DNA of 64,000 nt. Source: Jiella marina (GTDB lineage Bacteria; Pseudomonadota; Alphaproteobacteria; Rhizobiales; Rhizobiaceae). The notes under the pieces are model-generated. The model did no database searches. It was not told where the DNA came from and was given only the letters and a program-made list of their open reading frames with translations. The stretch covers positions 434,001 through 498,000 of the forward strand of contig NZ_JAKQZG010000002.1 of assembly GCF_024359545.1 (NCBI RefSeq), read 5' to 3'. Every line of letters begins with the position of its first letter. Within the stretch, counting starts at the first letter, position 1. Below, one piece after another: positions 1-64,000 of the stretch. Made by a program: the position numbers and the translations under genes.

Positions 1-41
1 CCCATTCGAATTCCATGCCGCGCCGCTTCCACCGCTCGAAA

Positions 42-63
42 TGTATGACGTTTTGTATGACGT
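42..63. repeat. Direct repeat TGTATGACGT x2
   Basis: Two exact copies of TGTATGACGT begin at 42 and 54, a 12-base period. They lie in the gene-free 216 bases at the left edge, downstream of the leftward DUF2189 gene. A binding site for a neighbour outside the window is possible, but chance is not excluded. The rest of positions 1-216 shows nothing recognisable. Confidence 0.3.
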
Positions 64-216
64 CGCAATGAGAGAGATCCTTTGCAGGCGAGTGGGTCGG
101 GAAAAGCGCCCCGGGGGACTTTGCGCGCCCAAAGCGATCAGAGTGCTTCCGCTCTTCTCTCAGCATCGTCTACCGGTGCGCCACGCTCGTAACCGCATGC
201 CAACAGGTCTCCCCCC

Positions 217-1020
217 TCACACCACCGCCTTGCGATAGATGTGCCACGTCGCATGGCCCAGCACCGGCAGGACGACGAGCAGGCCGAGGAAGGCCGGAAC
301 GGCCGCGAGGATCACCGACAGGGTCACGAACACGCCCCAGCCGAGCATCACCACCGGGCTGGCGAGAACCGTGCGCACGGAGGTGATCATCGCCGTGACG
401 AAATCGACGTCGCGCTCCAGGAGGAGGGGGATCGAGGTAAGCGTCACCGAGAACAGGACGGTGGCGAGCACCGCACCGACCACATGGCCGACGGCGAGGA
501 AGATCCAGCCCTGCTCGGTCGTGAACACGACCTCCGCGAACCGCTCGAAGGTGGAAAACGACATCCGCCCCAGGATGATCGCGACGAGAAGGCGCACTTG
601 GTAGATCCAGATCCAGAAGATGAAGAGGATGACGAAGGCCATCCAGGAGAGCTCGCGCCGGGACTGGGCGCGCACCAGAGAGAGGATCTCGCTCCAGACG
701 AGCGGTTCGCCATTCTCCAGCCGTTTCGAGACGCTGTAGAGCCCGACGGCCGCGAACGGCCCGATCAGCGGAAAGCCGATGATGACCGGATAGATCAGCC
801 AGCCCTGATTGGCCGACGTCAGCGCGGCCACGATCACCAGGCCGCCCAGCGTGTAGAACCCTGCGAAGAACAGGCCGAACAGGGGCGCCCGCCGGAAATC
901 GGCAAGGCCTCGCGAGAAGGCGTCCTGGAGGTCGGCCAGGCCGAGTGCGCGAACCTGCGGCATGCTGGACCGGGGCTCGCTCGTCTGGTGAATGTGCGTC
1001 TCGCCATTATCCGACGACAT
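217..1020 (-). CDS. DUF2189 integral membrane protein
   Basis: A 267-residue protein with a polar N-terminus (about 45 residues) followed by at least five hydrophobic segments, matching my recollection of the DUF2189 family of alphaproteobacterial inner-membrane proteins. The segment ALGLADLQDAFSRGLADFR, just before the first membrane helix, is characteristic of that family. Biochemical function is unknown; a role near respiratory genes has been noted for the family but nothing here proves it. The ATG at 1020 is chosen because a strong GGGAGGAAGG site lies just upstream on the minus strand; an in-frame start 13 codons earlier lacks one. It stands alone, separated by 209 bases from the DMT transporter. 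Confidence 0.75.
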   Translation of the reverse strand: MSSDNGETHIHQTSEPRSSMPQVRALGLADLQDAFSRGLADFRRAPLFGLFFAGFYTLGGLVIVAALTSANQGWLIYPVIIGFPLIGPFAAVGLYSVSKRLENGEPLVWSEILSLVRAQSRRELSWMAFVILFIFWIWIYQVRLLVAIILGRMSFSTFERFAEVVFTTEQGWIFLAVGHVVGAVLATVLFSVTLTSIPLLLERDVDFVTAMITSVRTVLASPVVMLGWGVFVTLSVILAAVPAFLGLLVVLPVLGHATWHIYRKAVV

Positions 1021-1229
1021 TGCTGCCTTCCTCCCATTCGTCGAGGCGGCCCGCGACATGATTGCGCGCGACGGGCGCCGCTTTCACTCCCCTTGTCGAA
1101 TCCATCATGCCTCGAAAAACACCGCCCGCGAAGACTTCCGATATTTCCGCAGGCGGCCGATCGGGGAGATGGCATGGCTGTCCCGGTGTTGCAGAAGGTT
1201 TTCAGCGTCTGCGATCGGTGAGACCGCGG

Positions 1230-2135
1230 CTATCGGAGAGCCGCCGGCTCACGTTTCCGTCCTTGCTCCAGCAGCACGATGGCCGCGCCGCTCCCGCAGA
1301 TCAGGGCAATTCCGGCGAGGGCAGGTCCGTTAGGGGCCGTACCCCAGACGACGATCCCGGCCAAGACTCCCCAAAGCGCGAAACTGTAGAAGAACGGGGC
1401 GACCGAGGCGGGACGGCCGAGCCGATAGGCCAGGAGAAGGCCGACATGGCCCAGGGCGACCAGCATCCCCGCGAGACCGAGGGACGCAACATGCCCGATT
1501 TTCGGCGGCGTCCAGGTCTCGACGCTGAGCGACATGGCGCCTGCTGCCGCGGAGAGTATCACCAGGGTCGAAAGATTCACCACCGACACCGGAATACGGG
1601 CCGGCACGTTGCGTCCGGCCAAATCGCGCACGGCCCCGAGGGTCGCGGCGCCGAAGGCGAGAAGGATTGCCGGGTTGACTCCCGTCGCGCCGGGTTGAGC
1701 CACGAGGAGGGCGCCTGAAAATCCGACCAATGCAAGGCTGGTGCGGGTGGCACCGATCCGCTCGCGCAGAAGGAGCGCCGCTCCGAGGACGACGAGCAGC
1801 GGTGTCGTCTGGATGATCGCGATCATGTCGGCGATCGGCAGGAGAGCAAGGGCGAGCACATAGCACAGCGTGCAGAGCGTTTCTCCCATCGCCCGCAGAA
1901 GCGCGTTGAGATCGAAGACGCCGGAGATCGATCCCCATTCTCCGCGCACGGTCACCAGGACCGCGCAGGTGAGACTGGCGGCGACGCTCCGCAGGAACAG
2001 GACTTCGTAGGGTGGCAGTTCTTCCGTGGCCAGTTTCATGACAGTGTCGGCGATCACGAAGAACCCGGTCGCGCAAAGCATGGCGACGATGCCGCCGAGA
2101 TTGGTGGTTTTGCGCATTTGAAGGGTCGAAACCAT
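1230..2135 (-). CDS. DMT-superfamily (EamA) transporter
   Basis: A 301-residue membrane protein with about ten hydrophobic helices arranged as two EamA-type repeats, the normal size for drug/metabolite exporters. It opens with a short cytoplasmic tail followed by the helix GGIVAMLCATGFFVIADTV, and ends in a basic tail. Family members export amino acids, nucleosides or drugs, or take up metabolites; substrate cannot be read from sequence. The frame stays open upstream to a TTG at 2264, but that start would add a polar 43-residue leader, so the ATG at 2135 was preferred; ATG 2117 is an alternative. No partner genes are apparent. Confidence 0.7.
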   Translation of the reverse strand: MVSTLQMRKTTNLGGIVAMLCATGFFVIADTVMKLATEELPPYEVLFLRSVAASLTCAVLVTVRGEWGSISGVFDLNALLRAMGETLCTLCYVLALALLPIADMIAIIQTTPLLVVLGAALLLRERIGATRTSLALVGFSGALLVAQPGATGVNPAILLAFGAATLGAVRDLAGRNVPARIPVSVVNLSTLVILSAAAGAMSLSVETWTPPKIGHVASLGLAGMLVALGHVGLLLAYRLGRPASVAPFFYSFALWGVLAGIVVWGTAPNGPALAGIALICGSGAAIVLLEQGRKREPAALR

Positions 2136-2428
2136 ATTGTGCAGACGCTGACCGGTTCGAGGATGATCCGCCGTGGGTGCTGCGAAACCGGTTTGGAAAT
2201 CGATGACAATCTTCTGGTCCCCGTCCGACCCGACTGGAAGACTCTCTCGATTCACATTATTCAATATTGTTGAAACTGGTATCCTTCACCCGAAAGCAAG
2301 ACAACCGCCGTCCCGACGGACAGATTTGCGGAGCCTCCGCCTCGAAGCAGCCTGGCCTCTCTGTCTGAAGCCGCGAGAGTCTGTCCGGATTTGTGCTCGG
2401 CGGCGAAACCCCTGGCAGCCTCACGCCC

Positions 2429-3220
2429 ATGACCGACTGGAACGCCGATCTCTATCTGAAATTCGCCGCGGAGCGGACGCGGCCGGCGGCCGAGCTTCTG
2501 GCGCGGGTGCCGCTTGAGACCGTCGAACGGGCGCTCGATCTCGGCTGCGGGCCGGGCAATTCGACCGAGCTGATCGTCAGACGGTTCCCCGGCGCTTCGG
2601 TCGAAGGCATCGACACCTCGCCGGCCATGCTGGGAAAGGCGCGGGCACGGTTGCCTCAGGTGCGCTTCACCCAGTCCGATGTTGCGGGTTTCCGGGCCGA
2701 GCCGCCCGCAAGCCTCATCTTCGCCAACGCCGTGCTGCAATGGGTGCCGGACCATGAGGCCCTGTTTCCGCAATTGATGGAAGGCCTCGTGCCCGGCGGT
2801 GTTCTGGCCGTGCAGATGCCGGACAATCTCGACGAACCCTCGCACCGCCTGATGCGGGAGGAGGCGGCCCAGCCGGATTTCGCCGAAAGGATCGGCGATG
2901 TCCGCGGGACGCGTGCCGAAATCCTCAGTGTCCAGGATTACTATGATATCCTTGCGCCCCACGGCGCTGCGATCGACATCTGGCGCACGACCTACGTCCA
3001 TGTGATGGATGATGCGTCCGCAATCGTCGATTGGCTCAGCGCCAGCGGTCTGAAGCCGTTCCTCGACCCGCTGGACGTCGACGAGCGGGCCGCCTTCCTC
3101 GAGGCCTATACGGACAGGGTGACCGAGGCCTATCCCCGCCGGATCGACGGCAAGGTCGTGCTGCCCTTTCCCCGCCTCTTCATCGTGGCGACCAAGGGCG
3201 CCGCCGGGGGATCGTCCTAG
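2429..3220 (+). CDS. tam: Trans-aconitate 2-methyltransferase
   Basis: A soluble class I SAM-dependent methyltransferase of 263 residues (E. coli Tam is about 252). The N-terminal signature MTDWNADLYLKFAAERTRPA is that of Tam. The SAM-binding motif LDLGCGPGNS spans residues 36-45, and the acidic end of strand 2 is in GIDTSPAML. Tam monomethylates trans-aconitate, an inhibitor formed spontaneously from the TCA intermediate cis-aconitate, and so protects aconitase. The ATG at 2429 begins the conserved family N-terminus; an in-frame alternative start 12 codons upstream adds unrelated residues. Convergent with the MFS gene to the right. Confidence 0.85.
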   Translation: MTDWNADLYLKFAAERTRPAAELLARVPLETVERALDLGCGPGNSTELIVRRFPGASVEGIDTSPAMLGKARARLPQVRFTQSDVAGFRAEPPASLIFANAVLQWVPDHEALFPQLMEGLVPGGVLAVQMPDNLDEPSHRLMREEAAQPDFAERIGDVRGTRAEILSVQDYYDILAPHGAAIDIWRTTYVHVMDDASAIVDWLSASGLKPFLDPLDVDERAAFLEAYTDRVTEAYPRRIDGKVVLPFPRLFIVATKGAAGGSS

Positions 3221-3233
3221 TCGATTGAATCTG

Positions 3234-3274
3234 ACATTCGACACCCTCCTGGTTTCGAGCGGCGCATCGAATGT
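3234..3274. repeat. Short inverted repeat between convergent genes
   Basis: ACATTCGA (3234-3241) is matched by TCGAATGT (3267-3274) across a 25-base loop, directly after the tam stop codon. It could form the upper part of a transcription terminator, but no U-run follows. Confidence 0.35.
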
Positions 3275-3323
3275 GAAATTCGAAAAATCCACTGGCCTCA
3301 ATAATCTACCTGGTGGTGTCTTT

Positions 3324-3375
3324 ACCGAGACATTTGGTTCGGCGCCTGACACAAACGGGGACCAGATGTCTCGGT
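3324..3375. repeat. Long stem-loop between tam and the MFS gene
   Basis: Positions 3324-3338 and 3361-3375 form a 15-base inverted repeat with 14 matches (ACCGAGACATTTGGT against ACCAGATGTCTCGGT), with a 22-base loop. It lies between convergent genes (tam stop 3220, MFS stop 3383), so a bidirectional terminator or a small palindromic repeat element are the simplest explanations. No T-tract is seen on either strand. Confidence 0.5.
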
Positions 3376-3382
3376 CACACCC

Positions 3383-4678
3383 CTAGGCTTCGGCGACCCG
3401 CTCTTTTTCGGCGTCGCCCTCTCCCTCGGATTCTCGCTCGGCTTCGGCCTGTTCCACCGCCCAGGTTCCGGCCGCTTCCACCGCGACGGGTGAGGCCGTC
3501 GGCACAACGACGACATAGGATTCGGTCTGGCTCACCGGAACGGCCGAGCGCTGGGTCATCCGATAGAGCGCGTAGAGCGCGATGGCGGCAAAGGTGGCGC
3601 TCAGCACCAGCCAGAAGGCGAAGGGGCTGACCCCCTGCATCGCCCAGCCCGTGACCAGCGGGCCGACGATGGCGCCGATGCCGAAGGTGAAGACGAGACC
3701 GCCGGAAGCGGCCGGCATGTCCTCCGACGACAGAAAATCGTTCGTATAGGCCAGAAACAGCGCATAGAGCGGCGTCGTCATGCCGCCGGCGAAGAAGGCG
3801 GCCGCCATCAGTGGCCACAGGCCGTCGCCGGCCATCCACCCCAAAAGGCAGGACGCTGCGCCGATGGCGGAGGTGCCGAAGATCAGCCAGCGCCGGTCCA
3901 TCCGATCCGAAAGCCAGCCGACCGGATATTGAAAGACCAGCGCACCGGCAAACAGCATGGCGATGAAGAGCGCGATCTGGCTCGCTGTCAGGTCGATCTT
4001 CGTGCCGAAGACCGCGCCCATGCCCGATTGCGTCGCATAGACGCTGCCAAGAAGGAAGATTCCGACCGTGCCGAGCGGCGAACCGGAGAAGAGGTCGCGC
4101 AGCGGCATCGGCCGTGCGACGTCAGTGGTGGGCGTGCGCGATGCGGTCAGGAGGATCGGGGCGAAGGAGATCGACACCAGAATGGAAGCGCCTATGAACA
4201 GCACCGAGGTTGCGGCGTCGCCAAGGGTCAGGAGCCATTGGGCGCCGATGATGCCGAGGGTCTGGGCGATCATGTAGGCCGACAGCACTTTTCCCCGGGT
4301 TTCATTGGTGGCGGCGTCGTTCAGCCAGCTCTCGGCGGTGACGTAGATGCCCGACATGCAGAAACCCACGAGCAGGCGCAGAATTGTCCATGCCCAGGGC
4401 TCGGTCACGAGCGGAAAGGTGATGAGCCCCGCCGACATGAAGCTGCCGAGCGCGGCAAAAACGCGGACATGACCGACATTGCGGATCAGCTTCGGCGTGT
4501 AACGGGCGCCCGAGAGGAAGCCCATGAAATAGCCCGAGGTGACGATGGCGAGTTCCGTCGCCGAAAACCCCTCGATCCCGCCGCGGAGACCGATCAGGGT
4601 GAAATGCATGCCGTTGCCGAGCATGATCAGCACGACGCCGATCAGAAGGGCCCAGATTCCGGACAAGACCTGAAACAT
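3383..4678 (-). CDS. MFS transporter (YcaD-like)
   Basis: A 431-residue major facilitator with twelve hydrophobic segments. The N-terminal half has the pattern of YcaD-type carriers: GNGMHFTLIGLRGGIEGFS in the first loop, GYFMGFLSGARYTPKLI in helix 2 and the loop after it, and the motif TAESWLNDAATNETRGKVLS between helices 4 and 5. Substrate is unknown. The C-terminus is unusual: about the last 20 residues are almost only Glu, Arg, Lys, Gly and Ala, a strongly charged cytoplasmic tail beyond the transporter core. It is divergent from a second MFS gene at 4824, with 145 bases between them, which must hold both promoters. Confidence 0.8.
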   Translation of the reverse strand: MFQVLSGIWALLIGVVLIMLGNGMHFTLIGLRGGIEGFSATELAIVTSGYFMGFLSGARYTPKLIRNVGHVRVFAALGSFMSAGLITFPLVTEPWAWTILRLLVGFCMSGIYVTAESWLNDAATNETRGKVLSAYMIAQTLGIIGAQWLLTLGDAATSVLFIGASILVSISFAPILLTASRTPTTDVARPMPLRDLFSGSPLGTVGIFLLGSVYATQSGMGAVFGTKIDLTASQIALFIAMLFAGALVFQYPVGWLSDRMDRRWLIFGTSAIGAASCLLGWMAGDGLWPLMAAAFFAGGMTTPLYALFLAYTNDFLSSEDMPAASGGLVFTFGIGAIVGPLVTGWAMQGVSPFAFWLVLSATFAAIALYALYRMTQRSAVPVSQTESYVVVVPTASPVAVEAAGTWAVEQAEAERESEGEGDAEKERVAEA

Positions 4679-4823
4679 CGAATGGCCCTTGGTGCTGACG
4701 GCGTCCTGAAAAGGAGCCTATCACAGATCAGGTGGACGGCTAGGAAAGACGATCCGCGACGATACGAAACATAAGCCGTGTCCACGCCATTCCCGCCACT
4801 GGTCCCAAGGTAGCGGTGCGCTC

Positions 4824-5990
4824 ATGATCGTTGAAAGGCGAATAGCAATCGTCGGCTTCATTGCCACGGCCGTCGCCTTCGGTCCGGGGCGGATGGCCTA
4901 TGGTATGTTTCTGCCGCAGCTGCGGGAGACGTTCGAGTTCGGAACCGGTACGGGCGGCCTTGTTGCGGGCCTGGGTTTCGCGGCCTTCTTCCTCGCTCTT
5001 CTTGTCACCGGCTGGCTGGCCCCGCGCCTCGGGCCGCGTTTGCCGGTGATCGTCGGCGGCATGTCAGCGTTGGCGGGCTTCGTGCTGACGGCCCTGGCAC
5101 CGGGTCTCCTTTTGATGAGCGTGGGGATCGCCCTGGCCTCGGCCAGCGCCGGTTTTGCCTGGACGCCGTTCAACGACATGGCCCAGAAGGTCGTGGCGGA
5201 GCATCATCAAAAGCGCGTGCTGTCGATCGTCAGCACCGGCACCACCTTCGGCATCATCGCCGCCGGCCTTCTGGCTTTGGGCGTGGCGCTCCTTGGCCAA
5301 CCCTGGCAGATCGCCTGGTGGGTCTTTGCGGCGATCTCGCTCAGCGTCCTCGTCGCGCCGATGTTTCTTCTGTCGAAGCAGGAGGTCTTCGAAGGGCCGT
5401 ACCAGCTTGATCTCGGGCGGGTGTTCAGGGAGCTACGCTATCACAAGGCGATCCCCCTCTATGGCTTTGCCTTTTCCTTCGGCGCGACGAACGGCACTTA
5501 CCTGTCCTACTGGATCGAGCACATCTCCCAATCCGGGGGGCTTGTGGGTATTCCCGCCGAGCTGATCGGTCCCGTCCTGTTCGTCGCGTTCGGCCTTGCC
5601 GGATGTCTTGGTCTCCTGACCGGCGACATCGAGGAGAAGATCGGTCTTCGGCCCCTGCTTCTGATCGTCTTCACCAGTTCGGCCGTCTCGCTGCTGCTTC
5701 TGGCCTTCCTTCCCGCCAACTGGTTCGGGGCGGTGGCCTCTGCCGCCCTGCAGGGAATTTGCCTGATGGCGCTCAGCGCGATCTATTCCTTCTGGAGCGA
5801 ACGCCTCTACCCGGATATTCCGTCACTGAGCTTTACTGCCGTCCTCGTCGTCTATGCGACCGGCAATGTAATCGCGCCGCCGCTGGCCGGGCTGATGAGC
5901 AACGGATTGGGGCTGGGGATCACGCTGGCGATCTACGGTGGCGTGTCGCTGGCGTCCCTGCCACTGGTTCGCTGGGTCGAGGAGGTGTGA
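4824..5990 (+). CDS. MFS transporter
   Basis: A 388-residue major facilitator with twelve predicted helices. The first helix and loop (FIATAVAFGPGRMAYGMFLPQ) and the segment SAGFAWTPFNDMAQKVV resemble the YbfB/arabinose-efflux-like branch of MFS permeases. The protein is close to the minimum MFS length, without long tails. Substrate unknown. The start at ATG 4824 gives a short cytoplasmic leader (MIVERRIAIVG) directly before helix 1. Downstream, 112 bases separate it from ccmC, including an inverted repeat TTCGTC/GACGAA at 6041-6059, so the ccm genes probably have their own promoter. Confidence 0.75.
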   Translation: MIVERRIAIVGFIATAVAFGPGRMAYGMFLPQLRETFEFGTGTGGLVAGLGFAAFFLALLVTGWLAPRLGPRLPVIVGGMSALAGFVLTALAPGLLLMSVGIALASASAGFAWTPFNDMAQKVVAEHHQKRVLSIVSTGTTFGIIAAGLLALGVALLGQPWQIAWWVFAAISLSVLVAPMFLLSKQEVFEGPYQLDLGRVFRELRYHKAIPLYGFAFSFGATNGTYLSYWIEHISQSGGLVGIPAELIGPVLFVAFGLAGCLGLLTGDIEEKIGLRPLLLIVFTSSAVSLLLLAFLPANWFGAVASAALQGICLMALSAIYSFWSERLYPDIPSLSFTAVLVVYATGNVIAPPLAGLMSNGLGLGITLAIYGGVSLASLPLVRWVEEV

Positions 5991-6102
5991 GGCGGATCAC
6001 GACATGGTACGGGTAGGGCAAAGCGTCTCTGTGGTCTCCATTCGTCGAAAAATGACGAAACCGCCATTTGCCCGCCCCTTTGAGAATGTCTAAATTCCGG
6101 CC

Positions 6103-6864
6103 ATGACCGAATACGCCGCCAGCGCCAAACCCTCGCGCTTTACCATTCTCGCCAACCCGACACGCTTTCTGGAGCTGTCGGGCAAGCTCCAGCCGTGGCT
6201 CTACGGCTTCGCGCTCGCGGCGATCGCCGTCGGGATCGGTCTCGGCTTCACCGCACCGCCTGACTATCAGCAGGGCGCCACCGTCCAGATCATGTTCATC
6301 CACGTGCCCTTTGCCTGGCTCTGCATGATGATCTGGACCCTGATGAGCCTTTCGGCGCTTGGCACGCTCGTCTGGCGACACCCGCTCGCCGACGTCTCGG
6401 TCAAGGCCGCGGCACCGATCGGGGCCGTCTTCACGGCATTGGCGCTGATTACCGGCTCGATCTGGGGCCGGCCGATGTGGGGCACCTGGTGGGTCTGGGA
6501 CGCGCGACTGACATCCGTCTTCGTGCTCTTCCTCATGTATCTCGGCCTGATCGCGCTCACCCGGGCGCTCGAAGAGCCGGGCAAGAGCGCCAAGGCTGCG
6601 GCGATCCTGGTCCTCGTCGGCTTCGTCAACATTCCGATCATCAAGTTCTCGGTCGACTGGTGGAACACGCTGCACCAGCCGGCGAGCGTGATCCGCGCCG
6701 ACGGCCCGTCGATGCCGACGGAATATCTGGTGCCGCTGCTGCTTGCGGCGCTCGGCTTTTCGCTTCTGTTCTTCGCGCTGCACCTGACCGCAATGCGCAC
6801 GGAAATTCTGCGGCGGCGCGTGGCGGCTCTTTCGAAACTCGCCGCCCGACGCGCCGAAGCTTGA
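6103..6864 (+). CDS. ccmC: Heme exporter/chaperone subunit CcmC
   Basis: CcmC is an inner-membrane protein of system I cytochrome c maturation that holds heme at the periplasmic face and, with CcmD and the CcmAB ATPase, loads it onto CcmE. The 253-residue protein has six hydrophobic segments, the tryptophan-rich heme-handling motif TWWVWDARLTS (residues 128-138) and the two candidate heme-ligand histidines H67 (in IHVPF) and H190 (in NTLHQP). Length and motifs are standard. It is followed 14 bases later by ccmD and then ccmG, the usual order, but ccmA and ccmB are not upstream; an MFS gene occupies that place. Confidence 0.95.
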   Translation: MTEYAASAKPSRFTILANPTRFLELSGKLQPWLYGFALAAIAVGIGLGFTAPPDYQQGATVQIMFIHVPFAWLCMMIWTLMSLSALGTLVWRHPLADVSVKAAAPIGAVFTALALITGSIWGRPMWGTWWVWDARLTSVFVLFLMYLGLIALTRALEEPGKSAKAAAILVLVGFVNIPIIKFSVDWWNTLHQPASVIRADGPSMPTEYLVPLLLAALGFSLLFFALHLTAMRTEILRRRVAALSKLAARRAEA

Positions 6865-6878
6865 CGGGATAAGGTCTC

Positions 6879-7079
6879 ATGCAGGGTGAGTATTTCGGCT
6901 TCATCGCCTCGGCCTATGTGATTTCGGCTCTCGCCATCGCCGGCCTCTTCGTTTGGGTGATCCTCGACGCGAAGGCCCAGCGCGGAGCGCTTGCGGCGCT
7001 CGAAGCGCGCGGCATCCGCCGCCGCTCGGCGCAGAAGGGCTCTCAGAGCCAGAATGCCAATGCGGGAGAGGCGCGGTGA
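6879..7079 (+). CDS. ccmD: Heme exporter protein CcmD
   Basis: A 66-residue protein with one N-terminal transmembrane helix (about residues 5-28) and a basic cytoplasmic tail, the exact layout of CcmD. CcmD is needed for release of holo-CcmE from the CcmABC complex. It begins 14 bases after ccmC and its TGA stop overlaps the GTG start of ccmG (GTGA), indicating translational coupling. Confidence 0.88.
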   Translation: MQGEYFGFIASAYVISALAIAGLFVWVILDAKAQRGALAALEARGIRRRSAQKGSQSQNANAGEAR

Positions 7080-7744
7080 GCGAGACCCATTCCGACGACA
7101 CACTTCTTCAAACCGCCGAGAGCGATCAGCCGCAGCCGGGGCGTCCTCGGTCGCGGCGGAAGCTCGTCGTTCTCCTGCCGCTCCTTCTGTTCTTCGGCCT
7201 TGCCGGGGTCTTTCTCTACCAGCTTCTGTCCGGCCACGACCCGAAGGAGATTCCCTCCGTCCTGATCGGCAAGACGGCCCCGTCGACCGAATTGCCGGCG
7301 CTGGCGGGTGTCACGGGTCCCAATGGCCAACCCATGCCGGGGCTCGACCTGACCGGACCGGGCGACGGGCGGCCCGTGCTCGTCAACGTCTTTGCCTCCT
7401 GGTGCGCCCCCTGCCGCCAGGAGCATCCGATCCTCATGGAGCTGGCCCGCGACGACCGTTTCCGTCTGGTCGCGATCAACTACAAGGACAAGCCGGCCAA
7501 CGCGCGGGAGTTTCTGTCCTCCCTCGGCAATCCCTACGAGGCGATCGGCGTCGACGAAAAGGGGGCGGCGACCATCGATTGGGGCGTCTACGGCGTGCCG
7601 GAAAGCTTCCTCGTCGCGCCCGATGGCGAGATCTTGTTCAAGCAGACCGGTCCGTTCACGCCCGAATCCGTTCGTGACGGGCTGATGCCGGCCGTCGATG
7701 CCGCGCTGAAACGCGAGCCGAAGCCCCGCGCTCCGACGAGTTGA
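7076..7744 (+). CDS. ccmG: Thiol:disulfide interchange protein CcmG/DsbE
   Basis: A membrane-anchored periplasmic thioredoxin that keeps apocytochrome c cysteines reduced for heme ligation. The 222-residue protein has a basic N-terminus, one anchor helix (about residues 30-50) and a thioredoxin fold with the redox motif WCAPC (C110, C113). The later segment YGVPESFLVAPDG contains the cis-proline expected opposite the active site. The GTG start at 7076 overlaps the ccmD stop by four bases; the frame is open further upstream but only in the shadow of ccmD. Standard length for CcmG with a slightly extended N-terminus. Confidence 0.92.
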   Translation: MSETHSDDTLLQTAESDQPQPGRPRSRRKLVVLLPLLLFFGLAGVFLYQLLSGHDPKEIPSVLIGKTAPSTELPALAGVTGPNGQPMPGLDLTGPGDGRPVLVNVFASWCAPCRQEHPILMELARDDRFRLVAINYKDKPANAREFLSSLGNPYEAIGVDEKGAATIDWGVYGVPESFLVAPDGEILFKQTGPFTPESVRDGLMPAVDAALKREPKPRAPTS

Positions 7745-7796
7745 TGGTATCGAGGTTGCGGGCGACTATACAACGGTCCAAGGCGGGAACACAGCA

Positions 7797-8051
7797 ATGA
7801 GTTCGGTCAAGACGTTCCAGCTCGGTCAGCATTTCGAAACCTTCGTGGAAGCGCAGGTCGAGGAAGGCCGCTTTGCCAGCGCCGACGAGGTGGTGCGCGC
7901 GGGGCTTTCGCTCCTTGAGCGCGAGAGCGCCGAGGAGGAGGCGAGAATTCGTGCCGCCATCGAAGAGGGATTTGCCAGCGGCGAGCCCACGTCTTTCGAC
8001 TTCGAGGCGTTTCGGGGTCGGATGCATGAGAGGCTTGGCATCAAAGAGTGA
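7797..8051 (+). CDS. ParD-like antitoxin
   Basis: An 84-residue protein of the CC2985/ParD ribbon-helix-helix antitoxin family: QHFETFVEAQVEEGRFASADEVVRAGL is the DNA-binding RHH core (residues 10-40), and the charged C-terminal half is the toxin-wrapping region. It precedes and overlaps parE by one base (TGATG), the standard type II toxin-antitoxin order. Such antitoxins normally repress their own promoter; the 52 bases upstream (7745-7796) would contain it. Confidence 0.88.
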   Translation: MSSVKTFQLGQHFETFVEAQVEEGRFASADEVVRAGLSLLERESAEEEARIRAAIEEGFASGEPTSFDFEAFRGRMHERLGIKE

Positions 8052-8344
8052 TGAGCCGCGTTCGGTTCACACCGGCTGCCGAGCGCGACCTTGCCGCCGT
8101 CTACGTTCATTCGTTCTTGCGGTTCGGCCTCGCCCAGGCCGACCGCTACACCGCCTCGATCGATGAGCGGTGTCGTGCCGTCGCCAGCGGAAAAATGCCT
8201 AGCCGCGATGCCTCGAAATACCGGAAGGGACTGCGAAGTCACCGCACCGGAAGCCATATCGTCTTTCATATGGATGACGGCGCCGGTGGGTTGGACGTCA
8301 TCCGCATTCTCCATTCCCGCATGAACATTTCAGACCATCTATAG
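8051..8344 (+). CDS. ParE/RelE-superfamily toxin
   Basis: A 97-residue protein with the ParE layout: RVRFTPAAERDLAAVYVHS at the N-terminus (strand 1 and helix 1) and a C-terminal core ending in GGLDVIRILHSRMNISDHL. ParE toxins inhibit DNA gyrase; RelE relatives cut mRNA, and the sequence resembles ParE more. The ATG at 8051 overlaps the antitoxin stop; a GTG directly before it is an alternative. All expected family segments are present, so the pair appears intact. Confidence 0.87.
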   Translation: MSRVRFTPAAERDLAAVYVHSFLRFGLAQADRYTASIDERCRAVASGKMPSRDASKYRKGLRSHRTGSHIVFHMDDGAGGLDVIRILHSRMNISDHL

Positions 8345-8348
8345 GCCC

Positions 8349-8912
8349 ATGGCCGAACCGTCCTTCTCCCTCCGTACGCCCGACGATGACAATCAGCCGC
8401 GCAGGATCTGCGACAATTGCGGCTTCGTCGCCTATGAGAATCCGAAGATCGTCGTCGGCTCCGTTGTCCGGCATGAGGGAGCGATCCTGTTGTGTCGGCG
8501 AGCGATCGAGCCGCGCCGCGGCTTCTGGACGATCCCGGCGGGCTATCTCGAGCTCAACGAAACGCCGGAGGAGGGGGCACGGCGCGAGGCCCGGGAGGAG
8601 GCGGAAGCCGAGCTCGCGATTTCGCGGCTGCTGGCGGTCTATTCGGTGCCGCGCATCAGCCAGGTGCAGCTGATCTATCGGGCGGGCCTGAAACAGCCCG
8701 GCTTTGCCGCGGGGCCTGAGAGCCTGGAGGTCAAGCTGTTCCGCTTCGAGGAGATTCCCTGGGATGAACTGGCCTTTCCCTCGGTCCATTGGGCGCTCGG
8801 TCATGATGCCGAGGCGGAGGCGGGCGCCCCGACGGTCCCTTTCGCCAACCCTGCTGGGGAGACTGGCAGCCACATGCCCGATGGCAGACGGGTTGCGTCC
8901 GGCGACGCATGA
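8349..8912 (+). CDS. NUDIX hydrolase with N-terminal zinc-ribbon-like segment
   Basis: A 187-residue hydrolase of nucleoside-diphosphate-linked substrates (ADP-ribose-like compounds are usual in this subgroup). Residues 18-40 contain RRICDNCGFVAYENPKIVVG, the short CxxC segment typical of NUDIX proteins with a zinc-ribbon-type N-terminus; only one CxxC is seen. The Nudix box runs from GYLELNETPEEG to REAREEAEAEL; it keeps the metal-binding REAREE core, while the usual Gly near the end of the box is Glu, as is common in this subgroup. It starts 4 bases after parE but its role is unlikely to be connected with the toxin. Confidence 0.85.
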   Translation: MAEPSFSLRTPDDDNQPRRICDNCGFVAYENPKIVVGSVVRHEGAILLCRRAIEPRRGFWTIPAGYLELNETPEEGARREAREEAEAELAISRLLAVYSVPRISQVQLIYRAGLKQPGFAAGPESLEVKLFRFEEIPWDELAFPSVHWALGHDAEAEAGAPTVPFANPAGETGSHMPDGRRVASGDA

Positions 8913-8946
8913 TTCTCCGCCATCGACCGCAAGACCGGCAGACACG

Positions 8947-8981
8947 AAAAAGGCGGCGCGCCCTCCGGGGCCGCGCCGCCT
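8947..8981 (-). terminator. Intrinsic terminator of the cytochrome c gene
   Basis: On the minus strand a perfect 10-base stem (8972-8981 pairs with 8951-8960, AGGCGGCGCG/CGCGCCGCCT) with an 11-base loop is followed by five T residues. It lies 46 bases past the stop codon of the leftward cytochrome c gene and also sits between convergent genes. Confidence 0.8.
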
Positions 8982-9026
8982 GATCCGATTGGCCCTTGGT
9001 CGTTGCGACCATGGGCCACAAATGAC

Positions 9027-9473
9027 TTACTGAGACGCTGCGGCTTCGAGCGCTGCGGCCGGATCGCGCTGGCTGCCGTCCTCGGCGAAGCTGGCGAGAT
9101 AGGCGATCACGTCGTTCAGCTCTTTTTCCTTCTTGAGGCCCGGGAACACCATCTTGGTGCCCTTGACCGTGCCGCGCGGATCGGAGAGCCAGGTCGTCAT
9201 GAGCTCGTGGTCCCAGGCGGCCTTGTCCGCTGCCCAGTCCTGGAACGGCTTGGAGAAGCTGTAGCTTTCCACCGCGCCGGGCTTTTCGCCGATGATGCCG
9301 TTCAGTTCCGGCCCGATCTTGTTCTTCGCGCCTTCGCCGACGGCGTGGCAGGCACGACATTTGTTGAAGACTTTCTCGCCCGCAGCGGGGTCGCCAACGT
9401 CTTGTGCCGATGCGACACCCGTCGTGGCAAAAGCAAACACCGCTCCGGCGATGGCGAGACTGAAGTTACGCAT
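9027..9473 (-). CDS. Class I periplasmic cytochrome c
   Basis: A 148-residue secreted monoheme cytochrome c of the c2/c550 class, an electron carrier between periplasmic dehydrogenases or the bc1 complex and oxidases. A signal peptide (residues 1-23, ending ASAQ) precedes the mature protein. The heme motif is CRACH (C39, C42, H43) and the distal ligand is M108 in GTKMVFPG, which is the classical KMxFxG form. The C-terminal extension is Ala/Glu rich. The ATG at 9473 has a GGGGAGGG ribosome-binding site. An intrinsic terminator follows. Its maturation would need the ccm system encoded 2 kb away. Confidence 0.92.
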   Translation of the reverse strand: MRNFSLAIAGAVFAFATTGVASAQDVGDPAAGEKVFNKCRACHAVGEGAKNKIGPELNGIIGEKPGAVESYSFSKPFQDWAADKAAWDHELMTTWLSDPRGTVKGTKMVFPGLKKEKELNDVIAYLASFAEDGSQRDPAAALEAAASQ

Positions 9474-9620
9474 GAACCCTCCCCAGTGAGTTTGATGGGT
9501 GCAAAACAGTGATCCCATAACCCCTTTCAATAGGGTTCTGAGCGGGTCTTGGCAATTGTTGTTGAGAATAAATCCAATCTGAGGGAGCCAACCGATCCCG
9601 GATTCCGGGCGTTTCCGGCC

Positions 9621-10256
9621 TCAATCCGCGACGATTTGCACATCCGGCGGGACACTGCGTTCCAGGACAGTTTTCATGTTGAGTAGATCGTTGCCGTCGA
9701 GCTTGGCGGTGAGCGCCTCGCCGGAAAGACCGTAGCCGATCCAGCGCTCGGTCAGTCTGCGTCGCAGCTCTTCCTCGGGAACAACCAGCATCGCCGACAG
9801 GTCGAAATAGGCGCGAAGCGGTGCCCACGCGGGATCGTCCAACAGCAGATAGTTGCCTTCGAAGATCACCGTGCGAATCTCCGGCCCGATGATTCTTGCG
9901 CCGGCTCGGGCGATCTCGATGGCGCGGTCGAAAACCGGAACCGCGATCTCCCCCTCGTGATCCTCGGACAGCCTTTTCAGGAGCGCGGCCAATCCGCCCG
10001 TATCGAACGTGTGCGGCGCGCCCTTGCGCGGCCGGTGGCCGCGCATGTCGAGGACCATGTCGTCGAAGTGAAATCCGTCCATCGGCAGAACCGCGGCCGT
10101 GCCGGGGCGCCTTTCGTTCACCGCCTCGCAAAGCCAGTCTGCGAAGGTGCTCTTGCCCGCCCCGGGCGCGCCGACAATGGCCACGATACGCCGCCGGTCC
10201 GCCGGCAGTTCGAGCACCGTGGCGAGGAATTCTTCCGGCGAGGCTTGGCGCGGCAT
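9621..10256 (-). CDS. Uridine kinase/phosphoribulokinase-like P-loop kinase
   Basis: A 211-residue soluble kinase. The P-loop GAPGAGKST is at about residues 28-36, and the segment VLPMDGFHFDD followed by RGHRPRKGAPHTFD is characteristic of the PRK/uridine kinase-like group (YggC/PanK-like; the FrcK kinase of rhizobial fructose operons is a relative). It therefore phosphorylates a small metabolite, perhaps a sugar or nucleoside, but the substrate is uncertain. It is not adjacent to the FrcBCA-type importer 10 kb away. The ATG at 10256 is preferred to a GTG two codons earlier. Confidence 0.75.
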   Translation of the reverse strand: MPRQASPEEFLATVLELPADRRRIVAIVGAPGAGKSTFADWLCEAVNERRPGTAAVLPMDGFHFDDMVLDMRGHRPRKGAPHTFDTGGLAALLKRLSEDHEGEIAVPVFDRAIEIARAGARIIGPEIRTVIFEGNYLLLDDPAWAPLRAYFDLSAMLVVPEEELRRRLTERWIGYGLSGEALTAKLDGNDLLNMKTVLERSVPPDVQIVAD

Positions 10257-10443
10257 GGTCACCCTTTTTTCGTCCTGCGGCCGGGCGATGGCGATCGGGC
10301 CCTCCGCTTTTCAAGCGAGACCATAGCTCATGCCCGGCATCGGATCGATCACCTCGCCGCTTGACCGGTCGCTTGGCGGCGTGGCAACTCGCGGTCGATC
10401 GTAACAAGGCCCTTGAGGGCCCTTGCCGGACCAAAGCCTCGCC

Positions 10444-11388
10444 ATGTCTGTCATTCCCCCGCATATGGACCCGCGCCGTTCCTTCCAGGCGCTGATCCTG
10501 ACCCTGCACCGCTATTGGGCCGATTATGGCTGCGTGGTGCTCCAGCCCTACGACATGGAAGTCGGCGCCGGCACCTTCCACCCGGCGACGACCCTGCGCG
10601 CGCTCGGGCCGCGGCCGTGGAACGCGGCCTATGTCCAGCCGTCGCGCCGGCCGAAGGACGGGCGCTATGGCGAAAATCCCAACCGGTATCAGCACTATTA
10701 CCAGTATCAGGTGATCCTGAAGCCGAACCCGGCGAATCTTCAGGAGCTTTATCTCGGCTCCTTGAAGGCGATCGGCATCGATCCGCTTCTCCATGACATC
10801 CGCTTCGTCGAGGACGACTGGGAAAGCCCGACGCTCGGTGCCTGGGGGCTCGGCTGGGAGTGCTGGTGTGACGGGATGGAGGTCTCCCAGTTCACCTATT
10901 TCCAGCAGGTCTGCGGTATCGAATGCGCACCCGTCGCCGGCGAACTGACATACGGGCTCGAACGGCTGGCGATGTACGTCCAGGGCGTCGACAATTTCAG
11001 GGACATCAATTTCAACGGCCGCGAGGGCGACGAGAAGGTCACCTATGGCGACGTCTTCCTCCAGGCGGAAGAGGAATATTCGCGCTACAATTTCGAATAT
11101 GCCAATACGAAGATGCTTCATCAGCACTTCATCGATGCGGAGACCGAGTGCCAGGCCCTGCTTGCAGCGGGAGCCCCTGACATCGGGGGGGGCAATCCGG
11201 CGTCGGCGCTGCACAAATGCGTCTTTCCGGCCTACGACCAGTGCATCAAGGCGAGCCACGTCTTCAATCTGCTCGACGCCCGCGGGGTGATCTCTGTGAC
11301 CGAGCGCCAGAGCTATATTCTGAGGGTCCGCAATCTCGCCAAAGCCTGCGGCGAGGCGTTCTTGCTGACGAAGGCCGGCGGCGCTTGA
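10444..11388 (+). CDS. glyQ: Glycyl-tRNA synthetase alpha subunit
   Basis: The 314-residue alpha subunit of the alpha2-beta2 bacterial glycyl-tRNA synthetase; it carries the class II catalytic core that forms glycyl-adenylate. Family hallmarks are [21 protein letters not shown] near the N-terminus, [20 protein letters not shown] (motif 1 region), [20 protein letters not shown] (motif 2) and [17 protein letters not shown] (motif 3). Length is normal. The start at ATG 10444 is used; a TTG seven codons upstream is possible. The beta subunit gene glyS does not follow; the next gene is on the opposite strand, so glyS must be elsewhere or beyond the window. Confidence 0.95.
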
Positions 11389-11454
11389 GGCCGTCGCATT
11401 GGGCCTGAACGAAGGGTGCTCGATCCGGCGCTGGGTGGCGCCCGGACCGGCTGC

Positions 11455-11829
11455 TTAAGCCAGCCGCGCGAAAAGCGGTGTTTCGGCGCTGTCGCCGCTG
11501 CCGTGTTTCTCCTCGATGGACACGGCGATCATGTAGAGATCGCTGGGCGACATCCGGCTCATGCCGAAACCGTCGAACTGGGATTGCTCGATATCGGCGC
11601 GTGACTGCAGGACGACGCCCGTATGTCTCGGGTCCGACTGGATTCGCAGGAAGAGGAGATCGACCACCTCCTCCGGCCCTTCGAGGATCTGCGTGACCAT
11701 TCGCCCGTCGAAGGCGATCGCGCCCCGGATCGCATGCTGCTCGTTCCATTCGCGAGCATGCTTCAGGATTTCGGCGAATTCCTCGGCCGAAAGACCGTTC
11801 GCCATGCTGCTGTATGAGATGTGCCGCAT
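11455..11829 (-). CDS. BLUF-domain blue-light sensor protein
   Basis: A 124-residue short BLUF protein, a flavin-based blue-light receptor. Key residues can be aligned with AppA: Y6 (HISYSS) corresponds to Tyr21, N29 to Asn45, Q47 (VTQILEG) to Gln63 and M90 to Met106, with matching spacing. The position of AppA Trp104 is Phe88 here. The segment QSDPRHTGVVLQSRADI is typical of the domain. No output domain is attached, so it probably acts through a partner protein, as other short BLUF proteins do; no obvious partner is adjacent. It is transcribed alone, leftward, from the gap before the DUF1850 gene. Confidence 0.87.
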   Translation of the reverse strand: MRHISYSSMANGLSAEEFAEILKHAREWNEQHAIRGAIAFDGRMVTQILEGPEEVVDLLFLRIQSDPRHTGVVLQSRADIEQSQFDGFGMSRMSPSDLYMIAVSIEEKHGSGDSAETPLFARLA

Positions 11830-12013
11830 CTCGGCCCCAAGCCAATGCGACGCGGAGAATTCCGCGTCCGTTCACGTTACCCCATGGCGTTGCCCGCCCG
11901 TGCCACAGGTGCTTCGGAACGACATGCTAGGCAGAGGCGACCGGTGAGTCCAGTTCGTTGAAAATGAATAGAAATTGCTGACGCTTAGTCGGCAGGGTGA
12001 AATTGCCCTGCTG

Positions 12014-12376
12014 TCATTTTCCGCACCAGCGCAGATGAATCGGTGCGCCGGGGTCGCGACCAAGCTCGACGCAGCCCGTTCCTTCGCTGCAAAACTGCCA
12101 GCCGCCGCCGGTGGCGCCGGAGGCCGCAAGAACGAGTTCCGGAATCGGCGCACGGTCGAGGCGGTAGACATAGGCGCCGTCTTCGAGGCGCGCGTTGGGC
12201 GGCGGCTCCATGCCCGCGCCCGAACCTTCGATCCGGCCCTGAAGCACCGTCAGCCCTTCCGGCCCGGCGCGCCAGGTTTCCTCCCAGCGTGTCTTCTCGA
12301 CGGAGTGCGTCCAGGTCAGGGTGAAGAGCGAGGCGGCGATGGTCGTGATCTTGCCGCCGGCTGCAATGCAGATCAT
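12014..12376 (-). CDS. DUF1850 protein, TRAP-associated
   Basis: A 120-residue protein with a hydrophobic N-terminus (about residues 1-20) and a compact domain containing FTLTWTHSVEKTRWEETWR, the hallmark of DUF1850, with two cysteines near the C-terminus (FCSEGTGC). DUF1850 genes are commonly next to fused TAXI-type TRAP permeases, as here: its ATG overlaps the stop of the upstream permease gene by four bases (ATGA), so both are translated together. The role is unknown; it may assist the transporter in the periplasm. Confidence 0.82.
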   Translation of the reverse strand: MICIAAGGKITTIAASLFTLTWTHSVEKTRWEETWRAGPEGLTVLQGRIEGSGAGMEPPPNARLEDGAYVYRLDRAPIPELVLAASGATGGGWQFCSEGTGCVELGRDPGAPIHLRWCGK

Positions 12377-14520
12377 GCCGGCGAGCGCGGTGCGCTCGAC
12401 CGCGCTGCCGTCTCGTCACGGTGATCCACGCTCTTCTTCCGCGTCATCCAATGGGTGGCAATCGTTCCTGCCGCCAGCGCGAAGCCGATCTCGTCGGTGA
12501 GCGGCAAAGCGGCGATCAGCGTGAAGGCCGCCGCCGCCGCGGGCAGGCGCTGCCACCAGGGCATCGGCGCCAGGAGATAACCGATCGCGGCCGCCCCCCA
12601 CAGCCCGATGGCGAGGCACGCCTTGAAGACGATGTAGGCCACCGCCGGAACATAGCCGATGGCTTCCGCGAGCGGCCCGCCATCCTGCAGCATCAGGGCG
12701 GGTGTGTAGACCGCCATGAAGGGGATGACGAAGCCGGCGAGCGCGACTTTCACCGCCTCGAAGGAGATCCTGAGGCCCGGCGCCTTGGCGATGGGCGCGG
12801 CGGCAAAACAGGCGAGCGCCACCGGCGGCGTCAGATCGGCGAGGATGCCGAAATAGAAGACGAACATGTGGCTGACGATCAGCGGCACGCCGAGTTCCAG
12901 AAGGGCGGGGCCGGCAATCGAGGAGGTGATGATGTAGTTCGGGATCGTCGGGATGCCCATGCCGAGGATGAGGCAGGTGATCATCGTGAGGATCAGCGAG
13001 AGGAAGAGCGAGGTGTCGCCGACCGAGACGATGAACTGGCCGAAGGTGTTGGCGACGCCCGTCAGTGTCATCGTGCCGACGATGATGCCGACGATGGCGC
13101 AGGCGATGCCGACGGGAAGGGCGGTCTTGGCGCCGTCGGCGAGCGCGTCGCGGCTGACGATCAGGGTCTCGCGCCCGCCCTTGAGGAAAACGCAGCCGAC
13201 GACTAGAGCGGCGAGGGCGATCACCACGGGCATGATGCCATATTGGAAGAAGGCCGCCGCCGCGAGGCCGATCGCGATCCAGAAGACGTAACGCATGGCG
13301 AGGGCCGGCATGGCCGCGGCGATCGGCGCACCGAGGATCAGGAGCGCCGTCAGCGCGAGACCGATCGTGCCGGCATAAAGCGGCGTGTAGCCGGCAAAGA
13401 GCAGCCAGACCAGGACGGCGAGCGGCAGGATCAGATACCAGCCGACCTTCAGCGCGCGCCAGGCAGAGGGGAGTTCCTCCTTCGACAGGCCGAGGAGGTT
13501 CCGCTTGCCGGCTTCGAGATGCACCATCCAGAAAACGGAAGCGAAATAGAGGACCGCCGGGATCAGCGCCGCCGTCACCACCTCGGCATAGGCGACGTTG
13601 AGCGTCTCGGCCATGATGAAGGCGACCGCCCCCATGACCGGCGGCATGATCTGCCCGCCCATGGAGGAGGTCGATTCCACGCCGCCGGCAAACTCCGCCC
13701 GGTAGCCGAAGCGCTTCATCAGCGGGATCGTGAACTGGCCCGTCGTCACCACATTGGCGACGCCCGAGCCCGAGATCGTGCCCATCAGGCCTGAGGAGAA
13801 GACCGCGACCTTGGCCGCCCCGCCCTTCGCCCCGCCGACGAGACCGAGGGCGATATCGGTGAACAGCTTGATCATGCCGGCGCGCTCCAGAAACGAGCCG
13901 AACAGGATGAACAGGAAGATGTAGGAGGAGGAGACGTAGGTCGGGATGCCGTAGATGCCCTCGGTGCCGAAGGCCATGTGATCGATCACCTGGGAAAAGG
14001 CATAGCCCCGGGTGATGAAGGGGGAGGGCAGATATTCGCCGAACAGGCAATAGGCGAGGAACAGCCCGGCGATGATCGGCAGGGCCGGCCCCATGATCCT
14101 CCAGGTGGCGATGAAGAGCACGACGAGGGCGACGACGCCCACCACCGTATCCAGGGTCGTCGGTGTGCCAGCGCGAAAGATCAGCGCCTCGTATTCCCAC
14201 CATTGATAGAAGGCGACGGCCATGCCGAGCAGGCCGAGGACCCAGAACAGGGCGCGCAGTGGCACGGCCTGGTGCTTGAGCGCCGCGACCAGCGGCAGGC
14301 CGAGCAGGCACAGAAAGCCGACATGCACCGCCCGCACGATCTGGCTCGGCATGTCCCAGAGATGGGCGGCGGTCAGTAGCTGGAAGGTGGAGAAGGCAAT
14401 GGCGATCGCAAAGAGCAGGCGGCCTTCGAGGCTTGCCGGAAAGCTGGAAGCCAGCGGGTCGTGAATTTCCGAACGCTCGTCGTCGGTCGGGTTCAGGCTG
14501 CTCGTTTCTTGCGTACTCAT
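12373..14520 (-). CDS. TRAP transporter fused permease (TAXI type, 4TM-12TM)
   Basis: A 715-residue permease joining the small (DctQ-like) and large (DctM-like) membrane subunits in one chain. The first about 200 residues contain four helices; the rest has the DctM pattern with GAKGGAAKVAVFSSGLMGTI and GSGVANVVTTGQFTIPLMKR, the conserved fused-TRAP segment. TRAP carriers import organic acids using a sodium gradient and a periplasmic binding protein. The TAXI-family binding protein normally encoded upstream is missing: upstream lie repeats and then the sit operon. ATG 14520 has a GGGAGGGG site and is preferred to an upstream TTG. DUF1850 follows with a 4-base overlap. Confidence 0.92.
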   Translation of the reverse strand: MSTQETSSLNPTDDERSEIHDPLASSFPASLEGRLLFAIAIAFSTFQLLTAAHLWDMPSQIVRAVHVGFLCLLGLPLVAALKHQAVPLRALFWVLGLLGMAVAFYQWWEYEALIFRAGTPTTLDTVVGVVALVVLFIATWRIMGPALPIIAGLFLAYCLFGEYLPSPFITRGYAFSQVIDHMAFGTEGIYGIPTYVSSSYIFLFILFGSFLERAGMIKLFTDIALGLVGGAKGGAAKVAVFSSGLMGTISGSGVANVVTTGQFTIPLMKRFGYRAEFAGGVESTSSMGGQIMPPVMGAVAFIMAETLNVAYAEVVTAALIPAVLYFASVFWMVHLEAGKRNLLGLSKEELPSAWRALKVGWYLILPLAVLVWLLFAGYTPLYAGTIGLALTALLILGAPIAAAMPALAMRYVFWIAIGLAAAAFFQYGIMPVVIALAALVVGCVFLKGGRETLIVSRDALADGAKTALPVGIACAIVGIIVGTMTLTGVANTFGQFIVSVGDTSLFLSLILTMITCLILGMGIPTIPNYIITSSIAGPALLELGVPLIVSHMFVFYFGILADLTPPVALACFAAAPIAKAPGLRISFEAVKVALAGFVIPFMAVYTPALMLQDGGPLAEAIGYVPAVAYIVFKACLAIGLWGAAAIGYLLAPMPWWQRLPAAAAAFTLIAALPLTDEIGFALAAGTIATHWMTRKKSVDHRDETAARSSAPRSPA

Positions 14521-14737
14521 GCAGGCAGCCCCTCCCAAGGCCTCGTGGGAAGCGAGATTAGCCGGGGGCGGGTTTTTCGCAAAGGGGATTGCGGGAAGGC
14601 AAAACGATCTCTTGAAGATTGGGCTGAGGGAGCGAGGTCAACTGATCTCCCGCTGCTGGGCCTGTCGAACGGCGGGGGAGATGTCCGGCAGGGCTGAGCA
14701 GAAGCCGCCCGCGAATAATCGTCCGACGCTGGTGCCA

Positions 14738-14867
14738 GACCCCCCTCTGGGTTGCCACCCATCTCCCCCACAAGGGGGGACAAAGGCCTTCATGGACGTT
14801 GGCTCCCACCACTCTCCCCCCTTGCGGGCGAGATGTCGGCGGAGCCGACACAGGGCGGTAACCCCTG
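14738..14867. repeat. Paired intergenic palindromic repeats
   Basis: The 353-base gap 14521-14873 contains no gene. It holds two inverted copies of a GC-rich element, about 14738-14790 and 14811-14867, recognisable by the cores CCCCCCTCTG, ATCTCCCCC and CAAGGGG. A further partial copy (GGGGGAGATGTCCGGCAGG) lies around 14672-14690. The same element recurs at 17608-17731. These resemble the mosaic palindromes scattered in rhizobial genomes. Lying just after sitD, they can also form hairpins protecting the 3-prime end of the sit mRNA. Confidence 0.7.
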
Positions 14868-14873
14868 TTTAAG

Positions 14874-15746
14874 TCACGCTGTGGGTTCCCGCTGGAGAAT
14901 CCTCCTATCCTCGCCCGCCGCCGAAGCCCGCTTCGTCAGTGCCAGCCGGCGCAGAAGGGCGAGGATGAACAGCCCGGTCAGCACCAGCACGATCGTCGGC
15001 GCCGGTGCGGAGTCGATGAAGAAGGCGAGATAGGTGCCCGTCAGCATCGAGAGCATGCAGACGGCAACCGCCGTGACCAGCATTCGCCCGAAGCTGCGCA
15101 CGAGCAGGAAGGCGATGGCGCCGGGCGTGACGAGGAGCGCAACCGCGAGGATCAGCCCGACCGAGGTCAGCGTCGCGACGATGGTGAGCGAGAGCGCTGC
15201 GAGGAGGCCGTAGTGCAGGAGGCCGGTGTTGAGCCCCGCCGCCTGGGCCTGGGCGGGATCGAAGGCGTGGAGCAGCAGGTCCTTCCATTTCAGCAACAGG
15301 ACGACGGCCACGGCGAGTGCGATGATGCCGGCAGTCAACAGATCGTCCGGGCCGATGCCCAGCATGTTGCCGAAGAGAATATGGTCGAGATGCTGGTTGG
15401 TCTGGACCGCGGTGAACAGGATGATGCCGAGGCCGAACATGCCGGAGAAAACGACGCCCATCACCGTGTCCTGCTTCACTCGGCTGTTGTCCGACAGATA
15501 GCCGGTCAGCAGCGCGCAGCCCATGCCCGCGGCGAAGGCTCCGACCACCAGCGGAATGTTGAGGATCCAGGCGAGCACCACGCCGGGCAGGATCGCATGG
15601 CTGACGGCGTCGCCCATCAGCGCCCAGCCTTTCAGGACCAGAAAGCAGGACAGAAGCGCCGTCGGCACCGCGACGAGGATCGCGATCAGAAAGGCATTCT
15701 GCATGAAGGGGAACTGGAACGGCAGGAGCGCGGCGTCGAGCGTCAT
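14874..15746 (-). CDS. sitD: Manganese ABC transporter permease SitD
   Basis: A 290-residue ABC-3 family integral membrane protein with eight or nine helices. The segment KGWALMGDAVSHAILPGVVLA is the conserved first loop of metal permeases of the Sit/Mnt/Znu group, and the charged stretch LLKWKDLLLHAFDPAQAQAAGL is the coupling region contacting the ATPase. It pairs with SitC to form the channel for Mn(II) (possibly Fe(II)). It overlaps sitC by four bases (ATGA) and ends the operon, followed directly by palindromic repeats. Confidence 0.88.
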   Translation of the reverse strand: MTLDAALLPFQFPFMQNAFLIAILVAVPTALLSCFLVLKGWALMGDAVSHAILPGVVLAWILNIPLVVGAFAAGMGCALLTGYLSDNSRVKQDTVMGVVFSGMFGLGIILFTAVQTNQHLDHILFGNMLGIGPDDLLTAGIIALAVAVVLLLKWKDLLLHAFDPAQAQAAGLNTGLLHYGLLAALSLTIVATLTSVGLILAVALLVTPGAIAFLLVRSFGRMLVTAVAVCMLSMLTGTYLAFFIDSAPAPTIVLVLTGLFILALLRRLALTKRASAAGEDRRILQREPTA

Positions 15747-16645
15747 GGCCGTACCCTTGCCAGCGGCGGGCGCGAAGCTTCAGTCGTCTCGGTCTCCTTC
15801 AGGGCGGCCGCGGCCTTGCGCTTTGCGGCCAGGAGCCCGTGTTTCGGCGCGAACAGGAAGGCGAGCAGAAAGATCGCCGTCTGCAGCGAGACGATGACGC
15901 CGCCCGTGGCGCCGTCCAAGAAATAGGAGAGATAGGCACCGAGAAAGCTGGTCACGGCGCCGATCGCCACGGACAACGCGATCAGCCGCGGAAAGCGGTC
16001 CGACAGCAGATAGGCGGTGGCGCCCGGCGTCACCACCATGGCGATGACGAGGAAGGCACCGACCGTCTGCATCGCCGCGACGATCGCCGCCGAGAGCAGG
16101 CAGAAGAACACCGCCTTCAACAGACCGGGACGCAGCCCGATCGAGCGGGCGTGGCTCTCGTCGAAGAACACCGCCATCAGATCCCGCCATTTGAGGATGA
16201 GGATCGCGAGCGACACGACGCCGATGATCGCGAGCTGCAGCGTGTCTTCCGGGGTAATGGCGAGGATGTTGCCCATCACGATGGTCTGGACGCTGATCGC
16301 CATCGGATTCATCGAGACCATGAACAGGCCGAGGCCGAAGAAGGAGGTGAAGATGATGCCGATCACCACGTCGACCTTCAGCCCCGAACGATCCGACAGG
16401 AAGAGCATCGCGCCGGCCGCGAGCCCGCCGGAAATGAAGGCCCCGAGCGCGAAGGGCAGGCCCAGCATATAGGCGCCGGCGACGCCCGGCACGACGGAAT
16501 GGGACAGCGCATCGCCGATGAGCGACCAGCCCTTGAGCATCAGATAGGCCGACAGAAAGGCGCAGACCGCGCCGGTCAGTGCCGACACCCACATGGCGTT
16601 CGCCATGTAGGAATAGGTGAAGGGCTCGATCAGCGCCGCGATCAT
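15743..16645 (-). CDS. sitC: Manganese ABC transporter permease SitC
   Basis: A 300-residue ABC-3 permease with the signature [21 protein letters not shown] and the coupling segment [21 protein letters not shown], parallel to SitD. The two permeases are clearly paralogous and form a heterodimer. The C-terminus is basic and cytoplasmic ([19 protein letters not shown]). It overlaps both sitB upstream and sitD downstream by four bases, so sitB, sitC and sitD are tightly coupled in translation. Confidence 0.88.
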
Positions 16646-17532
16646 CGGGGCGGACCTTCCGAGACCACCATCTGGTCGCCATAGTCGATGAAGGGGCGTT
16701 CGTCGTCGGTGATGATCCTCACCTTGCGTGGATCATCATCGTCGTGAAGCGCGGCACCGCCCAGGGTGAAATGGCGCAACACGCCGCCGAAGGCACGCTC
16801 CAGATTGGCTCTCGTGAAGGTCTCGGCGGTCGGGCCATAGGCGAGCACCGTGCCCTTGACGAAGACCGTGCGGTCGCAGAATTCCGGCACCGAGCCGAGA
16901 TTGTGGGTCGAGACCAGCATGACCCGGCCCTCGTCGCGCAGTTCGCCCAGAAGCTTGACGATCTGGTCCTCGGTCTTCACGTCGACGCCGGTGAAGGGCT
17001 CGTCGAGCAGGATCACCTTGCCGTCCTGGGCCAGCGCGCGGGCGAGGAAGACGCGCTTCTTCTGTCCGCCGGAGAGTTCACCGATCTGGCGCTCGCGAAA
17101 CTCCGTCATGTTGACCCGGGCGAGAGCCTGTTCGACCGCTGCGTGATCGGCTTGGCTCGGCCGGCGCAGAAAGCCCATATGGCCGTAGCGCCCCATCATC
17201 ACCACGTCTTCCACCAACACCGGGAAGCTCCAGTCGACCTCCTCGGCCTGGGGGACATAGGCGATGAGCTTTTCCTTCAGCGCCTGGCGCACGGTCCGGC
17301 CGAGAAGCCGGATCTCGCCCCTTGCGACCGGCACGAAGCCCATCAACGCTTTGAAAAGCGTCGACTTTCCCGCCCCATTGACGCCGACGAGCCCCGTCAC
17401 CGTGCCGCGCGGGATCTGAAAGCTCGCGTCGCGCAGCGCGGTGTGGCCGTTGCGATAGGTGACGGCGACGCCCTCGACGCGGATGCCGTCGGCGCTGTCG
17501 GTGGTCTTCGGAAGATCGGCGCGGTCATCCAT
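16642..17532 (-). CDS. sitB: Manganese ABC transporter ATP-binding protein SitB
   Basis: A 296-residue ATPase that powers the SitCD channel. Walker A is GVNGAGKST, the signature [15 protein letters not shown] and Walker B VILLDEPF, followed by the switch histidine in VSTHNLGSV. The about 40 residues at the C-terminus (after [10 protein letters not shown]-like segment, [17 protein letters not shown]) are acidic and extend beyond the ATPase core. Unlike the overlapping sitBCD genes, sitB is separated from sitA by 255 bases holding palindromic repeats. Confidence 0.88.
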
Positions 17533-17607
17533 GGGATGTTTGCCTCGCCACGGTCGTGAAGGTCCACGACCCGGCTTCGTTTGCAGGCTTCGATCGGGTG
17601 CGGCAAG

Positions 17608-17731
17608 ACCCCCCTCTGTCGGCTACGCCGACATCTCCCCCGCAAGGGGCGAGAGTGGTGGGAGGAAATTTCGATGAAGAGCCATTCTCCCCCCTTGCGG
17701 GGGAGATGTCCGGCAGGACAGAGGGGGGTAA
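17608..17731. repeat. Inverted palindromic repeats between sitA and sitB
   Basis: Two inverted copies (about 17608-17654 and 17685-17731) of the same GC-rich element as at 14738-14867, each with the cores CCCCCCTCTGTC, GACATCTCCCCCGCAAGGGG. They can fold both individually and with each other. Their place inside an operon, between the binding-protein gene and the membrane/ATPase genes, resembles REP elements that stabilise the upstream part of mRNAs and let the binding protein be made in excess. Confidence 0.75.
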
Positions 17732-17787
17732 ACCACCTCGCAAACGCGCGGAAACCGAGGTGATTGGCATCCGTACCTCCAGCCCCC

Positions 17788-18705
17788 TCAATTCGTCGCC
17801 CCGCTCAGGCCGTCGGCGACGGTCTGGGCGGTGACGCGCAGGAGGTCGAGATAGGTCGGCACCGGCCCGTCCGGCTGGGAGAGCGAATCCACATAGAGCA
17901 CCCCGCCATAGGCCGCGCCGGTCTCGCGGGCGACCTGTTCGGCCGGAGCGGTATTCACCGTCGATTCGCAGAAGACCGCCGGCACGTCGTGTTCCTCGAC
18001 CCCGTCGATCACCTTGCGCACCTGCTGGGGCGTGCCGGTCTGGTCGGCATTGATCGGCCAGAGATAGAGCTCCTTCAGACCGAAATCGCGGGCGAGATAG
18101 CTGAAGGCGCCCTCGCATGTGACGAGCCAGCGCTTGTTCTCGGGCAGCCCGGCGATCCGATCGCGCAAGGGCTCGATCGTGTCGCGGATCTCCTGCTTGT
18201 AGGCCTCCGCATTCGCTCGGTAGGTCTCGGCATTGTCGGGGTCGTATTCCACGAAGGCGTCGCGGATATTGTCCACATAGATCAGCGCCGTCTCGAGCCC
18301 CATCCAGGCATGGGGGTTCGCCTGGCCCTCATAGGAGCCTTCCGAAATCGGGATCGGGTCGATCCCCTCCGACAGGGTCACCGACGGCACGTCTCCGAGA
18401 TTCTGCAGGAACTGTTCGAACCAGAGTTCGAGATTGAGCCCGTTTCTGAGGATGAGATCGGCGCCATAGGCGTTGACGATGTCGCGCGGTGTCGGCTCGT
18501 AGCCGTGGATTTCCGCGCCCGGCTTCGTCACCGAAACCACCTCCGCCGCGTCGCCGGCGACGTTCCTTGCCATGTCGGCGATGACGGTGAAGGTGGTGAC
18601 GACCTTGAACCCATCCTCCTGCGCACGGGCAGGAAGGGACGCGAGGATCGTCGCGAGCGCGGCGATCGAAGCCCCGAACAGCGCCGATCGAACTGGACAT
18701 GCCAT
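17788..18705 (-). CDS. sitA: Manganese-binding periplasmic protein SitA
   Basis: A 305-residue cluster A-I solute-binding protein. Signal peptide residues 1-29 (ending ARAQ). The metal ligands expected for Mn/Fe-type proteins are present: H67 (EIHGYEP), H132 (NPHAWM), E198 (TCEGAFSYLA) and D273 (YVDSLS). The Glu third ligand and lack of a His-rich loop argue for manganese or iron rather than zinc. A good AGGAGA site precedes ATG 18705. It is first in the sitABCD operon, read leftward, with a Mur-like palindrome upstream. Confidence 0.9.
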   Translation of the reverse strand: MACPVRSALFGASIAALATILASLPARAQEDGFKVVTTFTVIADMARNVAGDAAEVVSVTKPGAEIHGYEPTPRDIVNAYGADLILRNGLNLELWFEQFLQNLGDVPSVTLSEGIDPIPISEGSYEGQANPHAWMGLETALIYVDNIRDAFVEYDPDNAETYRANAEAYKQEIRDTIEPLRDRIAGLPENKRWLVTCEGAFSYLARDFGLKELYLWPINADQTGTPQQVRKVIDGVEEHDVPAVFCESTVNTAPAEQVARETGAAYGGVLYVDSLSQPDGPVPTYLDLLRVTAQTVADGLSGATN

Positions 18706-18752
18706 GGAAACGGTCTCCTTTCAGCCGATTCCAATCAGGTCTTTTCTGCTTT

Positions 18753-18767
18753 TGCAAGTTATTTGCA
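18753..18767. promoter_or_regulatory. Mur/MntR-like operator upstream of sitA
   Basis: TGCAAGTTATTTGCA is a perfect inverted repeat (TGCAA-5-TTGCA) 48 bases upstream of the sitA start. It resembles the manganese-responsive sequences bound by Mur (a Fur-family protein) in front of rhizobial sitABCD. Inference: Mn-loaded Mur represses the operon here. Confidence 0.65.
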
Positions 18768-18893
18768 TTAAGTCACGGAAATGGGAATGCGGATGGTGGC
18801 AGGGAGAGCGGTTTCGACGATTTCTGGTTATGTTTTGTCAGGAGGGCACGGTTAGCCTGCGCGTGTCGTTCATGCTTCGGAGTTCGGTGGCCA

Positions 18894-19574
18894 ATGATCC
18901 GCAGGATTCTGCTGTCGCTTGCCGTTTGCCTACTGGGCATGCTCGCTGGTTGCAGCATCTCCGAATGGAACCAGAAGATGGTTCTGGTGGTGGAGACGCC
19001 CGAGGGTATCAAGACCGGCGAGAGTGTTGTGCGCATCGGCTTCACGGCCAATCGCATGGACTTGGCGAAGAGCTTGCCCGGCGCGAAGGTGAAGTGGATC
19101 CCGCATGGCGAGGCGGTCGTGGTCGATCTCGGCGAGCGCGGCGTGCTGATCGCCCTGCTCAAGGGTGAGAAGGGCTATATGGGCGATGCCGGCCCGAACG
19201 CCTCCTTCGCGTTCAATACCGGCCGATTTTATCCCGGCAGCGAGGAGACGATCGAGAACGTGCTCGATCAGCGGACGGGTGTCGCCGTGCTGATCCCGCG
19301 CAAGGCGTATCCGCTGCTCGTCACCTTCCGGGACATCTCCGACCCCTCGACCATCGAGCAGGTCGACCCGGACGATCTGGCGAAGAGTTTCGGCGAAGGC
19401 GTGAGGCTGAAGAGCCTGACGCTGGAGAGGACGGAAGAAGATATGACTGATGGGCCGCTACCGGAGATGTTGCCTTGTCATCAAAAATTGCAGCAGTGCG
19501 TACCAGTCGATTTTTCGCTTCCCTATGACGATCGGATGAGAAGCGTCCCCAATTGGGCATTCTGGAGCAACTAA
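18894..19574 (+). CDS. Predicted lipoprotein, unknown function
   Basis: A 226-residue protein with a type II signal peptide: basic MIRR, a hydrophobic core and the lipobox LAGC with the lipidated cysteine at about residue 20. The mature part (VVETPEGIKTGESVVRIGF...) has no family I recognise; it has an Asp/Glu-rich middle and two cysteines near the C-terminus (PCHQKLQQC). It reads like a lone periplasmic lipoprotein. ATG 18894 is chosen because it gives a proper signal peptide; in-frame starts further upstream (18699) lie within the sitA promoter region. It is divergent from sitA. Confidence 0.7.
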   Translation: MIRRILLSLAVCLLGMLAGCSISEWNQKMVLVVETPEGIKTGESVVRIGFTANRMDLAKSLPGAKVKWIPHGEAVVVDLGERGVLIALLKGEKGYMGDAGPNASFAFNTGRFYPGSEETIENVLDQRTGVAVLIPRKAYPLLVTFRDISDPSTIEQVDPDDLAKSFGEGVRLKSLTLERTEEDMTDGPLPEMLPCHQKLQQCVPVDFSLPYDDRMRSVPNWAFWSN

Positions 19575-19654
19575 TCGAAGACCATCTCCAGGGACTGGTT
19601 TATCGCCGTACATCTTTCAAGCGTCGGCCGCGTGTTGCTTGGTTTGACGCCAAC

Positions 19655-19791
19655 CGTCATCCCGGCCTTGAGCCGGGATCCATGCCAAATCGATCATGAC
19701 AAGAACTGCGATGCCGAAAAAGAACCAAGTCCTTCAAAGCTTGGGCATGGCCCCTATGAGGCATGGATCCCGGCTCAAGGCCGGGATGACG
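19655..19791. repeat. Perfect 32-base inverted repeat pair
   Basis: Positions 19655-19686 and 19760-19791 are exact inverse complements over 32 bases (core CATCCCGGCCTTGAGCCGGG, followed by ATCCATGCC), separated by 73 bases. Each half is itself palindromic (CCCGGC..GCCGGG). This matches a repeat common between alphaproteobacterial genes. It lies in the 438-base gap 19575-20012 between convergent genes. A diverged single copy is at 31843-31875. Confidence 0.8.
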
Positions 19792-19822
19792 AGGCGGAGG
19801 CTCTTGTGGCGAAACACCGTAT

Positions 19823-19957
19823 TCAGTCGCGGAAGCAGTCGGACAGACCGCTCTCGTCCGCCAACACCTCCAGCGCTTCCGCCGCATCGAACCGGCCGTC
19901 GTAGAGGGCGGGGCCGGAGATGCCGCCTTCGCGTTTTTCGGCCTCCGGCAGGGTCAT
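19823..19957 (-). pseudogene. Possible C-terminal remnant resembling a HisA-type isomerase
   Basis: A 44-codon frame ending EGGISGPALYDGRFDAAEAL recalls the C-terminus of HisA-like phosphoribosyl isomerases (pattern G-ISG-ALYDGR-D-AEAL). The frame remains open upstream into the 3-prime end of the neighbouring ATPase gene, but no start or catalytic region is present. It may be a decayed gene end or a short unrelated gene; the resemblance is from memory only. Confidence 0.25.
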
Positions 19958-20012
19958 GCTGACGTTCCCGCCGACCGCGCGTCGCGCGGCGGTTCTTAAG
20001 CCCTCGCCGGCC

Positions 20013-20792
<780 letters not shown>

Positions 20793-20794
20793 TG

Positions 20795-21928
20795 TCAGAG
20801 CCCTCCGGTGATGCGCTTGCGCACGCTTTCGTTCAGGAAGACGGCCGTGAGCAGCACGACGCCGACGAAGACGCGGTAGTAGCTGCCGTCGATCGCCGGG
20901 ATGAAGAACACGGCATTGGCGACGAGGCCGAAGGTGATGGCGCCAAAGACCACGCCGATCACCGAGCCGAAGCCGCCGGTCATCAAGGTGCCGCCCACGA
21001 CGGCGATGGCGATCGCCTCGAGTTCCTTCAGATTGCCCTTGGCGGCGTCCGCCGTGTTGGTGTCGAAGACCTGGCAGGCGGCAAACAGCGTGGCGCAGAA
21101 GGCGGTGAACATGAACAGGGAGACGCGGGTCTTGTCGACAGGCACGCCGTTCGCCCTTGCGCTTTCCCGGTTGTCGCCGGTGGCGAAGATCCAGTTGCCG
21201 GCCTGGGTGCGCGACAGGACGACATAAGCGAGCGCGGCGACCAAGAGCCACCAGACGACGCGGGCGTCGAGGCCCGTGACCCACTGGTTGCCGGCACGAT
21301 TGAGGTTGCCGCCGAGCCAGAACCAGATGTCGTAGACGAAGCCGAAGGCCTCGCCGCCGAACATGTAGGCGAACCAGCTCTGCTCCTTGTAGTCCGGCAG
21401 GCCGGAAATCTGCGTCGAGGAATTGATCACGCGGAAGCAGACCTCGGTGAGGCCGCGCAGGAAGAACAGGAAGGCCAGCGTGACGATGAAGCTCGACAGC
21501 TTCGACTTCACGACGATCGTGCCGATCAGCCAGCCAAGCGCCAGCGTCATCACCAAGGTGAAGAAGAAGGCTGTGACCGGCGTCGCCTCGCCGAGGCCGA
21601 AGGGCAGGCCCCATTTCAGCATCATCGCCATGGACATGCCGGCAAAGCCGATCATCGAGCCGATCGACAGGTCGAAATCGCCGGCGATCATCAACAGGCA
21701 GGCGCCGGTGGCGATGATGCCGAACTGCGCGATGACCGAGAGATTGTTCTTGAGGCCCAGCGGATTGAAGGCGTTGCCCTCGCTGGCGAAAGCGATGGCG
21801 GCGATGACGACGATCATCACCAGGAACGCCCCGGCTTCGGGCCGGCGCATCAGGGAGGAGAAGGTGCCTCCCTTCTTCAGACGGTCGGATTCGGTACGCT
21901 TGGTACCAGGCTGGCTGGCCTCGGACAT
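20795..21928 (-). CDS. Sugar ABC transporter permease (FrcC-like)
   Basis: A 377-residue CUT2-family permease with about ten helices. The segments IAGDFDLSIGSMIGFAGM and AIAVVGGTLMTGGFGSVIGVVFGA are the conserved carbohydrate permease motifs of the RbsC/FrcC type. A polar N-terminal tail of about 30 residues precedes the first helix. It functions with the 259-residue ATPase and the binding protein on either side. Length is slightly above RbsC (about 320), as usual for FrcC-like permeases. Confidence 0.88.
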   Translation of the reverse strand: MSEASQPGTKRTESDRLKKGGTFSSLMRRPEAGAFLVMIVVIAAIAFASEGNAFNPLGLKNNLSVIAQFGIIATGACLLMIAGDFDLSIGSMIGFAGMSMAMMLKWGLPFGLGEATPVTAFFFTLVMTLALGWLIGTIVVKSKLSSFIVTLAFLFFLRGLTEVCFRVINSSTQISGLPDYKEQSWFAYMFGGEAFGFVYDIWFWLGGNLNRAGNQWVTGLDARVVWWLLVAALAYVVLSRTQAGNWIFATGDNRESARANGVPVDKTRVSLFMFTAFCATLFAACQVFDTNTADAAKGNLKELEAIAIAVVGGTLMTGGFGSVIGVVFGAITFGLVANAVFFIPAIDGSYYRVFVGVVLLTAVFLNESVRKRITGGL

Positions 21929-22031
21929 GATCGATCTCGAATTTGGCTGAACGGCGAGGGGGCGGCCGACGACGCGGCCACCCCGGTTTCATCGCGATCC
22001 GATCCAATGCTGTCGGATCGTCTGCAATGCC

Positions 22032-22943
22032 TCAGCGCGTCGTGCCGGCCTGCTTCTCGACTTCCGCGGCGTTCGAGGAATCGACGAAGCCCGGGCCGGA
22101 CGGAATGTTGGAGCCCGGCAGCATGCCTGCATTGGTGTTGTAGAGATGGAGCACCACCACCGGCATGTAGCCCTGCAGATATTGCTGCTGGTCGATCGTG
22201 AACTGCACCTTGCCGTCCTTGATCAGGTTGATCACGCCCGGCGTCATGTCGAAGCAGGACAGATAGATCTCGGCTCCGACTTCCTCGACCGCCTTGGCGG
22301 CGGCTTCACAGACATGCGGACCGACGGCGAGCAGCGAGTCGATCTCCTGGTCGGACTGGAGCGCGGCGGCGGTGCGGGTCTGGATCTGGGTGACGTCGTT
22401 GGAGACGTCGATCATGTTCAGCTCCTGGCCCATCGCCTCGAAATAGCCTTCGCAGCGATCGACGAGCGCGGTGTTGTAGGCCTCCTGGTTGAGGCAGAGC
22501 GACTTGGTCGCGCCCTCGGCCTTGGCCCGCTCGCCGGCAGCCATACCCGCCTCGCGCTCCGGCTGGCCGACATGCATCAGCGCGCCGACTTCCTTGTAGG
22601 CTTCGAGACCGGAATTGATCGTGATCACCGGAATGCCGGAATCCGAGGCCTCCTTGATCGCACCACCGAGCGCGTCGGCATCGGGGAGTGAGACGATCAG
22701 CCCGTCGGGCTGGGTCGCGGCGGCCGATTCGATCAGCCGCGCCATGTCCGCCATGTCGCCCGAGGGGGCGAAATTGTACTCCAGTTCCGCACCGACTGCC
22801 GCCGCGGCGTCCTTGGCGCCCTTCTCGACGACCGGCCAGAACGGATCGGTGCCCTGCGTATGCGTTACCATCACGTAGCGCTCGGCCATGGCCGATCCGG
22901 TCATCAGGGCCAGCATCGTGGCGGTTGCGAGTATCTTCTTCAT
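22032..22943 (-). CDS. Periplasmic sugar-binding protein (FrcB-like)
   Basis: A 303-residue CUT2 binding protein with a signal peptide (residues 1-20, MKKILATATM...GSAMAE). The mature N-terminus VMVTHTQGTDPFWPVVEKGAKD and the later GLIVSLPDADAL and GIPVITINSG match the type I fold that binds monosaccharides or cyclitols. Fructose is the substrate of the closest named relative, FrcB, but the inositol-type dehydrogenases in the same operon make inositol or another polyol equally likely. ATG 22943 follows a GGGAGG site. Confidence 0.85.
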   Translation of the reverse strand: MKKILATATMLALMTGSAMAERYVMVTHTQGTDPFWPVVEKGAKDAAAAVGAELEYNFAPSGDMADMARLIESAAATQPDGLIVSLPDADALGGAIKEASDSGIPVITINSGLEAYKEVGALMHVGQPEREAGMAAGERAKAEGATKSLCLNQEAYNTALVDRCEGYFEAMGQELNMIDVSNDVTQIQTRTAAALQSDQEIDSLLAVGPHVCEAAAKAVEEVGAEIYLSCFDMTPGVINLIKDGKVQFTIDQQQYLQGYMPVVVLHLYNTNAGMLPGSNIPSGPGFVDSSNAAEVEKQAGTTR

Positions 22944-22989
22944 AATTCCTCCCTGGGATGTAAGTGCTCCGAAGAGCGGTGACCCGATC

Positions 22990-23790
22990 CTATTCCGGAT
23001 AGGAGCCGGGGACATTCTGATCATAATCGATGAGAGCGCCAGTCACGACGCCCGCGGCATCATCGCATAGTAAATAGCTGGCCAGTCCGGCAAGCTGATG
23101 CGGCTTGCACAATTGTCCCATCGGCTGGGCGGCTTCGGAACGTTCGAGCCAGCCATCGGTCGCGCCGTGAAACCTCCGCTGGGTGGCGTCCTCGCCGGGC
23201 GTGTCCATCCAGCCCGGCAGGATCGCATTGCAGCGGATACGTTGCCCGCGATAGGCGTTGGCGACGTTCTTCGTCAGCGTGGCGAGCGCGCCTTTCGATG
23301 CCGAATAGGGTGAAAGATACGACTGGCCGCAATGGGCGCATTGCGACAGGATGTTGACGATGGCGCCGCCACCGCCGGCCGCAATCCGATGCTTCACGAA
23401 GCCCTGCATCAGGAAGAAGGGGGCGCGGGTATTGGTGTCGAACATCTCGTCCCAGAGCGTGACGGAGGTGTCGAGCAGCGTGCCGCGAGCGCCAAGCGCG
23501 GCGGCGTTCACCAGCGCGTTGACGGCGCCGAACCGCGCAACGGCCGTCTCGATCAGGCCGAGACACGCTTCGGGATCCTTGAGGTCGACTTGCGTGAAGG
23601 CGACGTCGCTCGCGCCGATCGCCTTCAGTTCCGCGACCGCTTTCTCGCCCTTTGCCGGGTCGCGGCCGGCGAGCATGATCCGCCCGGCCCCTTCTTCGAC
23701 CAGTTGCCGGGCGATGGCGAAGCCGACGCCCTGGGCGCCGCCGGTGACCACGGCGGCCGTGCCGGCATGTCGTTCGTTCAGCCTGCTCAT
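22990..23790 (-). CDS. SDR-family dehydrogenase
   Basis: A 266-residue short-chain dehydrogenase. NAD(P)-binding motif TGGAQGVG (about residues 17-24), catalytic Ser in NILSQCAH and the YSASK active-site pair in SYLSPYSASKGAL. The C-terminus GVVTGALIDYDQNVPGSYPE is typical for a sugar- or polyol-oxidising SDR. It overlaps the preceding Gfo/Idh/MocA gene by four bases, so it is part of the same pathway; the substrate is not known. Confidence 0.85.
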   Translation of the reverse strand: MSRLNERHAGTAAVVTGGAQGVGFAIARQLVEEGAGRIMLAGRDPAKGEKAVAELKAIGASDVAFTQVDLKDPEACLGLIETAVARFGAVNALVNAAALGARGTLLDTSVTLWDEMFDTNTRAPFFLMQGFVKHRIAAGGGGAIVNILSQCAHCGQSYLSPYSASKGALATLTKNVANAYRGQRIRCNAILPGWMDTPGEDATQRRFHGATDGWLERSEAAQPMGQLCKPHQLAGLASYLLCDDAAGVVTGALIDYDQNVPGSYPE

Positions 23791-24806
23791 TCTGCAAAAT
23801 CCTGGTCCGGGCCGGTCAGATGCACGGTCGCCCCTCGCTTGAGCGAGGCCGCCGCCGCCTCGGCGAGATAGGCCGCCATCAGGCCGTCGATCGCATTCAC
23901 CGGCATGTCTCGGCCGTCGCGGGCGCATTCCAGGAAGAGCCGGATTTCGGCGGTGTAGCTCGGGCCGTAGCGTTCCATGAAGAATTCGAGGATCGGCGCG
24001 TCGGTCCCCGGCGTCTCGGCGGTGAACGCCCGAAAACCGGATTGCCGGGGATTGTCGGACATGAGCATGCCCTTCTCCCCGAACGCCTCGATCCGCTGGT
24101 CGAACCCGAAGGCGCAGCGGCGCGAATTCAGGATGTTGATGATCGTGCCGTCCCTCGTCAGCATCGTCACGCTGGCCGTATCGATGTCGCCGAGCCGGCC
24201 GATATCCGGGTCGACGATGGAGGAGCCATGGGCCGTCACCGACACGATGTCGCTCGAAAGGATCGAGCGCGCCATGTCGAAATCATGGATCATCATGTCG
24301 CGAAACAGCCCGCCCGAACGCGGAATGTATTCCAGGGGCGGCGGCGCCGGGTCGCGGCTGGTGATCGTCAACTGCTCGAGGCGTCCGATCCGGCCGGCAT
24401 GCACCCCTTCACGGACCGAAGCATGCCCCCGGTCGAAGCGGCGGTTGAAGCCGAGAAAGACCCGCCGCGCCGCGGCTTCCCCGACGCGCGCGACGAAGTC
24501 CCGGCTTTCCGCAAAGGTCGCCGCGAGCGGCTTTTCGCACAGAACCGGCTTGCCGAGCGAAACGGCGTGGTCGAGCAGCTCGATATGGGTGTCGGAGGAG
24601 GTGGCGATCATGATCGCCTCGACTTGCGGGTCCGCCATCGCCTCCGCGGCGCTGGCCGCGATCCGGGCGCCGGTCGTCTCGGCCAGTGCCTCTGCCGCTT
24701 GCGCAACGGGATCGTAGATCGTGGCGACCCTGGCGCCGGCTGCGGCGATCGCCGCGGCGTGGACCCTGGCCATGCGTCCGGCTCCCATCAGGGCGATGGC
24801 GGTCAT
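23787..24806 (-). CDS. Inositol 2-dehydrogenase-like oxidoreductase (Gfo/Idh/MocA)
   Basis: A 339-residue NAD(P)-dependent sugar/cyclitol dehydrogenase. Rossmann motif GAGRMA at residues 8-13; catalytic residues by comparison with IolG are K92 (CEKPL), D170 and H174 (FRDMMIHDFDMAR). The stretch GGLFRDMMIHDFDMAR is a strong IolG signature. It probably oxidises a cyclitol or related sugar to a keto product. It overlaps both neighbours in the operon (ATGA), next to an IolE-like isomerase and another member of the family. Confidence 0.8.
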   Translation of the reverse strand: MTAIALMGAGRMARVHAAAIAAAGARVATIYDPVAQAAEALAETTGARIAASAAEAMADPQVEAIMIATSSDTHIELLDHAVSLGKPVLCEKPLAATFAESRDFVARVGEAAARRVFLGFNRRFDRGHASVREGVHAGRIGRLEQLTITSRDPAPPPLEYIPRSGGLFRDMMIHDFDMARSILSSDIVSVTAHGSSIVDPDIGRLGDIDTASVTMLTRDGTIINILNSRRCAFGFDQRIEAFGEKGMLMSDNPRQSGFRAFTAETPGTDAPILEFFMERYGPSYTAEIRLFLECARDGRDMPVNAIDGLMAAYLAEAAAASLKRGATVHLTGPDQDFAE

Positions 24807-25981
24807 GCGACGTCTCCGATCTGGAGGCGGCGGTCTTCGGCGGCGGATTGCGCCATCGCGGCGATGATCCGCTCGTTATCGGCGCCGAAGCGAAAGTCGG
24901 GAAAGCAGGGGTCCGGGCCGGCAATGCCGTGGACGAGGTCGTGGACCTCGATCACCTTGACGTCGAAATATCCGAGCCCCCCGCCGGCGAAGTCGAAGCC
25001 GAAGAAGCCGGTGAACTGGGGGACCTGGCTGCCGGCCAAGAGCGTCTTGAAGCCGCGGTCGTGCTTCTCGTCGCCATAGCGGGCGATCTTCAGCTCGTTG
25101 AACCGCTCGCCATCCATGAGAATGGTCCCCTCCGTGCCCGAGACCTCCCAATAGACGCCGAAGACCTTGCCGGCGGCGATCCGGGAGGACTCGATCGTGC
25201 CGCCCGCGCCATTGGCGAAGGTGACGAGCGCCTGGAACTGGTCCTCGTTCTCGACGTCCAGGCGCTTGCCGGAGGCATCTGCGCTGGCCGCATAGCCGGA
25301 GCCTGTGCCGGGCGCCGGCCGCGTCCGAAAGACCGTCTGCTCCTGCCCGAACACGCTCTCGATGTCGCCCATGAGAAATTGCGCCACCGAGATCACATGG
25401 CTTCCCAGATCGCCGAGGGAGCCGGTCCCCGCCTGCTCGCGCGAGCATCGCCACGACCAAGGCATGTCGGGATCGTTGAAGAAGCCCTGGTCGAACCAGC
25501 CGCGGAAGCGCGTCGGGGTCCCGATGTCGCCGCGTTCGATCAGCGTCTTGGCGAGGAGAGCCGCCGGCGTCTTCACATTGTTGAACGCCACCATGGTCTT
25601 GACGCCCTTCGCCTCGGCCGCCGCGGCCAGGCGTTCGGCGTCCTCGAGCGTGACCGTCAGCGGCTTTTCGCAATAGACATGCTTGCCGGCGTCGATGGCC
25701 GCCATCGCCATCTCGAAATGCATGGCATTGGGCGTGGCGATGTCGACCACGTCGATTTCGGGATCGCGCACCATCTCGCGCCAGTCCGCCGTCGATTGGG
25801 CGAAACCGAACCGGTCGGCCGCGGCGGCGGCCAGTTCGGGCGTTGCGTCGGCCAGCGTGTGGCAGACCGGGAGCATCGGCAGGTCGCGATAGAGCAGGGA
25901 AGCCCGGCGATAGGCGTCGGCATGGGCCTGGCCCATGAAGCCCGAGCCGATGAGCCCGATATTGAGAATAGGCTTTGACAT
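24803..25981 (-). CDS. Gfo/Idh/MocA-family oxidoreductase
   Basis: A 392-residue dehydrogenase with Rossmann motif GLIGSGFMGQAHADAY and the catalytic lysine K106 in CEKPL; the second-domain motif GSLGDLGSHVISVAQFLMG provides the conserved Asp and His. Members with this N-terminus oxidise or epimerise sugars and sugar-derived alcohols. It is second in the operon, after the IolE-like gene (23 bases between) and overlapping the next dehydrogenase. Substrate unknown. Confidence 0.82.
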   Translation of the reverse strand: MSKPILNIGLIGSGFMGQAHADAYRRASLLYRDLPMLPVCHTLADATPELAAAAADRFGFAQSTADWREMVRDPEIDVVDIATPNAMHFEMAMAAIDAGKHVYCEKPLTVTLEDAERLAAAAEAKGVKTMVAFNNVKTPAALLAKTLIERGDIGTPTRFRGWFDQGFFNDPDMPWSWRCSREQAGTGSLGDLGSHVISVAQFLMGDIESVFGQEQTVFRTRPAPGTGSGYAASADASGKRLDVENEDQFQALVTFANGAGGTIESSRIAAGKVFGVYWEVSGTEGTILMDGERFNELKIARYGDEKHDRGFKTLLAGSQVPQFTGFFGFDFAGGGLGYFDVKVIEVHDLVHGIAGPDPCFPDFRFGADNERIIAAMAQSAAEDRRLQIGDVA

Positions 25982-26004
25982 GGTTTTCCCTTCCCGCGGC
26001 CGGT

Positions 26005-26919
26005 TCAGGCGCCGGCCGGCGGAATGATGTGCGTGGTGACGAAGCGATGGGCGCGGGCGACGGTCTCGGCGGGCGGCGCCTTTTCCGGGTCCTGTTCGGC
26101 TTCGACGACGAGCCAGCCCTGATAACTGCCGGTCGCAAGGAAGCGGGCGACCGGTCCGAAGTCGATGTCGCCGTCGCCGGGAACGGTGAACATGCCGAGG
26201 CGAACGCCTTCGTTGAAGCTCAGGCCCTCGTTGCGCACGCGGTCGAGGATCGGAGCGCGGACGTCCTTGAGATGGATGTGATTGATCCGGGGACCGTACT
26301 CTTGGATCAGCGCCGCGTAGTCGAAACCGCCCGCATGGGCATGCCCGGTGTCGAGCAGCAGACCGACGGCGGGACCCGTCGCCGACATGACCGCCCGGAT
26401 CTCGTCCAGCGTCTCGGCGACCATCATCAGATGATGGTGATAGCTCAGCGCGAGACCGAACGCGTCCTTCAGCGCCTCCGCGAATTCGGTCAGTCGCGCG
26501 CCATAGTCTGCGAAATCGCCGACCCCCATCGTCCTCCGCTGCGACATCGGCACGTCCAGGGCATCATCCGTCATCGCGCCGCACTCGCCATAGACCATCA
26601 CCTCGGCGCCGCAGGCGCGCAGCAGGCTCGCATGGTCGCGAACGGCTTCGAGCTCCGCCGCGACGCCGCGCTCGGCGAGAAAGCCGCTGTACCAGCCCGA
26701 GACGAATTGCAGCTCGTGCTGGCGCAGAAGCGCTCCCAGCGCCTCGGCCGATTGCGGGAAGATGCGACTGTTCTCGACGCCTTCGAACCCGGCCTGCCGC
26801 GCCTCGGAAAGGCATTGCTCAGGCGTCGTCCCGCGACCGAGATCGTCGAGAACCTCGTTGACCCACGACAACGGGCTGATGCCGAGCCGAAGGTGACCCG
26901 GACCACTCACTGTGCTCAT
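26005..26919 (-). CDS. IolE-like sugar isomerase/dehydratase (TIM barrel)
   Basis: A 304-residue xylose isomerase-like TIM-barrel protein. The start LRLGISPLSWVNEVLDDLG with TPEQCLSEARQAGFEGVE is very close to the IolE (inosose dehydratase) signature GISP-SW-N. Metal-binding positions are seen in LSYHHHLMMVAE, LLLDTGHAHAGG and NHIHLKDVR. IolE removes water from 2-keto-myo-inositol; relatives act on other keto sugars. It is the first gene of the seven-gene operon, with a GGGAGGAAT site before ATG 26919, divergent from lacI. Confidence 0.78.
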   Translation of the reverse strand: MSTVSGPGHLRLGISPLSWVNEVLDDLGRGTTPEQCLSEARQAGFEGVENSRIFPQSAEALGALLRQHELQFVSGWYSGFLAERGVAAELEAVRDHASLLRACGAEVMVYGECGAMTDDALDVPMSQRRTMGVGDFADYGARLTEFAEALKDAFGLALSYHHHLMMVAETLDEIRAVMSATGPAVGLLLDTGHAHAGGFDYAALIQEYGPRINHIHLKDVRAPILDRVRNEGLSFNEGVRLGMFTVPGDGDIDFGPVARFLATGSYQGWLVVEAEQDPEKAPPAETVARAHRFVTTHIIPPAGA

Positions 26920-26978
26920 GAAGGATTCCTCCCAGAACCGGAGCGGACCCTAGTCGACGTATTCCGGCCAATCCACTT

Positions 26979-27006
26979 GCATTTTGAAGGATTCCCCTCA
27001 AAATGC
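26979..27006. promoter_or_regulatory. Operator candidate for the LacI-family regulator
   Basis: A perfect inverted repeat of nine bases, GCATTTTGA (26979-26987) and TCAAAATGC (26998-27006), with a 10-base spacer, lies in the 91-base divergent gap between the iolE-like operon and lacI and ends 4 bases before the lacI ATG. It is well placed to block both promoters. The half-site TCAAAATGC also occurs at 31981-31989. Confidence 0.6.
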
Positions 27007-27010
27007 CGCC

Positions 27011-28045
27011 ATGAGCCGGAAGACCACTCTGGAAGAGATCGCCAAGGCCGCCGGCGTCAGCCTGAGCACCGTCGATCGGGTCGTGAATCGCCGCGGCGGT
27101 GTATCGCAGAAGGCCGAGGCCAGGGTTCTCAAATGGGCAAGCCAGCTCAATCTCGATCGCCGGATCTTCCGGTCGCATCTGCCGACCTTGCGGATCGCCG
27201 TCCTGATGCAATCGCGCGAGAACGATTTCTTCGCCTCGCTCCGCGATGCGTTCGCCGAACTCGAACATGCGGGCGGCAGCACCCGCATCTCGTTTCTCCT
27301 GCATCCCATGGACCCGCTGGACGTGCCGGGAACCGTCGCGCGGATCGACGAACTGGCGGCGAGTTATGACGGGCTGGTCATCACCTGCCCGGACCGGCCG
27401 CCGCTTGCCGAAGCCGTCAAACGGGCCGCGTCGCGCATTCCGGTGGTCACGGTCGTGACCGATCTGCCCCAGAGCGGCCGTCTTGCCTATGTCGGCCCCG
27501 ATAACCGGCAGATGGGCCGCGTGGCCGGCGAACTGATGGGGCGTTTCATCGGGCCATCGGGCGGCGAGGTGCTGGTGATCGTCGGCATGCACCACATGAT
27601 CGGCCATCAGGAACGGGAAATGGGCTTCCGCTCGATCCTGCGCGAGCGCTTCGCCAACTGCCATCTCCTCGAGATCGTCGAGAGCGAGGAGGATCCGGAG
27701 CGTGCGGCATCGCTCACCGAGGACGCGCTGCGCCGGCACCCCGGAATCCGCGGAATCTACAATGTCTCCGCCGGCAATTTCCCGATCTCGCAGAATGTCG
27801 AGAAGCTCGGGCGCAAGGGCGAGATCGTCATCATCACCCACGAACTGACGGCTCGCCGCCGAATGCTTCTGACCGAAGGTCGGATTGACGCCGTCATCGA
27901 CCAGAACCCGCGTCTGGAAGCCAGAAAATGCCTCGATGTCCTGGCGAGCCATTTCGGCCGCGACGAGCAGATCTCGTTCTCGTCGACCGCGACGCCGTTC
28001 CAGATCATTCTGAGAGAGAATTGCCCGTTGGTTGCGGCCGACTGA
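27011..28045 (+). CDS. LacI-family transcriptional regulator
   Basis: A 344-residue regulator. The N-terminal helix-turn-helix TLEEIAKAAGVSLSTVDRVVN (residues 5-25) is followed by the hinge region and a periplasmic-binding-like effector domain. The recognition helix VSLSTVDRVVNRRGG is of the subgroup that senses ribose/inositol-type sugars. The divergent operon makes it the likely local regulator, with the palindrome at 26979-27006 as its site. ATG 27011 is used instead of an in-frame TTG at 26984, which lies inside that palindrome. Confidence 0.85.
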   Translation: MSRKTTLEEIAKAAGVSLSTVDRVVNRRGGVSQKAEARVLKWASQLNLDRRIFRSHLPTLRIAVLMQSRENDFFASLRDAFAELEHAGGSTRISFLLHPMDPLDVPGTVARIDELAASYDGLVITCPDRPPLAEAVKRAASRIPVVTVVTDLPQSGRLAYVGPDNRQMGRVAGELMGRFIGPSGGEVLVIVGMHHMIGHQEREMGFRSILRERFANCHLLEIVESEEDPERAASLTEDALRRHPGIRGIYNVSAGNFPISQNVEKLGRKGEIVIITHELTARRRMLLTEGRIDAVIDQNPRLEARKCLDVLASHFGRDEQISFSSTATPFQIILRENCPLVAAD

Positions 28046-28102
28046 GTACGGGCGGGGCCCGGTCCTGTCGCCAGGCAGAGCCGTATCAGGACCTCAGGAC
28101 GA

Positions 28103-28573
28103 TTATCTCAAGACCGCACGCAAGGCTTCGACGACCATCTGGTGATCCTCCGGCTGGGAGAGACCCGAGACCGTCGCCGCGCCGACGACGCCCGCACCGG
28201 CCACACGGATCGGGACGCTGCCGCCATGGGCCGCATATTCGGTGACATCGAGCCCGGTTTCCGGGCCGACCGTCTTGCCCTTCGCCTTGAAGCGCACGCC
28301 GCCCAGCATGGAGGAGCAATGCATGCGGAGAACGAAATTGCTCTTCCGGCGCACCCAGGAATCATTGTCCGGCGCAGCGCCGGGCAGGGCAGCGTGAAAC
28401 AGCGTGCGGTTCGGGGTGCGGATGTCGATGACGATCGGAGCCCGGATCGCCCGTCCCGCCTCGACCAGGGCCATGCCGACGGCGATCGCGGTGTTCTCGT
28501 CAAAGGCCGTGAAGACGAGTTCTGCCTCGTGGGCTTCGAGTTCTTCCTGCGAGGGGATTTCAATCTGTGCCAT
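28103..28573 (-). CDS. UPF0303 family protein (HbpS-like)
   Basis: A 156-residue protein of the UPF0303/GlcG-HbpS-like fold: ELVFTAFDENTAIAVGMALVEAGRA at the N-terminus and YAAHGGSVPIRVAGAGVVGAATVSGL at the C-terminus, where GGSVPIRV is the family signature. HbpS-like proteins bind or degrade heme-like ligands; UPF0303 members are often encoded in sugar-catabolic clusters with no proven activity. It lies between convergent lacI and downstream of the leftward deoR. Confidence 0.78.
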   Translation of the reverse strand: MAQIEIPSQEELEAHEAELVFTAFDENTAIAVGMALVEAGRAIRAPIVIDIRTPNRTLFHAALPGAAPDNDSWVRRKSNFVLRMHCSSMLGGVRFKAKGKTVGPETGLDVTEYAAHGGSVPIRVAGAGVVGAATVSGLSQPEDHQMVVEALRAVLR

Positions 28574-28667
28574 GGGGTGTCGTCTCCTGAGGGCTCGGAT
28601 GTCTTGAGGGATGGGCGCTCGGGCCTCGCTCGCGGTCCCGGCGATGGAATGGATCGGCCCGCGCGCG

Positions 28668-29414
28668 CTAACCTGCGAGCGGCTCTGCGCTGCGCGTCGC
28701 GGAGGCGTTTTTCGGTGGTGTTTCCTGGTCGCTCATGAAAAGGTCGAACTCCTCCAGCGCGGCGACGAAGAAGGGCTCGCGGCGGCCGAATTTGGTGTGG
28801 TCGGCGACCAGCATCCGGCGCTCGCTGATCCGCATCATGGCGCGCTTGGCCGCGCCGTCCCATTCCTCCGACGCCGTGACGCCGAAAACCGGATCGACGG
28901 CGCAGGCACCCATCACTGCCAGTGTCGCGCGATAGCTGCCGATCGTCTCGATGGTGGCGGCGCCGCGAAACAGCCGCTGCTCCGCGTTCCACTCGCCGCC
29001 CACGACGATCAGGCGGATATCCTTGCGGTGCGACAAGGCGAGCGCCACGTCGAGGGACAGGGTGATGACCGTGAACGGGCCGGGCGGCAGCCGCCGCGCC
29101 ACCTCCAGCGTCGTCTGTCCGGCATCGATGACGAGGGTCGCGCCGGGCGTCAGATGCTCGGCCGCCATCTCCCCGATCTTCGCCTTGGCGTCGCCGGCGA
29201 TATGGCCGCGCACCTCGCGCCGTATGCTCGGCACGTCGAGGCTGACGGCGCCCCCATGGGTCTTCTGCAGGAAGCCCTGGCCGGAAAGGACCTCCAGGTC
29301 GCGGCGGATCGTGTCGTCGGAGACGGCGAAGCGCCGTCCCAGATCGCGCACGCGCACATGGCCCGCGTCGACGAGGATCGAAAGGATGGCCTTGCGACGT
29401 TCTTCGATTTCCAT
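28668..29414 (-). CDS. DeoR-family transcriptional repressor
   Basis: A 248-residue DeoR regulator: N-terminal helix-turn-helix VRVRDLGRRFAVSDDTIRRDLEVL (about residues 20-42), the linker THGGAVS, and a sugar-phosphate isomerase-like effector domain with VIDAGQTTLEVARRL and LVADHTKFGRR. DeoR repressors respond to phosphorylated sugars. It is divergent from the Gfo/Idh/MocA gene at 29596, which it likely controls together with itself. Leftward, UPF0303 follows after 94 bases. Confidence 0.88.
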   Translation of the reverse strand: MEIEERRKAILSILVDAGHVRVRDLGRRFAVSDDTIRRDLEVLSGQGFLQKTHGGAVSLDVPSIRREVRGHIAGDAKAKIGEMAAEHLTPGATLVIDAGQTTLEVARRLPPGPFTVITLSLDVALALSHRKDIRLIVVGGEWNAEQRLFRGAATIETIGSYRATLAVMGACAVDPVFGVTASEEWDGAAKRAMMRISERRMLVADHTKFGRREPFFVAALEEFDLFMSDQETPPKNASATRSAEPLAG

Positions 29415-29517
29415 GGAGTCGTGATAGTCGAGTCGGGAAAACTCCGCAACAAAAACGCATTAGATATGCTGGTTTTTCTCGCATTGGCGCAAATAATGCC
29501 GCATCTGGCTTGACCCA

Positions 29518-29534
29518 TGCGGAAATTCTCCGCA
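29518..29534. promoter_or_regulatory. Operator candidate in the deoR divergent promoter
   Basis: TGCGGA-AATTC-TCCGCA is a perfect six-base inverted repeat with a 5-base spacer in the deoR/Gfo divergent gap (29415-29595). More copies of the half-site occur nearby: ATCCGCA at 29536-29542 and ACTCCGCA at about 29442-29449. Repeated half-sites of this kind are usual for DeoR repressors. Confidence 0.5.
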
Positions 29535-29595
29535 AATCCGCATGACGCACAGCGGGGAACCGCATTCCTCCCAATACCTGCAGAAAGGTCCGGAC

Positions 29596-30618
29596 ATGTC
29601 GGAAATCAAAGTCGGCCTCATCGGCTTCGGCCTCGCCGGATCGGTATTCCATGCGCCTCTCATTGCCGCCGAGCCCCGGTTCGAGCTGGCAGCCGTCGCG
29701 ACGTCGCGCGACCTGCCGGCGGAGTTTGCGGCCGCCCGGACCTACACGGATCCGATGGAACTGATCGGCGATCCGGCGATCGACCTTGTGGTCGTCGCCT
29801 CGCCCAACACGAGCCATGCGCCGCTCGCCCGTGCGGCTCTCATGGCGGGCAAGCATGTGGTCGTCGACAAGCCCTTCACGATCGACACGCGCGAGGCCCA
29901 GGAGCTGATCGATCTCGCCAAGCTGAAGAACCGCCATCTGTCGGTCTTTCAAAACCGGCGCTGGGACGGCAATTTCATCACCGTGCGCGAGCTTCTCGAC
30001 GAGGGTGCGGTGGGCGAGCTGCGCTATTGCGAGATCCATTACGATCGCTTCCGGCCAGCGCTCAAGGTCGACTGGCGCGAGACAGTCACCCCCGGCGCGG
30101 GTGTGCTCTACAATCTCGGGCCGCATGTATTGGATCAGGCGATCTGCCTCTTCGGCAAACCGAAATCGCTCTTCGCCGATATCGCCGTCCAGCGCGATGG
30201 CGCGGCGGTCGCCGACTACTTCCATATCGTGCTCGACTATGAACGTCTCCGCGTCGTCGTCCACGCCTCGACGCTCGTCGCGAAACCGGGGCCGCGTCTC
30301 GTCGCCCACGGCACGACCGGCAGCCTCTATCAGTACGGCATGGACCAGCAGGAACCGCAGCTGGCGGCGGGTCTGAGGCCCGGCGAACCCGGCTGGGGCG
30401 AGGCGGAGGAGGTCTCGATCACCATCAGCGATGGCGAGACGGACCGGTCTATCGCGCCCAAGCCGGGCGCCTATGAGTGCTTCTATGGTGGTGTCGCCGC
30501 AGCCATTCTCGACGGAGCGCCTTCGCCCGTCACCCATGAGGAGGCCTACACGCTGATGGCCATGCTGGAAGCCGCACGCCGGAGCGCGGTGGAAGGCCGC
30601 AAGGTCGCGCTGGTGTGA
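29596..30618 (+). CDS. Gfo/Idh/MocA-family oxidoreductase (YdgJ-like)
   Basis: A 340-residue dehydrogenase with Rossmann motif GFGLAGSVFHAPL and catalytic lysine K92 in VDKPFTI; the second domain begins around QNRRWDGNFITVRELL, and GVLYNLGPHVLDQAI supplies the usual Asp/His region with Asn-Leu-Gly-Pro-His. The YdgJ-type start (VGLIGFGLAGSVFHAP) is clear. Likely oxidises a sugar or inositol isomer. ATG 29596 follows an AAAGG site; 18 extra in-frame codons upstream lie in the operator area. Confidence 0.83.
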   Translation: MSEIKVGLIGFGLAGSVFHAPLIAAEPRFELAAVATSRDLPAEFAAARTYTDPMELIGDPAIDLVVVASPNTSHAPLARAALMAGKHVVVDKPFTIDTREAQELIDLAKLKNRHLSVFQNRRWDGNFITVRELLDEGAVGELRYCEIHYDRFRPALKVDWRETVTPGAGVLYNLGPHVLDQAICLFGKPKSLFADIAVQRDGAAVADYFHIVLDYERLRVVVHASTLVAKPGPRLVAHGTTGSLYQYGMDQQEPQLAAGLRPGEPGWGEAEEVSITISDGETDRSIAPKPGAYECFYGGVAAAILDGAPSPVTHEEAYTLMAMLEAARRSAVEGRKVALV

Positions 30619-30757
30619 CGGCGGAGCCGCATGCGCGTCAGGGGGGAGGCAGGAGCGCTTGGCGCCGTTTCCCTCCTTTTGCGACACGAAACCGGTTCGC
30701 GCCGCGCCTCATCATGAGGTAAGGGCATGCGGGAACGCGCAAGGGAGGCGCCTCCGC

Positions 30758-31885
30758 ATGACAAGCCCGGGCGAGCGCAAACGGGTCACGATCCTCGACG
30801 TCGCGAGAGAGGCCGGGGTGTCGAAATCCTCGGTCTCGCTGGTCCTGCGCGGCTCGCCGCTGGTCAGCGACGACACCCGGGAGCGGGTGCGGACCGCCGC
30901 AAAGAGCCTCGGCTACATCTATCATCGCGGCGCGGCCTCGCTGCGCATGGCGAAGAGCCGCTTCGTCGCCCTGGTCATTCCCGACCTGACCAACCCCTTC
31001 TTCGCCCAGTTGGCCGTCGCGGCCGAGGCGGCCCTGTTTGAAAAGGATTACGTGCCGCTTCTGGCCAATACCGGCGACGAGCGCGACCGGCAGTTCCGGG
31101 TTCTGCGCACCATGCGCGAATATGGCGTCGCCGGCGTGATGATGAGCCCGGCCCATGGCACGTCCCATGCCGACATTGCCGGGCTCGGCATTCCGGCCGT
31201 GGGCGTCATGCGCCGGCTGACCGACGGCCTCTCGGCCGAGCTTCCCTATATCGGCCCCGACAACGAGGCGGGGTTTCGGGCGCTCACCCGCTATCTGATC
31301 GACAATGGCCACCGGCGCTTTGCCTTTCTCGGCGGCTATCCGACCATGTCCACCCAGAGGGAGCGGCTGGCCGGCTTTCATGCCGCGCTCGACGAGGCGG
31401 GTCTCGATCCGGCCGAGGCCGCCACGATCCATGAAGGTCTGCCCTCCCGGTCTGGCGGCCGGGCCGCAGCGAATGAGGCGCTGGCGGCCCGCCGGGCCAG
31501 CGCCTTCGTTGCCTATAACGACGTGGTCGCCTTCGGCGCCAACCGGCTGCTGGTCGAGGCAGGGCTGAAGGTCGGGCGCGACATCGCGCTCACCGGCTTC
31601 GACGACGTCGCCGAGGCCAGCCACAATGCGCCGCCGCTCACCACCGTCGACGTCCGCATCGCCGATCTCGGCCGGCTCGCGGCCGAAACGCTGGTCGCGC
31701 GCATCGAAGGCGCCGAGACGGCCGCCGAAACCATCGTGCCGGTGGAGCTCAAGATCCGCGAATCGAGCGGATGGGCGGGCTCCGGCCGCTCATCCGGCGA
31801 CTGCGCGCCTTCGTTCGCTGACAAGGAGCGACACACCCAAGAACATCATCCCGGCCTCGAGCCGAAATCCATGCCACAGCGCTGA
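30758..31885 (+). CDS. LacI-family transcriptional regulator with repeat-derived tail
   Basis: A 375-residue regulator: HTH TILDVAREAGVSKSSVSLVLRG (residues 10-31), hinge GYIYHRGAASLRM, and a type I periplasmic-binding-like sensor domain ending near IVPVELKIRESSG. A GGGAGG site precedes ATG 30758. The last about 20 residues (HTQEHHPGLEPKSMPQR) do not belong to the family; they are encoded by a diverged copy of the intergenic repeat seen at 19655-19791, which has replaced or extended the 3-prime end. The gene precedes afr, whose upstream region contains a LacI-type operator. Confidence 0.85.
   Translation: MTSPGERKRVTILDVAREAGVSKSSVSLVLRGSPLVSDDTRERVRTAAKSLGYIYHRGAASLRMAKSRFVALVIPDLTNPFFAQLAVAAEAALFEKDYVPLLANTGDERDRQFRVLRTMREYGVAGVMMSPAHGTSHADIAGLGIPAVGVMRRLTDGLSAELPYIGPDNEAGFRALTRYLIDNGHRRFAFLGGYPTMSTQRERLAGFHAALDEAGLDPAEAATIHEGLPSRSGGRAAANEALAARRASAFVAYNDVVAFGANRLLVEAGLKVGRDIALTGFDDVAEASHNAPPLTTVDVRIADLGRLAAETLVARIEGAETAAETIVPVELKIRESSGWAGSGRSSGDCAPSFADKERHTQEHHPGLEPKSMPQR
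31843..31875 (+). repeat. Diverged palindromic repeat inside the lacI 3-prime end
   Basis: Positions 31843-31875 match the 32-base repeat of 19655-19686 with only a few differences (CATCCCGGCCTCGAGCCG, then ATCCATGCC). It is read in frame as HPGLEPKSMP at the end of the LacI protein. Confidence 0.7.
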
Positions 31886-31927
31886 CCCTACGTGTCGGGT
31901 TCGTGCTGCCAGGATTTCGCCAACATC

Positions 31928-31975
31928 CCAACTTGACTGTTTTGGAACGTTCCATTACGGCTAAAACCAAGTTGG
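31928..31975. promoter_or_regulatory. LacI-type operator region upstream of afr
   Basis: TGGAACGTTCCA (31943-31954) is a perfect palindrome with a central CG, the form LacI-family proteins bind. It is flanked by CCAACTTG (31928-31935) and CAAGTTGG (31968-31975), a second perfect inverted repeat. Further right, the half-site TCAAAATGC (31981-31989) repeats the one in front of the other lacI. The region is the only gap between lacI (30758) and afr (32033). Confidence 0.6.
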
Positions 31976-32032
31976 AATGCTCAAAATGCCAACATCGCCG
32001 GTCGGGAGGGATCGGCACGAAAGGGAGGTTTC

Positions 32033-33034
32033 ATGCGCTGGGCTCTAATAGGCGCGAGCCGGATCGCGGCCAATTACATGATCGATGCCATCCGCTCGGT
32101 GGAAGGCTCGACGATCACCGCCGTCTTGAGTTCGGACGCGGCGCGTGGCGCGGATTACGCCAGGACCCATGGCATTGCCGAGAGCTATACCGATCTCGAT
32201 CGAATGCTGGCCGAGGCCGAGATCGACGCGGTCTATATTTCGACCACCAATGAGAAGCACCATGCCGAGGCCATGGCGGCGATTGCGGCGGGCAAGCATG
32301 TGATGTGCGAAAAGCCCCTGGCGATGACGGTCGCCGACGCAGCCGAGATGGTGCGTGCGGCCGCCGAGAAGGGCGTGGTCTTCGGCACCAACCATCATCT
32401 GCGCAATGCCGGCACGCATCTGGCGATCCGCGACCTGATCGCCAATGGCGCGATCGGAAATGTGCTGAGCGCCCGCGTCTTTCATGCGGTCAACCTGCCA
32501 GAGGTGCTGCGCGGCTGGCGGATCGACAATCCCGGCGCCGGCGGCGGGGTCATTCCGGACATCGTCGTGCATGACGCCGATACGGTGCGCTTCCATCTGG
32601 GCGAGGATCCGGTCGAAGTCGTCGCGAGGCAGACCGTCTCCGGTCTCGGACAGGGGGTCGAAGACAGCGCCATGTCGATCTGGGAGATGCCGTCGGGCAC
32701 GATGGTCCAGACCCATGAGAGCTTCACCCACGCCTTTGCCGAGACGGGTATCGAATTCCACGGCACCAAGGGATCGATCGTGGCGCGCGGCGTCATGACC
32801 CAGAATCCGGTCGGCGAGGTCTGGCTCACCGATGAGAATGGCCGCAAATCGGTGCCTTACGAGACGCACGGGCTCTATGAGCGCTCGATGAGGCTCTTCC
32901 ACGCCGCAGCGCGCGGCGAGGGGCGCCCCTCGGCGGATGGCGTCGACGGAGTGAAGTCGCTCGCCGTCGCCATGGCCGTCAAGGCTGCTGCCGATTCCGG
33001 CAAGGCGGTCGCCGTCGATTACGGAGGGTTCTGA
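32033..33034 (+). CDS. afr: 1,5-anhydro-D-fructose reductase
   Basis: A 333-residue Gfo/Idh/MocA protein strongly resembling the NADPH-dependent 1,5-anhydrofructose reductase of Sinorhizobium morelense, which makes 1,5-anhydro-D-mannitol. The start RWALIGASRIA, TTNEKHHAE, CEKPLAMTV, GTNHHLRNAGTH and VHDADTVRF are shared segments. Residues recalled as important in that enzyme fall at the same positions: K94, H151, W162, R163, D176 and H180. It starts a three-gene unit: the CoA-transferase gene begins 4 bases after it. A related sugar substrate cannot be ruled out. Confidence 0.75.
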   Translation: MRWALIGASRIAANYMIDAIRSVEGSTITAVLSSDAARGADYARTHGIAESYTDLDRMLAEAEIDAVYISTTNEKHHAEAMAAIAAGKHVMCEKPLAMTVADAAEMVRAAAEKGVVFGTNHHLRNAGTHLAIRDLIANGAIGNVLSARVFHAVNLPEVLRGWRIDNPGAGGGVIPDIVVHDADTVRFHLGEDPVEVVARQTVSGLGQGVEDSAMSIWEMPSGTMVQTHESFTHAFAETGIEFHGTKGSIVARGVMTQNPVGEVWLTDENGRKSVPYETHGLYERSMRLFHAAARGEGRPSADGVDGVKSLAVAMAVKAAADSGKAVAVDYGGF

Positions 33035-33038
33035 GGCC

Positions 33039-34613
33039 GTGGCGTCCAAGCTCGTCAGCCCGGAAGAGGCCGTCAGCCGAATTGCCGACGGGGCCGTCGT
33101 CACGGTGTCGTCGTCCTCGGGCCTCGGCTGCCCGGACAAGGTGCTTGAAGTCCTCGGCAAGCGGTTCGACGGTGAGGGCCATCCGCGTGACCTCACCATG
33201 TTGCACCCGATCGCGGCCGGCGACATGTACGGCATCAAGGGCATCGATCACATTGCCAAGGACGGGCTGATCAAGCGCGTGCTCGCCGGCTCCTATCCGT
33301 CCGGTCCGTCGTCTCTGCCGATGCCGGAAATCTGGAAGATGCTGACGGAAAACCGGGTCGCGGCTTATAATGTGCCGTCCGGCATCCTCTTCGACATGCA
33401 TGCCGACGTCGCGGCACGCCGGGCGGGCGTGTTGACCAAGGTCGGGCTCGACACATTCGTCGATCCGATCCGCGAGGGCTGCGCGATGAACGACGTCGCG
33501 GCCGAACAACCGATCGTCTCGCGCGTCGAGCTCGGCGGCGAGACCTGGCTGCATTTCCCGAACATCGTGCCCGATGTCGCCATCATCCGCGCGACCACGG
33601 CGGACGAGCGCGGCAATCTCACCTATGAGCACGAAGGCGCCTATCTCGGCGCGCTGGAGCAGGCGATCGCGGTCCGCAACCATGGCGGCCTCGTCATCGC
33701 CCAGGTGAAGCGCGTCACCGCGTCGGGGTCGCTTCGGCCCCACGATGTCAGGGTGCCGGGCCATCTGGTGGACCTGATCGTCACCGATCCCGAGCAGTTG
33801 CAGACCACCGGAACGCCGTACGATCCGGCGATTTCCGGCGAGATCATCCGGCCCTGGGACAGTTTTTCGACGCCGGAATTCAGCGTCGAGACGATCATTG
33901 CGCGCCGCGCGGCCATGGAATTGTCCGCCGGACAGACGGCCAATCTCGGCTTCGGCATCTCGGCGATGGTGCCGCGCATCCTGGTCGAGGCCGGCCATCC
34001 GCAGGCTGTCACCTGGGCGATCGAGCAGGGGGCGACCGGCGGTGTGCCGCTTCTGGGCTTCGCCTTCGGCTGCGCGTCGAATGCCGACGCCATCATGCCG
34101 AGCCCACAGCAATTCACCTACTTTCAAGGCGGCGGCTTCGACATGTCCTTCCTCTCCTTCCTGGAGGTCGATGCGGAAGGCAACGTCAACGTCTCGAAGC
34201 TCGGCAAGAAGCCCTATCTGACGGCCGGCTGCGGCGGCTTCGTCGATATCACGGCGCATGCCAAGAAGATCGTTTTTTCCGGCTTCTTCGAGGCCGGTGC
34301 GCAGTTCGACGTGTCAGGCGATGGATTGCGGATTTCGAAGCCCGGCAAGTTCACCAAGATGGTCGACCAGGTCGAGCATGTGACCTTCTCGGGCCGGCGG
34401 GCGCGCGAGATCGGCCAGGACGTTCTTTACGTCACCGAGCGCTGCGTCATCCGTCTGACGGAAGAGGGGCTCACGGCCACTGAGATCATGCCCGGCATCG
34501 ACCCCGAGCGCGATATCGTCGAGGCCTCGAAGGGCCGGGTGAAGGTCGCTCCGGACGCGGTTTCGATGCCCCGCGCACTCTTGCGCGAAGGACCCATGGA
34601 GCTTGAGCTATGA
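33039..34613 (+). CDS. Fused acyl-CoA:acetate/3-ketoacid CoA-transferase
   Basis: A 524-residue class I CoA-transferase in which alpha and beta subunits are fused, as in propionate CoA-transferase/YdiF. The N-terminal domain opens SPEEAVSRIADGAVVTVSSSSGLGCPD (CoA-transferase glycine-rich loop region); the catalytic glutamate is expected in TWAIEQGATGGVPLLGF. The start is GTG 33039, 4 bases after afr. It moves CoA between a short acyl-CoA and acetate or another acid. Its place between a sugar reductase and an enoyl-CoA hydratase is unusual. Confidence 0.85.
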   Translation: MASKLVSPEEAVSRIADGAVVTVSSSSGLGCPDKVLEVLGKRFDGEGHPRDLTMLHPIAAGDMYGIKGIDHIAKDGLIKRVLAGSYPSGPSSLPMPEIWKMLTENRVAAYNVPSGILFDMHADVAARRAGVLTKVGLDTFVDPIREGCAMNDVAAEQPIVSRVELGGETWLHFPNIVPDVAIIRATTADERGNLTYEHEGAYLGALEQAIAVRNHGGLVIAQVKRVTASGSLRPHDVRVPGHLVDLIVTDPEQLQTTGTPYDPAISGEIIRPWDSFSTPEFSVETIIARRAAMELSAGQTANLGFGISAMVPRILVEAGHPQAVTWAIEQGATGGVPLLGFAFGCASNADAIMPSPQQFTYFQGGGFDMSFLSFLEVDAEGNVNVSKLGKKPYLTAGCGGFVDITAHAKKIVFSGFFEAGAQFDVSGDGLRISKPGKFTKMVDQVEHVTFSGRRAREIGQDVLYVTERCVIRLTEEGLTATEIMPGIDPERDIVEASKGRVKVAPDAVSMPRALLREGPMELEL

Positions 34614-35377
34614 GCACGGTCCATCTTCGCATGCACGGATCGGTCGCCGAGCTTCGCCTGGACAATCCGGACAAGCTCAACGCCTTCACCATGCCCATGC
34701 TCGAGGCGCTCGAGGCTCATTGTGCGACGATCGACCGGGATGCCGCGATCACGGCGGTGGTGCTGACGGCGGAAAAGGCGAAGGCGTTCTGCGCCGGCGC
34801 CGATATCGTCGCCTGGGGTGCCTTGTCACCGGCGGAATTCGCCCGGCACTGGATCCGCGACGGTCATCGCATCTTCGACCGGCTGGCGCGGCTTTCCAAG
34901 CCGACCATCGCCGCGATCGGTGCTCATGCCTTCGGCGGCGGGCTGGAGCTTGCTGCGACCTGCGATCTCAGGGTCATGGCACCGCGCGCCACGCTCGCCT
35001 TGCCGGAAGCCGGTGTGGGGATCGTTCCGGGCTGGTCGGGCACCCAGCGTCTGGTGCGTCTCTTGGGCGAGCCGACGGTCAAGGAAATGGCGCTGTTCGG
35101 CCGGAGGATCGGCGCCGAGCGGGCGGTCGCCTGCGGCTTCGCGGTGGAAGTGGCGGAAGACGCGGATGCCGCGGCCTTCGCCATTGCCGAAGAGGCGAAG
35201 CGCCTGTCGCCGCGCGCCACCGAGGCTGCGAAATACATGATCCATGCGGCTGTGGGTGAGGATCGTGCCGCGATGATCGAGACGCTTGCGGGCGGTATGA
35301 TCGCCGCCACGGATGACCGCAACGAAGGCGTCGCCGCTTTCCGCGAAAAACGCAAACCGGGATTCACGGGGGCCTGA
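34610..35377 (+). CDS. Enoyl-CoA hydratase/isomerase family protein
   Basis: A 255-residue crotonase-fold protein. Oxyanion-hole segments are AFCAGADIVAW (residues 61-71) and AFGGGLELAATCDLRV; the hydratase catalytic Glu positions would be in LPEAGVGIVPGWSGTQRLVR, where one acidic residue (PEAG) is seen. Such proteins hydrate enoyl-CoA or isomerise or hydrolyse CoA thioesters. It overlaps the CoA-transferase stop by four bases, so the two are made together. Substrate unknown. Confidence 0.83.
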   Translation: MSTVHLRMHGSVAELRLDNPDKLNAFTMPMLEALEAHCATIDRDAAITAVVLTAEKAKAFCAGADIVAWGALSPAEFARHWIRDGHRIFDRLARLSKPTIAAIGAHAFGGGLELAATCDLRVMAPRATLALPEAGVGIVPGWSGTQRLVRLLGEPTVKEMALFGRRIGAERAVACGFAVEVAEDADAAAFAIAEEAKRLSPRATEAAKYMIHAAVGEDRAAMIETLAGGMIAATDDRNEGVAAFREKRKPGFTGA

Positions 35378-35467
35378 TGGTGGAACTCCCCGTCCATGCC
35401 GACGATGGCGCGAGACGCTCGGAATTTCGCCCGGGCACGGCGCAACATGGCAATAAAGCATTCTCCA

Positions 35468-35504
35468 TGATTTTTCTGCCGACGGGACTGGACGGCAAAA
35501 ATCA
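35468..35504. repeat. Stem-loop before the sugar importer operon
   Basis: TGATTTTTCTGCCG and CGGCAAAAATCA are nearly perfect inverse complements around an 11-base loop, in the 258-base gap between the enoyl-CoA hydratase gene and the sugar importer operon. It may end the upstream operon, or be an operator for the downstream one, whose start is 132 bases away. Confidence 0.4.
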
Positions 35505-35635
35505 AGTGGATACGCTCGCCGAGCGGGGCGGGGTTTTGCCTGCCCTGAAATGATGAGCTTCGTGTTTCGCGGACCCCGGTTCATCGGGCGTCACCGCGAC
35601 GGACATTTTCTGAAACGCATATCGGGAGGAAACTT

Positions 35636-36904
35636 ATGCGTTATCTAGCCTACACCATGACGGCAGCCGCCGCGCTGCTGGCCGCCCACGCCGCACAGGC
35701 GCAGGACAGCAACCAGGCCGAGGGCTCGAATGTCGAGGTCCTGCACTGGTGGACCTCGGGCGGCGAGGCGGCCGCCCTCAACGTCCTCAAGGAGGATCTG
35801 CAGGGCCAGGGCATCGGCTGGCAGGACATGCCGGTCGCCGGCGGCGGCGGCACCCAGGCCATGACCGTGCTGCGCGCCCGCGTCACCGCCGGCAACGCGC
35901 CGACCGCCGTCCAGATGCTCGGCTTCGACATCACCGACTGGGCGCAGCAGGACGCGCTTGCCAACCTCAACGAGATCGCCTCGGAGGGCAATTGGGACGA
36001 GGTGATCCCGCAGGCTCTGCAGAAGTTCTCGAAATATGAAGGCGAATGGGTCGCGGCTCCGGTCAATGTCCACTCGACCAACTGGGTCTGGGCCGACGCT
36101 TCGCTGATGGAAGAGCTCGGCCTCGAGCAGCCCCAGAGCTGGGACGATCTGATCGCCGCCATGCAGAAGGCCAAGGACGCCGGCTACACCGCGCTCGCCC
36201 ATGGCGGGCAGGCGTGGCAGGACGCAACGATCTTCGATTCCGTCGCGCTCGTCACCGGCGGGCCGGAGTTCTACCGCAAGGCCCTGATCGATCTCGAGGA
36301 GGAGGCGCTGACCTCCGACACGATGAAGCAGGTCTTCGACCGCATGGCGACGCTGCGCGGCTTTGTCGACGACAATTTCTCCGGCCGCGACTGGAACCTC
36401 GCAACGGCCATGGTCATCGACGACAAGGCGCTGTTCCAGATCATGGGTGACTGGGCCAAGGGCGAGTTCCTGAACGCCGACCAGACGCCGGGCGAGGATT
36501 TCGTCTGCTTCCGCTTCCCCGGAACCAGCGAGCAGGTCCTCTTCAACTCCGACCAGTTCGCCATGTTCGATCAGGGCGGCGAGGTTTCGCCGCAGCAGGC
36601 CGCACTTGCCAAGGCGATCGTGAGCCCTGAATTCCAGATCGCCTTCAACAAGGTGAAGGGCTCGGTGCCGGCTCGTACCGACATCGATGTCTCGGAGTTC
36701 GATGCTTGCGGCCAGCAGGCCTATGAGGACTTCAAGGAGGCTGCGGCCAGCGACAATCTGATGGGCTCCTTCGCCCATGGTCACGCCAACAAGGCAGCCG
36801 TGAAGAACGCGATGTACGACGTCATCACCGCGCACTTCAACGGTGAGTACGACAGCGAGACCGCCATGGACGAGCTGCTGACGGCCGTTCAGATCAATAT
36901 GTAA
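35636..36904 (+). CDS. Extracellular sugar-binding protein (CUT1, glucose/mannose-like)
   Basis: A 422-residue family 1 solute-binding protein. Signal peptide residues 1-22 ending AAQA. The motif [21 protein letters not shown] and later [10 protein letters not shown]-like stretch ([12 protein letters not shown]) are typical of glucose/mannose-binding proteins such as GtsA of rhizobia and pseudomonads. It delivers the sugar to the two permeases encoded next. A GGGAGG site precedes ATG 35636. First gene of the nine-gene rightward operon. Confidence 0.88.
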
Positions 36905-36914
36905 GCCGGCTCAG

Positions 36915-36941
36915 GCGGGACCGGCTTCGGGCCGGTCCCGC
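36915..36941. repeat. Intercistronic hairpin after the binding-protein gene
   Basis: An 11-base perfect stem (GCGGGACCGGC 36915-36925, GCCGGTCCCGC 36931-36941) with a TTCGG loop, 10 bases after the stop of the binding-protein gene. No T-run follows, so it is more likely an mRNA-stabilising or partial-attenuation hairpin that favours binding protein over permease, as in mal operons. Confidence 0.65.
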
Positions 36942-37031
36942 TCTCCTGCACCGACATCGAGGCCGGCGTCCCACCCGGCCTCTCGCGTCTCGTCAAGACA
37001 CCATCCGCAAGGTTCGATCGGGAGGATCGGA

Positions 37032-37934
37032 ATGGCCATCTCGGATACCGTGCGCCATCGCGGCGCGGCGGACCGGCTGCGCGACCTGTTGCCCAAGCTC
37101 GTCCTCAGCCCCTCGGTCGCTCTCGTCGGAATCTTCGTCTACGGCTTCATTCTCTTCACGCTGTATCTGTCCTTCACGGACAGCCGCATTCTGCCCTCCT
37201 TCGGCTGGGTCGGGTGGCAGAATTACGGGTTTCTCTTTCGCATCCGCGCCTGGGATACGGCGCTGACGAACCTCGTCATCTTCGGCACGCTCTATATCGT
37301 CATCTGCTGCTTGCTCGGCCTTCTGCTCGCGATCTTCCTCGATCAGCGGATCAGGGCCGAAGGCTTCATCCGCACGATCTATCTCTATCCGATGGCGCTG
37401 TCCTTCATCGTCACCGGCGTCGCTTGGAAGTGGTTCCTCGATCCCGGCATCGGCGTCGAGGCGGTTGTGCGCGGCTGGGGCTTCGAAAGCTTCACCTTCG
37501 ACTGGATCAAGGATTCCGACATGGCGATCTACACGATCGTCATCGCCGCGGTCTGGCAGACCTCCGGCTTCGTCATGGCGATGTTTCTCGCCGGCTTGCG
37601 CGGCATCGATTCCGAAATGCTGCGCGCCGCCGAAATCGACGGCGCCTCGACCATGGCGCTCTATCGCCGCATCGTCATTCCGCAGTTGAGGCCCGCCTTC
37701 ATGTCGGCCTTCGTGGTGTTGGCCCACATGGCGATCAAGTCCTACGACCTCGTCATCGCGCTCACCAATGGCGGGCCGGGCACGGCGACCGAAGTGCCGG
37801 CGACCTTCATGTATTCCTACACCTTCACCCGCAACCAGATGGGCATCGGCGCGTCCTCGGCGGTGATCATGATGCTCACCATCGCCGCGATCATCGTCCC
37901 CTATCTGTGGTCCGAACTCCGGGAGAAGAAATAA
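37032..37934 (+). CDS. Sugar ABC transporter permease (MalF/UgpA type)
   Basis: A 300-residue CUT1 permease with six helices. The EAA loop contacting the ATPase is LRAAEIDGASTMALYRRIVIPQLRP, in the second half. The opening LVLSPSVALVGIFVYGFILFTLYLSF is the usual first helix of this group. A GGGAGGATCGG site precedes ATG 37032. Its TAA stop overlaps the next start by one base. Confidence 0.9.
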   Translation: MAISDTVRHRGAADRLRDLLPKLVLSPSVALVGIFVYGFILFTLYLSFTDSRILPSFGWVGWQNYGFLFRIRAWDTALTNLVIFGTLYIVICCLLGLLLAIFLDQRIRAEGFIRTIYLYPMALSFIVTGVAWKWFLDPGIGVEAVVRGWGFESFTFDWIKDSDMAIYTIVIAAVWQTSGFVMAMFLAGLRGIDSEMLRAAEIDGASTMALYRRIVIPQLRPAFMSAFVVLAHMAIKSYDLVIALTNGGPGTATEVPATFMYSYTFTRNQMGIGASSAVIMMLTIAAIIVPYLWSELREKK

Positions 37935-38854
37935 TGCCCGCACCGACCGCAAACGCCGTCACGGCCAGGACCGGAGAACCGAGCGCCACGGGCGCGACCC
38001 GGGCCGGCATCCACTGGCCGCGCGTGGCCCTCTACGTAATCCTCGGCCTGTTCTGCATCTACTACCTGCTGCCGCTCTACGTGATGCTGGTCAACTCGCT
38101 GAAGCCGCTGTCGGAGATCACCGCCGGCGGCATGATGGCGCTGCCCGGCGAGTGGACGATCGCGCCCTGGCAGAGCGCCTGGTCGACGGCACAGGTCGGC
38201 GTCGAGGCGACGGGCCTTCGTCCCTATTTCATCAATTCGCTGCTGATGGTGGTGCCCGCCGTGGCGATCACCACGGTGATCGGCGCGCTGAACGGCTATG
38301 TGCTGACCAAATGGCGCTTTCGCGGCGCGACGCTTGTGTTCGGCCTGCTGCTCTTCGGCTGCTTCATCCCGTTTCAGATGGTGCTGATCCCGATGGCGCG
38401 CATGCTGGGGCTGATGGGGATCGCCGGCACGGTCACCGGCCTCGTCTTCGTCCACATGGTCTACGGCATCGGCTTTTCGACGCTCTATTTCCGCAACTAT
38501 TACGCCGCCTTTCCGGACGAGCTGGTGCGCGCCGCGCAGATCGACGGCGCCGGCTTCTTCACGATCTTCTGGCGCATCCTGCTGCCGTCGTCGGGCCCGA
38601 TCGCGGTGGTCTGCATCATCTGGCTGTTCACCAATATCTGGAACGACTTCCTGTTCGGGGCCTCCTTTTCCGACTTCGACAGCCAGCCGATGACGGTCGC
38701 GCTCAACAATCTCGTCCAGTCCTCCACCGGCGTGAAGGAATACAACGTCCATTTCGCCGGGGCGATCATGGCCGCCCTTCCCACCCTCTTCGTCTACATC
38801 GTCGCGGGCCGATACTTCGTGCGCGGCCTGATGTCCGGCTCCGTGAAAGGATAA
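37934..38854 (+). CDS. Sugar ABC transporter permease (MalG/UgpE type)
   Basis: A 306-residue CUT1 permease partner, six helices after a polar 30-residue N-terminal tail. The EAA loop is DELVRAAQIDGAGFFTIFWRILLPSSGP, and the C-terminus ends in RYFVRGLMSGSVKG, which is very typical of the family. ATG 37934 overlaps the previous stop (TAATG). The frame is open far upstream, but only inside the previous gene. Confidence 0.9.
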   Translation: MPAPTANAVTARTGEPSATGATRAGIHWPRVALYVILGLFCIYYLLPLYVMLVNSLKPLSEITAGGMMALPGEWTIAPWQSAWSTAQVGVEATGLRPYFINSLLMVVPAVAITTVIGALNGYVLTKWRFRGATLVFGLLLFGCFIPFQMVLIPMARMLGLMGIAGTVTGLVFVHMVYGIGFSTLYFRNYYAAFPDELVRAAQIDGAGFFTIFWRILLPSSGPIAVVCIIWLFTNIWNDFLFGASFSDFDSQPMTVALNNLVQSSTGVKEYNVHFAGAIMAALPTLFVYIVAGRYFVRGLMSGSVKG

Positions 38855-38861
38855 CGAACCG

Positions 38862-39971
38862 ATGGGTTTCCTCGACATCGACCGCGTGACGAAGTCCTTC
38901 GGCGGTCTCAAGGTCCTGCACGAGACGGACATCTCCGTCGAAGAGGGTGAGTTCCTGGTCCTGGTCGGCCCGTCCGGCTGCGGAAAATCGACGCTGTTGA
39001 ACATGATCGCCGGGCTGGAGGAGGTCTCGAGCGGTCAGATCGTCATCAATGGGCGATCGATGAATGGCGTGAAGCCGGCGGACCGCAACATCGCCATGGT
39101 GTTCCAGTCCTACGCGCTCTATCCGAACATGACGGTGCGCGGAAACATCTCCTTCGGCATGGAGATGCACGGCATTCCCAAGAAGGAGCGCGAGAAGAAG
39201 ATCGCCGAGGTGGCCGAACTTCTGCAGATCAGCCAGCTTCTCGACCGCAAGCCCGGCCAGCTTTCCGGCGGCCAGCGCCAGCGCGTCGCCATGGGCCGGG
39301 CGCTGACCCGCGATCCCGACGTCTTCCTGTTCGACGAGCCGCTCTCGAACCTCGACGCGAAACTGCGCGTCGACATGCGCACCGAGATCAAGAAGCTCCA
39401 CCAGAAGCTCGGCACCACCATCGTCTACGTGACCCACGACCAGATCGAGGCGCTGACCCTCTCGACGCGGATCGCGGTGATGTATGGCGGCTATGTCCAG
39501 CAGATCGGCACGCCGCAGGAAATCTACGACAATCCGGCGAACCTTTTCGTCGCCGGCTTCATGGGCTCGCCCTCGATGAACCTGTTTCCGGCCAGGATCG
39601 TCTCGGCCAATGGCGCGCCGGCGGCCGAAATCAGCCTGTCCGACGGGCGCAGCGCGGTGCTGCCCTTCGCGGGACGGGACGGAACGGGCGAGGAAGGTCG
39701 GGAAATCACGCTTGGCATTCGCCCGGAGGCGATCACCGAGCCCGACGGCGCCGATCGCAAGTCGCGCGCGGTCCATGTGGTGGACTCGCGGGTCGAGATC
39801 ACCGAGCCGGCCGGCTCCGACATCTTCGTCGTCACCCAGATGGGCGGCAAGGACGTGACGGCCCGCTTCAGCGCCGACGTGCCGGTCAAGCCGGGCGAGG
39901 ACTTCCAGTTCGCGATCAACATGGAAAAGGCAGTGGCCTTCGACCCGAAGACCGAGGCGCGGATCATCTGA
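38862..39971 (+). CDS. Sugar ABC transporter ATPase (MalK/UgpC type)
   Basis: A 369-residue ATPase: Walker A GPSGCGKST, Q-loop VFQSYALYPNMTV, signature LSGGQRQRVAMGRAL, Walker B VFLFDEPL and switch His VTHDQIEA, followed by a C-terminal TOBE-type regulatory domain from about residue 240. MalK-type ATPases often serve several importers. It completes the importer encoded by the three preceding genes and is followed 3 bases later by the GMC oxidoreductase gene. Confidence 0.92.
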   Translation: MGFLDIDRVTKSFGGLKVLHETDISVEEGEFLVLVGPSGCGKSTLLNMIAGLEEVSSGQIVINGRSMNGVKPADRNIAMVFQSYALYPNMTVRGNISFGMEMHGIPKKEREKKIAEVAELLQISQLLDRKPGQLSGGQRQRVAMGRALTRDPDVFLFDEPLSNLDAKLRVDMRTEIKKLHQKLGTTIVYVTHDQIEALTLSTRIAVMYGGYVQQIGTPQEIYDNPANLFVAGFMGSPSMNLFPARIVSANGAPAAEISLSDGRSAVLPFAGRDGTGEEGREITLGIRPEAITEPDGADRKSRAVHVVDSRVEITEPAGSDIFVVTQMGGKDVTARFSADVPVKPGEDFQFAINMEKAVAFDPKTEARII

Positions 39972-39974
39972 GCC

Positions 39975-41459
39975 ATGGGCAGCGAGCCGGATATCGTCAT
40001 CATCGGATCGGGCATGGGCGGCGCGACGCTTGCGGCGGGTCTGGCGGCGAGCGGGGCGAAGATCGTCATTCTGGAGCGGGGATACCCCATCCCCGACGAT
40101 GCGCCGGCTCGTGACCCTGGGCGCATCTATACCAACAGCGCCTTTCGCGGCGAGGAGACCTGGATCGACGCCAAGGGCGAGCGCTTCTCGCCGGGCAATT
40201 ACTACAATGTCGGCGGCAATTCGAAATTCTACGGCGCGGTGCTGTTCCGCTACCGCGCCGAGGATTTTGCCGAGATGGAGCATGAAGGCGGCGTCTCGCC
40301 CGCCTGGCCCTTCTCCTATGACGTACTCGCCCCCTGGTACGACAAGGCCGAGCGGCTCTATCAGGTGCGGGGGAAGGCCGGCGCCGACCCGACCGAACCG
40401 CCGCGCTCGGGCGCCTATCCCTATCCGCCCGTGCCCGAAGAGCCGGCAATCGCCGAGGTTCGCGGTCGCCTGGAAAAGGCGGGACTGAGGCCCTTCAGCC
40501 TGCCGCTCGGCGTCGACCTCGACCGCTGGCTCAAGGCGGGCAAGACCGGCTGGGACGGCTATCCGGATCTTCGCTGCGGCAAGATGGATGCGGAGACCTG
40601 CGGGCTCGCGACGGCGCTCGCCCATGAGAATGTCTCGCTCGTCACCGGGGCACGCGTGCGCTGGCTGAAGGCGGACGGGGCAAAGGGGCAGGTGACCGAA
40701 GTCGTCTACGAGACAAACGGCGAGACGGTAACCCTCAGGCCGAGGATCGTCGCGCTGGCGGCAGGCGCGGTGCAGTCGGCCGCGTTGCTGCTGGCGTCCG
40801 GCATCGCCAATGCCAACGACCAGGTCGGTCGCTGCTTCATGAACCACAATGCGACCGCCGTGATCGCGATCGACCCGCGCTATCGCAACGACTCGATCTA
40901 TCAGAAGACCTTCGGGCTGAACGACTGGTATCTGTCGGACGGCAAGGGTGGTCCGCCCCTCGGCAATGTCCAGCTTCTCGGCCGCGTGACGCCGGAGATC
41001 CTGAAGATCCAGGTGCCGAGCCTGCCGAAATTCGCCGCGCGCTGGATCTCCCATCACGCGATCGACCTCTATCTCATGACGGAAGACCTGCCCGATCCCG
41101 AAAGCCGCATCCGGCTGAAGGATGGTGAGATTCAGCTCGTGTGGCGGCGCTCCAATATGGCGGCGCACGACAAGCTGCTTGCCGCCACCAAAGCGGCGAT
41201 GCGCGAGGCGGGTTTTCCGGTCGTGCTTTCGCGGCTCTTCGACGGGCGGGTGCCGTCGCATCAATGCGGGACGTTGCGCATGGGGAGCGACCCGGCGCGT
41301 TCGGTCGTCGGCCCGGACAATCGGTCCTGGCAGCACGAAAACCTCTTCGTCGTCGACGCCGGCGCGCTGCCCACTTCGGCAGCAGTCAATCCGGCGCTGA
41401 CGGTGGCGGCCCTCGCGCTCCGCGCCGCATCGACGATCCGCAAGGAACTCGGCGCATGA
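39975..41459 (+). CDS. GMC-family FAD oxidoreductase
   Basis: A 494-residue flavoprotein. FAD-binding GSGMGGATLAAGLA lies at residues 12-25, GNYYNVGGNSKFYG is the second flavin motif, and SHQCGTLRMG with NPALTVAALALRA near the C-terminus provides the catalytic His and Asn of GMC enzymes. No signal peptide, so it is cytoplasmic; it probably oxidises a sugar hydroxyl or a side-chain alcohol after uptake. It overlaps the SDR gene by four bases. The nearest named relatives I recall are glucoside 3-dehydrogenase-like and gluconate dehydrogenase-like proteins, but the substrate is open. Confidence 0.85.
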   Translation: MGSEPDIVIIGSGMGGATLAAGLAASGAKIVILERGYPIPDDAPARDPGRIYTNSAFRGEETWIDAKGERFSPGNYYNVGGNSKFYGAVLFRYRAEDFAEMEHEGGVSPAWPFSYDVLAPWYDKAERLYQVRGKAGADPTEPPRSGAYPYPPVPEEPAIAEVRGRLEKAGLRPFSLPLGVDLDRWLKAGKTGWDGYPDLRCGKMDAETCGLATALAHENVSLVTGARVRWLKADGAKGQVTEVVYETNGETVTLRPRIVALAAGAVQSAALLLASGIANANDQVGRCFMNHNATAVIAIDPRYRNDSIYQKTFGLNDWYLSDGKGGPPLGNVQLLGRVTPEILKIQVPSLPKFAARWISHHAIDLYLMTEDLPDPESRIRLKDGEIQLVWRRSNMAAHDKLLAATKAAMREAGFPVVLSRLFDGRVPSHQCGTLRMGSDPARSVVGPDNRSWQHENLFVVDAGALPTSAAVNPALTVAALALRAASTIRKELGA

Positions 41460-42214
41460 GCCGCGTTGCCCTCATCACCGGCGGCCAGCGGGGGATCGGC
41501 CTCGCCATCGCGCAGTCCCTGACGGCGGCCGGATGGAAGGTGGCGATTGCCGCGCCCGTGGACGGCGACGATCCCGATGTGGACGCCGCCCTCGCTGCGC
41601 TCGGCGAAAACGCCCGGCACTACAAGCACGACGTGACCGACATCGCCGCCCATGCCGGCCTCCTCGACCGGATCGCCGGCGATCTCGGCCCGGTCACGAC
41701 GCTCGTCTCCAATGCCGGCATCTCGGCCAGGGTGCGCGGCGACATGCTGGAGATGGCGGTGGGCAGTTTCGACGCCGTCATGGACGTGAACCTGCGCGGC
41801 GCCTTCTTCCTCGCCCAGGAAGCCGCGAAACGCATGATCGCGCTGCCCGACGAGCCCTATCGCGCGATCGCCTTCGTCACCTCGGTGAGCGCCACTATGG
41901 TGTCGGTCGAGCGAGCCGAATACTGCATCTCCAAGGCGGGCGCGGCGATGATGGCGCAGCTCTTCGCCGCGCGCCTTGCTTCCCATGGCATCGGCGTCTT
42001 CGAACTGCGCCCCGGCATCATCGAGACGCCGATGACCGCCGGCGTGAAGGACAAATACACGCCCCGGATCGAGGGCGGCCTGGTGCCTGCCGGGCGTTGG
42101 GGCCAGCCCGGCGATATCGGCTCGGTGGTGGTGCCGCTTGCCGAGGGGCGCTTCGCCTTTTCGACAGGTGCGACGATCCCGGTCGATGGCGGTCTGTCCA
42201 TCCCGCGCCTTTGA
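41456..42214 (+). CDS. SDR-family (3-ketoacyl reductase-like) dehydrogenase
   Basis: A 252-residue classical SDR: cofactor motif TGGQRGIG (residues 8-15), VSNAGIS, catalytic Ser in FVTSVSATM and the pair EYCISKAG (Tyr and Lys). The segment RPGIIETPMTAGV follows, as usual. The C-terminal IPVDGGLSIPRL is standard. It is tightly coupled to the preceding GMC gene by ATGA overlap and probably acts in the same oxidation sequence. Substrate unknown. Confidence 0.87.
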   Translation: MSRVALITGGQRGIGLAIAQSLTAAGWKVAIAAPVDGDDPDVDAALAALGENARHYKHDVTDIAAHAGLLDRIAGDLGPVTTLVSNAGISARVRGDMLEMAVGSFDAVMDVNLRGAFFLAQEAAKRMIALPDEPYRAIAFVTSVSATMVSVERAEYCISKAGAAMMAQLFAARLASHGIGVFELRPGIIETPMTAGVKDKYTPRIEGGLVPAGRWGQPGDIGSVVVPLAEGRFAFSTGATIPVDGGLSIPRL

Positions 42215-42242
42215 AATTTCGTGAAAGAGCTCTGAGGACACG

Positions 42243-43835
42243 ATGAGCGAGACGTTCGACTTCATCATCATCGGCGGCGGCAGCGCCGGCTCGGCCCTGG
42301 CCGCCCGGCTTTCCGAGGACCCGGCCGTCAACGTGCTGCTGCTCGAAGCCGGCGGCAGCGACCGCAATCCGTTCTACCATGTGCCGGCCGGCTTCGCGAA
42401 GATGACCAAGGGCATGGGCTCCTGGGGCTGGTCCAGCGTGCCGCAGAAACACATGCGCGGCCGGGTCTTCAACTATACCCAGGCCAAGGTGATCGGCGGC
42501 GGTTCGGCGATCAACGCCCAGATCTACACGCGCGGAAACGCGCTCGATTACGACGAATGGCGCCAGAAGGGCTGCGAGGGTTGGAGCTACGCGGAGGTGC
42601 TCCCCTATTTCAAGCGAGCCGAGGACAACGACACTTACGACAATGCATACCACGGTCAGGGCGGGCCGCTCGGCGTCTCCAAGCCCCGCGCCCCGTTGCC
42701 GATCTGCGAGGCCTATTTCGAGGCGGCCGCGAAGCTCGGCATCCCCCGCAACGATGACGTGACCGGTGCCGAACAGGAAGGCGTGTGCTTCTACCAGCTC
42801 ACCCAGCGCGACGCCCGGCGCTCTTCGGCCGCGATGGCCTATCTCGCGCCGAACCGCGATCGCCGCAACCTGACCGTGCGCACCGGCGTCCAGGTACGCC
42901 GGCTTATCATCGAGGGCGGCCGCGCGCGCGGCGTCGAACTCGTCGATGGCGGGCGCCTTCTGGCGGACAGGGAAGTCATCCTCTCCTGCGGCGCCATCGG
43001 CACGCCGCGCCTCTTGCAGCTTTCGGGCATCGGCCCTGCGGATCATCTGGAGAGCGTCGGCGTCGAAACGGTCTTCGATGCGCCGGAGGTGGGCGCGAAC
43101 CTGCAGGATCATCTCGATCTCTACTGCATCTGCGAGGTCACCGGTCCCCACACCTATGACCGCTACGCCAAGCCCTGGAACTCGGTCCTCGCCGGCCTGC
43201 GCTATCTCCTGACGCGCGACGGCCCCGTCGCCTCCAGCCTCTTCGAGACCGGCGGGTTCTGGTATGTGGACGAGAATGCCCGTTCGCCGGACATCCAGTT
43301 CCACCTCGGCCTTGGCACCGGCATCGAAAAGGGCGTCGCGGCCATGCCCGACGGCGGGGTGACGCTGAATTCCTGCTATCTGCGCCCGCGCTCGCGCGGC
43401 ACCGTGCGGCTTGCCAGCGCCGATCCGAAGGACGCGCCGCTGATCGATCCGAACTATCTCGCCGATCCGAACGACCGCGAAATGTCGATCCGGGGGCTGA
43501 AGCTCACCCAGGAAATTCTCTCCCAGAAGCCGCTCGAGCCTTACATTCGCCAGGAGCGGTTGCCGGGACCGGAGGTGAAGACGGACGAAGAGTATTTCGC
43601 CTTCATCTGCGAACACTCCAAGACCTCGCACCATTGCGCCGGCACCTGCCGCATGGGGATCGACGAGCGCGCCGTCGTTGATCCGCGCCTGCGTTTCAAC
43701 GGCATCGAAGGCCTGCGTGTGGTCGACAATTCGATCATGCCGAACGTGATCTCCTCCAACACCAACGCCGCCGCGATCATGATCGGTGAGAAGGCCTCCG
43801 ACATGATCCGGCAGGACCACGGGATTGCGACATGA
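42243..43835 (+). CDS. GMC-family FAD oxidoreductase (choline dehydrogenase-like)
   Basis: A 530-residue GMC protein, a different branch from the first. N-terminus FIIIGGGSAGSALAARLSED binds FAD; KVIGGGSAINAQIYTRGN, SCGAIGTPRLLQLSGIGP (GMC signature 2) and SHHCAGTCRMG near the C-terminus (active-site His) are clear. Length matches choline or alcohol dehydrogenases. It starts 28 bases after the SDR gene and overlaps the Dabb gene by four bases. Confidence 0.9.
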   Translation: MSETFDFIIIGGGSAGSALAARLSEDPAVNVLLLEAGGSDRNPFYHVPAGFAKMTKGMGSWGWSSVPQKHMRGRVFNYTQAKVIGGGSAINAQIYTRGNALDYDEWRQKGCEGWSYAEVLPYFKRAEDNDTYDNAYHGQGGPLGVSKPRAPLPICEAYFEAAAKLGIPRNDDVTGAEQEGVCFYQLTQRDARRSSAAMAYLAPNRDRRNLTVRTGVQVRRLIIEGGRARGVELVDGGRLLADREVILSCGAIGTPRLLQLSGIGPADHLESVGVETVFDAPEVGANLQDHLDLYCICEVTGPHTYDRYAKPWNSVLAGLRYLLTRDGPVASSLFETGGFWYVDENARSPDIQFHLGLGTGIEKGVAAMPDGGVTLNSCYLRPRSRGTVRLASADPKDAPLIDPNYLADPNDREMSIRGLKLTQEILSQKPLEPYIRQERLPGPEVKTDEEYFAFICEHSKTSHHCAGTCRMGIDERAVVDPRLRFNGIEGLRVVDNSIMPNVISSNTNAAAIMIGEKASDMIRQDHGIAT

Positions 43836-44146
43836 TCCGTCATATCGTGCTGGTGAAATTCAGGCCCGACGTCACCGAAGCCGAGATCGCCGACATCTGG
43901 CGCGAGCTGCATGCCATCACGGGCCGCGTGCCGGGTCTGCGCAGCATCGCTGCAGGGCGGAGCGAGAGCCCCGAGAAGATCGAGCGCGGCTATCGTCACG
44001 GCTTCGTCGCCGAATTCGACGACTGGGCGGCGCTTCAGACCTACCAGGACCATCCCGATCACAAGAAACTGGGCGCGCGGCTCGTCGCAAACGCCATTGG
44101 GGGGCTCGAGGGAATCCTCGTCTTCGACCTGCCCACCCCCGCCTGA
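43832..44146 (+). CDS. Dabb-family (stress-responsive A/B barrel) protein
   Basis: A 104-residue dimeric alpha-beta barrel protein. MIRHIVLVKFRPDVTEAEIADIW, the later GRSESPEK and HGFVAEFDDWAALQTYQDHPDHKKL fit the Dabb family; the H of DHPDHKKL is usual. Members include small enzymes and ligand-binding proteins; no catalytic function is established. Overlap with the GMC gene points to a role in the same pathway. Confidence 0.87.
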   Translation: MIRHIVLVKFRPDVTEAEIADIWRELHAITGRVPGLRSIAAGRSESPEKIERGYRHGFVAEFDDWAALQTYQDHPDHKKLGARLVANAIGGLEGILVFDLPTPA

Positions 44147-44161
44147 GAGGACGCCATCCCG

Positions 44162-45325
44162 ATGCTGACCCTACCGACCTATGAGGGGATGCTTGCCCCT
44201 TACGAACTCTCCGGCGATCCGCTGACGCCCCGCGCGCCCGAGATTGCGCTGACGCGCACGGCCTTTGCCGCGGCCCATGTCGTCTCGGATCCGGTGCGCG
44301 AGCGCGATCCCTGGATGGGCTCGCCTTCGGTCGACTGGGAGAACACGCTCCGCTTTCGCCACTGGCTCTGGGATCAGGGGCTCGGCCTTGCCGAGGCGAT
44401 GGACACCGCCCAGCGCGGCATGGGCGTCGACTGGCCGACGGCGAAGGAACTGATCGAGCGCACCATGCGCGACGCCAAGACCCATCCGATGAAGCCGCGC
44501 GTTGCCTGCGGCGCCGGCACGGATCAGGTCGCGCTTGAAGAGCTGACGTCGCTTGCGGCCATCAAGGCGGCCTATGCCGAACAGATGGAGGCAATCGAGG
44601 CGGCCGGCGGGCAGGTGATCCTGATGGCTTCCCGCGCCCTTCCGGCGATCGGCGCCACGGCCGAAGACTACGCCACGCTCTATGGCGAGCTTCTCGCTCA
44701 GGCGTCGGGCCCGGTGATCCTGCATTGGCTGGGCGACATGTTCGACCCGGCGCTCGCGGGCTATTGGGGCTCGCCCGATGTCGCGACGGCGAGCGAGACG
44801 GTTCTGTCGATCATCGCCGCCAACGCGGCCAAGGTCGACGGCATCAAGATCTCGCTTCTCGACAAGGAGCACGAAATCGCCTTCCGGGCCCGGCTGCCGG
44901 AAAGCGTTCGGCTCTACACGGGCGACGACTTCAACTATGCCGACCTGATCCTCGGCGACGGAAAACGCCACAGCCATGCGCTTCTCGGCGCCTTCGCCGC
45001 GATCGCGCCCGCGGCGAGCCAGGCGCTCGAAGCTCTCGCCCGGGGGGACACCGACACCTATCACGCGCTCTTCGCCCCGACCGTCCCGCTTTCCCGCGAA
45101 ATCTTCAAGGCACCGACGCGCTTCTACAAGGCAGGCATCGCCTTTCTCGCCTGGCTGAACGGCGCCCAGAGCCATTTCATCATGCCGGGCGGCTTCCAGT
45201 CCTCCCGCGAGATCACCCACTACGCCGAGGTCTATCGCCTCGCCGACCAGGCGCGCGTGCTTTCAAAGCCGCAGCTTGCCGAGGAGCGCATGGGTCTCCT
45301 CCTCCGCCTGCACGGGATCGGCTGA
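44162..45325 (+). CDS. DUF993 family protein (dihydrodipicolinate synthase-like)
   Basis: A 387-residue protein matching DUF993, a TIM-barrel related to dihydrodipicolinate synthase. Recognisable segments are HWLWDQGLGLAEAMDTAQRGMG, HWLGDMFDPALAGYWGS and GIKISLLDKEHE, where the lysine of GIKIS is a candidate Schiff-base residue. Such proteins would be aldolases or dehydratases acting on keto sugars. It starts 15 bases after Dabb and is the last gene of the operon. No enzyme activity is proven. Confidence 0.8.
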   Translation: MLTLPTYEGMLAPYELSGDPLTPRAPEIALTRTAFAAAHVVSDPVRERDPWMGSPSVDWENTLRFRHWLWDQGLGLAEAMDTAQRGMGVDWPTAKELIERTMRDAKTHPMKPRVACGAGTDQVALEELTSLAAIKAAYAEQMEAIEAAGGQVILMASRALPAIGATAEDYATLYGELLAQASGPVILHWLGDMFDPALAGYWGSPDVATASETVLSIIAANAAKVDGIKISLLDKEHEIAFRARLPESVRLYTGDDFNYADLILGDGKRHSHALLGAFAAIAPAASQALEALARGDTDTYHALFAPTVPLSREIFKAPTRFYKAGIAFLAWLNGAQSHFIMPGGFQSSREITHYAEVYRLADQARVLSKPQLAEERMGLLLRLHGIG

Positions 45326-45361
45326 GACCGAGGCCCGCCCGCCGATCCGCCGATCGTCCGA

Positions 45362-48300
45362 TCACCGCGCTTCTTCGGGCCGAAGCCCGGCGGGGCCGTC
45401 CTCCTCCTCGCCGCTCGGGAGGCTGACGCCGGAGAAGTCGGCGAGGATCGTATAGGCCGCCGGCACGATGAACAGGACGAGCACGGTCGTCACCATCAGG
45501 CCGAAGGCGAGGCTCGTAACCAGCGGGATCAGCGTCTGAGCCTGAAGCGACTGCTCCGTCAGAAGCGGCAGCAGCCCCGCGATGGTGGTGAGCGAGGTGA
45601 GCATGATCGCCCGGAAGCGCGCGCCGCTCGCAAGCACGGCCGCCTCGGCAACGCTTTGCGTTCGGCCGTGATGGTACTTGATGAAGGCCACCAGAAGGAT
45701 CGAATTGTTCACCACGATGCCCCCGAGCGCCAGGAAGCCCAGCATCGACGGCATGGTGAAGTCGATGCCGAGCAGCATGTGACCGCCCACCGCGCCGATG
45801 AAGGAGAAGGGCACGATGATCATCACCACGATCGGCTCCAGATAGCTGCGGAACTGGAACGACAGCAGCAGATAGATGCCGACGATGCCGAGCGCGAAGC
45901 CGCGCAGCATCGAAGCCTGGGTTCGCTCGGCATCGGCATTGGCGCCTTCGAATTCGGCCCTGACCGTCGGATAGCGATCTAGGAGGCCGGGCAGGAACTC
46001 GGTCCGCGTCTCGGCCAGGATTTCCGTCGAGTTGCCGAGGCGGCTGTCGAGTTCGCCCTGGATCGTCACCGTGCGCTGGCCGTCGATCCGCCGGATGCGC
46101 GAAAAGCCGCGCGTGGTCTCGATCCGCGCCACGGTCGAAAGCGGAACCTGGCTGCCATCCGCCGTCGTGATGGTGAAGGCGTCGAGGTCGGCGAGCGAAT
46201 CCCGGCTTTCGGGATCGAGAATCACCGTGATGTCGTAGCCCTCGCCCCCCACTTCGATCTCGTCCACGGTCGAGCCCTGGAAGGCGGAGCGGATCTGATC
46301 GGCGATGGTGCGCCCGGTGATGCCCAGAGGCGCGGCGCCCTCGCGCAGGGTGATCTGCAGCTCCGGCTTGCCGGGCCTTAGATCGGTCATGACGTTGTAG
46401 ACGCCCCGATAGCGGCGGAACCAGGCGGCAAGCTCGTTCGCCGCCTCCGAGAGCTGGTCGAGATCTGAGCCGGCCAGCCGGACGTCGATCGCCCGGCCGC
46501 CGGGGCCGAAAGACCCCTCGGTGAAGTTCAGCGTGACCACATCGGCGATCGGCCCGGCTTCCTCCTGCCACAGGGAGAGGATTTGGGCGATTTCGGTCGT
46601 TCGGGTCTCGGAGTCCAGCAGGTCGGCGACGATGGTCGCCACATGCGGGCCGCTCTCGCCGACATCCTGGTTGAAATTGTAGCGATGGGTAACGTTGAGG
46701 ACGAGCGGTCCGCCACCCGGCTCCTCGGCACTCAGCCGCTCGTTGACGCGCTCAAGCGCCCCGCTTACATCGGCGACCACCTCTTCGGTGCGCGAAAGCG
46801 GCGTGCCCGGCGGCATCATGACCCGCGCTTCGATGACGTTCCCGTCAATGTCCGGAAAGGGTGAGAACTTGATCCAGCCGGCGGCGAGCGCCGCATAGGT
46901 CAGGATCAGCATGGCGACGGAAAGGCCCATGGTCAGATAGCGCCATGAGACGGCGAGCCGCGCGAGCGGCATGACGACGCCCTCGCGGGTTTTCTCCAAG
47001 AGCCGGTTCGCTCCTGCCTGGACGCGGCCGGTCAGACTTTTCCCGCCGGACAAGGACTGTTTCAGATGGTGCGGCAGGATCAGGAACGCCTCGACCAGCG
47101 AGATGACCAGCACGAACAGCATGACCACCGGCACGACGCGCAGGATCTGGCCGATCTCGCCCTGAAGAAAGGCGAGCGAGCCGAAGATGCAGGCGGTGGT
47201 CGCGAAGGAGGCGAAGACCGACGGCCAGACCTGCATGGCGCCGTCGATACACGCGCGAAGCGGCGACTTGCCGTCGGCGCGGTGGCTGGCGATGTTCTCG
47301 GCAATCACGATCGCGTCGTCCATCAGGATGCCGATGACGATCAGAAGCCCGACCATCGTCAGCATGTTGATGGAATAGCCGACCAGCACCATCAGGAAGA
47401 AGCCGCCCGCGAAGGAGACCGGCAGGCTCGCCGTCACCCAGAGCGAATAGCGCAGGCCGAAGAACAGCCACAGCACCAGGAACACCAGGGCAAGACCCTG
47501 CAGCGCATTGCGGATCAGAAGATTGAGCCGGTCGGAGACGACGGAGGAAATATCGTTGGTGATCACCATCGAGACGCCCGGCGGCGCGCTCTCTCTGGCA
47601 TCCTCCAGAAAGGCGTCGAGCCGGTCGAAAACTTCGAGCGTGTCCTGTTCGGCCGTCTTGGTGACGGAGAGGATCGCGGCCGGATTGCCGTTGAAGGTCA
47701 GTTGCGCCTCGTCCAGCGCAAAGCGCTCCTCGATTTCTGCGAGGCTCCCCAGACGGACCTGCCCGCCGCTCGCGCTGGAGACGACGATGATCTCGCGAAA
47801 TTCCTCGGGGCTGCGCCGTTCTCCGGCATAACGCACCAGGAAGTCCCGGTCCTCGGTCTCCAGACTGCCGGAGGGCAGGTCGAGGGATTCCTGCTGGACC
47901 GCCCGCGCAACGTCGGTCACCGAAACGTTGAGAGCCCTCAGCTTCTCGCGCGAGAGGGCGATCCGGATCTCCTTGTCGGAAAAGCCAAGAACGTCGACCT
48001 TCGGAATGCCGCCCCAGCGCAGCATGCGGTCGCGCAGATCCTCCGCATAGGCTTTGAGATGCACCCGGTTGGCCGGTCCGGTGACGGCGACCGAGGCGAC
48101 GAGATCGGTGAGCCCCAGCTGGCTCACCACGGGGCGTTCAACGCCTTCGGGAAAATCGGCGATCCCGTCGACGGCCGTGGTGATATCGGCGGTGAAACGG
48201 TCGAGGGTGACGGCGGCGGTCTTTTCGACGGTGATGCTCGCGACGCTCTCGCGCGCCTCGCAGGTCACTTGCGACACGTCGTTGACCGCGTCGATCGCAT

Positions 48301-48499
48301 CCTCGACCCGGCCGCAGACCGCATCCTCGATCTCCTCGGGCCGGCTGCCGGGCCAAGCCAGGGTGACACGGACCTCGTCGGGCGCGATGCGGGGGAAGGT
48401 CTCGCGCTGGAGCGTCGGATAGGAGGCAAGTCCGATCGCCAGGATGGCCAGCATCAAGAGGTTGGCGGCCGTCGGATGGCGGATGAAATAGGCGATCAC
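45362..48499 (-). CDS. RND-family efflux pump inner membrane transporter
   Basis: A 1045-residue RND permease with twelve helices and two large periplasmic loops, the standard AcrB/MexB-like size. N-terminus MIAYFIRHPTAANLLMLAIL; porter-domain segment LAWPGSRPEEIEDAVCGRVEDAI; the proton-relay Asp pair in GILMDDAIVIAENI of helix 4. The GTG start overlaps the adaptor stop codon (GTGA). C-terminal tail is acidic (GEEEDGPAGLRPEEAR). It exports drugs or lipids with the MFP adaptor; no outer-membrane channel gene is beside it. Confidence 0.92.
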   Translation of the reverse strand: MIAYFIRHPTAANLLMLAILAIGLASYPTLQRETFPRIAPDEVRVTLAWPGSRPEEIEDAVCGRVEDAIDAVNDVSQVTCEARESVASITVEKTAAVTLDRFTADITTAVDGIADFPEGVERPVVSQLGLTDLVASVAVTGPANRVHLKAYAEDLRDRMLRWGGIPKVDVLGFSDKEIRIALSREKLRALNVSVTDVARAVQQESLDLPSGSLETEDRDFLVRYAGERRSPEEFREIIVVSSASGGQVRLGSLAEIEERFALDEAQLTFNGNPAAILSVTKTAEQDTLEVFDRLDAFLEDARESAPPGVSMVITNDISSVVSDRLNLLIRNALQGLALVFLVLWLFFGLRYSLWVTASLPVSFAGGFFLMVLVGYSINMLTMVGLLIVIGILMDDAIVIAENIASHRADGKSPLRACIDGAMQVWPSVFASFATTACIFGSLAFLQGEIGQILRVVPVVMLFVLVISLVEAFLILPHHLKQSLSGGKSLTGRVQAGANRLLEKTREGVVMPLARLAVSWRYLTMGLSVAMLILTYAALAAGWIKFSPFPDIDGNVIEARVMMPPGTPLSRTEEVVADVSGALERVNERLSAEEPGGGPLVLNVTHRYNFNQDVGESGPHVATIVADLLDSETRTTEIAQILSLWQEEAGPIADVVTLNFTEGSFGPGGRAIDVRLAGSDLDQLSEAANELAAWFRRYRGVYNVMTDLRPGKPELQITLREGAAPLGITGRTIADQIRSAFQGSTVDEIEVGGEGYDITVILDPESRDSLADLDAFTITTADGSQVPLSTVARIETTRGFSRIRRIDGQRTVTIQGELDSRLGNSTEILAETRTEFLPGLLDRYPTVRAEFEGANADAERTQASMLRGFALGIVGIYLLLSFQFRSYLEPIVVMIIVPFSFIGAVGGHMLLGIDFTMPSMLGFLALGGIVVNNSILLVAFIKYHHGRTQSVAEAAVLASGARFRAIMLTSLTTIAGLLPLLTEQSLQAQTLIPLVTSLAFGLMVTTVLVLFIVPAAYTILADFSGVSLPSGEEEDGPAGLRPEEAR

Positions 48500-49917
48500 A
48501 GGTTCGAACCCGCCTCTTCGACGACGCCCTGCTCGGCAAGGCTCGTCTCCAGCGCCTCGTCGCGCGTGGCGCGAAGCAGCATGCCTTCCATGGCCGGTAG
48601 GAGATCGGTCACGACGACGCGGTCGCCGGGCTCGATACCCTCACGCACCACGACGACGCCGTCCTGGGAGAGCCCGGTCTCGACAGGGACGATCTCCAGC
48701 CTGTCGTCCGCGCCGACGAGATAGACCTTGCCGTCATGGAGCGCCGAACGCGGGATCACGATCTGGCCCTCCAGGGGCCTTGCCCGCAACTCGACTTCGA
48801 CGAACAGGCCTTTCGTCAAAGGCGGGCGCCGCCCGGCACTTGCTGTCCGCCAGGTGTTGTCGGCCGAGACGATGACGCCGACCGTGCGCGTCTTCAGATC
48901 GATCGTGTCCGACAGGCGCGAGACCTCGGCCGGCCAGGTGACGGAGATGGAATCCGCCTCGAGGCGGATCGTCGCCGAAAAGCCCAGGCGTTCGAGAATC
49001 TGGCGGATGTCGGTCGTGGTCATCGGGGTCGATTCCGCTTCGCTGAGCGCGGCCGCCCGCGCCAGCTTGGCGAATTCGGTGATCGGGATCTGCGCTTCCA
49101 CTTCCGAGGTCGCGATGCTGTCCGCCGTCGCCAGCGTGCTGCCCGCCTGGGCGAATTGCGAGACCTCCGCCGAAACCTCGGAAATGCGTGCATCGAAGGG
49201 CAGGGTGATCGTCGTGCGATCGAGGTTCAACTGCGCCTGCCGCAGCTCCAGCTCGTTTAGCCGCTTCTGTTCCTGAAGCGCCTTGCGTTGCGAGGGGAGC
49301 AGGCTGAGCGTGTTCTCGATCTCCTGGACCCGCTTTTGCTGTGCGAGAGACTCGCGCTGGTCCTGATCGAGCGTGTTGGCCGAGACCGTTCCGGTTTCGG
49401 CGAGCCGGCGTCTGCGGTCGGATTCGCGCTCGCGGATATCGAGTGCCCGCTGCTCGATCTCCAGATTGGCGCGCAGATTGGCTTCGTTGGCGTCCATTTC
49501 GGCCAGCTGGGCCTCGACGCGGCTGATATTCGCCTGGGCTCTGGCGACGGCGATTTCGTAGTCGGCGGGCGAGATGCGAAAGATCTCGGTGCCCTCGTCC
49601 AGGATCGCACCGCGTTTCAGCTGGGGATTGACGTAGGCGATCTCGCCGGAGGCCTGGGCGACGGCCTTCCAGGTCCGGCCCGGCTCGACGGAACCGAAAC
49701 CGCTCACGCGCGGCACGATCTCGCTCTCGCGGGCGACGATGACCCGGACATTGGCGGCATCCTCGACGCGCTCTTCGGTCACCGGCGGCTGGCGTTGTCC
49801 CGTCGCCCAGACCGCCACGAGGACCGCGAGAATGATCGGCGGAAGAAAAAGCAGCTTGCGCCACATGGAATGATCGATCGTCCCTGGTTTCGGCCGCGAG
49901 GGACCGCGTTTCGTCAT
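48496..49917 (-). CDS. RND efflux periplasmic adaptor (membrane fusion protein)
   Basis: A 473-residue MFP/HlyD-type adaptor. One N-terminal membrane anchor (residues 19-40, MWRKLLFLPPIILAVLVAVW); lipoyl-like halves around VSGFGSVEPGRTWKAVAQASGE; a long coiled coil (about residues 120-235, rich in Glu/Arg/Gln); then a beta-barrel domain and the C-terminal membrane-proximal domain. It bridges the RND pump to an outer membrane channel. Start ATG 49917 is as annotated; an internal Met at the anchor (residue 18) is an alternative. Confidence 0.9.
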   Translation of the reverse strand: MTKRGPSRPKPGTIDHSMWRKLLFLPPIILAVLVAVWATGQRQPPVTEERVEDAANVRVIVARESEIVPRVSGFGSVEPGRTWKAVAQASGEIAYVNPQLKRGAILDEGTEIFRISPADYEIAVARAQANISRVEAQLAEMDANEANLRANLEIEQRALDIRERESDRRRRLAETGTVSANTLDQDQRESLAQQKRVQEIENTLSLLPSQRKALQEQKRLNELELRQAQLNLDRTTITLPFDARISEVSAEVSQFAQAGSTLATADSIATSEVEAQIPITEFAKLARAAALSEAESTPMTTTDIRQILERLGFSATIRLEADSISVTWPAEVSRLSDTIDLKTRTVGVIVSADNTWRTASAGRRPPLTKGLFVEVELRARPLEGQIVIPRSALHDGKVYLVGADDRLEIVPVETGLSQDGVVVVREGIEPGDRVVVTDLLPAMEGMLLRATRDEALETSLAEQGVVEEAGSNL

Positions 49918-50187
49918 CGCAGCCCATCATCGCGTTTCCATTGGCCCCTGCGCAAGGCTTTGGGCTCGATCCGAGATGTGCAGGACCTCCGGGACCCTGC
50001 CGCTCCGGTCCGGCCATCACAACAGCGTCGGCCGCGATCGCACGTCCTTGTGACCCGCATGGCCGGTCATGCAGGGGTCTGTTGACGAACCAGGCGTCGC
50101 AGGCGGGGAGCGGACACCGATCGCTTCGGCCGCTCGGTCACTGCGTTAAACGGTCCTTTGCGCCTCCCGTCGGACGCCCATGCTCTA
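49918..50187. other. Gap between RND adaptor and IS element
   Basis: These 270 bases upstream of the RND operon presumably carry its promoter. No gene, repeat or clear operator is visible. Confidence 0.5.
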
Positions 50188-50201
50188 GGTCGCGTCTGCA
50201 T

Positions 50202-50639
50202 TCATCTGAGCCAGATCATGGCACATGCGAGATGGACGAAGCCCATGAATGCGGGAAGCGTCTTCTCGCAGCGGAGTGCGATCCGTCGGAAGCGCTTGAG
50301 CCGGTTGAAGAAGCATTCGATCTGATGGCGCTCCTTGTAGAGCGTCCAGTCGATCGGGTGGGTCCGCTTGCGCGTCGGGTTGGCCTTGATCTGCGCTGTT
50401 GCGCCGAGATCTTCGGCGATGAAGGCGCGTAGGGCATCGCTGTCATAGGCGGCGTCGGCGATGACGTGGTCGACGCCCAACAGCCCCTCAAGAAGGCCCT
50501 GCGCCTGAGGGCAGTCCCCGCGCTGGCCGGGCGTTGGTCGCACACGAAGCGGCAGGCCGATCGCATCGACGGCCGCATGCAGCTTGGTGGTCAGGCCGCC
50601 GCGCGAGCGTCCGATGGCGGCAGCCTGAGCCCCCCTTTT
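50202..50639 (-). CDS. IS5-family transposase, second frame (orfB)
   Basis: The C-terminal part of the transposase is read after a -1 frameshift. It begins QAAAIGRSRGGLTTKLHAAVDAIG, and includes the second catalytic Asp in VIADAAYDSD and the catalytic Glu in YKERHQIECFFNRLKRF, which fits the Y(2)R(3)E(6)K signature of the IS4/IS5 groups. The end, FVHLACAMIWLR, is the usual C-terminus. No stop separates it from the slippery run at 50630-50640. Confidence 0.85.
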   Translation of the reverse strand, partial: KRGAQAAAIGRSRGGLTTKLHAAVDAIGLPLRVRPTPGQRGDCPQAQGLLEGLLGVDHVIADAAYDSDALRAFIAEDLGATAQIKANPTRKRTHPIDWTLYKERHQIECFFNRLKRFRRIALRCEKTLPAFMGFVHLACAMIWLR

Positions 50640-50959
50640 TCTCCGCTCGCATCGGTGTGGACTTTCGAGATGGTGCTGTCGACGAGGACGTATTCGAAGT
50701 CTGGGTCTTCAGCCAGGCTCTCGAACAGTCGCTCCCAGACACCGGCATGCGACCAGCGCCGGAACCTTGCATGGACACCGGTCCATTTGCCGAACTGAGG
50801 CGGCAGATCGCGCCAACGCGCTGCGTTGTAGGCCATCCAGAGAATCGCATCGACAAATAGTCTGTTGTCGATGCCGCTGCGTCCGGGATCGCTGCGTTTG
50901 CCGGGAAGCAGGCCCTCTACGCGCGCCCACTGCTGATCGGTCAGGGTTCGTCGGCTCAA
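50591..50959 (-). CDS. IS5-family transposase, first frame (orfA)
   Basis: The N-terminal frame gives RRTLTDQQWARVEGLLPGK, the typical start of IS427-type transposases, and contains the first catalytic Asp in YVLVDSTISKVHTD. A TTG at 50959 is the likely start; the frame continues open beyond the element. On the minus strand the sequence GAAAAAGGGGGG (50630-50641) is the probable -1 slippage site joining orfA and orfB. Confidence 0.8.
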   Translation of the reverse strand: MSRRTLTDQQWARVEGLLPGKRSDPGRSGIDNRLFVDAILWMAYNAARWRDLPPQFGKWTGVHARFRRWSHAGVWERLFESLAEDPDFEYVLVDSTISKVHTDASGEKGGLRLPPSDARAAA

Positions 50960-51029
50960 AATCGCTCTCCGTTTGCGATCTTGAATCAAATTCAGAGCCG
51001 GAACGGAATCCTCTGAATGCAGACGCGAC

Positions 51030-52606
51030 CTAGTGGGTCGAGACCGGCAGCTTTCGGATCCAGGCAAGCAGCGCCGCGTCGTCGGTCATGTCGCCCTTGT
51101 AGACGAAAGCCGGCAATTGCGGCTGGTTGGATCCGCGGGCCCGATCCCGGTAGACCTTCATCGGCGTCGTCGCTCTGACCAGCTTGCTGGGGAGTACCAT
51201 GTGGTGGGCTTCCAGATAGAAACTGTCGGCATAGGTCTGGTGGCCGATCTGGATGCCCCCGATCGCCTTCCAGAGATCGATCGAGGTGAGGCAGGAGGAG
51301 GCGCATCGATAATTGGTGAGAAGATAGACCGGGCCGGCCATCGGATTTTTCGCGGCCTTCGCGGCGCCTGACGGCTGGCCGGTCTCGTCCTTCTCGCGCC
51401 AGAACGGCTTGCCGGCAGTAAGCGATTGCCGCATGCCGGCGGCGACCGTCTCGAGTTCGGCCGTCAGTTTCGCCGGGCGCTTGGATTTCTCGAACGTCTT
51501 GGCATAGCTCTCGACCAGCGCCGTATTGCCCTTCGAGGCCCGCCAGTCCACCGTGTCGTTGCCCGGTTTGGGATGGGCTTCGATCCAGTCTTTTCCCCAG
51601 AGAATTCGCGCGATCTCCTCGCTCCAATAGGACGATCCGCCGCCATTGCCCCGGACGTCGAGCACCACGAAGGGCGCGGCCCGAAGCGCGTCCTGTTCCT
51701 TGCGCGCCTTGGCGATGATCCTGGTGAGGCCCTTGAACGGGACACTGCCCTCACGGCCATTGAAGGACGACATGGACAGCCAGTACCCCCCGCCCGGCAG
51801 AGCGCGCATGGCGAAGGGCGGCCGCACGTCCTGGCGCAGGCGCGTGAGGGCTTCCGCGATCTTCTCCGCCGCGATCGGCCGCCAGGCGAGATCGTAGTTC
51901 CGCGCCTTGCCGTCGACCTCGAAGCGACAGCTTTGCGGCCGCTTGGCCCATGGATTCCCGTAATCGATGAAGAGCTTCGGCCCTTCCTCGATCCGTTGGG
52001 CAGGCAGGAACCAGAGTCCTTTGAAGGCTCCGATCCGGGTTTCGGCCAGCGTCTCGGCCGCGACACCGTCGCACCGAGCGGCGGCAGCGCAGGAGCGCCC
52101 GACGGCGCCGCCTCGCCCTCTGGCTTTGCGACCTCGGCCACGACCTGATCCGCGTCCCGGTATCGTGTGAGAAAGCCCGGCCACTCGGTGGAGAAGGCAA
52201 AGGACTTGTCGGTCATGTCGACGGCCACGTGACCATCGTTGAAGCTCGCCGCGAGGCCGGCCATGGCGAACCACCAGCCTTCGCGCGAATCGGCGGTTTC
52301 CGCGCGCTGCAGGGCCAGGTCGCGAGCGGCCTCGACCTGGGCTTTGAAGCCGGGGTTCTTCTTGTCGAAGACGCCGGGGTGATCGGCCATGATGAAGGCG
52401 ACCATCGCCTCGACATCGCCCTTCAGCGTCGCCGACCAATCGCGCGCCTTCTGCGTCTCGCCGGCGGCCGGAAGCGCCATGGCGAGGATACCGGCGAGCG
52501 AGAGCGCGCCAAGCGACAGGCCCGTCCGCCGTGTCCGGCGGTGATTCTCGGCCTGGCCCTCAAGCCTCGTCTCGCACGTCATGCTTCGCTCCACCTGCCG
52601 TTCCAT
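51030..52606 (-). pseudogene. S41-family peptidase, frameshifted and abutting IS
   Basis: The N-terminal part from ATG 52606 has a signal-type hydrophobic segment (LSLGALSLAGILAMALPAAGE), then MVAFIMADHPGVFDK and NDGHVAVDM. Near 52075-52085 the reading frame changes: the first frame leaves at GAPALPPLGA and the C-terminal frame continues VAAETLAETRIGAFKG. The C-terminal part has VLDVRGNGGGSSYWSE and YLLTNYRCASSCLTS, the S41 substrate-binding and catalytic Ser region. The stop TAG (51030-51032) is made of the IS target duplication and the last IS base, so the original end is lost or changed. A single-base assembly error is an alternative to a real frameshift. Confidence 0.75.
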
Positions 52607-52870
52607 GCAGGCTGCGAATATTCCGCACCGGCTGTTAAGGCCATGTTACGAGGGGAAAAGCGCGCGCCGAGTTCGGGGCGGCGGGTTCTTCGGAAACCCG
52701 ATTTGGTCACTGCCGGACGGAAATCGAAGACTCTACTGAAAGAAGCGGAGAATCGGCGCTCATTTGCGGAACGCAATAACGCGCTCCGGCTACAAAGCGC
52801 TGGGCGCAACCGGCCAGTCGATCATCCAAATCTCATAAAGCGGCTGGTGCCCAGGAGAGGCATCATTTCA

Positions 52871-52995
52871 TGTCTCTTGCCAGATGTCTCAACTCTTATG
52901 AGGCTGTCTCATGATGTCTCGTTTATAGATTAAATCACTGATTTTAAAGCGTATGATATGTCAACAAGGCTGCCGAAAACGTCTCTTTGTGTCTC
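52871..52995. repeat. Five TGTCTC repeats upstream of the integrase
   Basis: TGTCTC occurs at 52871, 52885, 52905, 52915 and 52990, all in the same orientation, inside the AT-richer 476-base gap 52607-53082. Spacings are 14, 20, 10 and 75. They could be arm-type integrase binding sites or repressor sites of the integrated island. No tRNA gene or attachment core was recognised in this gap. Confidence 0.55.
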
Positions 52996-53034
52996 ACTGG
53001 ATCTCATTCTCGTTCACCACCTCTCGCGAAAATT

Positions 53035-53051
53035 TACGTACAAAATACGTA
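53035..53051. promoter_or_regulatory. Twin TACGTA operator in front of the integrase
   Basis: TACGTA-CAAAA-TACGTA: two identical palindromic hexamers 11 bases (about one helical turn) apart, 32 bases before the integrase ATG at 53083. The geometry suits a dimeric repressor or integrase autoregulation. Confidence 0.5.
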
Positions 53052-53082
53052 CAGATGGTATGGTGCCCGAAAGGGGAGTGCC

Positions 53083-54279
53083 ATGCTGACTGCGATGAAA
53101 CTGCGCGCGATCAAGCCGAACGGAAAAATCCAGAACCACACTGATGGCGGCGGGCTTTATCTGCGGGTGTCGGCCGCGGGGAAAATGACCTGGCGGCTGG
53201 AGTATGCCGTCAACGGCCGGCGATCTTCGGCCACGCTCGGAGAGTATCCCGAGATGTCGCTTGCCGAAGCCCGAAACGAGCGGGGACGGATCAAGGCGGA
53301 TGCGAAAGCCGGTGTCATTCACGCGCCGAAGCCCGCCGCGCCTGAACAGGCGACAACATTCGGAGATATGGCGAGTCTCTACCTCGCTTCATTGAAGAAG
53401 AAGGACCCGGCCGCGCAAACGCTTCAGAAGAACACTTGGCTACTGGAAACGCTGGCCGAGCCGCTCCACCGAAAGCCGATCGCTGATATCCGGGCACGGG
53501 ATATCCTGCCGATCATCGAAGGCGTTGCGCATTCCGGTCGGCGAGAGAGTGCCGTTCGCCTTCGCGGCCGGATTGGTGCTGTCTTTGATCTTGCGATCGT
53601 TCGAGGCGAGATTGAGATGAACCCGGTGTCATCCCTCAAGGCCGTCTTGCCGAGGGTCGAGGTCGAGAGCACAGCCGCGATCACCGACGAGCAAGAATTC
53701 GGCAAGTTGCTGGCCGCTATCGAGGGCTACCCTGATCCCAGCATCCGACATGCGCTTCAGCTTCAGGCGTTCTGCTATCCTCGACCCGTCGAAACGAGGA
53801 TGGCCCGCTGGTCCAATATCGATCTGAAAGAAGCAGTCTGGACGATCCCGAAAGAGGTCGCGAAGATGCGTCGAGAGCATCTGATCCCCCTTTCGGCACA
53901 AGCGGTCGCGGTCTTTCAAGCGCAGCAGGAAATCAGCGGAGACAACGACTTCGTGTTTCCGAACCGCTATCGAAACAAGCATCCGATGATCAGCGAGAAT
54001 GCGATGAACTATGCCTTGCAGAAGCTCGGCTACGGCAAGGGGGTGCATACCGCCCACGGATTTCGCTCATCGGCCTCAACTATCCTCAATGAACGCGGCT
54101 GGCGTTTCGACGTGATCGAGGCCAGTCTTGCGCATGTTGACATGAACGCCGTTCGGTGTGCCTACAACCGTGCGCTCTACTGGAAGGAGCGAGTCGAGAT
54201 GGCGACCGCCTGGGCGGCTCTATGCGAGGAGTTTAAGAGAAGAGGAAAGCGCAAGCTGGAGTTGGAAGAGATTATCTGA
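53083..54279 (+). CDS. P4-type tyrosine-family integrase
   Basis: A 398-residue site-specific recombinase with an N-terminal DUF4102 arm-binding domain (LTAMKLRAIKPNGKIQNHTD, GGLYLRV) and a SAM-like core-binding domain (about residues 100-180). The catalytic domain has the first Arg in CYPRPVETRMARWSNID, then HGFR (H-x-x-R) and the Tyr in VRCAYNRALYWKER. The usual RPGELR motif is somewhat altered (RPVETR) but its Arg is kept. Such integrases mobilise genomic islands, often at tRNA genes. The ATG at 53083 has an AAGGGGAG site. The gene marks the left part of the island to the right. Confidence 0.9.
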   Translation: MLTAMKLRAIKPNGKIQNHTDGGGLYLRVSAAGKMTWRLEYAVNGRRSSATLGEYPEMSLAEARNERGRIKADAKAGVIHAPKPAAPEQATTFGDMASLYLASLKKKDPAAQTLQKNTWLLETLAEPLHRKPIADIRARDILPIIEGVAHSGRRESAVRLRGRIGAVFDLAIVRGEIEMNPVSSLKAVLPRVEVESTAAITDEQEFGKLLAAIEGYPDPSIRHALQLQAFCYPRPVETRMARWSNIDLKEAVWTIPKEVAKMRREHLIPLSAQAVAVFQAQQEISGDNDFVFPNRYRNKHPMISENAMNYALQKLGYGKGVHTAHGFRSSASTILNERGWRFDVIEASLAHVDMNAVRCAYNRALYWKERVEMATAWAALCEEFKRRGKRKLELEEII

Positions 54280-54495
54280 ACGTCTGCTCCCTGCGAAAAC
54301 CTGGCGTCGCAACTTTTCGGTTGGGTTTCGCCACCGACTCAATGGCTGTCGCCCGGACAATCCGATAGATTGCTCCCTATAGCGGCCTAAAGGTGCAATT
54401 CGGCATACCGAAGCTCAGCCAGGCTGCACTTGCATTTTGAGGCTCTGCCAATCCAATGTAACCAGGGATTGCTCTGATTCGGGGGGAGGAGCTTC

Positions 54496-57400
54496 GTGAC
54501 TAAGCCATTCTACGAACGGCCAATTCTGAATTCCCCCTATCATCCGCCGCATCACCATCATTGTCTGGACGATCAAGGGCAGCCGCTCGACCACGAGCCG
54601 ATCCGCGGAAGGCGCCGCTCGCGTTACTTGACGCCAGTCCCGAAAGCGCGTCGTCGGCGCGGCGCCGAGCAGGGCGAGCTTTCTCTTCATACTCAGGAAG
54701 GCGAACCGGGCACCTACAGCGAAAACGCCATCGTCAATGAGATCCGGACTCATCTTGAGCGGTGGCGATCAATACCAAATCCGAACGATTGGGGCGTCAC
54801 ACCCGCAACGCAGCGGCTTCTGCAGCACTGGCGTCACCACGACTTCCAGGGGCCTCGTCCGTTCTTCTGTCAGGTCGAGGCCGTCGAGACGGTGATCTGG
54901 CTGACCGAGGTCGCTCGGGGCAAACGCCAATACGCCCACCTCTTTCGAAGCCTGGAAGAGGCTAATCGCGACGCGAATCCCGATCTCTTCCGGCTTGCTC
55001 TGAAGCTTGCGACCGGCGCGGGAAAGACCACGGTCATGGCGATGCTGATCGCCTGGCAGGCGATCAATGCCGCTCGGCAGCCGAATTCGAAGCTTTTCTC
55101 GAAGGGCTTTCTGCTGATTGCCCCCGGCATCACGATCAAGGATCGGTTGCGCGTTCTTCTGCCATCCGGCGAGGAAAGTTATTACCGCTCACGCGAGCTG
55201 GTGCCGCCGGAACTGATGATCGATCTGCAGAAGGCGAAGATCGTCATCACGAACTACCACGTCTTTCAGCCGCGCAAGGTGCTCGACGTCAACAAGACTG
55301 GCGAGAGATTGCTCCAGGGACGGACCGGCGCGCCGATCGAGACCTTGGAGACGGAAGGCGAGATGCTGCGCCGGGCGTGCGGCGAGCTCCTGACGATGAA
55401 AAATGTCGTTGTCCTCAATGACGAGGCCCATCACTGCTATCGAGAGCGCCCGGGCGGTGATGATGAGGAGCAGCCCCTGAAGGGGGAGGAGCGCGACGAG
55501 GCAAAGAAGAATGCCGAGGCGGCCCGGCTTTGGATCTCCGGTATCGAGGCGTTGTCTCGCAAGGTTGGCATCCGGGCGGTTTACGATCTCTCCGCGACGC
55601 CCTTCTTTCTGCGCGGCTCAGGCTATGCCGAGGGCACGCTCTTTCCCTGGGTGATCTCCGACTTTTCGCTGATCGACGCGATCGAATGCGGCATCGTGAA
55701 GCTGCCGCGGGTGCCGGTCTCGGACAATACGGTCGTCAATGATCTGCCGGTGTTCCGGAATCTCTGGGAGCATATCGGCAAGGCCATGCCGAAGAAGGGT
55801 GCCGGCAAGTCCGGCGATCTGCCGCCGGAGGATCTGCCGGACCTTCTGAAAAATGCGCTCCTCTCGCTCTACAGCCACTATGAGGAGGAGGATGAAGCCT
55901 GGAAGCGTGCCGGCATCGGCGTGCCGCCGGTCTTTATCGTCGTCTGCAACAACACTGCGACCTCGAAACTCGTCTATGAGTGGATCGCCGGCTACGAGCG
56001 CGATGAGAATGGCGTCCGTACCTTCAAGCGGAACGGCAATCTCAAGCTCTTCCGCAACTACGACGAATACGGCAACGCCCTGCCGCGCATGAAAACTCTG
56101 CTCATCGACTCGCAGCAGCTGGAATCCGGCGAGGCGCTCGACGCCAATTTTCGCAAGCTTGCCGAGGCCGAGATCGATCAGTTCAAGCGCGAGAAGCGCG
56201 AGCGCGAGGGGGCGGAAGTCGGTAGTTTATCCGATGCCGATCTTCTGCGCGAGGTGATGAACACGGTCGGGCGCAAGGGCCGGCTCGGCGCCGACATCCG
56301 TTGCGTGGTTTCGGTCTCGATGCTGACGGAAGGCTGGGATGCGAATACCGTCACCCATGTCCTCGGCGTGCGGGCTTTCGGCACTCAGCTTTTATGCGAA
56401 CAGGTGATCGGTCGTGGTCTGCGCCGGCAATCCTACGAGCTCGGTACCGAGACCGATTCAGAGGGCCATCCGCTCTTCGACACCGAATATGCCGACATTC
56501 TCGGCATTCCCTTCGATTTTGCTGCCGAGCCGCAGAAGGTTTCGAAGAAGCCACCGAAACCGGTGACTCATGTCCGGGCGCTGCGCGAGCGCGGCGCTCT
56601 TTCGATCCGCTTTCCGCGTGTGGCCGGCTACCGCACCGAATTGCCGGACGATCGCTATGCGGCAACCTTCACCGAGGATTCGCGCCTGACGATTGATCCC
56701 TCGATGATCGGCCCGGGTGAAACCCGCATGGAGGGTCTTGTCGGCCAAGGCTATGACCTGCGCGCCGACGTGCTCGACGAAGAGCGGCCGGCCGCGATCA
56801 CCTTCCATCTGACGAAGCGACTGATCGAACGCTATTTCACCCAGGATGGCGCGCCGCCACCCTATCATCTGACGCCGAAGCTCTCTGCGATCGTGCGTCG
56901 CTGGGTTCGCGATTGCCTTGTTCTCAAGGGCGGGCTCAAGCCGGGCGTCATGACCTACTTCTCCACCGCCGACATGGCGGTCGATCGCATCTATCAGGCG
57001 ATGGTGCACGAGGCCGGCGTCAGCGGCGCCGAGGCCGTGCGGGTCGTGCTCGATCCTTACAACCGAGCCGGCACGACCGACCGCGTCGGCTTCCTCACGT
57101 CGAAAGATCGCCTCTGGGCGACCGCCGAGGACAAGTCGCACGTCAATTATGTCGTCGGTGACAGCGATTGGGAGCTGGAATTCGCCCGCGTCCTCGAAAA
57201 CCATCCGGCCACGCTCGCCTATGTCAAGAATCAGGGTCTCGGCTTCGAAGTGCCCTACAAGTTCGGTTCCGAAAGCCGCCGCTATCTTCCGGACTTCATC
57301 GTCAAGCTCGATGACGGCCATGGGCCGGACGATCCGCTCTTCCTGGTGGTCGAGATCAAGGGCTATCGCCGGGGTGGCGCGGAAGACAAAGCGCGCACCA

Positions 57401-57552
57401 TGACGACGCTCTGGGTGCCGGGCGTCAATCGACTTGGCGATTTCGGCCGATGGGACTTCGCCGAATTTCGGGACGCCTTCGCCATTCAGGACGAGTGGGA
57501 GAAGCTGGTGATTGGACTGCGGACTGGAAGCAGGAAAGAGGCCGCTGAATGA
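54496..57552 (+). CDS. Type III-like restriction helicase-nuclease (Res; BPTD_3080-like)
   Basis: A 1018-residue protein with SF2 helicase motifs: LATGAGKT (Walker A, residues 171-178), NDEAH (DEAH box, 309-312) and, later, EGWDANTVTHVLGVRAFG with QVIGRGLRR (motif VI). The C-terminus, YLPDFIVKLDD...LVVEIKGYR (about residues 930-965), is the PD-(D/E)xK nuclease. The GTG start at 54496 has a strong GGGGGGAGGAG site. It differs from classic Res in its long low-complexity N-terminus with HHHH and basic runs. Next come FRG, acidic protein and methyltransferase genes. Confidence 0.87.
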   Translation: MTKPFYERPILNSPYHPPHHHHCLDDQGQPLDHEPIRGRRRSRYLTPVPKARRRRGAEQGELSLHTQEGEPGTYSENAIVNEIRTHLERWRSIPNPNDWGVTPATQRLLQHWRHHDFQGPRPFFCQVEAVETVIWLTEVARGKRQYAHLFRSLEEANRDANPDLFRLALKLATGAGKTTVMAMLIAWQAINAARQPNSKLFSKGFLLIAPGITIKDRLRVLLPSGEESYYRSRELVPPELMIDLQKAKIVITNYHVFQPRKVLDVNKTGERLLQGRTGAPIETLETEGEMLRRACGELLTMKNVVVLNDEAHHCYRERPGGDDEEQPLKGEERDEAKKNAEAARLWISGIEALSRKVGIRAVYDLSATPFFLRGSGYAEGTLFPWVISDFSLIDAIECGIVKLPRVPVSDNTVVNDLPVFRNLWEHIGKAMPKKGAGKSGDLPPEDLPDLLKNALLSLYSHYEEEDEAWKRAGIGVPPVFIVVCNNTATSKLVYEWIAGYERDENGVRTFKRNGNLKLFRNYDEYGNALPRMKTLLIDSQQLESGEALDANFRKLAEAEIDQFKREKREREGAEVGSLSDADLLREVMNTVGRKGRLGADIRCVVSVSMLTEGWDANTVTHVLGVRAFGTQLLCEQVIGRGLRRQSYELGTETDSEGHPLFDTEYADILGIPFDFAAEPQKVSKKPPKPVTHVRALRERGALSIRFPRVAGYRTELPDDRYAATFTEDSRLTIDPSMIGPGETRMEGLVGQGYDLRADVLDEERPAAITFHLTKRLIERYFTQDGAPPPYHLTPKLSAIVRRWVRDCLVLKGGLKPGVMTYFSTADMAVDRIYQAMVHEAGVSGAEAVRVVLDPYNRAGTTDRVGFLTSKDRLWATAEDKSHVNYVVGDSDWELEFARVLENHPATLAYVKNQGLGFEVPYKFGSESRRYLPDFIVKLDDGHGPDDPLFLVVEIKGYRRGGAEDKARTMTTLWVPGVNRLGDFGRWDFAEFRDAFAIQDEWEKLVIGLRTGSRKEAAE

Positions 57553-58259
57553 AACTTCGTATCCCTGCACGTGTCAAACTGCGACGGGAGGCGCGAGCCA
57601 AGTTCAGCGAATTCGTTGGTTGGGCGCAGGGCAAGTCAACGCATCGCTGGGTCTTTCGAGGACATGCCAACCACTGGAGTTTGAAGCCCTCCGTGGGGCG
57701 CGCGAAGCTATCCCGCATAGACTACGAACGGCAACTCTTGAAAGACTTTCAGAGAGGTGCCCGGCCGTTCCTGGATGAAACGCCGGAAAACGACTGGGAC
57801 TGGTTGGCCGTCGCACAACATCACGGGCTACCTACGCGTCTTCTGGATTGGACGACCAACCCGTTAGTAGCGGCCTACTTTGCTACGGCGCAGATTGGCA
57901 AGAGCCGGCAGTCGGGTGAAGTCATAGCCGTCGAAGCGCGTAAGGTCGGATTTTATCATCCCGAAGACCCGAAAGAAGACAATCCATTTGATATCAGCGA
58001 AGCACGCTTCATCCGTCCACCGACGATCGCGGCCAGGATCGGCAGCCAGCGTGGACTATTCTCGATTCATCCAGAACCCGAAAAGCCATGGTATCTCACC
58101 GGGAAGTCCGAGCGTTTCGAGATTGCTCATGGCTACAAGGATGAGTTCCGACGTTCGCTTCATGCTATGGGTGTCGACGACGCATCGTTGATGGCGGACC
58201 TCGACGGTCTCGCCAAGATGCTTAAATGGCGCTTCGAAAATAGGCTGTTAAGCGAATGA
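57549..58259 (+). CDS. FRG-domain protein
   Basis: A 236-residue protein. The name-giving motif is in HRWVFRGHANHWSLKPS (FRG at residues 36-38), and AQHHGLPTRLLDWTTNPLVAAYFA (about 88-111) is the second conserved block of the family, possibly a catalytic site. FRG proteins are frequent in defence islands, but their activity is unsettled. It overlaps the preceding restriction gene and the next small gene by four bases each. Confidence 0.82.
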   Translation: MKLRIPARVKLRREARAKFSEFVGWAQGKSTHRWVFRGHANHWSLKPSVGRAKLSRIDYERQLLKDFQRGARPFLDETPENDWDWLAVAQHHGLPTRLLDWTTNPLVAAYFATAQIGKSRQSGEVIAVEARKVGFYHPEDPKEDNPFDISEARFIRPPTIAARIGSQRGLFSIHPEPEKPWYLTGKSERFEIAHGYKDEFRRSLHAMGVDDASLMADLDGLAKMLKWRFENRLLSE

Positions 58260-58669
58260 GTGTCCCTGTCCGAATTCAGAATCCCGGCCGTAAGATTTGG
58301 TTCGACGAGATGCCTGAGAAGCTCTCGGAGGCGGCCGACGACTATGACATCACTTCTGACGCGAGCTGGAACGATCTCGATATTCTCTCCACCCACACCG
58401 AATATGAGGGGTTGGAGGTATTTGCGGAATCGGGAGCGATCGCCGGCGAGGATCTTACCGCCCCTGGTGTCGTCCACGTGACCCTGAACTACGGGAGCAA
58501 GTCCGACGAAGGTTTTGCGACGAGCGAAAGCTTCCCAGCCATCGTTCACTTCACGGCCGATCCGGAAAAGAAAACCGTCGAGATCGTCTCCCTGGAGATC
58601 GACACGTCTTCCTTCTACGGCGACGGCGACGGCGACTCGCCAGATATCGATGATACTTCCTCTGCATAA
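58256..58669 (+). CDS. Small acidic protein, unknown function
   Basis: A 137-residue protein with no family I recognise. It is strongly acidic, and its C-terminus (YGDGDGDSPDIDDTSS) is almost all Asp, Gly and Ser. It contains a compact middle part (VVHVTLNYGS, AIVHFTADPEKKTVEIVSLEI) with beta-rich patterns. Its ATGA overlap with the FRG gene, and position just before the methyltransferase, suggest a partner, inhibitor or DNA-mimic role; that is only a guess. Confidence 0.7.
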   Translation: MSVPVRIQNPGRKIWFDEMPEKLSEAADDYDITSDASWNDLDILSTHTEYEGLEVFAESGAIAGEDLTAPGVVHVTLNYGSKSDEGFATSESFPAIVHFTADPEKKTVEIVSLEIDTSSFYGDGDGDSPDIDDTSSA

Positions 58670-58695
58670 GACCAGACCGGAGCCACATCCCGCTG

Positions 58696-61692
58696 ATGCC
58701 CCGTCGCCCCACCACCCCGCGTGAAAAATCCGTCGACACGCTGACCCATGACAAGGCGAAGCGTATCAACAATCCGACCGCCGAAATGGCCTCGCTCTAT
58801 GAGCAGCAGGCGGAAATCCTGGGCGAGGAGACGGCCGAGCTTCGCATTCTCCGCGACCGGCCGCTGGCCGAAGGGGAACACCGCGAGCGAGATGCCGATC
58901 GCGATCCGCAGATCGTCTGGGGCAATGCCAAGGTTCGCCTGACGCAGGCGCAGATCAAGGCGCTGATGCAGGGCGAGGCGATCGATCTCGCCGATGCGCA
59001 GCTCACCTGGCGCGGCAAGGACCAGCAGGACTGGTCCGATCTCATCGTCAATGCGCCATCGCTCTACATTCAGGAGAAGGTGCATCCCAAGGCGATCATC
59101 GACGATCTGAAGCGCGGCACGGCGAAAAAGCGGGAAGACAGTTCAGAGGCGCCCGACCTCTTCGCTGATTTCAACGGCCTCGATGATCCCGAGGCGCGGG
59201 CCGAGTTCTACCAGCATTCCATGCACTGGCAGAACCGCATGATCCTCGGCGATTCGCTGCAGGTGATGGCTTCGCTCGCCGAGCGCGAGGCGCTGAAGGG
59301 GCAGGTGCAGTGCATCTATTTCGACCCGCCCTATGGCATCAAGTTCAATTCCAACTGGCAGGTCTCCACCCTGTCGCGCGACGTCAAGGACGGCAAGGTC
59401 ACCGACGTCTCCCGCGAGCCGGAGCAGGTGAAGGCGTTCCGCGACACCTGGAAGGACGGCATCCACTCCTACCTCACCTATCTGCGCGACCGTCTGATGG
59501 TCGCCCGCGAACTCCTCACTGAGTCGGGCTCTATCTTCGTCCAGATCGGCGACGAGAACGTGCATCGGGTTCGGGCGCTGATGGACGAGGTGTTCGGAGA
59601 GGACAATTTTGTTTCTCAGATAACACTCACGAAGGCCGCATCCCAGAGTTCTTATCTGCTTCCAAGCGTGAATGACTTCATTCTATGGTATGCTCGCCAA
59701 AAGACAAAGGTGAAGTATCGAACTTTGTTTCAGGAACGGGCTGCTATCGAGCGGCCTGAAGAACGATATATTTGCGTAGAAGAGCCAAACGGACGAATCC
59801 ATGATCTGACGTATCGACAAAAAGTCGGCGCAGACCCCGTTCCGAGCGGGCGCTTCCTCAGGATGATTACCGCAACATCTCAAACTGGCTCGGAGACATC
59901 GCGGTTTCCCTACAGATTCTGGAATCAAACATTTAGACCGCCCGGTGCCAGAGGTTGGTCCACTGGTGATAGGGGGCTGAGGCGTGTCGAGCGTGCAGGT
60001 CGTATGTGGGCAGCCGGCACGACCCTAATGTGGAAGAATTATCACGAGGATTACGCGTATAGGCCGCGCGTTTCTCTGTGGGATGACATCAGGTCTAGCG
60101 GCTTTGGGTCAAGCAAAGTCTATATTGTTCAGACGCTTCCTGAGGCAGTCCAGCGCTGCATCCTGATGGCCACGGACCCCGGCGATCTCGTTCTCGACCC
60201 AACGTGCGGCTCCGGCACGACGGCGACGGTCGCCGAGCAATGGGGCCGCCGCTGGATCACCATCGACACCTCGCGTGTCGCTCTGGCACTCGCTCGCACA
60301 CGGCTGATGAGCGCGCGCTATCCCTATTATCTTCTCGCCGACAGCCAGGAGGGGCGCGAGAAGGAGCAGGCGGTTTCCGGGAAAATTCAGACCGAAGCGA
60401 AGACCCATGGCGATATCCGCCAGGGATTCGTCTATGAGCGCGCGCCGCACATCACGCTAAAATCCATCGCCAACAATGCCGAGATCGACGTGATCTGGGA
60501 GAAATGGCAGGCGAGGCTGGAGCCTCTCCGCGACAAGCTCAACGCGGCACTCTCTACGGGCTGGGAAGAATGGCAGATCCCGCGCGATCTCGACGTCTGG
60601 CTGGGGGAGAAGGAGGGCACTGGCAAGGCCGGGCTCGTCACCGACACCGCGCGCAAGCTGCACGCCGACTGGTGGAAGGCGCGGATCGCCCGGCAGAAGG
60701 AGATCGACGATTCGATCGCCAAGGCCGCCGATGTCGAGATGCTCTACGACCGCCCCTATGAGGACAAGGCCCGGGTTCGCGTCGCCGGGCCCTTCACGGT
60801 GGAGAGCCTCTCGCCGCACCGGGTGGTGACCGCCCGCGACGATACGCTGGCCGACGAGATCGCCGCCGTGGACGGCGCCATGCAGCGCGCGCCGAAGAAC
60901 ATGCCCGAGGCGGATTTCGGCGCCATGGTTCTGGAGAACCTCAAGACCTCCGGCGTCCACCAGCAGGCCAAGGCCGACACGATCCACTTTTCATCGCTGG
61001 AGCCCTGGCCGGGCAATTTCATCGCGGCCGTTGGCACCTATTCCGATGGCGGTGGCGCCGAGAAGCGCGCCGGCGTTCTGATCGGACCGGAATTCGGCAC
61101 CCTGTCGCGCTCCGACATCACGGCCGCCGCCCGCGAAGCCGCCGACGCCCGCTTCGACGCGCTGGTGGCCTGCGCCTTCAATTTCGACGCTCAAGCCTCC
61201 GACCTGACGCGCCTCGGCCCGCTGGCGATCCTCAAGGCCCGCATGAACCCCGATCTCCACATGGCGGAGGATCTGAAGAACACCGGCAAGGGCAATCTCT
61301 TCGTGGTCTTCGGCGAACCGGACGTCGAGCTGATCGACCGCTCGGATGGGCAGATCCAGGTAAAGGTGCATGGCGTCGACGTGTTCGACCCCTCCAACGG
61401 CGAAATCCGCTCCGACGGCACCGACGGCATCGCCGTCTGGTTCATCGACACTGATTATGACGAGGAATCCTTCTTCGTGCGCCAGGCATACTTCCTTGGC
61501 GCCGCCGCCAACGGCGGCAGCGACCCCTACAAGAGCCTGAAGACCGCTCTCAAAACCGAAATCGACCGCGACGCCTGGGAGACGCTCTATTCCGACGTCT
61601 CACGCCCCTTCCCGCGACCAGCGACGGGGCGGATTGCGGTGAAGGTGATCAACCACTTCGGGGACGAGGTGTTGAAGGTTTTTGGGGTGTAA
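58696..61692 (+). CDS. Adenine-specific DNA methyltransferase (type III Mod-like)
   Basis: A 998-residue N6-adenine methyltransferase of the beta class, in which the catalytic motif IV DPPYGIKF (residues 210-217) precedes the SAM-binding motif I DPTCGSGTT (501-509). The region between, about 302-485, is the target-recognition part and is clearly poorer in GC than both flanks. The N-terminus is long and Glu-rich; the C-terminal 400 residues have no catalytic motifs. With the helicase-nuclease it forms a restriction-modification pair. It starts 27 bases after the acidic protein. Confidence 0.9.
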   Translation: MPRRPTTPREKSVDTLTHDKAKRINNPTAEMASLYEQQAEILGEETAELRILRDRPLAEGEHRERDADRDPQIVWGNAKVRLTQAQIKALMQGEAIDLADAQLTWRGKDQQDWSDLIVNAPSLYIQEKVHPKAIIDDLKRGTAKKREDSSEAPDLFADFNGLDDPEARAEFYQHSMHWQNRMILGDSLQVMASLAEREALKGQVQCIYFDPPYGIKFNSNWQVSTLSRDVKDGKVTDVSREPEQVKAFRDTWKDGIHSYLTYLRDRLMVARELLTESGSIFVQIGDENVHRVRALMDEVFGEDNFVSQITLTKAASQSSYLLPSVNDFILWYARQKTKVKYRTLFQERAAIERPEERYICVEEPNGRIHDLTYRQKVGADPVPSGRFLRMITATSQTGSETSRFPYRFWNQTFRPPGARGWSTGDRGLRRVERAGRMWAAGTTLMWKNYHEDYAYRPRVSLWDDIRSSGFGSSKVYIVQTLPEAVQRCILMATDPGDLVLDPTCGSGTTATVAEQWGRRWITIDTSRVALALARTRLMSARYPYYLLADSQEGREKEQAVSGKIQTEAKTHGDIRQGFVYERAPHITLKSIANNAEIDVIWEKWQARLEPLRDKLNAALSTGWEEWQIPRDLDVWLGEKEGTGKAGLVTDTARKLHADWWKARIARQKEIDDSIAKAADVEMLYDRPYEDKARVRVAGPFTVESLSPHRVVTARDDTLADEIAAVDGAMQRAPKNMPEADFGAMVLENLKTSGVHQQAKADTIHFSSLEPWPGNFIAAVGTYSDGGGAEKRAGVLIGPEFGTLSRSDITAAAREAADARFDALVACAFNFDAQASDLTRLGPLAILKARMNPDLHMAEDLKNTGKGNLFVVFGEPDVELIDRSDGQIQVKVHGVDVFDPSNGEIRSDGTDGIAVWFIDTDYDEESFFVRQAYFLGAAANGGSDPYKSLKTALKTEIDRDAWETLYSDVSRPFPRPATGRIAVKVINHFGDEVLKVFGV

Positions 61693-61704
61693 GGGTGAGG
61701 CCCG

Positions 61705-62334
61705 ATGACAAGGCAAAAAGACGTAAAGTGGTGGAAGATTCGAAATCAGAGCCTCGCCGTTGCCTCAAGAAATGCGGGATTTGATTTAGCGATATACGAC
61801 CAATACAGTAAAAGCGTTCGAAACGAATTAAAGCGATTAACAATAAAAGAAGCTTTGCGAAATATGCGCGATACGTTTTGGGAGGTCAGTAACGAGAGGG
61901 ATATTAAGGACATAAGTCAGGGTGTTTACGTAATCTGCTTGTCAGATCCGTTTTGTATAAAATACGATTTAGGACCCTCTAATATTATATATATCGGCAT
62001 TGGGAATGTATTTTCCCGATTGGACAGCCATTTTAATAAAAGTCTATTTTCATTTATGAGAAGCTTATCAGGTGCGGACTTCGATTTTTACTTAACTGAA
62101 CCCGTTCACAATACAAGTGAGGATTATTACAAGCACATTGAATATCTGATGCTGCATCGATTTCAAGATAAAATTGGAGGAGGAAAATATCCACTTTTAA
62201 ATAAAAACGCGGGTTCAAAGCGATCTATCGATCAAATTGGGAAAGGTTGGGACACGCCTCTCAAGCAAACAGGTAAGAGGCCCGCTTGGTCGCTTCATCC
62301 AACAAAGCATTGGAAGTTTGAGAACCTTGATTGA
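61705..62334 (+). CDS. GIY-YIG-like nuclease domain protein, AT-rich
   Basis: A 209-residue protein. The GIY part is GVYVI (73-77), the YIG part IIYIG (94-98); R105, H109, E146 (HIEYLMLHRF) and the Asn in LLNKNAG fit a GIY-YIG endonuclease site. The gene is much richer in A and T than its surroundings (20 G or C in 60 bases at both 61801 and 62041), indicating an independent origin. The AAGGGTGAGG site before ATG 61705 is good. It follows the methyltransferase gene closely. Confidence 0.7.
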   Translation: MTRQKDVKWWKIRNQSLAVASRNAGFDLAIYDQYSKSVRNELKRLTIKEALRNMRDTFWEVSNERDIKDISQGVYVICLSDPFCIKYDLGPSNIIYIGIGNVFSRLDSHFNKSLFSFMRSLSGADFDFYLTEPVHNTSEDYYKHIEYLMLHRFQDKIGGGKYPLLNKNAGSKRSIDQIGKGWDTPLKQTGKRPAWSLHPTKHWKFENLD

Positions 62335-62355
62335 GATCATTTGAGAAATCGACTT

Positions 62356-63219
62356 ATGCGCCTCCATACACCTCAGATAGAAAGAGCCCTTGTTATCCGT
62401 GAGCCTTGGATCGGAAGGATCCTGTCCGGAAAGAAGACCTGGGAGATGCGCTCGAAACCAACGGGGATCCGCGGCCCGATCGGTCTGATCCGACAGGGAT
62501 CAGGCATAGTCGTCGGAATTGCGCGCCTTGCAGAGTCGTTGCGACCGCTGGATGAGGCCGGCTACGCGGCAAGTTTCGACAAGCACCAGATCCCTTCCGA
62601 AATGCAGGCGGAGGTGATCCGGAACTGGTGGGTCTATCCCTGGGTGCTGGAAGACATCCGACCGCTTTCGGTGCCTGTGCCATATGACCACCCATCCGGC
62701 GCAGTGACGTTTGTGAAGCTCCAAGAATCGGTCCAACGGGCGATCGCCGAGCAGCTCTCGAACTATCGGGAGCCGACACCAGCGACACAGCCCGAGCATT
62801 CGACCCGCGACGTCGAACCAATGGCTCGGCAGGCGGGGACTGACAAATCGGATCACCCTGTCCTGAACGAGCCGCCGGCACGCACCGAGGCGACCGGGCT
62901 GGCGGCGGGACTCCTGATACGCCTGTCCGGGGGAAACATTCGCAATGGTCATTTCTATCTGCGATCAGCGGCAGACATGATTCCGGCCGGAGGCATCGGC
63001 GGCGGAAACAAGCAAGATCTTGGCCGGCCGTTCACCGTTCGCTTCGACCCCGGACAGACGATCGAGACGGATGTTGCGGGCGACAAAATGATCCTGCGCG
63101 CGCGAGGCCCGGTTCGCGACTTCTTCGCGCGCTCTGGCGCCAAGGAAGGTGATTTCGTGCGGGTGCATAAGGAGGACCCGCGAACGCTCCTCATAACCCT
63201 CGAAAGCCGATCAGGCTGA
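62356..63219 (+). CDS. ASCH-domain protein with C-terminal pseudobarrel
   Basis: A 287-residue protein. The N-terminal part ALVIREPWIGRILSGKKTWEMR with IRGPIGLI and VVGIARL is the ASCH fold, often a reader of modified bases or RNA. A linker rich in Pro, Glu and Thr follows. The C-terminal part, GHFYLRSAADMIPAGGIGGGN, resembles the B3/EcoRII-N pseudobarrel DNA-binding domains. The ATG at 62356 is preferred to a TTG five codons before. It is fused by overlap (TGATG) to the helicase gene. Confidence 0.68.
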   Translation: MRLHTPQIERALVIREPWIGRILSGKKTWEMRSKPTGIRGPIGLIRQGSGIVVGIARLAESLRPLDEAGYAASFDKHQIPSEMQAEVIRNWWVYPWVLEDIRPLSVPVPYDHPSGAVTFVKLQESVQRAIAEQLSNYREPTPATQPEHSTRDVEPMARQAGTDKSDHPVLNEPPARTEATGLAAGLLIRLSGGNIRNGHFYLRSAADMIPAGGIGGGNKQDLGRPFTVRFDPGQTIETDVAGDKMILRARGPVRDFFARSGAKEGDFVRVHKEDPRTLLITLESRSG

Positions 63220-64000
63220 TGTCGACCGTCCTCTCCGACACCTTTCAGGTCGCGCTCGGCAAGCTGACTAATGACGAGCAGAAGCAGGTCAAGATCACCG
63301 TCTTCGATCTGCAGACCGACCCGTCCGGTCCAGGGCTGAAATTTCACCGCATCGACAAGTCGAAGGACGAGAACTTCTGGTCGGTTCGCGTCAGCCGCGA
63401 CATCCGCATCATTGTGCACAAGCTGAAGGACAGCCTGGCGCTGGTCTATGTCGACCACCATGACGACGCCTACAAATGGGCTGAGCGCCGACGGATGGAG
63501 GTGCACGAAAAGACGGGGGCGCTCCAGATCGTCGAAGTGCGCGAACGGGTCGTGGAGATCGACGCGCCGATCGCAGTTCAGGCCGAGTTGTTCGGCGGAG
63601 GCTCTCCTCTCGCAACGAGGAGCGATATCGGCTCGTCACCAACGGCATCTTCGGTGTCGACGGAACCTCAGCCAAAACTCTTCGCGGCCCTCTCGGAAGA
63701 CGACCTGCTTTCGGTCGGTGTGCCGCGCGACTGGTTGGCTGACATTGCCGCAGCGGACGAAGAACGCTTCTTTCAGCTTGCCGGGCATCTGCCGTCGGAG
63801 GCTGGCGAGGCGCTTCTCGACTATGCGGCGACCGGCATCTTGAAGCCGGCCGCAGCGCCGGTCGCCGATCCTATGCAGCATCCCGACAGCCTGCGTCGCT
63901 TCCGGGTCATGGAAGGCATCGATGAGTTGCGCGCAGCTCTCGACGCGCCGTTCGAGCGCTGGACGGTGTTCCTGCATCCAGCCCAGCGCGGGGTCGTCGA
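63219..64000 (+). CDS. UvrD-type helicase with RelE-like N-terminus (partial)
   Basis: The first about 260 residues of a gene that continues past the window edge. The N-terminal 90 residues (FQVALGKLTNDEQKQVKITV...FWSVRVSRDIRIIVHKLKDSLALVYVDHHDDAYKWAERR) resemble a RelE/ParE fold; the end, PFERWTVFLHPAQRGVV, is the lead-in to the Walker A of UvrD/Rep-type helicases that share this layout. The Walker A itself is not in the window. It starts within the stop codon of the ASCH gene. The frame is open to the last base. Confidence 0.75.
   Translation, partial: MSTVLSDTFQVALGKLTNDEQKQVKITVFDLQTDPSGPGLKFHRIDKSKDENFWSVRVSRDIRIIVHKLKDSLALVYVDHHDDAYKWAERRRMEVHEKTGALQIVEVRERVVEIDAPIAVQAELFGGGSPLATRSDIGSSPTASSVSTEPQPKLFAALSEDDLLSVGVPRDWLADIAAADEERFFQLAGHLPSEAGEALLDYAATGILKPAAAPVADPMQHPDSLRRFRVMEGIDELRAALDAPFERWTVFLHPAQRGVV

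Follow-up and report, generated by a model that had tools for sequence, protein, structure and literature searches.

Canonical type III restriction-modification (RM) systems have the gene order mod-res. Toxins embedded in RM operons have hitherto been described case by case or only generally, and their exchange, under the term 'repeated toxin displacement', was proposed by Makarova et al. 2012 (PMC3506569), whose main text does not mention UvrD. BREX and BREX-related systems carry auxiliary effectors in or near the operon of a methylation-based core (GmrSD, PD-(D/E)XK, HEPN, OLD and others; PMC12839542); FRG and UvrD are unnamed in the main text of that article. Among the literature matches listed, none was found on a Res–Mod–RelE-UvrD core, on its two slots or on a fusion of the kind described below for Mod.

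The operon analysed here lies in a 64,000-nucleotide stretch of Jiella marina DNA (the window). As in type III RM of the EcoP15I kind, its putative Mod is of the beta class, with a variable region lying between DPPY and the SAM motif, and its Res combines helicase motifs with a PD-(D/E)XK motif at the C-terminus; unlike type III RM, its order is res-mod, and it has a third core gene, RelE-UvrD, and two cargo slots. An effector gene inside an RM operon recalls PrrC in EcoprrI. Here that gene is FRG, between Res and Mod, its effector role being taken from the literature, part of which places FRG in the ART superfamily as an effector, perhaps an NADase (PMC9503650). BREX as outlined in PMC12839542 likewise combines a methylation-based core with numerous auxiliary effectors, placed in the core operon or adjacent to it; the present core is instead made up of Res, Mod and RelE-UvrD, and the PglZ and BrxC profiles were unmatched among the genes scanned. 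The helicase part of RelE-UvrD matches GajB profiles, as in Gabija, whereas its predicted N-terminal RelE-fold domain and its partners, Mod and Res, set it apart; Gabija membership was rejected because no GajA-type (ATPase-TOPRIM nuclease) match appeared among the operon genes scanned. Delimited slots and an FRG link, which the passages of PMC3506569 considered here do not describe, were counted over 100 loci.

Island borders and predicted core proteins

All eight genes named in an earlier note on this DNA are present, on one strand. That note had read the region as an integrated defence island, and this was borne out. The P4-type tyrosine integrase (52987..54279, +; PF00589, PF13356 Arm-DNA-bind_3 and PF22022 Phage_int_M) lies beside attL, a 16-base sequence (52845..52860, strand ".") exactly repeated in direct orientation at 83532-83547 in window coordinates, where the right copy makes up the 3' end of tRNA-Leu(CAG). 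The island, inserted in tRNA-Leu, measures 30.7 kb and extends past the window to 83547; Zorya is also present on it. The integrase and Res are separated by 216 bases, and the distances from Res to RelE-UvrD are -4, -4, +26, +12, +6 and -1 bases. Most genes thus overlap or lie at most 30 bases apart, as had been noted, and judged by this spacing the genes from Res to RelE-UvrD are one operon. To the right of position 64000, RelE-UvrD runs on to 65348 and is directly followed by a second UvrD gene, with a 10-base overlap.

Res, core gene 1 (54496..57552, +), belongs to the BPTD_3080 family of restriction endonucleases, scoring 1234.6 bits against NCBIfam NF046055 (curated cut-off, 800). Its motifs are unchanged across 30 sequences (Walker A TGxGKT at 173-178, DEAHH at 309-313, P932-D933 and E953-x-K955), and by motifs alone it has the helicase and C-terminal PD-(D/E)XK nuclease of a type III Res; a phmmer search of the PDB at E<=0.1 gave no match.

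Mod, core gene 2 (58696..61692, +), is a predicted type III-like beta-class DNA methyltransferase (PADLOC MTase_III, 1183 bits). In the PDB, its three top-scoring matches, 6k0w, 4zcf (EcoP15I) and 7dsu (Mbo45V), all belong to type III Mods. Its DPPY (210-213) and DPTCGSGT (501-508) motifs are conserved at >=97% in 86 sequences, and the conservation profile of these sequences is variable at residues of about 341-460, presumably the target-recognition region. As read from its sequence, Mod therefore has the intact beta-class amino-methyltransferase motifs and the recognition region of a type III enzyme. It is about 1000 aa long, with conservation reaching the C-terminus, against 567-644 aa for the chains of 6k0w, 4zcf and 7dsu.

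RelE-UvrD, core gene 3 (63219..64000 in the window, to 65348 beyond, +), is cut by the window end; the complete protein has 709 aa. Its helicase motifs are near-invariant among relatives, and residues 1-100 have pLDDT block means >90 in the AlphaFold model. Of the best 24 Foldseek matches of this N-terminal domain, 23 are titled RelE, YoeB, YafQ or related toxins or complexes, 4 of the 24 reaching E<=0.001; the remaining one is HP0894, a conserved hypothetical protein. A sequence profile gave E 0.8-0.9, without significance. On the structural model, the domain has the RelE/YoeB superfamily fold. A weak match (E 0.93) aligns two invariant residues, R63 and H81, with residues 65 and 83 of YoeB, which have a catalytic role there.

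A recurrent core with two variable slots

We compared 100 loci: the window locus, 8 plasmid loci hand-picked from 40 listed of 690 records, 80 relatives (the best 80 of at least 570), and 11 from other genomes of the family, namely all others found among 199. All were located via Mod, which restricts the comparison to loci that carry it. The recurring parts, by sequence comparison, are Res of the BPTD_3080 family, the type III-like Mod and, 3' of Mod on the same strand in 66/100 loci, RelE-UvrD. Where at least 6 kb of sequence is available 3' of Mod, RelE-UvrD follows in 58 of 80 loci, so homologues are not always limited to Res and Mod. In 385 class genomes, each of the 14 RelE-UvrD matches away from contig edges has a Mod no more than 6.3 kb away, on the same strand in 12 cases. 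The UvrD gene, which the earlier note had counted as an extra, is by this linkage a recurring third core component. Three loci have the order reversed, with Mod before Res, and no RelE-UvrD (L009, L126 and L127).

Other genes are inserted at two places within the predicted operon, slot A between Res and Mod and slot B between Mod and RelE-UvrD. Slot A could be delimited in 90 loci, being empty in 40, and slot B in 66, being empty in 18. Because the cargo caller misses the GIY gene of the window itself, the cargo counts are minima: at least 139 genes were called and grouped into 87 families. Of these families 58 were seen once, making the slots a place to seek unnamed defence genes. For the same reason, the number of loci with no called cargo, 14 of the 64 with both slots delimited (13 in another count), is an upper bound. 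Slot genes are co-directional with the core in 65/66 (A) and 74/80 (B) cases, against 120/188 upstream and 92/164 downstream flanking genes, and at the four junction types cargo lies at most 30 bases from the core gene in 31/50, 34/50, 38/48 and 40/48 cases. On this strand bias and spacing, merely random neighbours in a defence island were rejected.

Cargo turns over while the core is kept. In the close pair L005/L120 the core is 84–89% identical at the DNA level and the slot contents are almost wholly different; among the 21 pairs of loci whose Mods are at least 75% identical, only 3 have any cargo family in common. For 60 pairs of related cargo, identity was within 10 points of that of Mod in 33, lower by more than this in 21 and higher by more in 6. 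Of the multi-member families, 28 of 29 are confined to one slot, leaving 1 mixed family against a mean of 18.8 and a lowest value of 9 in 20,000 permutations (0 of 20 mixed with gene calls by a codon-use filter alone, which drops AT-rich cargo); this purity is due in part to common descent.

Pfam and PADLOC scans of cargo drew on first-pass gene calls and covered 58 proteins from slot A and 72 from slot B, with the first 25 families listed. A further 43 genes follow Mod in the loci that lack RelE-UvrD. Among the matches listed for the 58 slot A proteins were Bro-N (7), GmrSD (6) and Fic (3). Slot B holds SIR2-HerA in L039, L041 and L087 and IetAS in L046. Both work alone as defence systems, which suggests that cargo may need only expression from the core.

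Since cargo differs from locus to locus while the core is kept, FRG with pP_pnuc_2 and GIY with ASCH are this strain's cargo. The earlier note had seen FRG, GIY-YIG and ASCH as an unusual partner set and knew of no named system of this composition. The composition indeed recurred in 0 of the other 99 loci in a co-occurrence search, which bears out the note on this point and speaks against a fixed set. Its overall reading thus stands for the island, operon, defence character and unrepeated composition, and falls for a co-evolved eight-gene system.

Cargo of the present locus

Slot A here begins with the FRG-domain protein (57549..58259, +; PF08867, 3.6e-29; PADLOC PDC-S15). The gene after it (58256..58669, +), earlier labelled simply an acidic protein, is present as described, and the label can be refined: it carries a pP_pnuc_2 domain (PF18166, E 7.3e-15) and is a possible FRG partner. 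A PDB sequence search with it gave no match. FRG occurs in 24/385 genomes of the class and pP_pnuc_2 in 1/385, the present genome only. Among the other 99 loci, FRG relatives were found in L122 and L086. In L122, the FRG gene is immediately followed by a Mod that has a pP_pnuc_2-like domain fused to it; this domain scores 97, the top of 5000 shuffles being 58, and the PF18166 profile gives no match to it. This fusion hints that effector and methylase are wired together, and we infer that FRG may be functionally coupled to Mod. L086 has an FRG-like gene 5' of Mod and no pP_pnuc_2. Outside such loci, FRG was seen beside a type I RM and among unrelated genes.

Slot B opens with a GIY-YIG-like putative nuclease gene (61705..62334, +), whose 39% GC suggests that it is probably a recent import. 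It is absent from all 99 other loci (E<0.1), and no match to it was found in searches of viral contigs, of phage records or, by sequence, of the PDB. The GIY-YIG label has no Pfam or profile match; of the signature, YIG, R105, E146 and N166 are kept in 4 sequences, the window gene and three distant homologues, but the first G of GIY is replaced by Cys in all 3 homologues. A single-sequence structure model (pLDDT 35) was unusable for the fold. The next gene (62341..63219, +) had been labelled ASCH/pseudobarrel; its ASCH Pfam score of 19.2 bits falls short of the cut-off of 21.2, but it is matched by plasmid homologues that carry an ASCH annotation (best E 1e-28). This family recurs in slot B of L120, L125 and L129 and in slot A of L038, and a relative lies in a DUF1156/DUF499 locus. 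FRG relatives and ASCH relatives never occur together in any of the other 99 loci.

Competing explanations

We consider it probable that the locus is a type III-like RM operon with RelE-UvrD as a dedicated third core gene and with exchangeable defence modules in its two slots as a second layer. Mod would mark the host's own sites, Res and Mod would cut invading DNA without marks, and RelE-UvrD would probably act after Res, on DNA ends or a stalled complex. The slot genes, co-expressed with this first layer and swapped as cassettes, would target invaders that escape restriction or block it: in slot A, FRG, an effector that may consume NAD or ADP-ribosylate its targets, together with pP_pnuc_2 as its partner; in slot B, the GIY-YIG-like nuclease with the ASCH protein, perhaps a modified-base sensor. 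Several observations count against this explanation, among them the stand-alone systems in slot B, the failure of PF18166 to recognise the Mod-fused domain and the FRG-like gene without pP_pnuc_2 in L086. RelE-UvrD is lacking in 22 loci with at least 6 kb after Mod; slot A is occupied in 10/16 loci without RelE-UvrD and in 32/64 with it; and terminal extensions of core proteins are cargo-like in 1/19 only, that of L122, a locus itself devoid of RelE-UvrD. The operon might instead be a handy landing place for independent defence or addiction genes that profit from the RM promoter and have no functional tie to the core. Complete two-gene systems in slot B, the same families beside type I RM, unrelated genes or DUF1156/DUF499, and the low GC of the GIY gene agree with this reading, which we find credible but somewhat doubtful in view of the nearly uniform direction and tight spacing of cargo next to flanks that differ in strand, the Mod fusion beside FRG, and the one-slot fidelity, insofar as common descent does not explain it.

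That same fusion, the precedent of PrrC in EcoprrI and the published view of FRG in PMC9503650 would also fit a guard, in which the RM complex keeps cargo effectors silent until an antirestriction block frees them and the cell dies, with pP_pnuc_2 on Mod holding FRG. We regard this as rather unlikely: the fusion is a single one among 100 loci, FRG stands without pP_pnuc_2 in L086 and is far more widespread in the class, and some cargo modules likely have their own sensors. A defence system of eight fixed genes in a new combination, to which the tight operon spacing could point, is highly improbable, being refuted in the loci sampled by a composition never repeated and by the loci bare of called cargo. 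Under the preferred explanation of a core with a second layer, the two fixed hypervariable slots make the question testable, since the same chassis can be compared bare and loaded, after an exchange of cargo, and between naturally occurring loci whose main difference is their cargo. A further-reaching and distinctly unlikely extension is that Res-Mod-RelE/UvrD forms a general chassis to which effectors physically dock, with adaptors like pP_pnuc_2 tying FRG to Mod, the RelE domain of the helicase as the shared trigger or as a platform for assembly, and the slots taking different effector classes. If so, one sensor of failed restriction could fire dozens of unrelated killing modules.

The operon and its core genes

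All of the genes that the earlier note listed for the island were found on the plus strand, from 52987 to the end of the window (bases 434001–498000 of a 560,102-base contig in a 5.08-Mb genome). Profile searches named the integrase, Res, FRG, and Mod, and more weakly ASCH; the protein described as merely acidic is present, and it carries an overlooked pP_pnuc_2 domain (PF18166, E 7.3e-15). From Res onwards, the intergenic spacings are −4, −4, +26, +12, +6, and −1 bases, and −10 beyond the window. Because spacing is this tight inside, while 216 bases separate Res from the preceding gene and 449 bases separate the second UvrD from the next gene of more than 100 aa, the natural reading would be a single eight-gene operon at 54496–67453. 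The closest named Mod relatives among the matches listed belong to Shinella and Rhizobium, which points to a probable origin in the Rhizobiaceae.

Profiles for Res (54496–57552), Mod (58696–61692), and RelE-UvrD (63219–65348) were made from relatives, and gene neighbourhoods were examined in 100 loci, all located through Mod. RelE-UvrD is distinct from ordinary UvrD in sequence: full-length members scored at least 1045, a truncated one (locus L021) 456, and other helicases at most 81. In 66 of the 100 loci it lies 3' of Mod in the same orientation, either adjacent or after intervening genes, and this holds for 58 of the 80 having at least 6 kb beyond Mod. The 34 loci lacking it include 12 whose sequence runs on for less than 6 kb to the right, as well as the loci of cyanobacteria and rhodococci (L007, L008, L010) and those with the reversed order Mod-Res (L009, L126, L127). 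Linkage from RelE-UvrD to Mod is a stronger test of the core than this count. At E ≤ 1e-80, RelE-UvrD occurs in 17 of 385 class genomes (18 matches), and in 13 of these every match (14 in all) has a Mod no more than 6.3 kb away, on its own strand in 12 cases and on the opposite one in two (genomes G360 and G458). In the remaining four, a contig edge lies 9–625 bases from the start of the gene, so that an upstream neighbour would be missing. Mod itself was detected at E ≤ 1e-100 in 23 of the 385. In a planctomycete locus, a gene related to the second UvrD of this operon directly precedes RelE-UvrD (L035:15532–17691), and the second UvrD may therefore itself be recurrent cargo.

The motif order of Mod (DPPY, variable region, SAM motif) is that of a beta-class methyltransferase, and its best-matching solved structures are type III Mods. 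Across 86 sequences, the motifs flanking the variable region are near-invariant; within it, the commonest-residue frequency is 0.26–0.36 in 20-residue bins over residues 341–420 and about 0.5 up to 460. Res retains Walker A, DEAHH, and a C-terminal PD...ExK motif, and RelE-UvrD retains Walker A, DEAQD, and the C-terminal helicase motifs. Residues 1–115 of RelE-UvrD are its best conserved part (mean column identity 75% versus 58% for the whole protein, from different sets of 58 and 30 sequences), and the model is of high confidence up to residue 100. When this N-terminus was compared with the PDB by Foldseek, 23 of the best 24 matches were titled RelE, YoeB, YafQ, or related toxins or complexes and the other a conserved hypothetical protein, with E ≤ 0.001 in only four of the 24. 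By sequence profile alone the RelE link is weak (E 0.8–0.9), the top match being an unrelated tetratricopeptide protein (E 0.61). Conservation this strong in the RelE-fold domain is more what would be expected of a structural or sensing element than of a rapidly evolving toxin.

Two slots with exchangeable cargo

Variable genes, here called cargo, occupy slot A (Res to Mod) and slot B (Mod to RelE-UvrD). With corrected gene calls, slot A was bounded in 90 loci (40 empty) and slot B in 66 (18 empty); both were bounded in 64, of which 50 held cargo. Cargo runs in the direction of the operon in 65/66 cases for slot A and 74/80 for slot B, compared with 120/188 for upstream and 92/164 for downstream neighbours outside the operon core. 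Median gaps between cargo and core genes range from −4 to +3.5 bases, and 31/50, 34/50, 38/48, and 40/48 of these junctions measure at most 30 bases. Of 64 loci with RelE-UvrD, 32 have cargo in slot A, as do 10 of 16 without it, so the filling of this slot is independent of the helicase.

The 139 cargo genes form 87 families, 58 of them singletons. Among those occurring more than once, 28 of 29 keep to a single slot; 20,000 shuffles gave a mean of 18.8 mixed-slot families and a minimum of 9, versus the one observed. This family is ASCH, found in slot A of a locus without RelE-UvrD (L038). As descent explains part of this purity, we treat it as a lead. Domain counts come from an earlier set with first-pass calls (58 proteins from slot A, 72 from slot B). 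Among the families listed, slot A contained Bro-N (7), GmrSD (6), HATPase_c_4 (4), Fic (3), and NOV_C (3), with PD-(D/E)XK, BrnT, NYN, TIR, and FRG rarer; slot B contained SIR2 (4), AAA types, subtilase (3), HerA (2), and HNH (2). PADLOC recognized complete named pairs in slot B, namely SIR2-HerA (L039, L041, L087) and IetAS (L046), the latter with homologues in L058 and L080.

Exchange of cargo can be seen directly, at the sequence level, between a Rhizobium leguminosarum plasmid locus (L005) and a family genome (L120), whose Res, Mod, and RelE-UvrD genes share 89.3, 83.6, and 86.1% DNA identity. Similarity breaks off no more than 17 bases from the end of Res and no more than 8 from either end of Mod, and the block covering RelE-UvrD starts 138 bases 5' of that gene, within a short gene of slot B. 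In slot A, L005 has a 307-aa gene and L120 has 859 bases without a called operon-strand gene; in slot B the genes differ, save the short one (39% protein identity). In 21 pairs, the Mods are at least 75% identical and both loci carry cargo; three of these pairs had any cargo family in common.

Cargo of the window and a proposed mechanism

PMC9503650 assigns FRG to the ART superfamily and proposes that it is an effector or NADase. The domain occurs in 24 of the 385 class genomes and pP_pnuc_2 in one, so most FRG genes manage without pP_pnuc_2; an FRG-like gene 5' of Mod in locus L086 also lacks it. In locus L122, which has no RelE-UvrD, slot A holds an FRG 40% identical to the window's, with Mod directly next. 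An extra N-terminal domain of this Mod, which the PF18166 profile does not recognize, resembles the window's pP_pnuc_2 protein over 61 gap-free aligned positions (score 97; 5000 shuffles, mean 27.9 and maximum 58; next best Mod, 40). Among 19 terminal extensions found on core proteins, no other resembled cargo. From this one fusion, we read FRG and pP_pnuc_2 as a putative pair whose adaptor would touch Mod. A second FRG-domain gene of this genome lies elsewhere on the minus strand (G000:C37:68417–68671).

The GIY-YIG-like gene (61705–62334) has 39% GC, its neighbours 61–62%, and it appears to be the operon's most recent acquisition; it was not found in the 99 other loci. Three distant enterobacterial homologues keep its YIG, R, E, and N, with the first G replaced by Cys. 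Relatives of ASCH sit in a locus with DUF1156 and DUF499 proteins, and FRG also occurs beside a type I RM system; the cargo pool is therefore common to other modification-based defences.

Most likely, Res-Mod would restrict with the assistance of RelE-UvrD, and replaceable modules co-expressed with these three would form a second layer. For FRG, a guard arrangement would be attractive, given the PrrC precedent for one in RM (PMC12707154). For other cargo, the presence of SIR2-HerA and IetAS, self-sufficient systems that act alone, favours plain co-expression, and each arrangement can hold for different cargo. Repeated displacement of toxins embedded in RM operons was proposed by Makarova et al. 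(2012, PMC3506569); PMC12839542 describes a comparable arrangement for BREX, and PMC10853773 variable backup effectors for Dnd. Among the literature matches listed (titles and abstract starts, with few subscription papers), we recognized none describing a core with RelE-UvrD as its third gene, a pair of such slots, or a link of FRG and pP_pnuc_2 to Mod.

The surrounding island

Exact copies of a 16-base direct repeat lie at 52845 and 83532, the right one coinciding exactly with the 3' terminus of a gene for tRNA-Leu(CAG), and the island therefore spans 30.7 kb. Right of the window, it includes a Zorya locus on the minus strand (73060–80514) with ZorD, ZorC, and ZorB identified by PADLOC and ZorA presumed from position. 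Between operon and Zorya, a 149-aa gene of no known family overlaps that of a 1401-aa STAND/NACHT-like NTPase for which PADLOC gave no match at E ≤ 0.01 (67903–72557); the two are a possible unnamed two-gene defence system. Mod was found at E ≤ 1e-100 in 12 of 199 family genomes, this one counted, and not in three other genomes of the genus, all of which keep the tRNA and the right flank. The left flank (45000–52900) is nearly missing from the same three, with short matches of at most 121 bases, and is possibly another integrated stretch beside the island.
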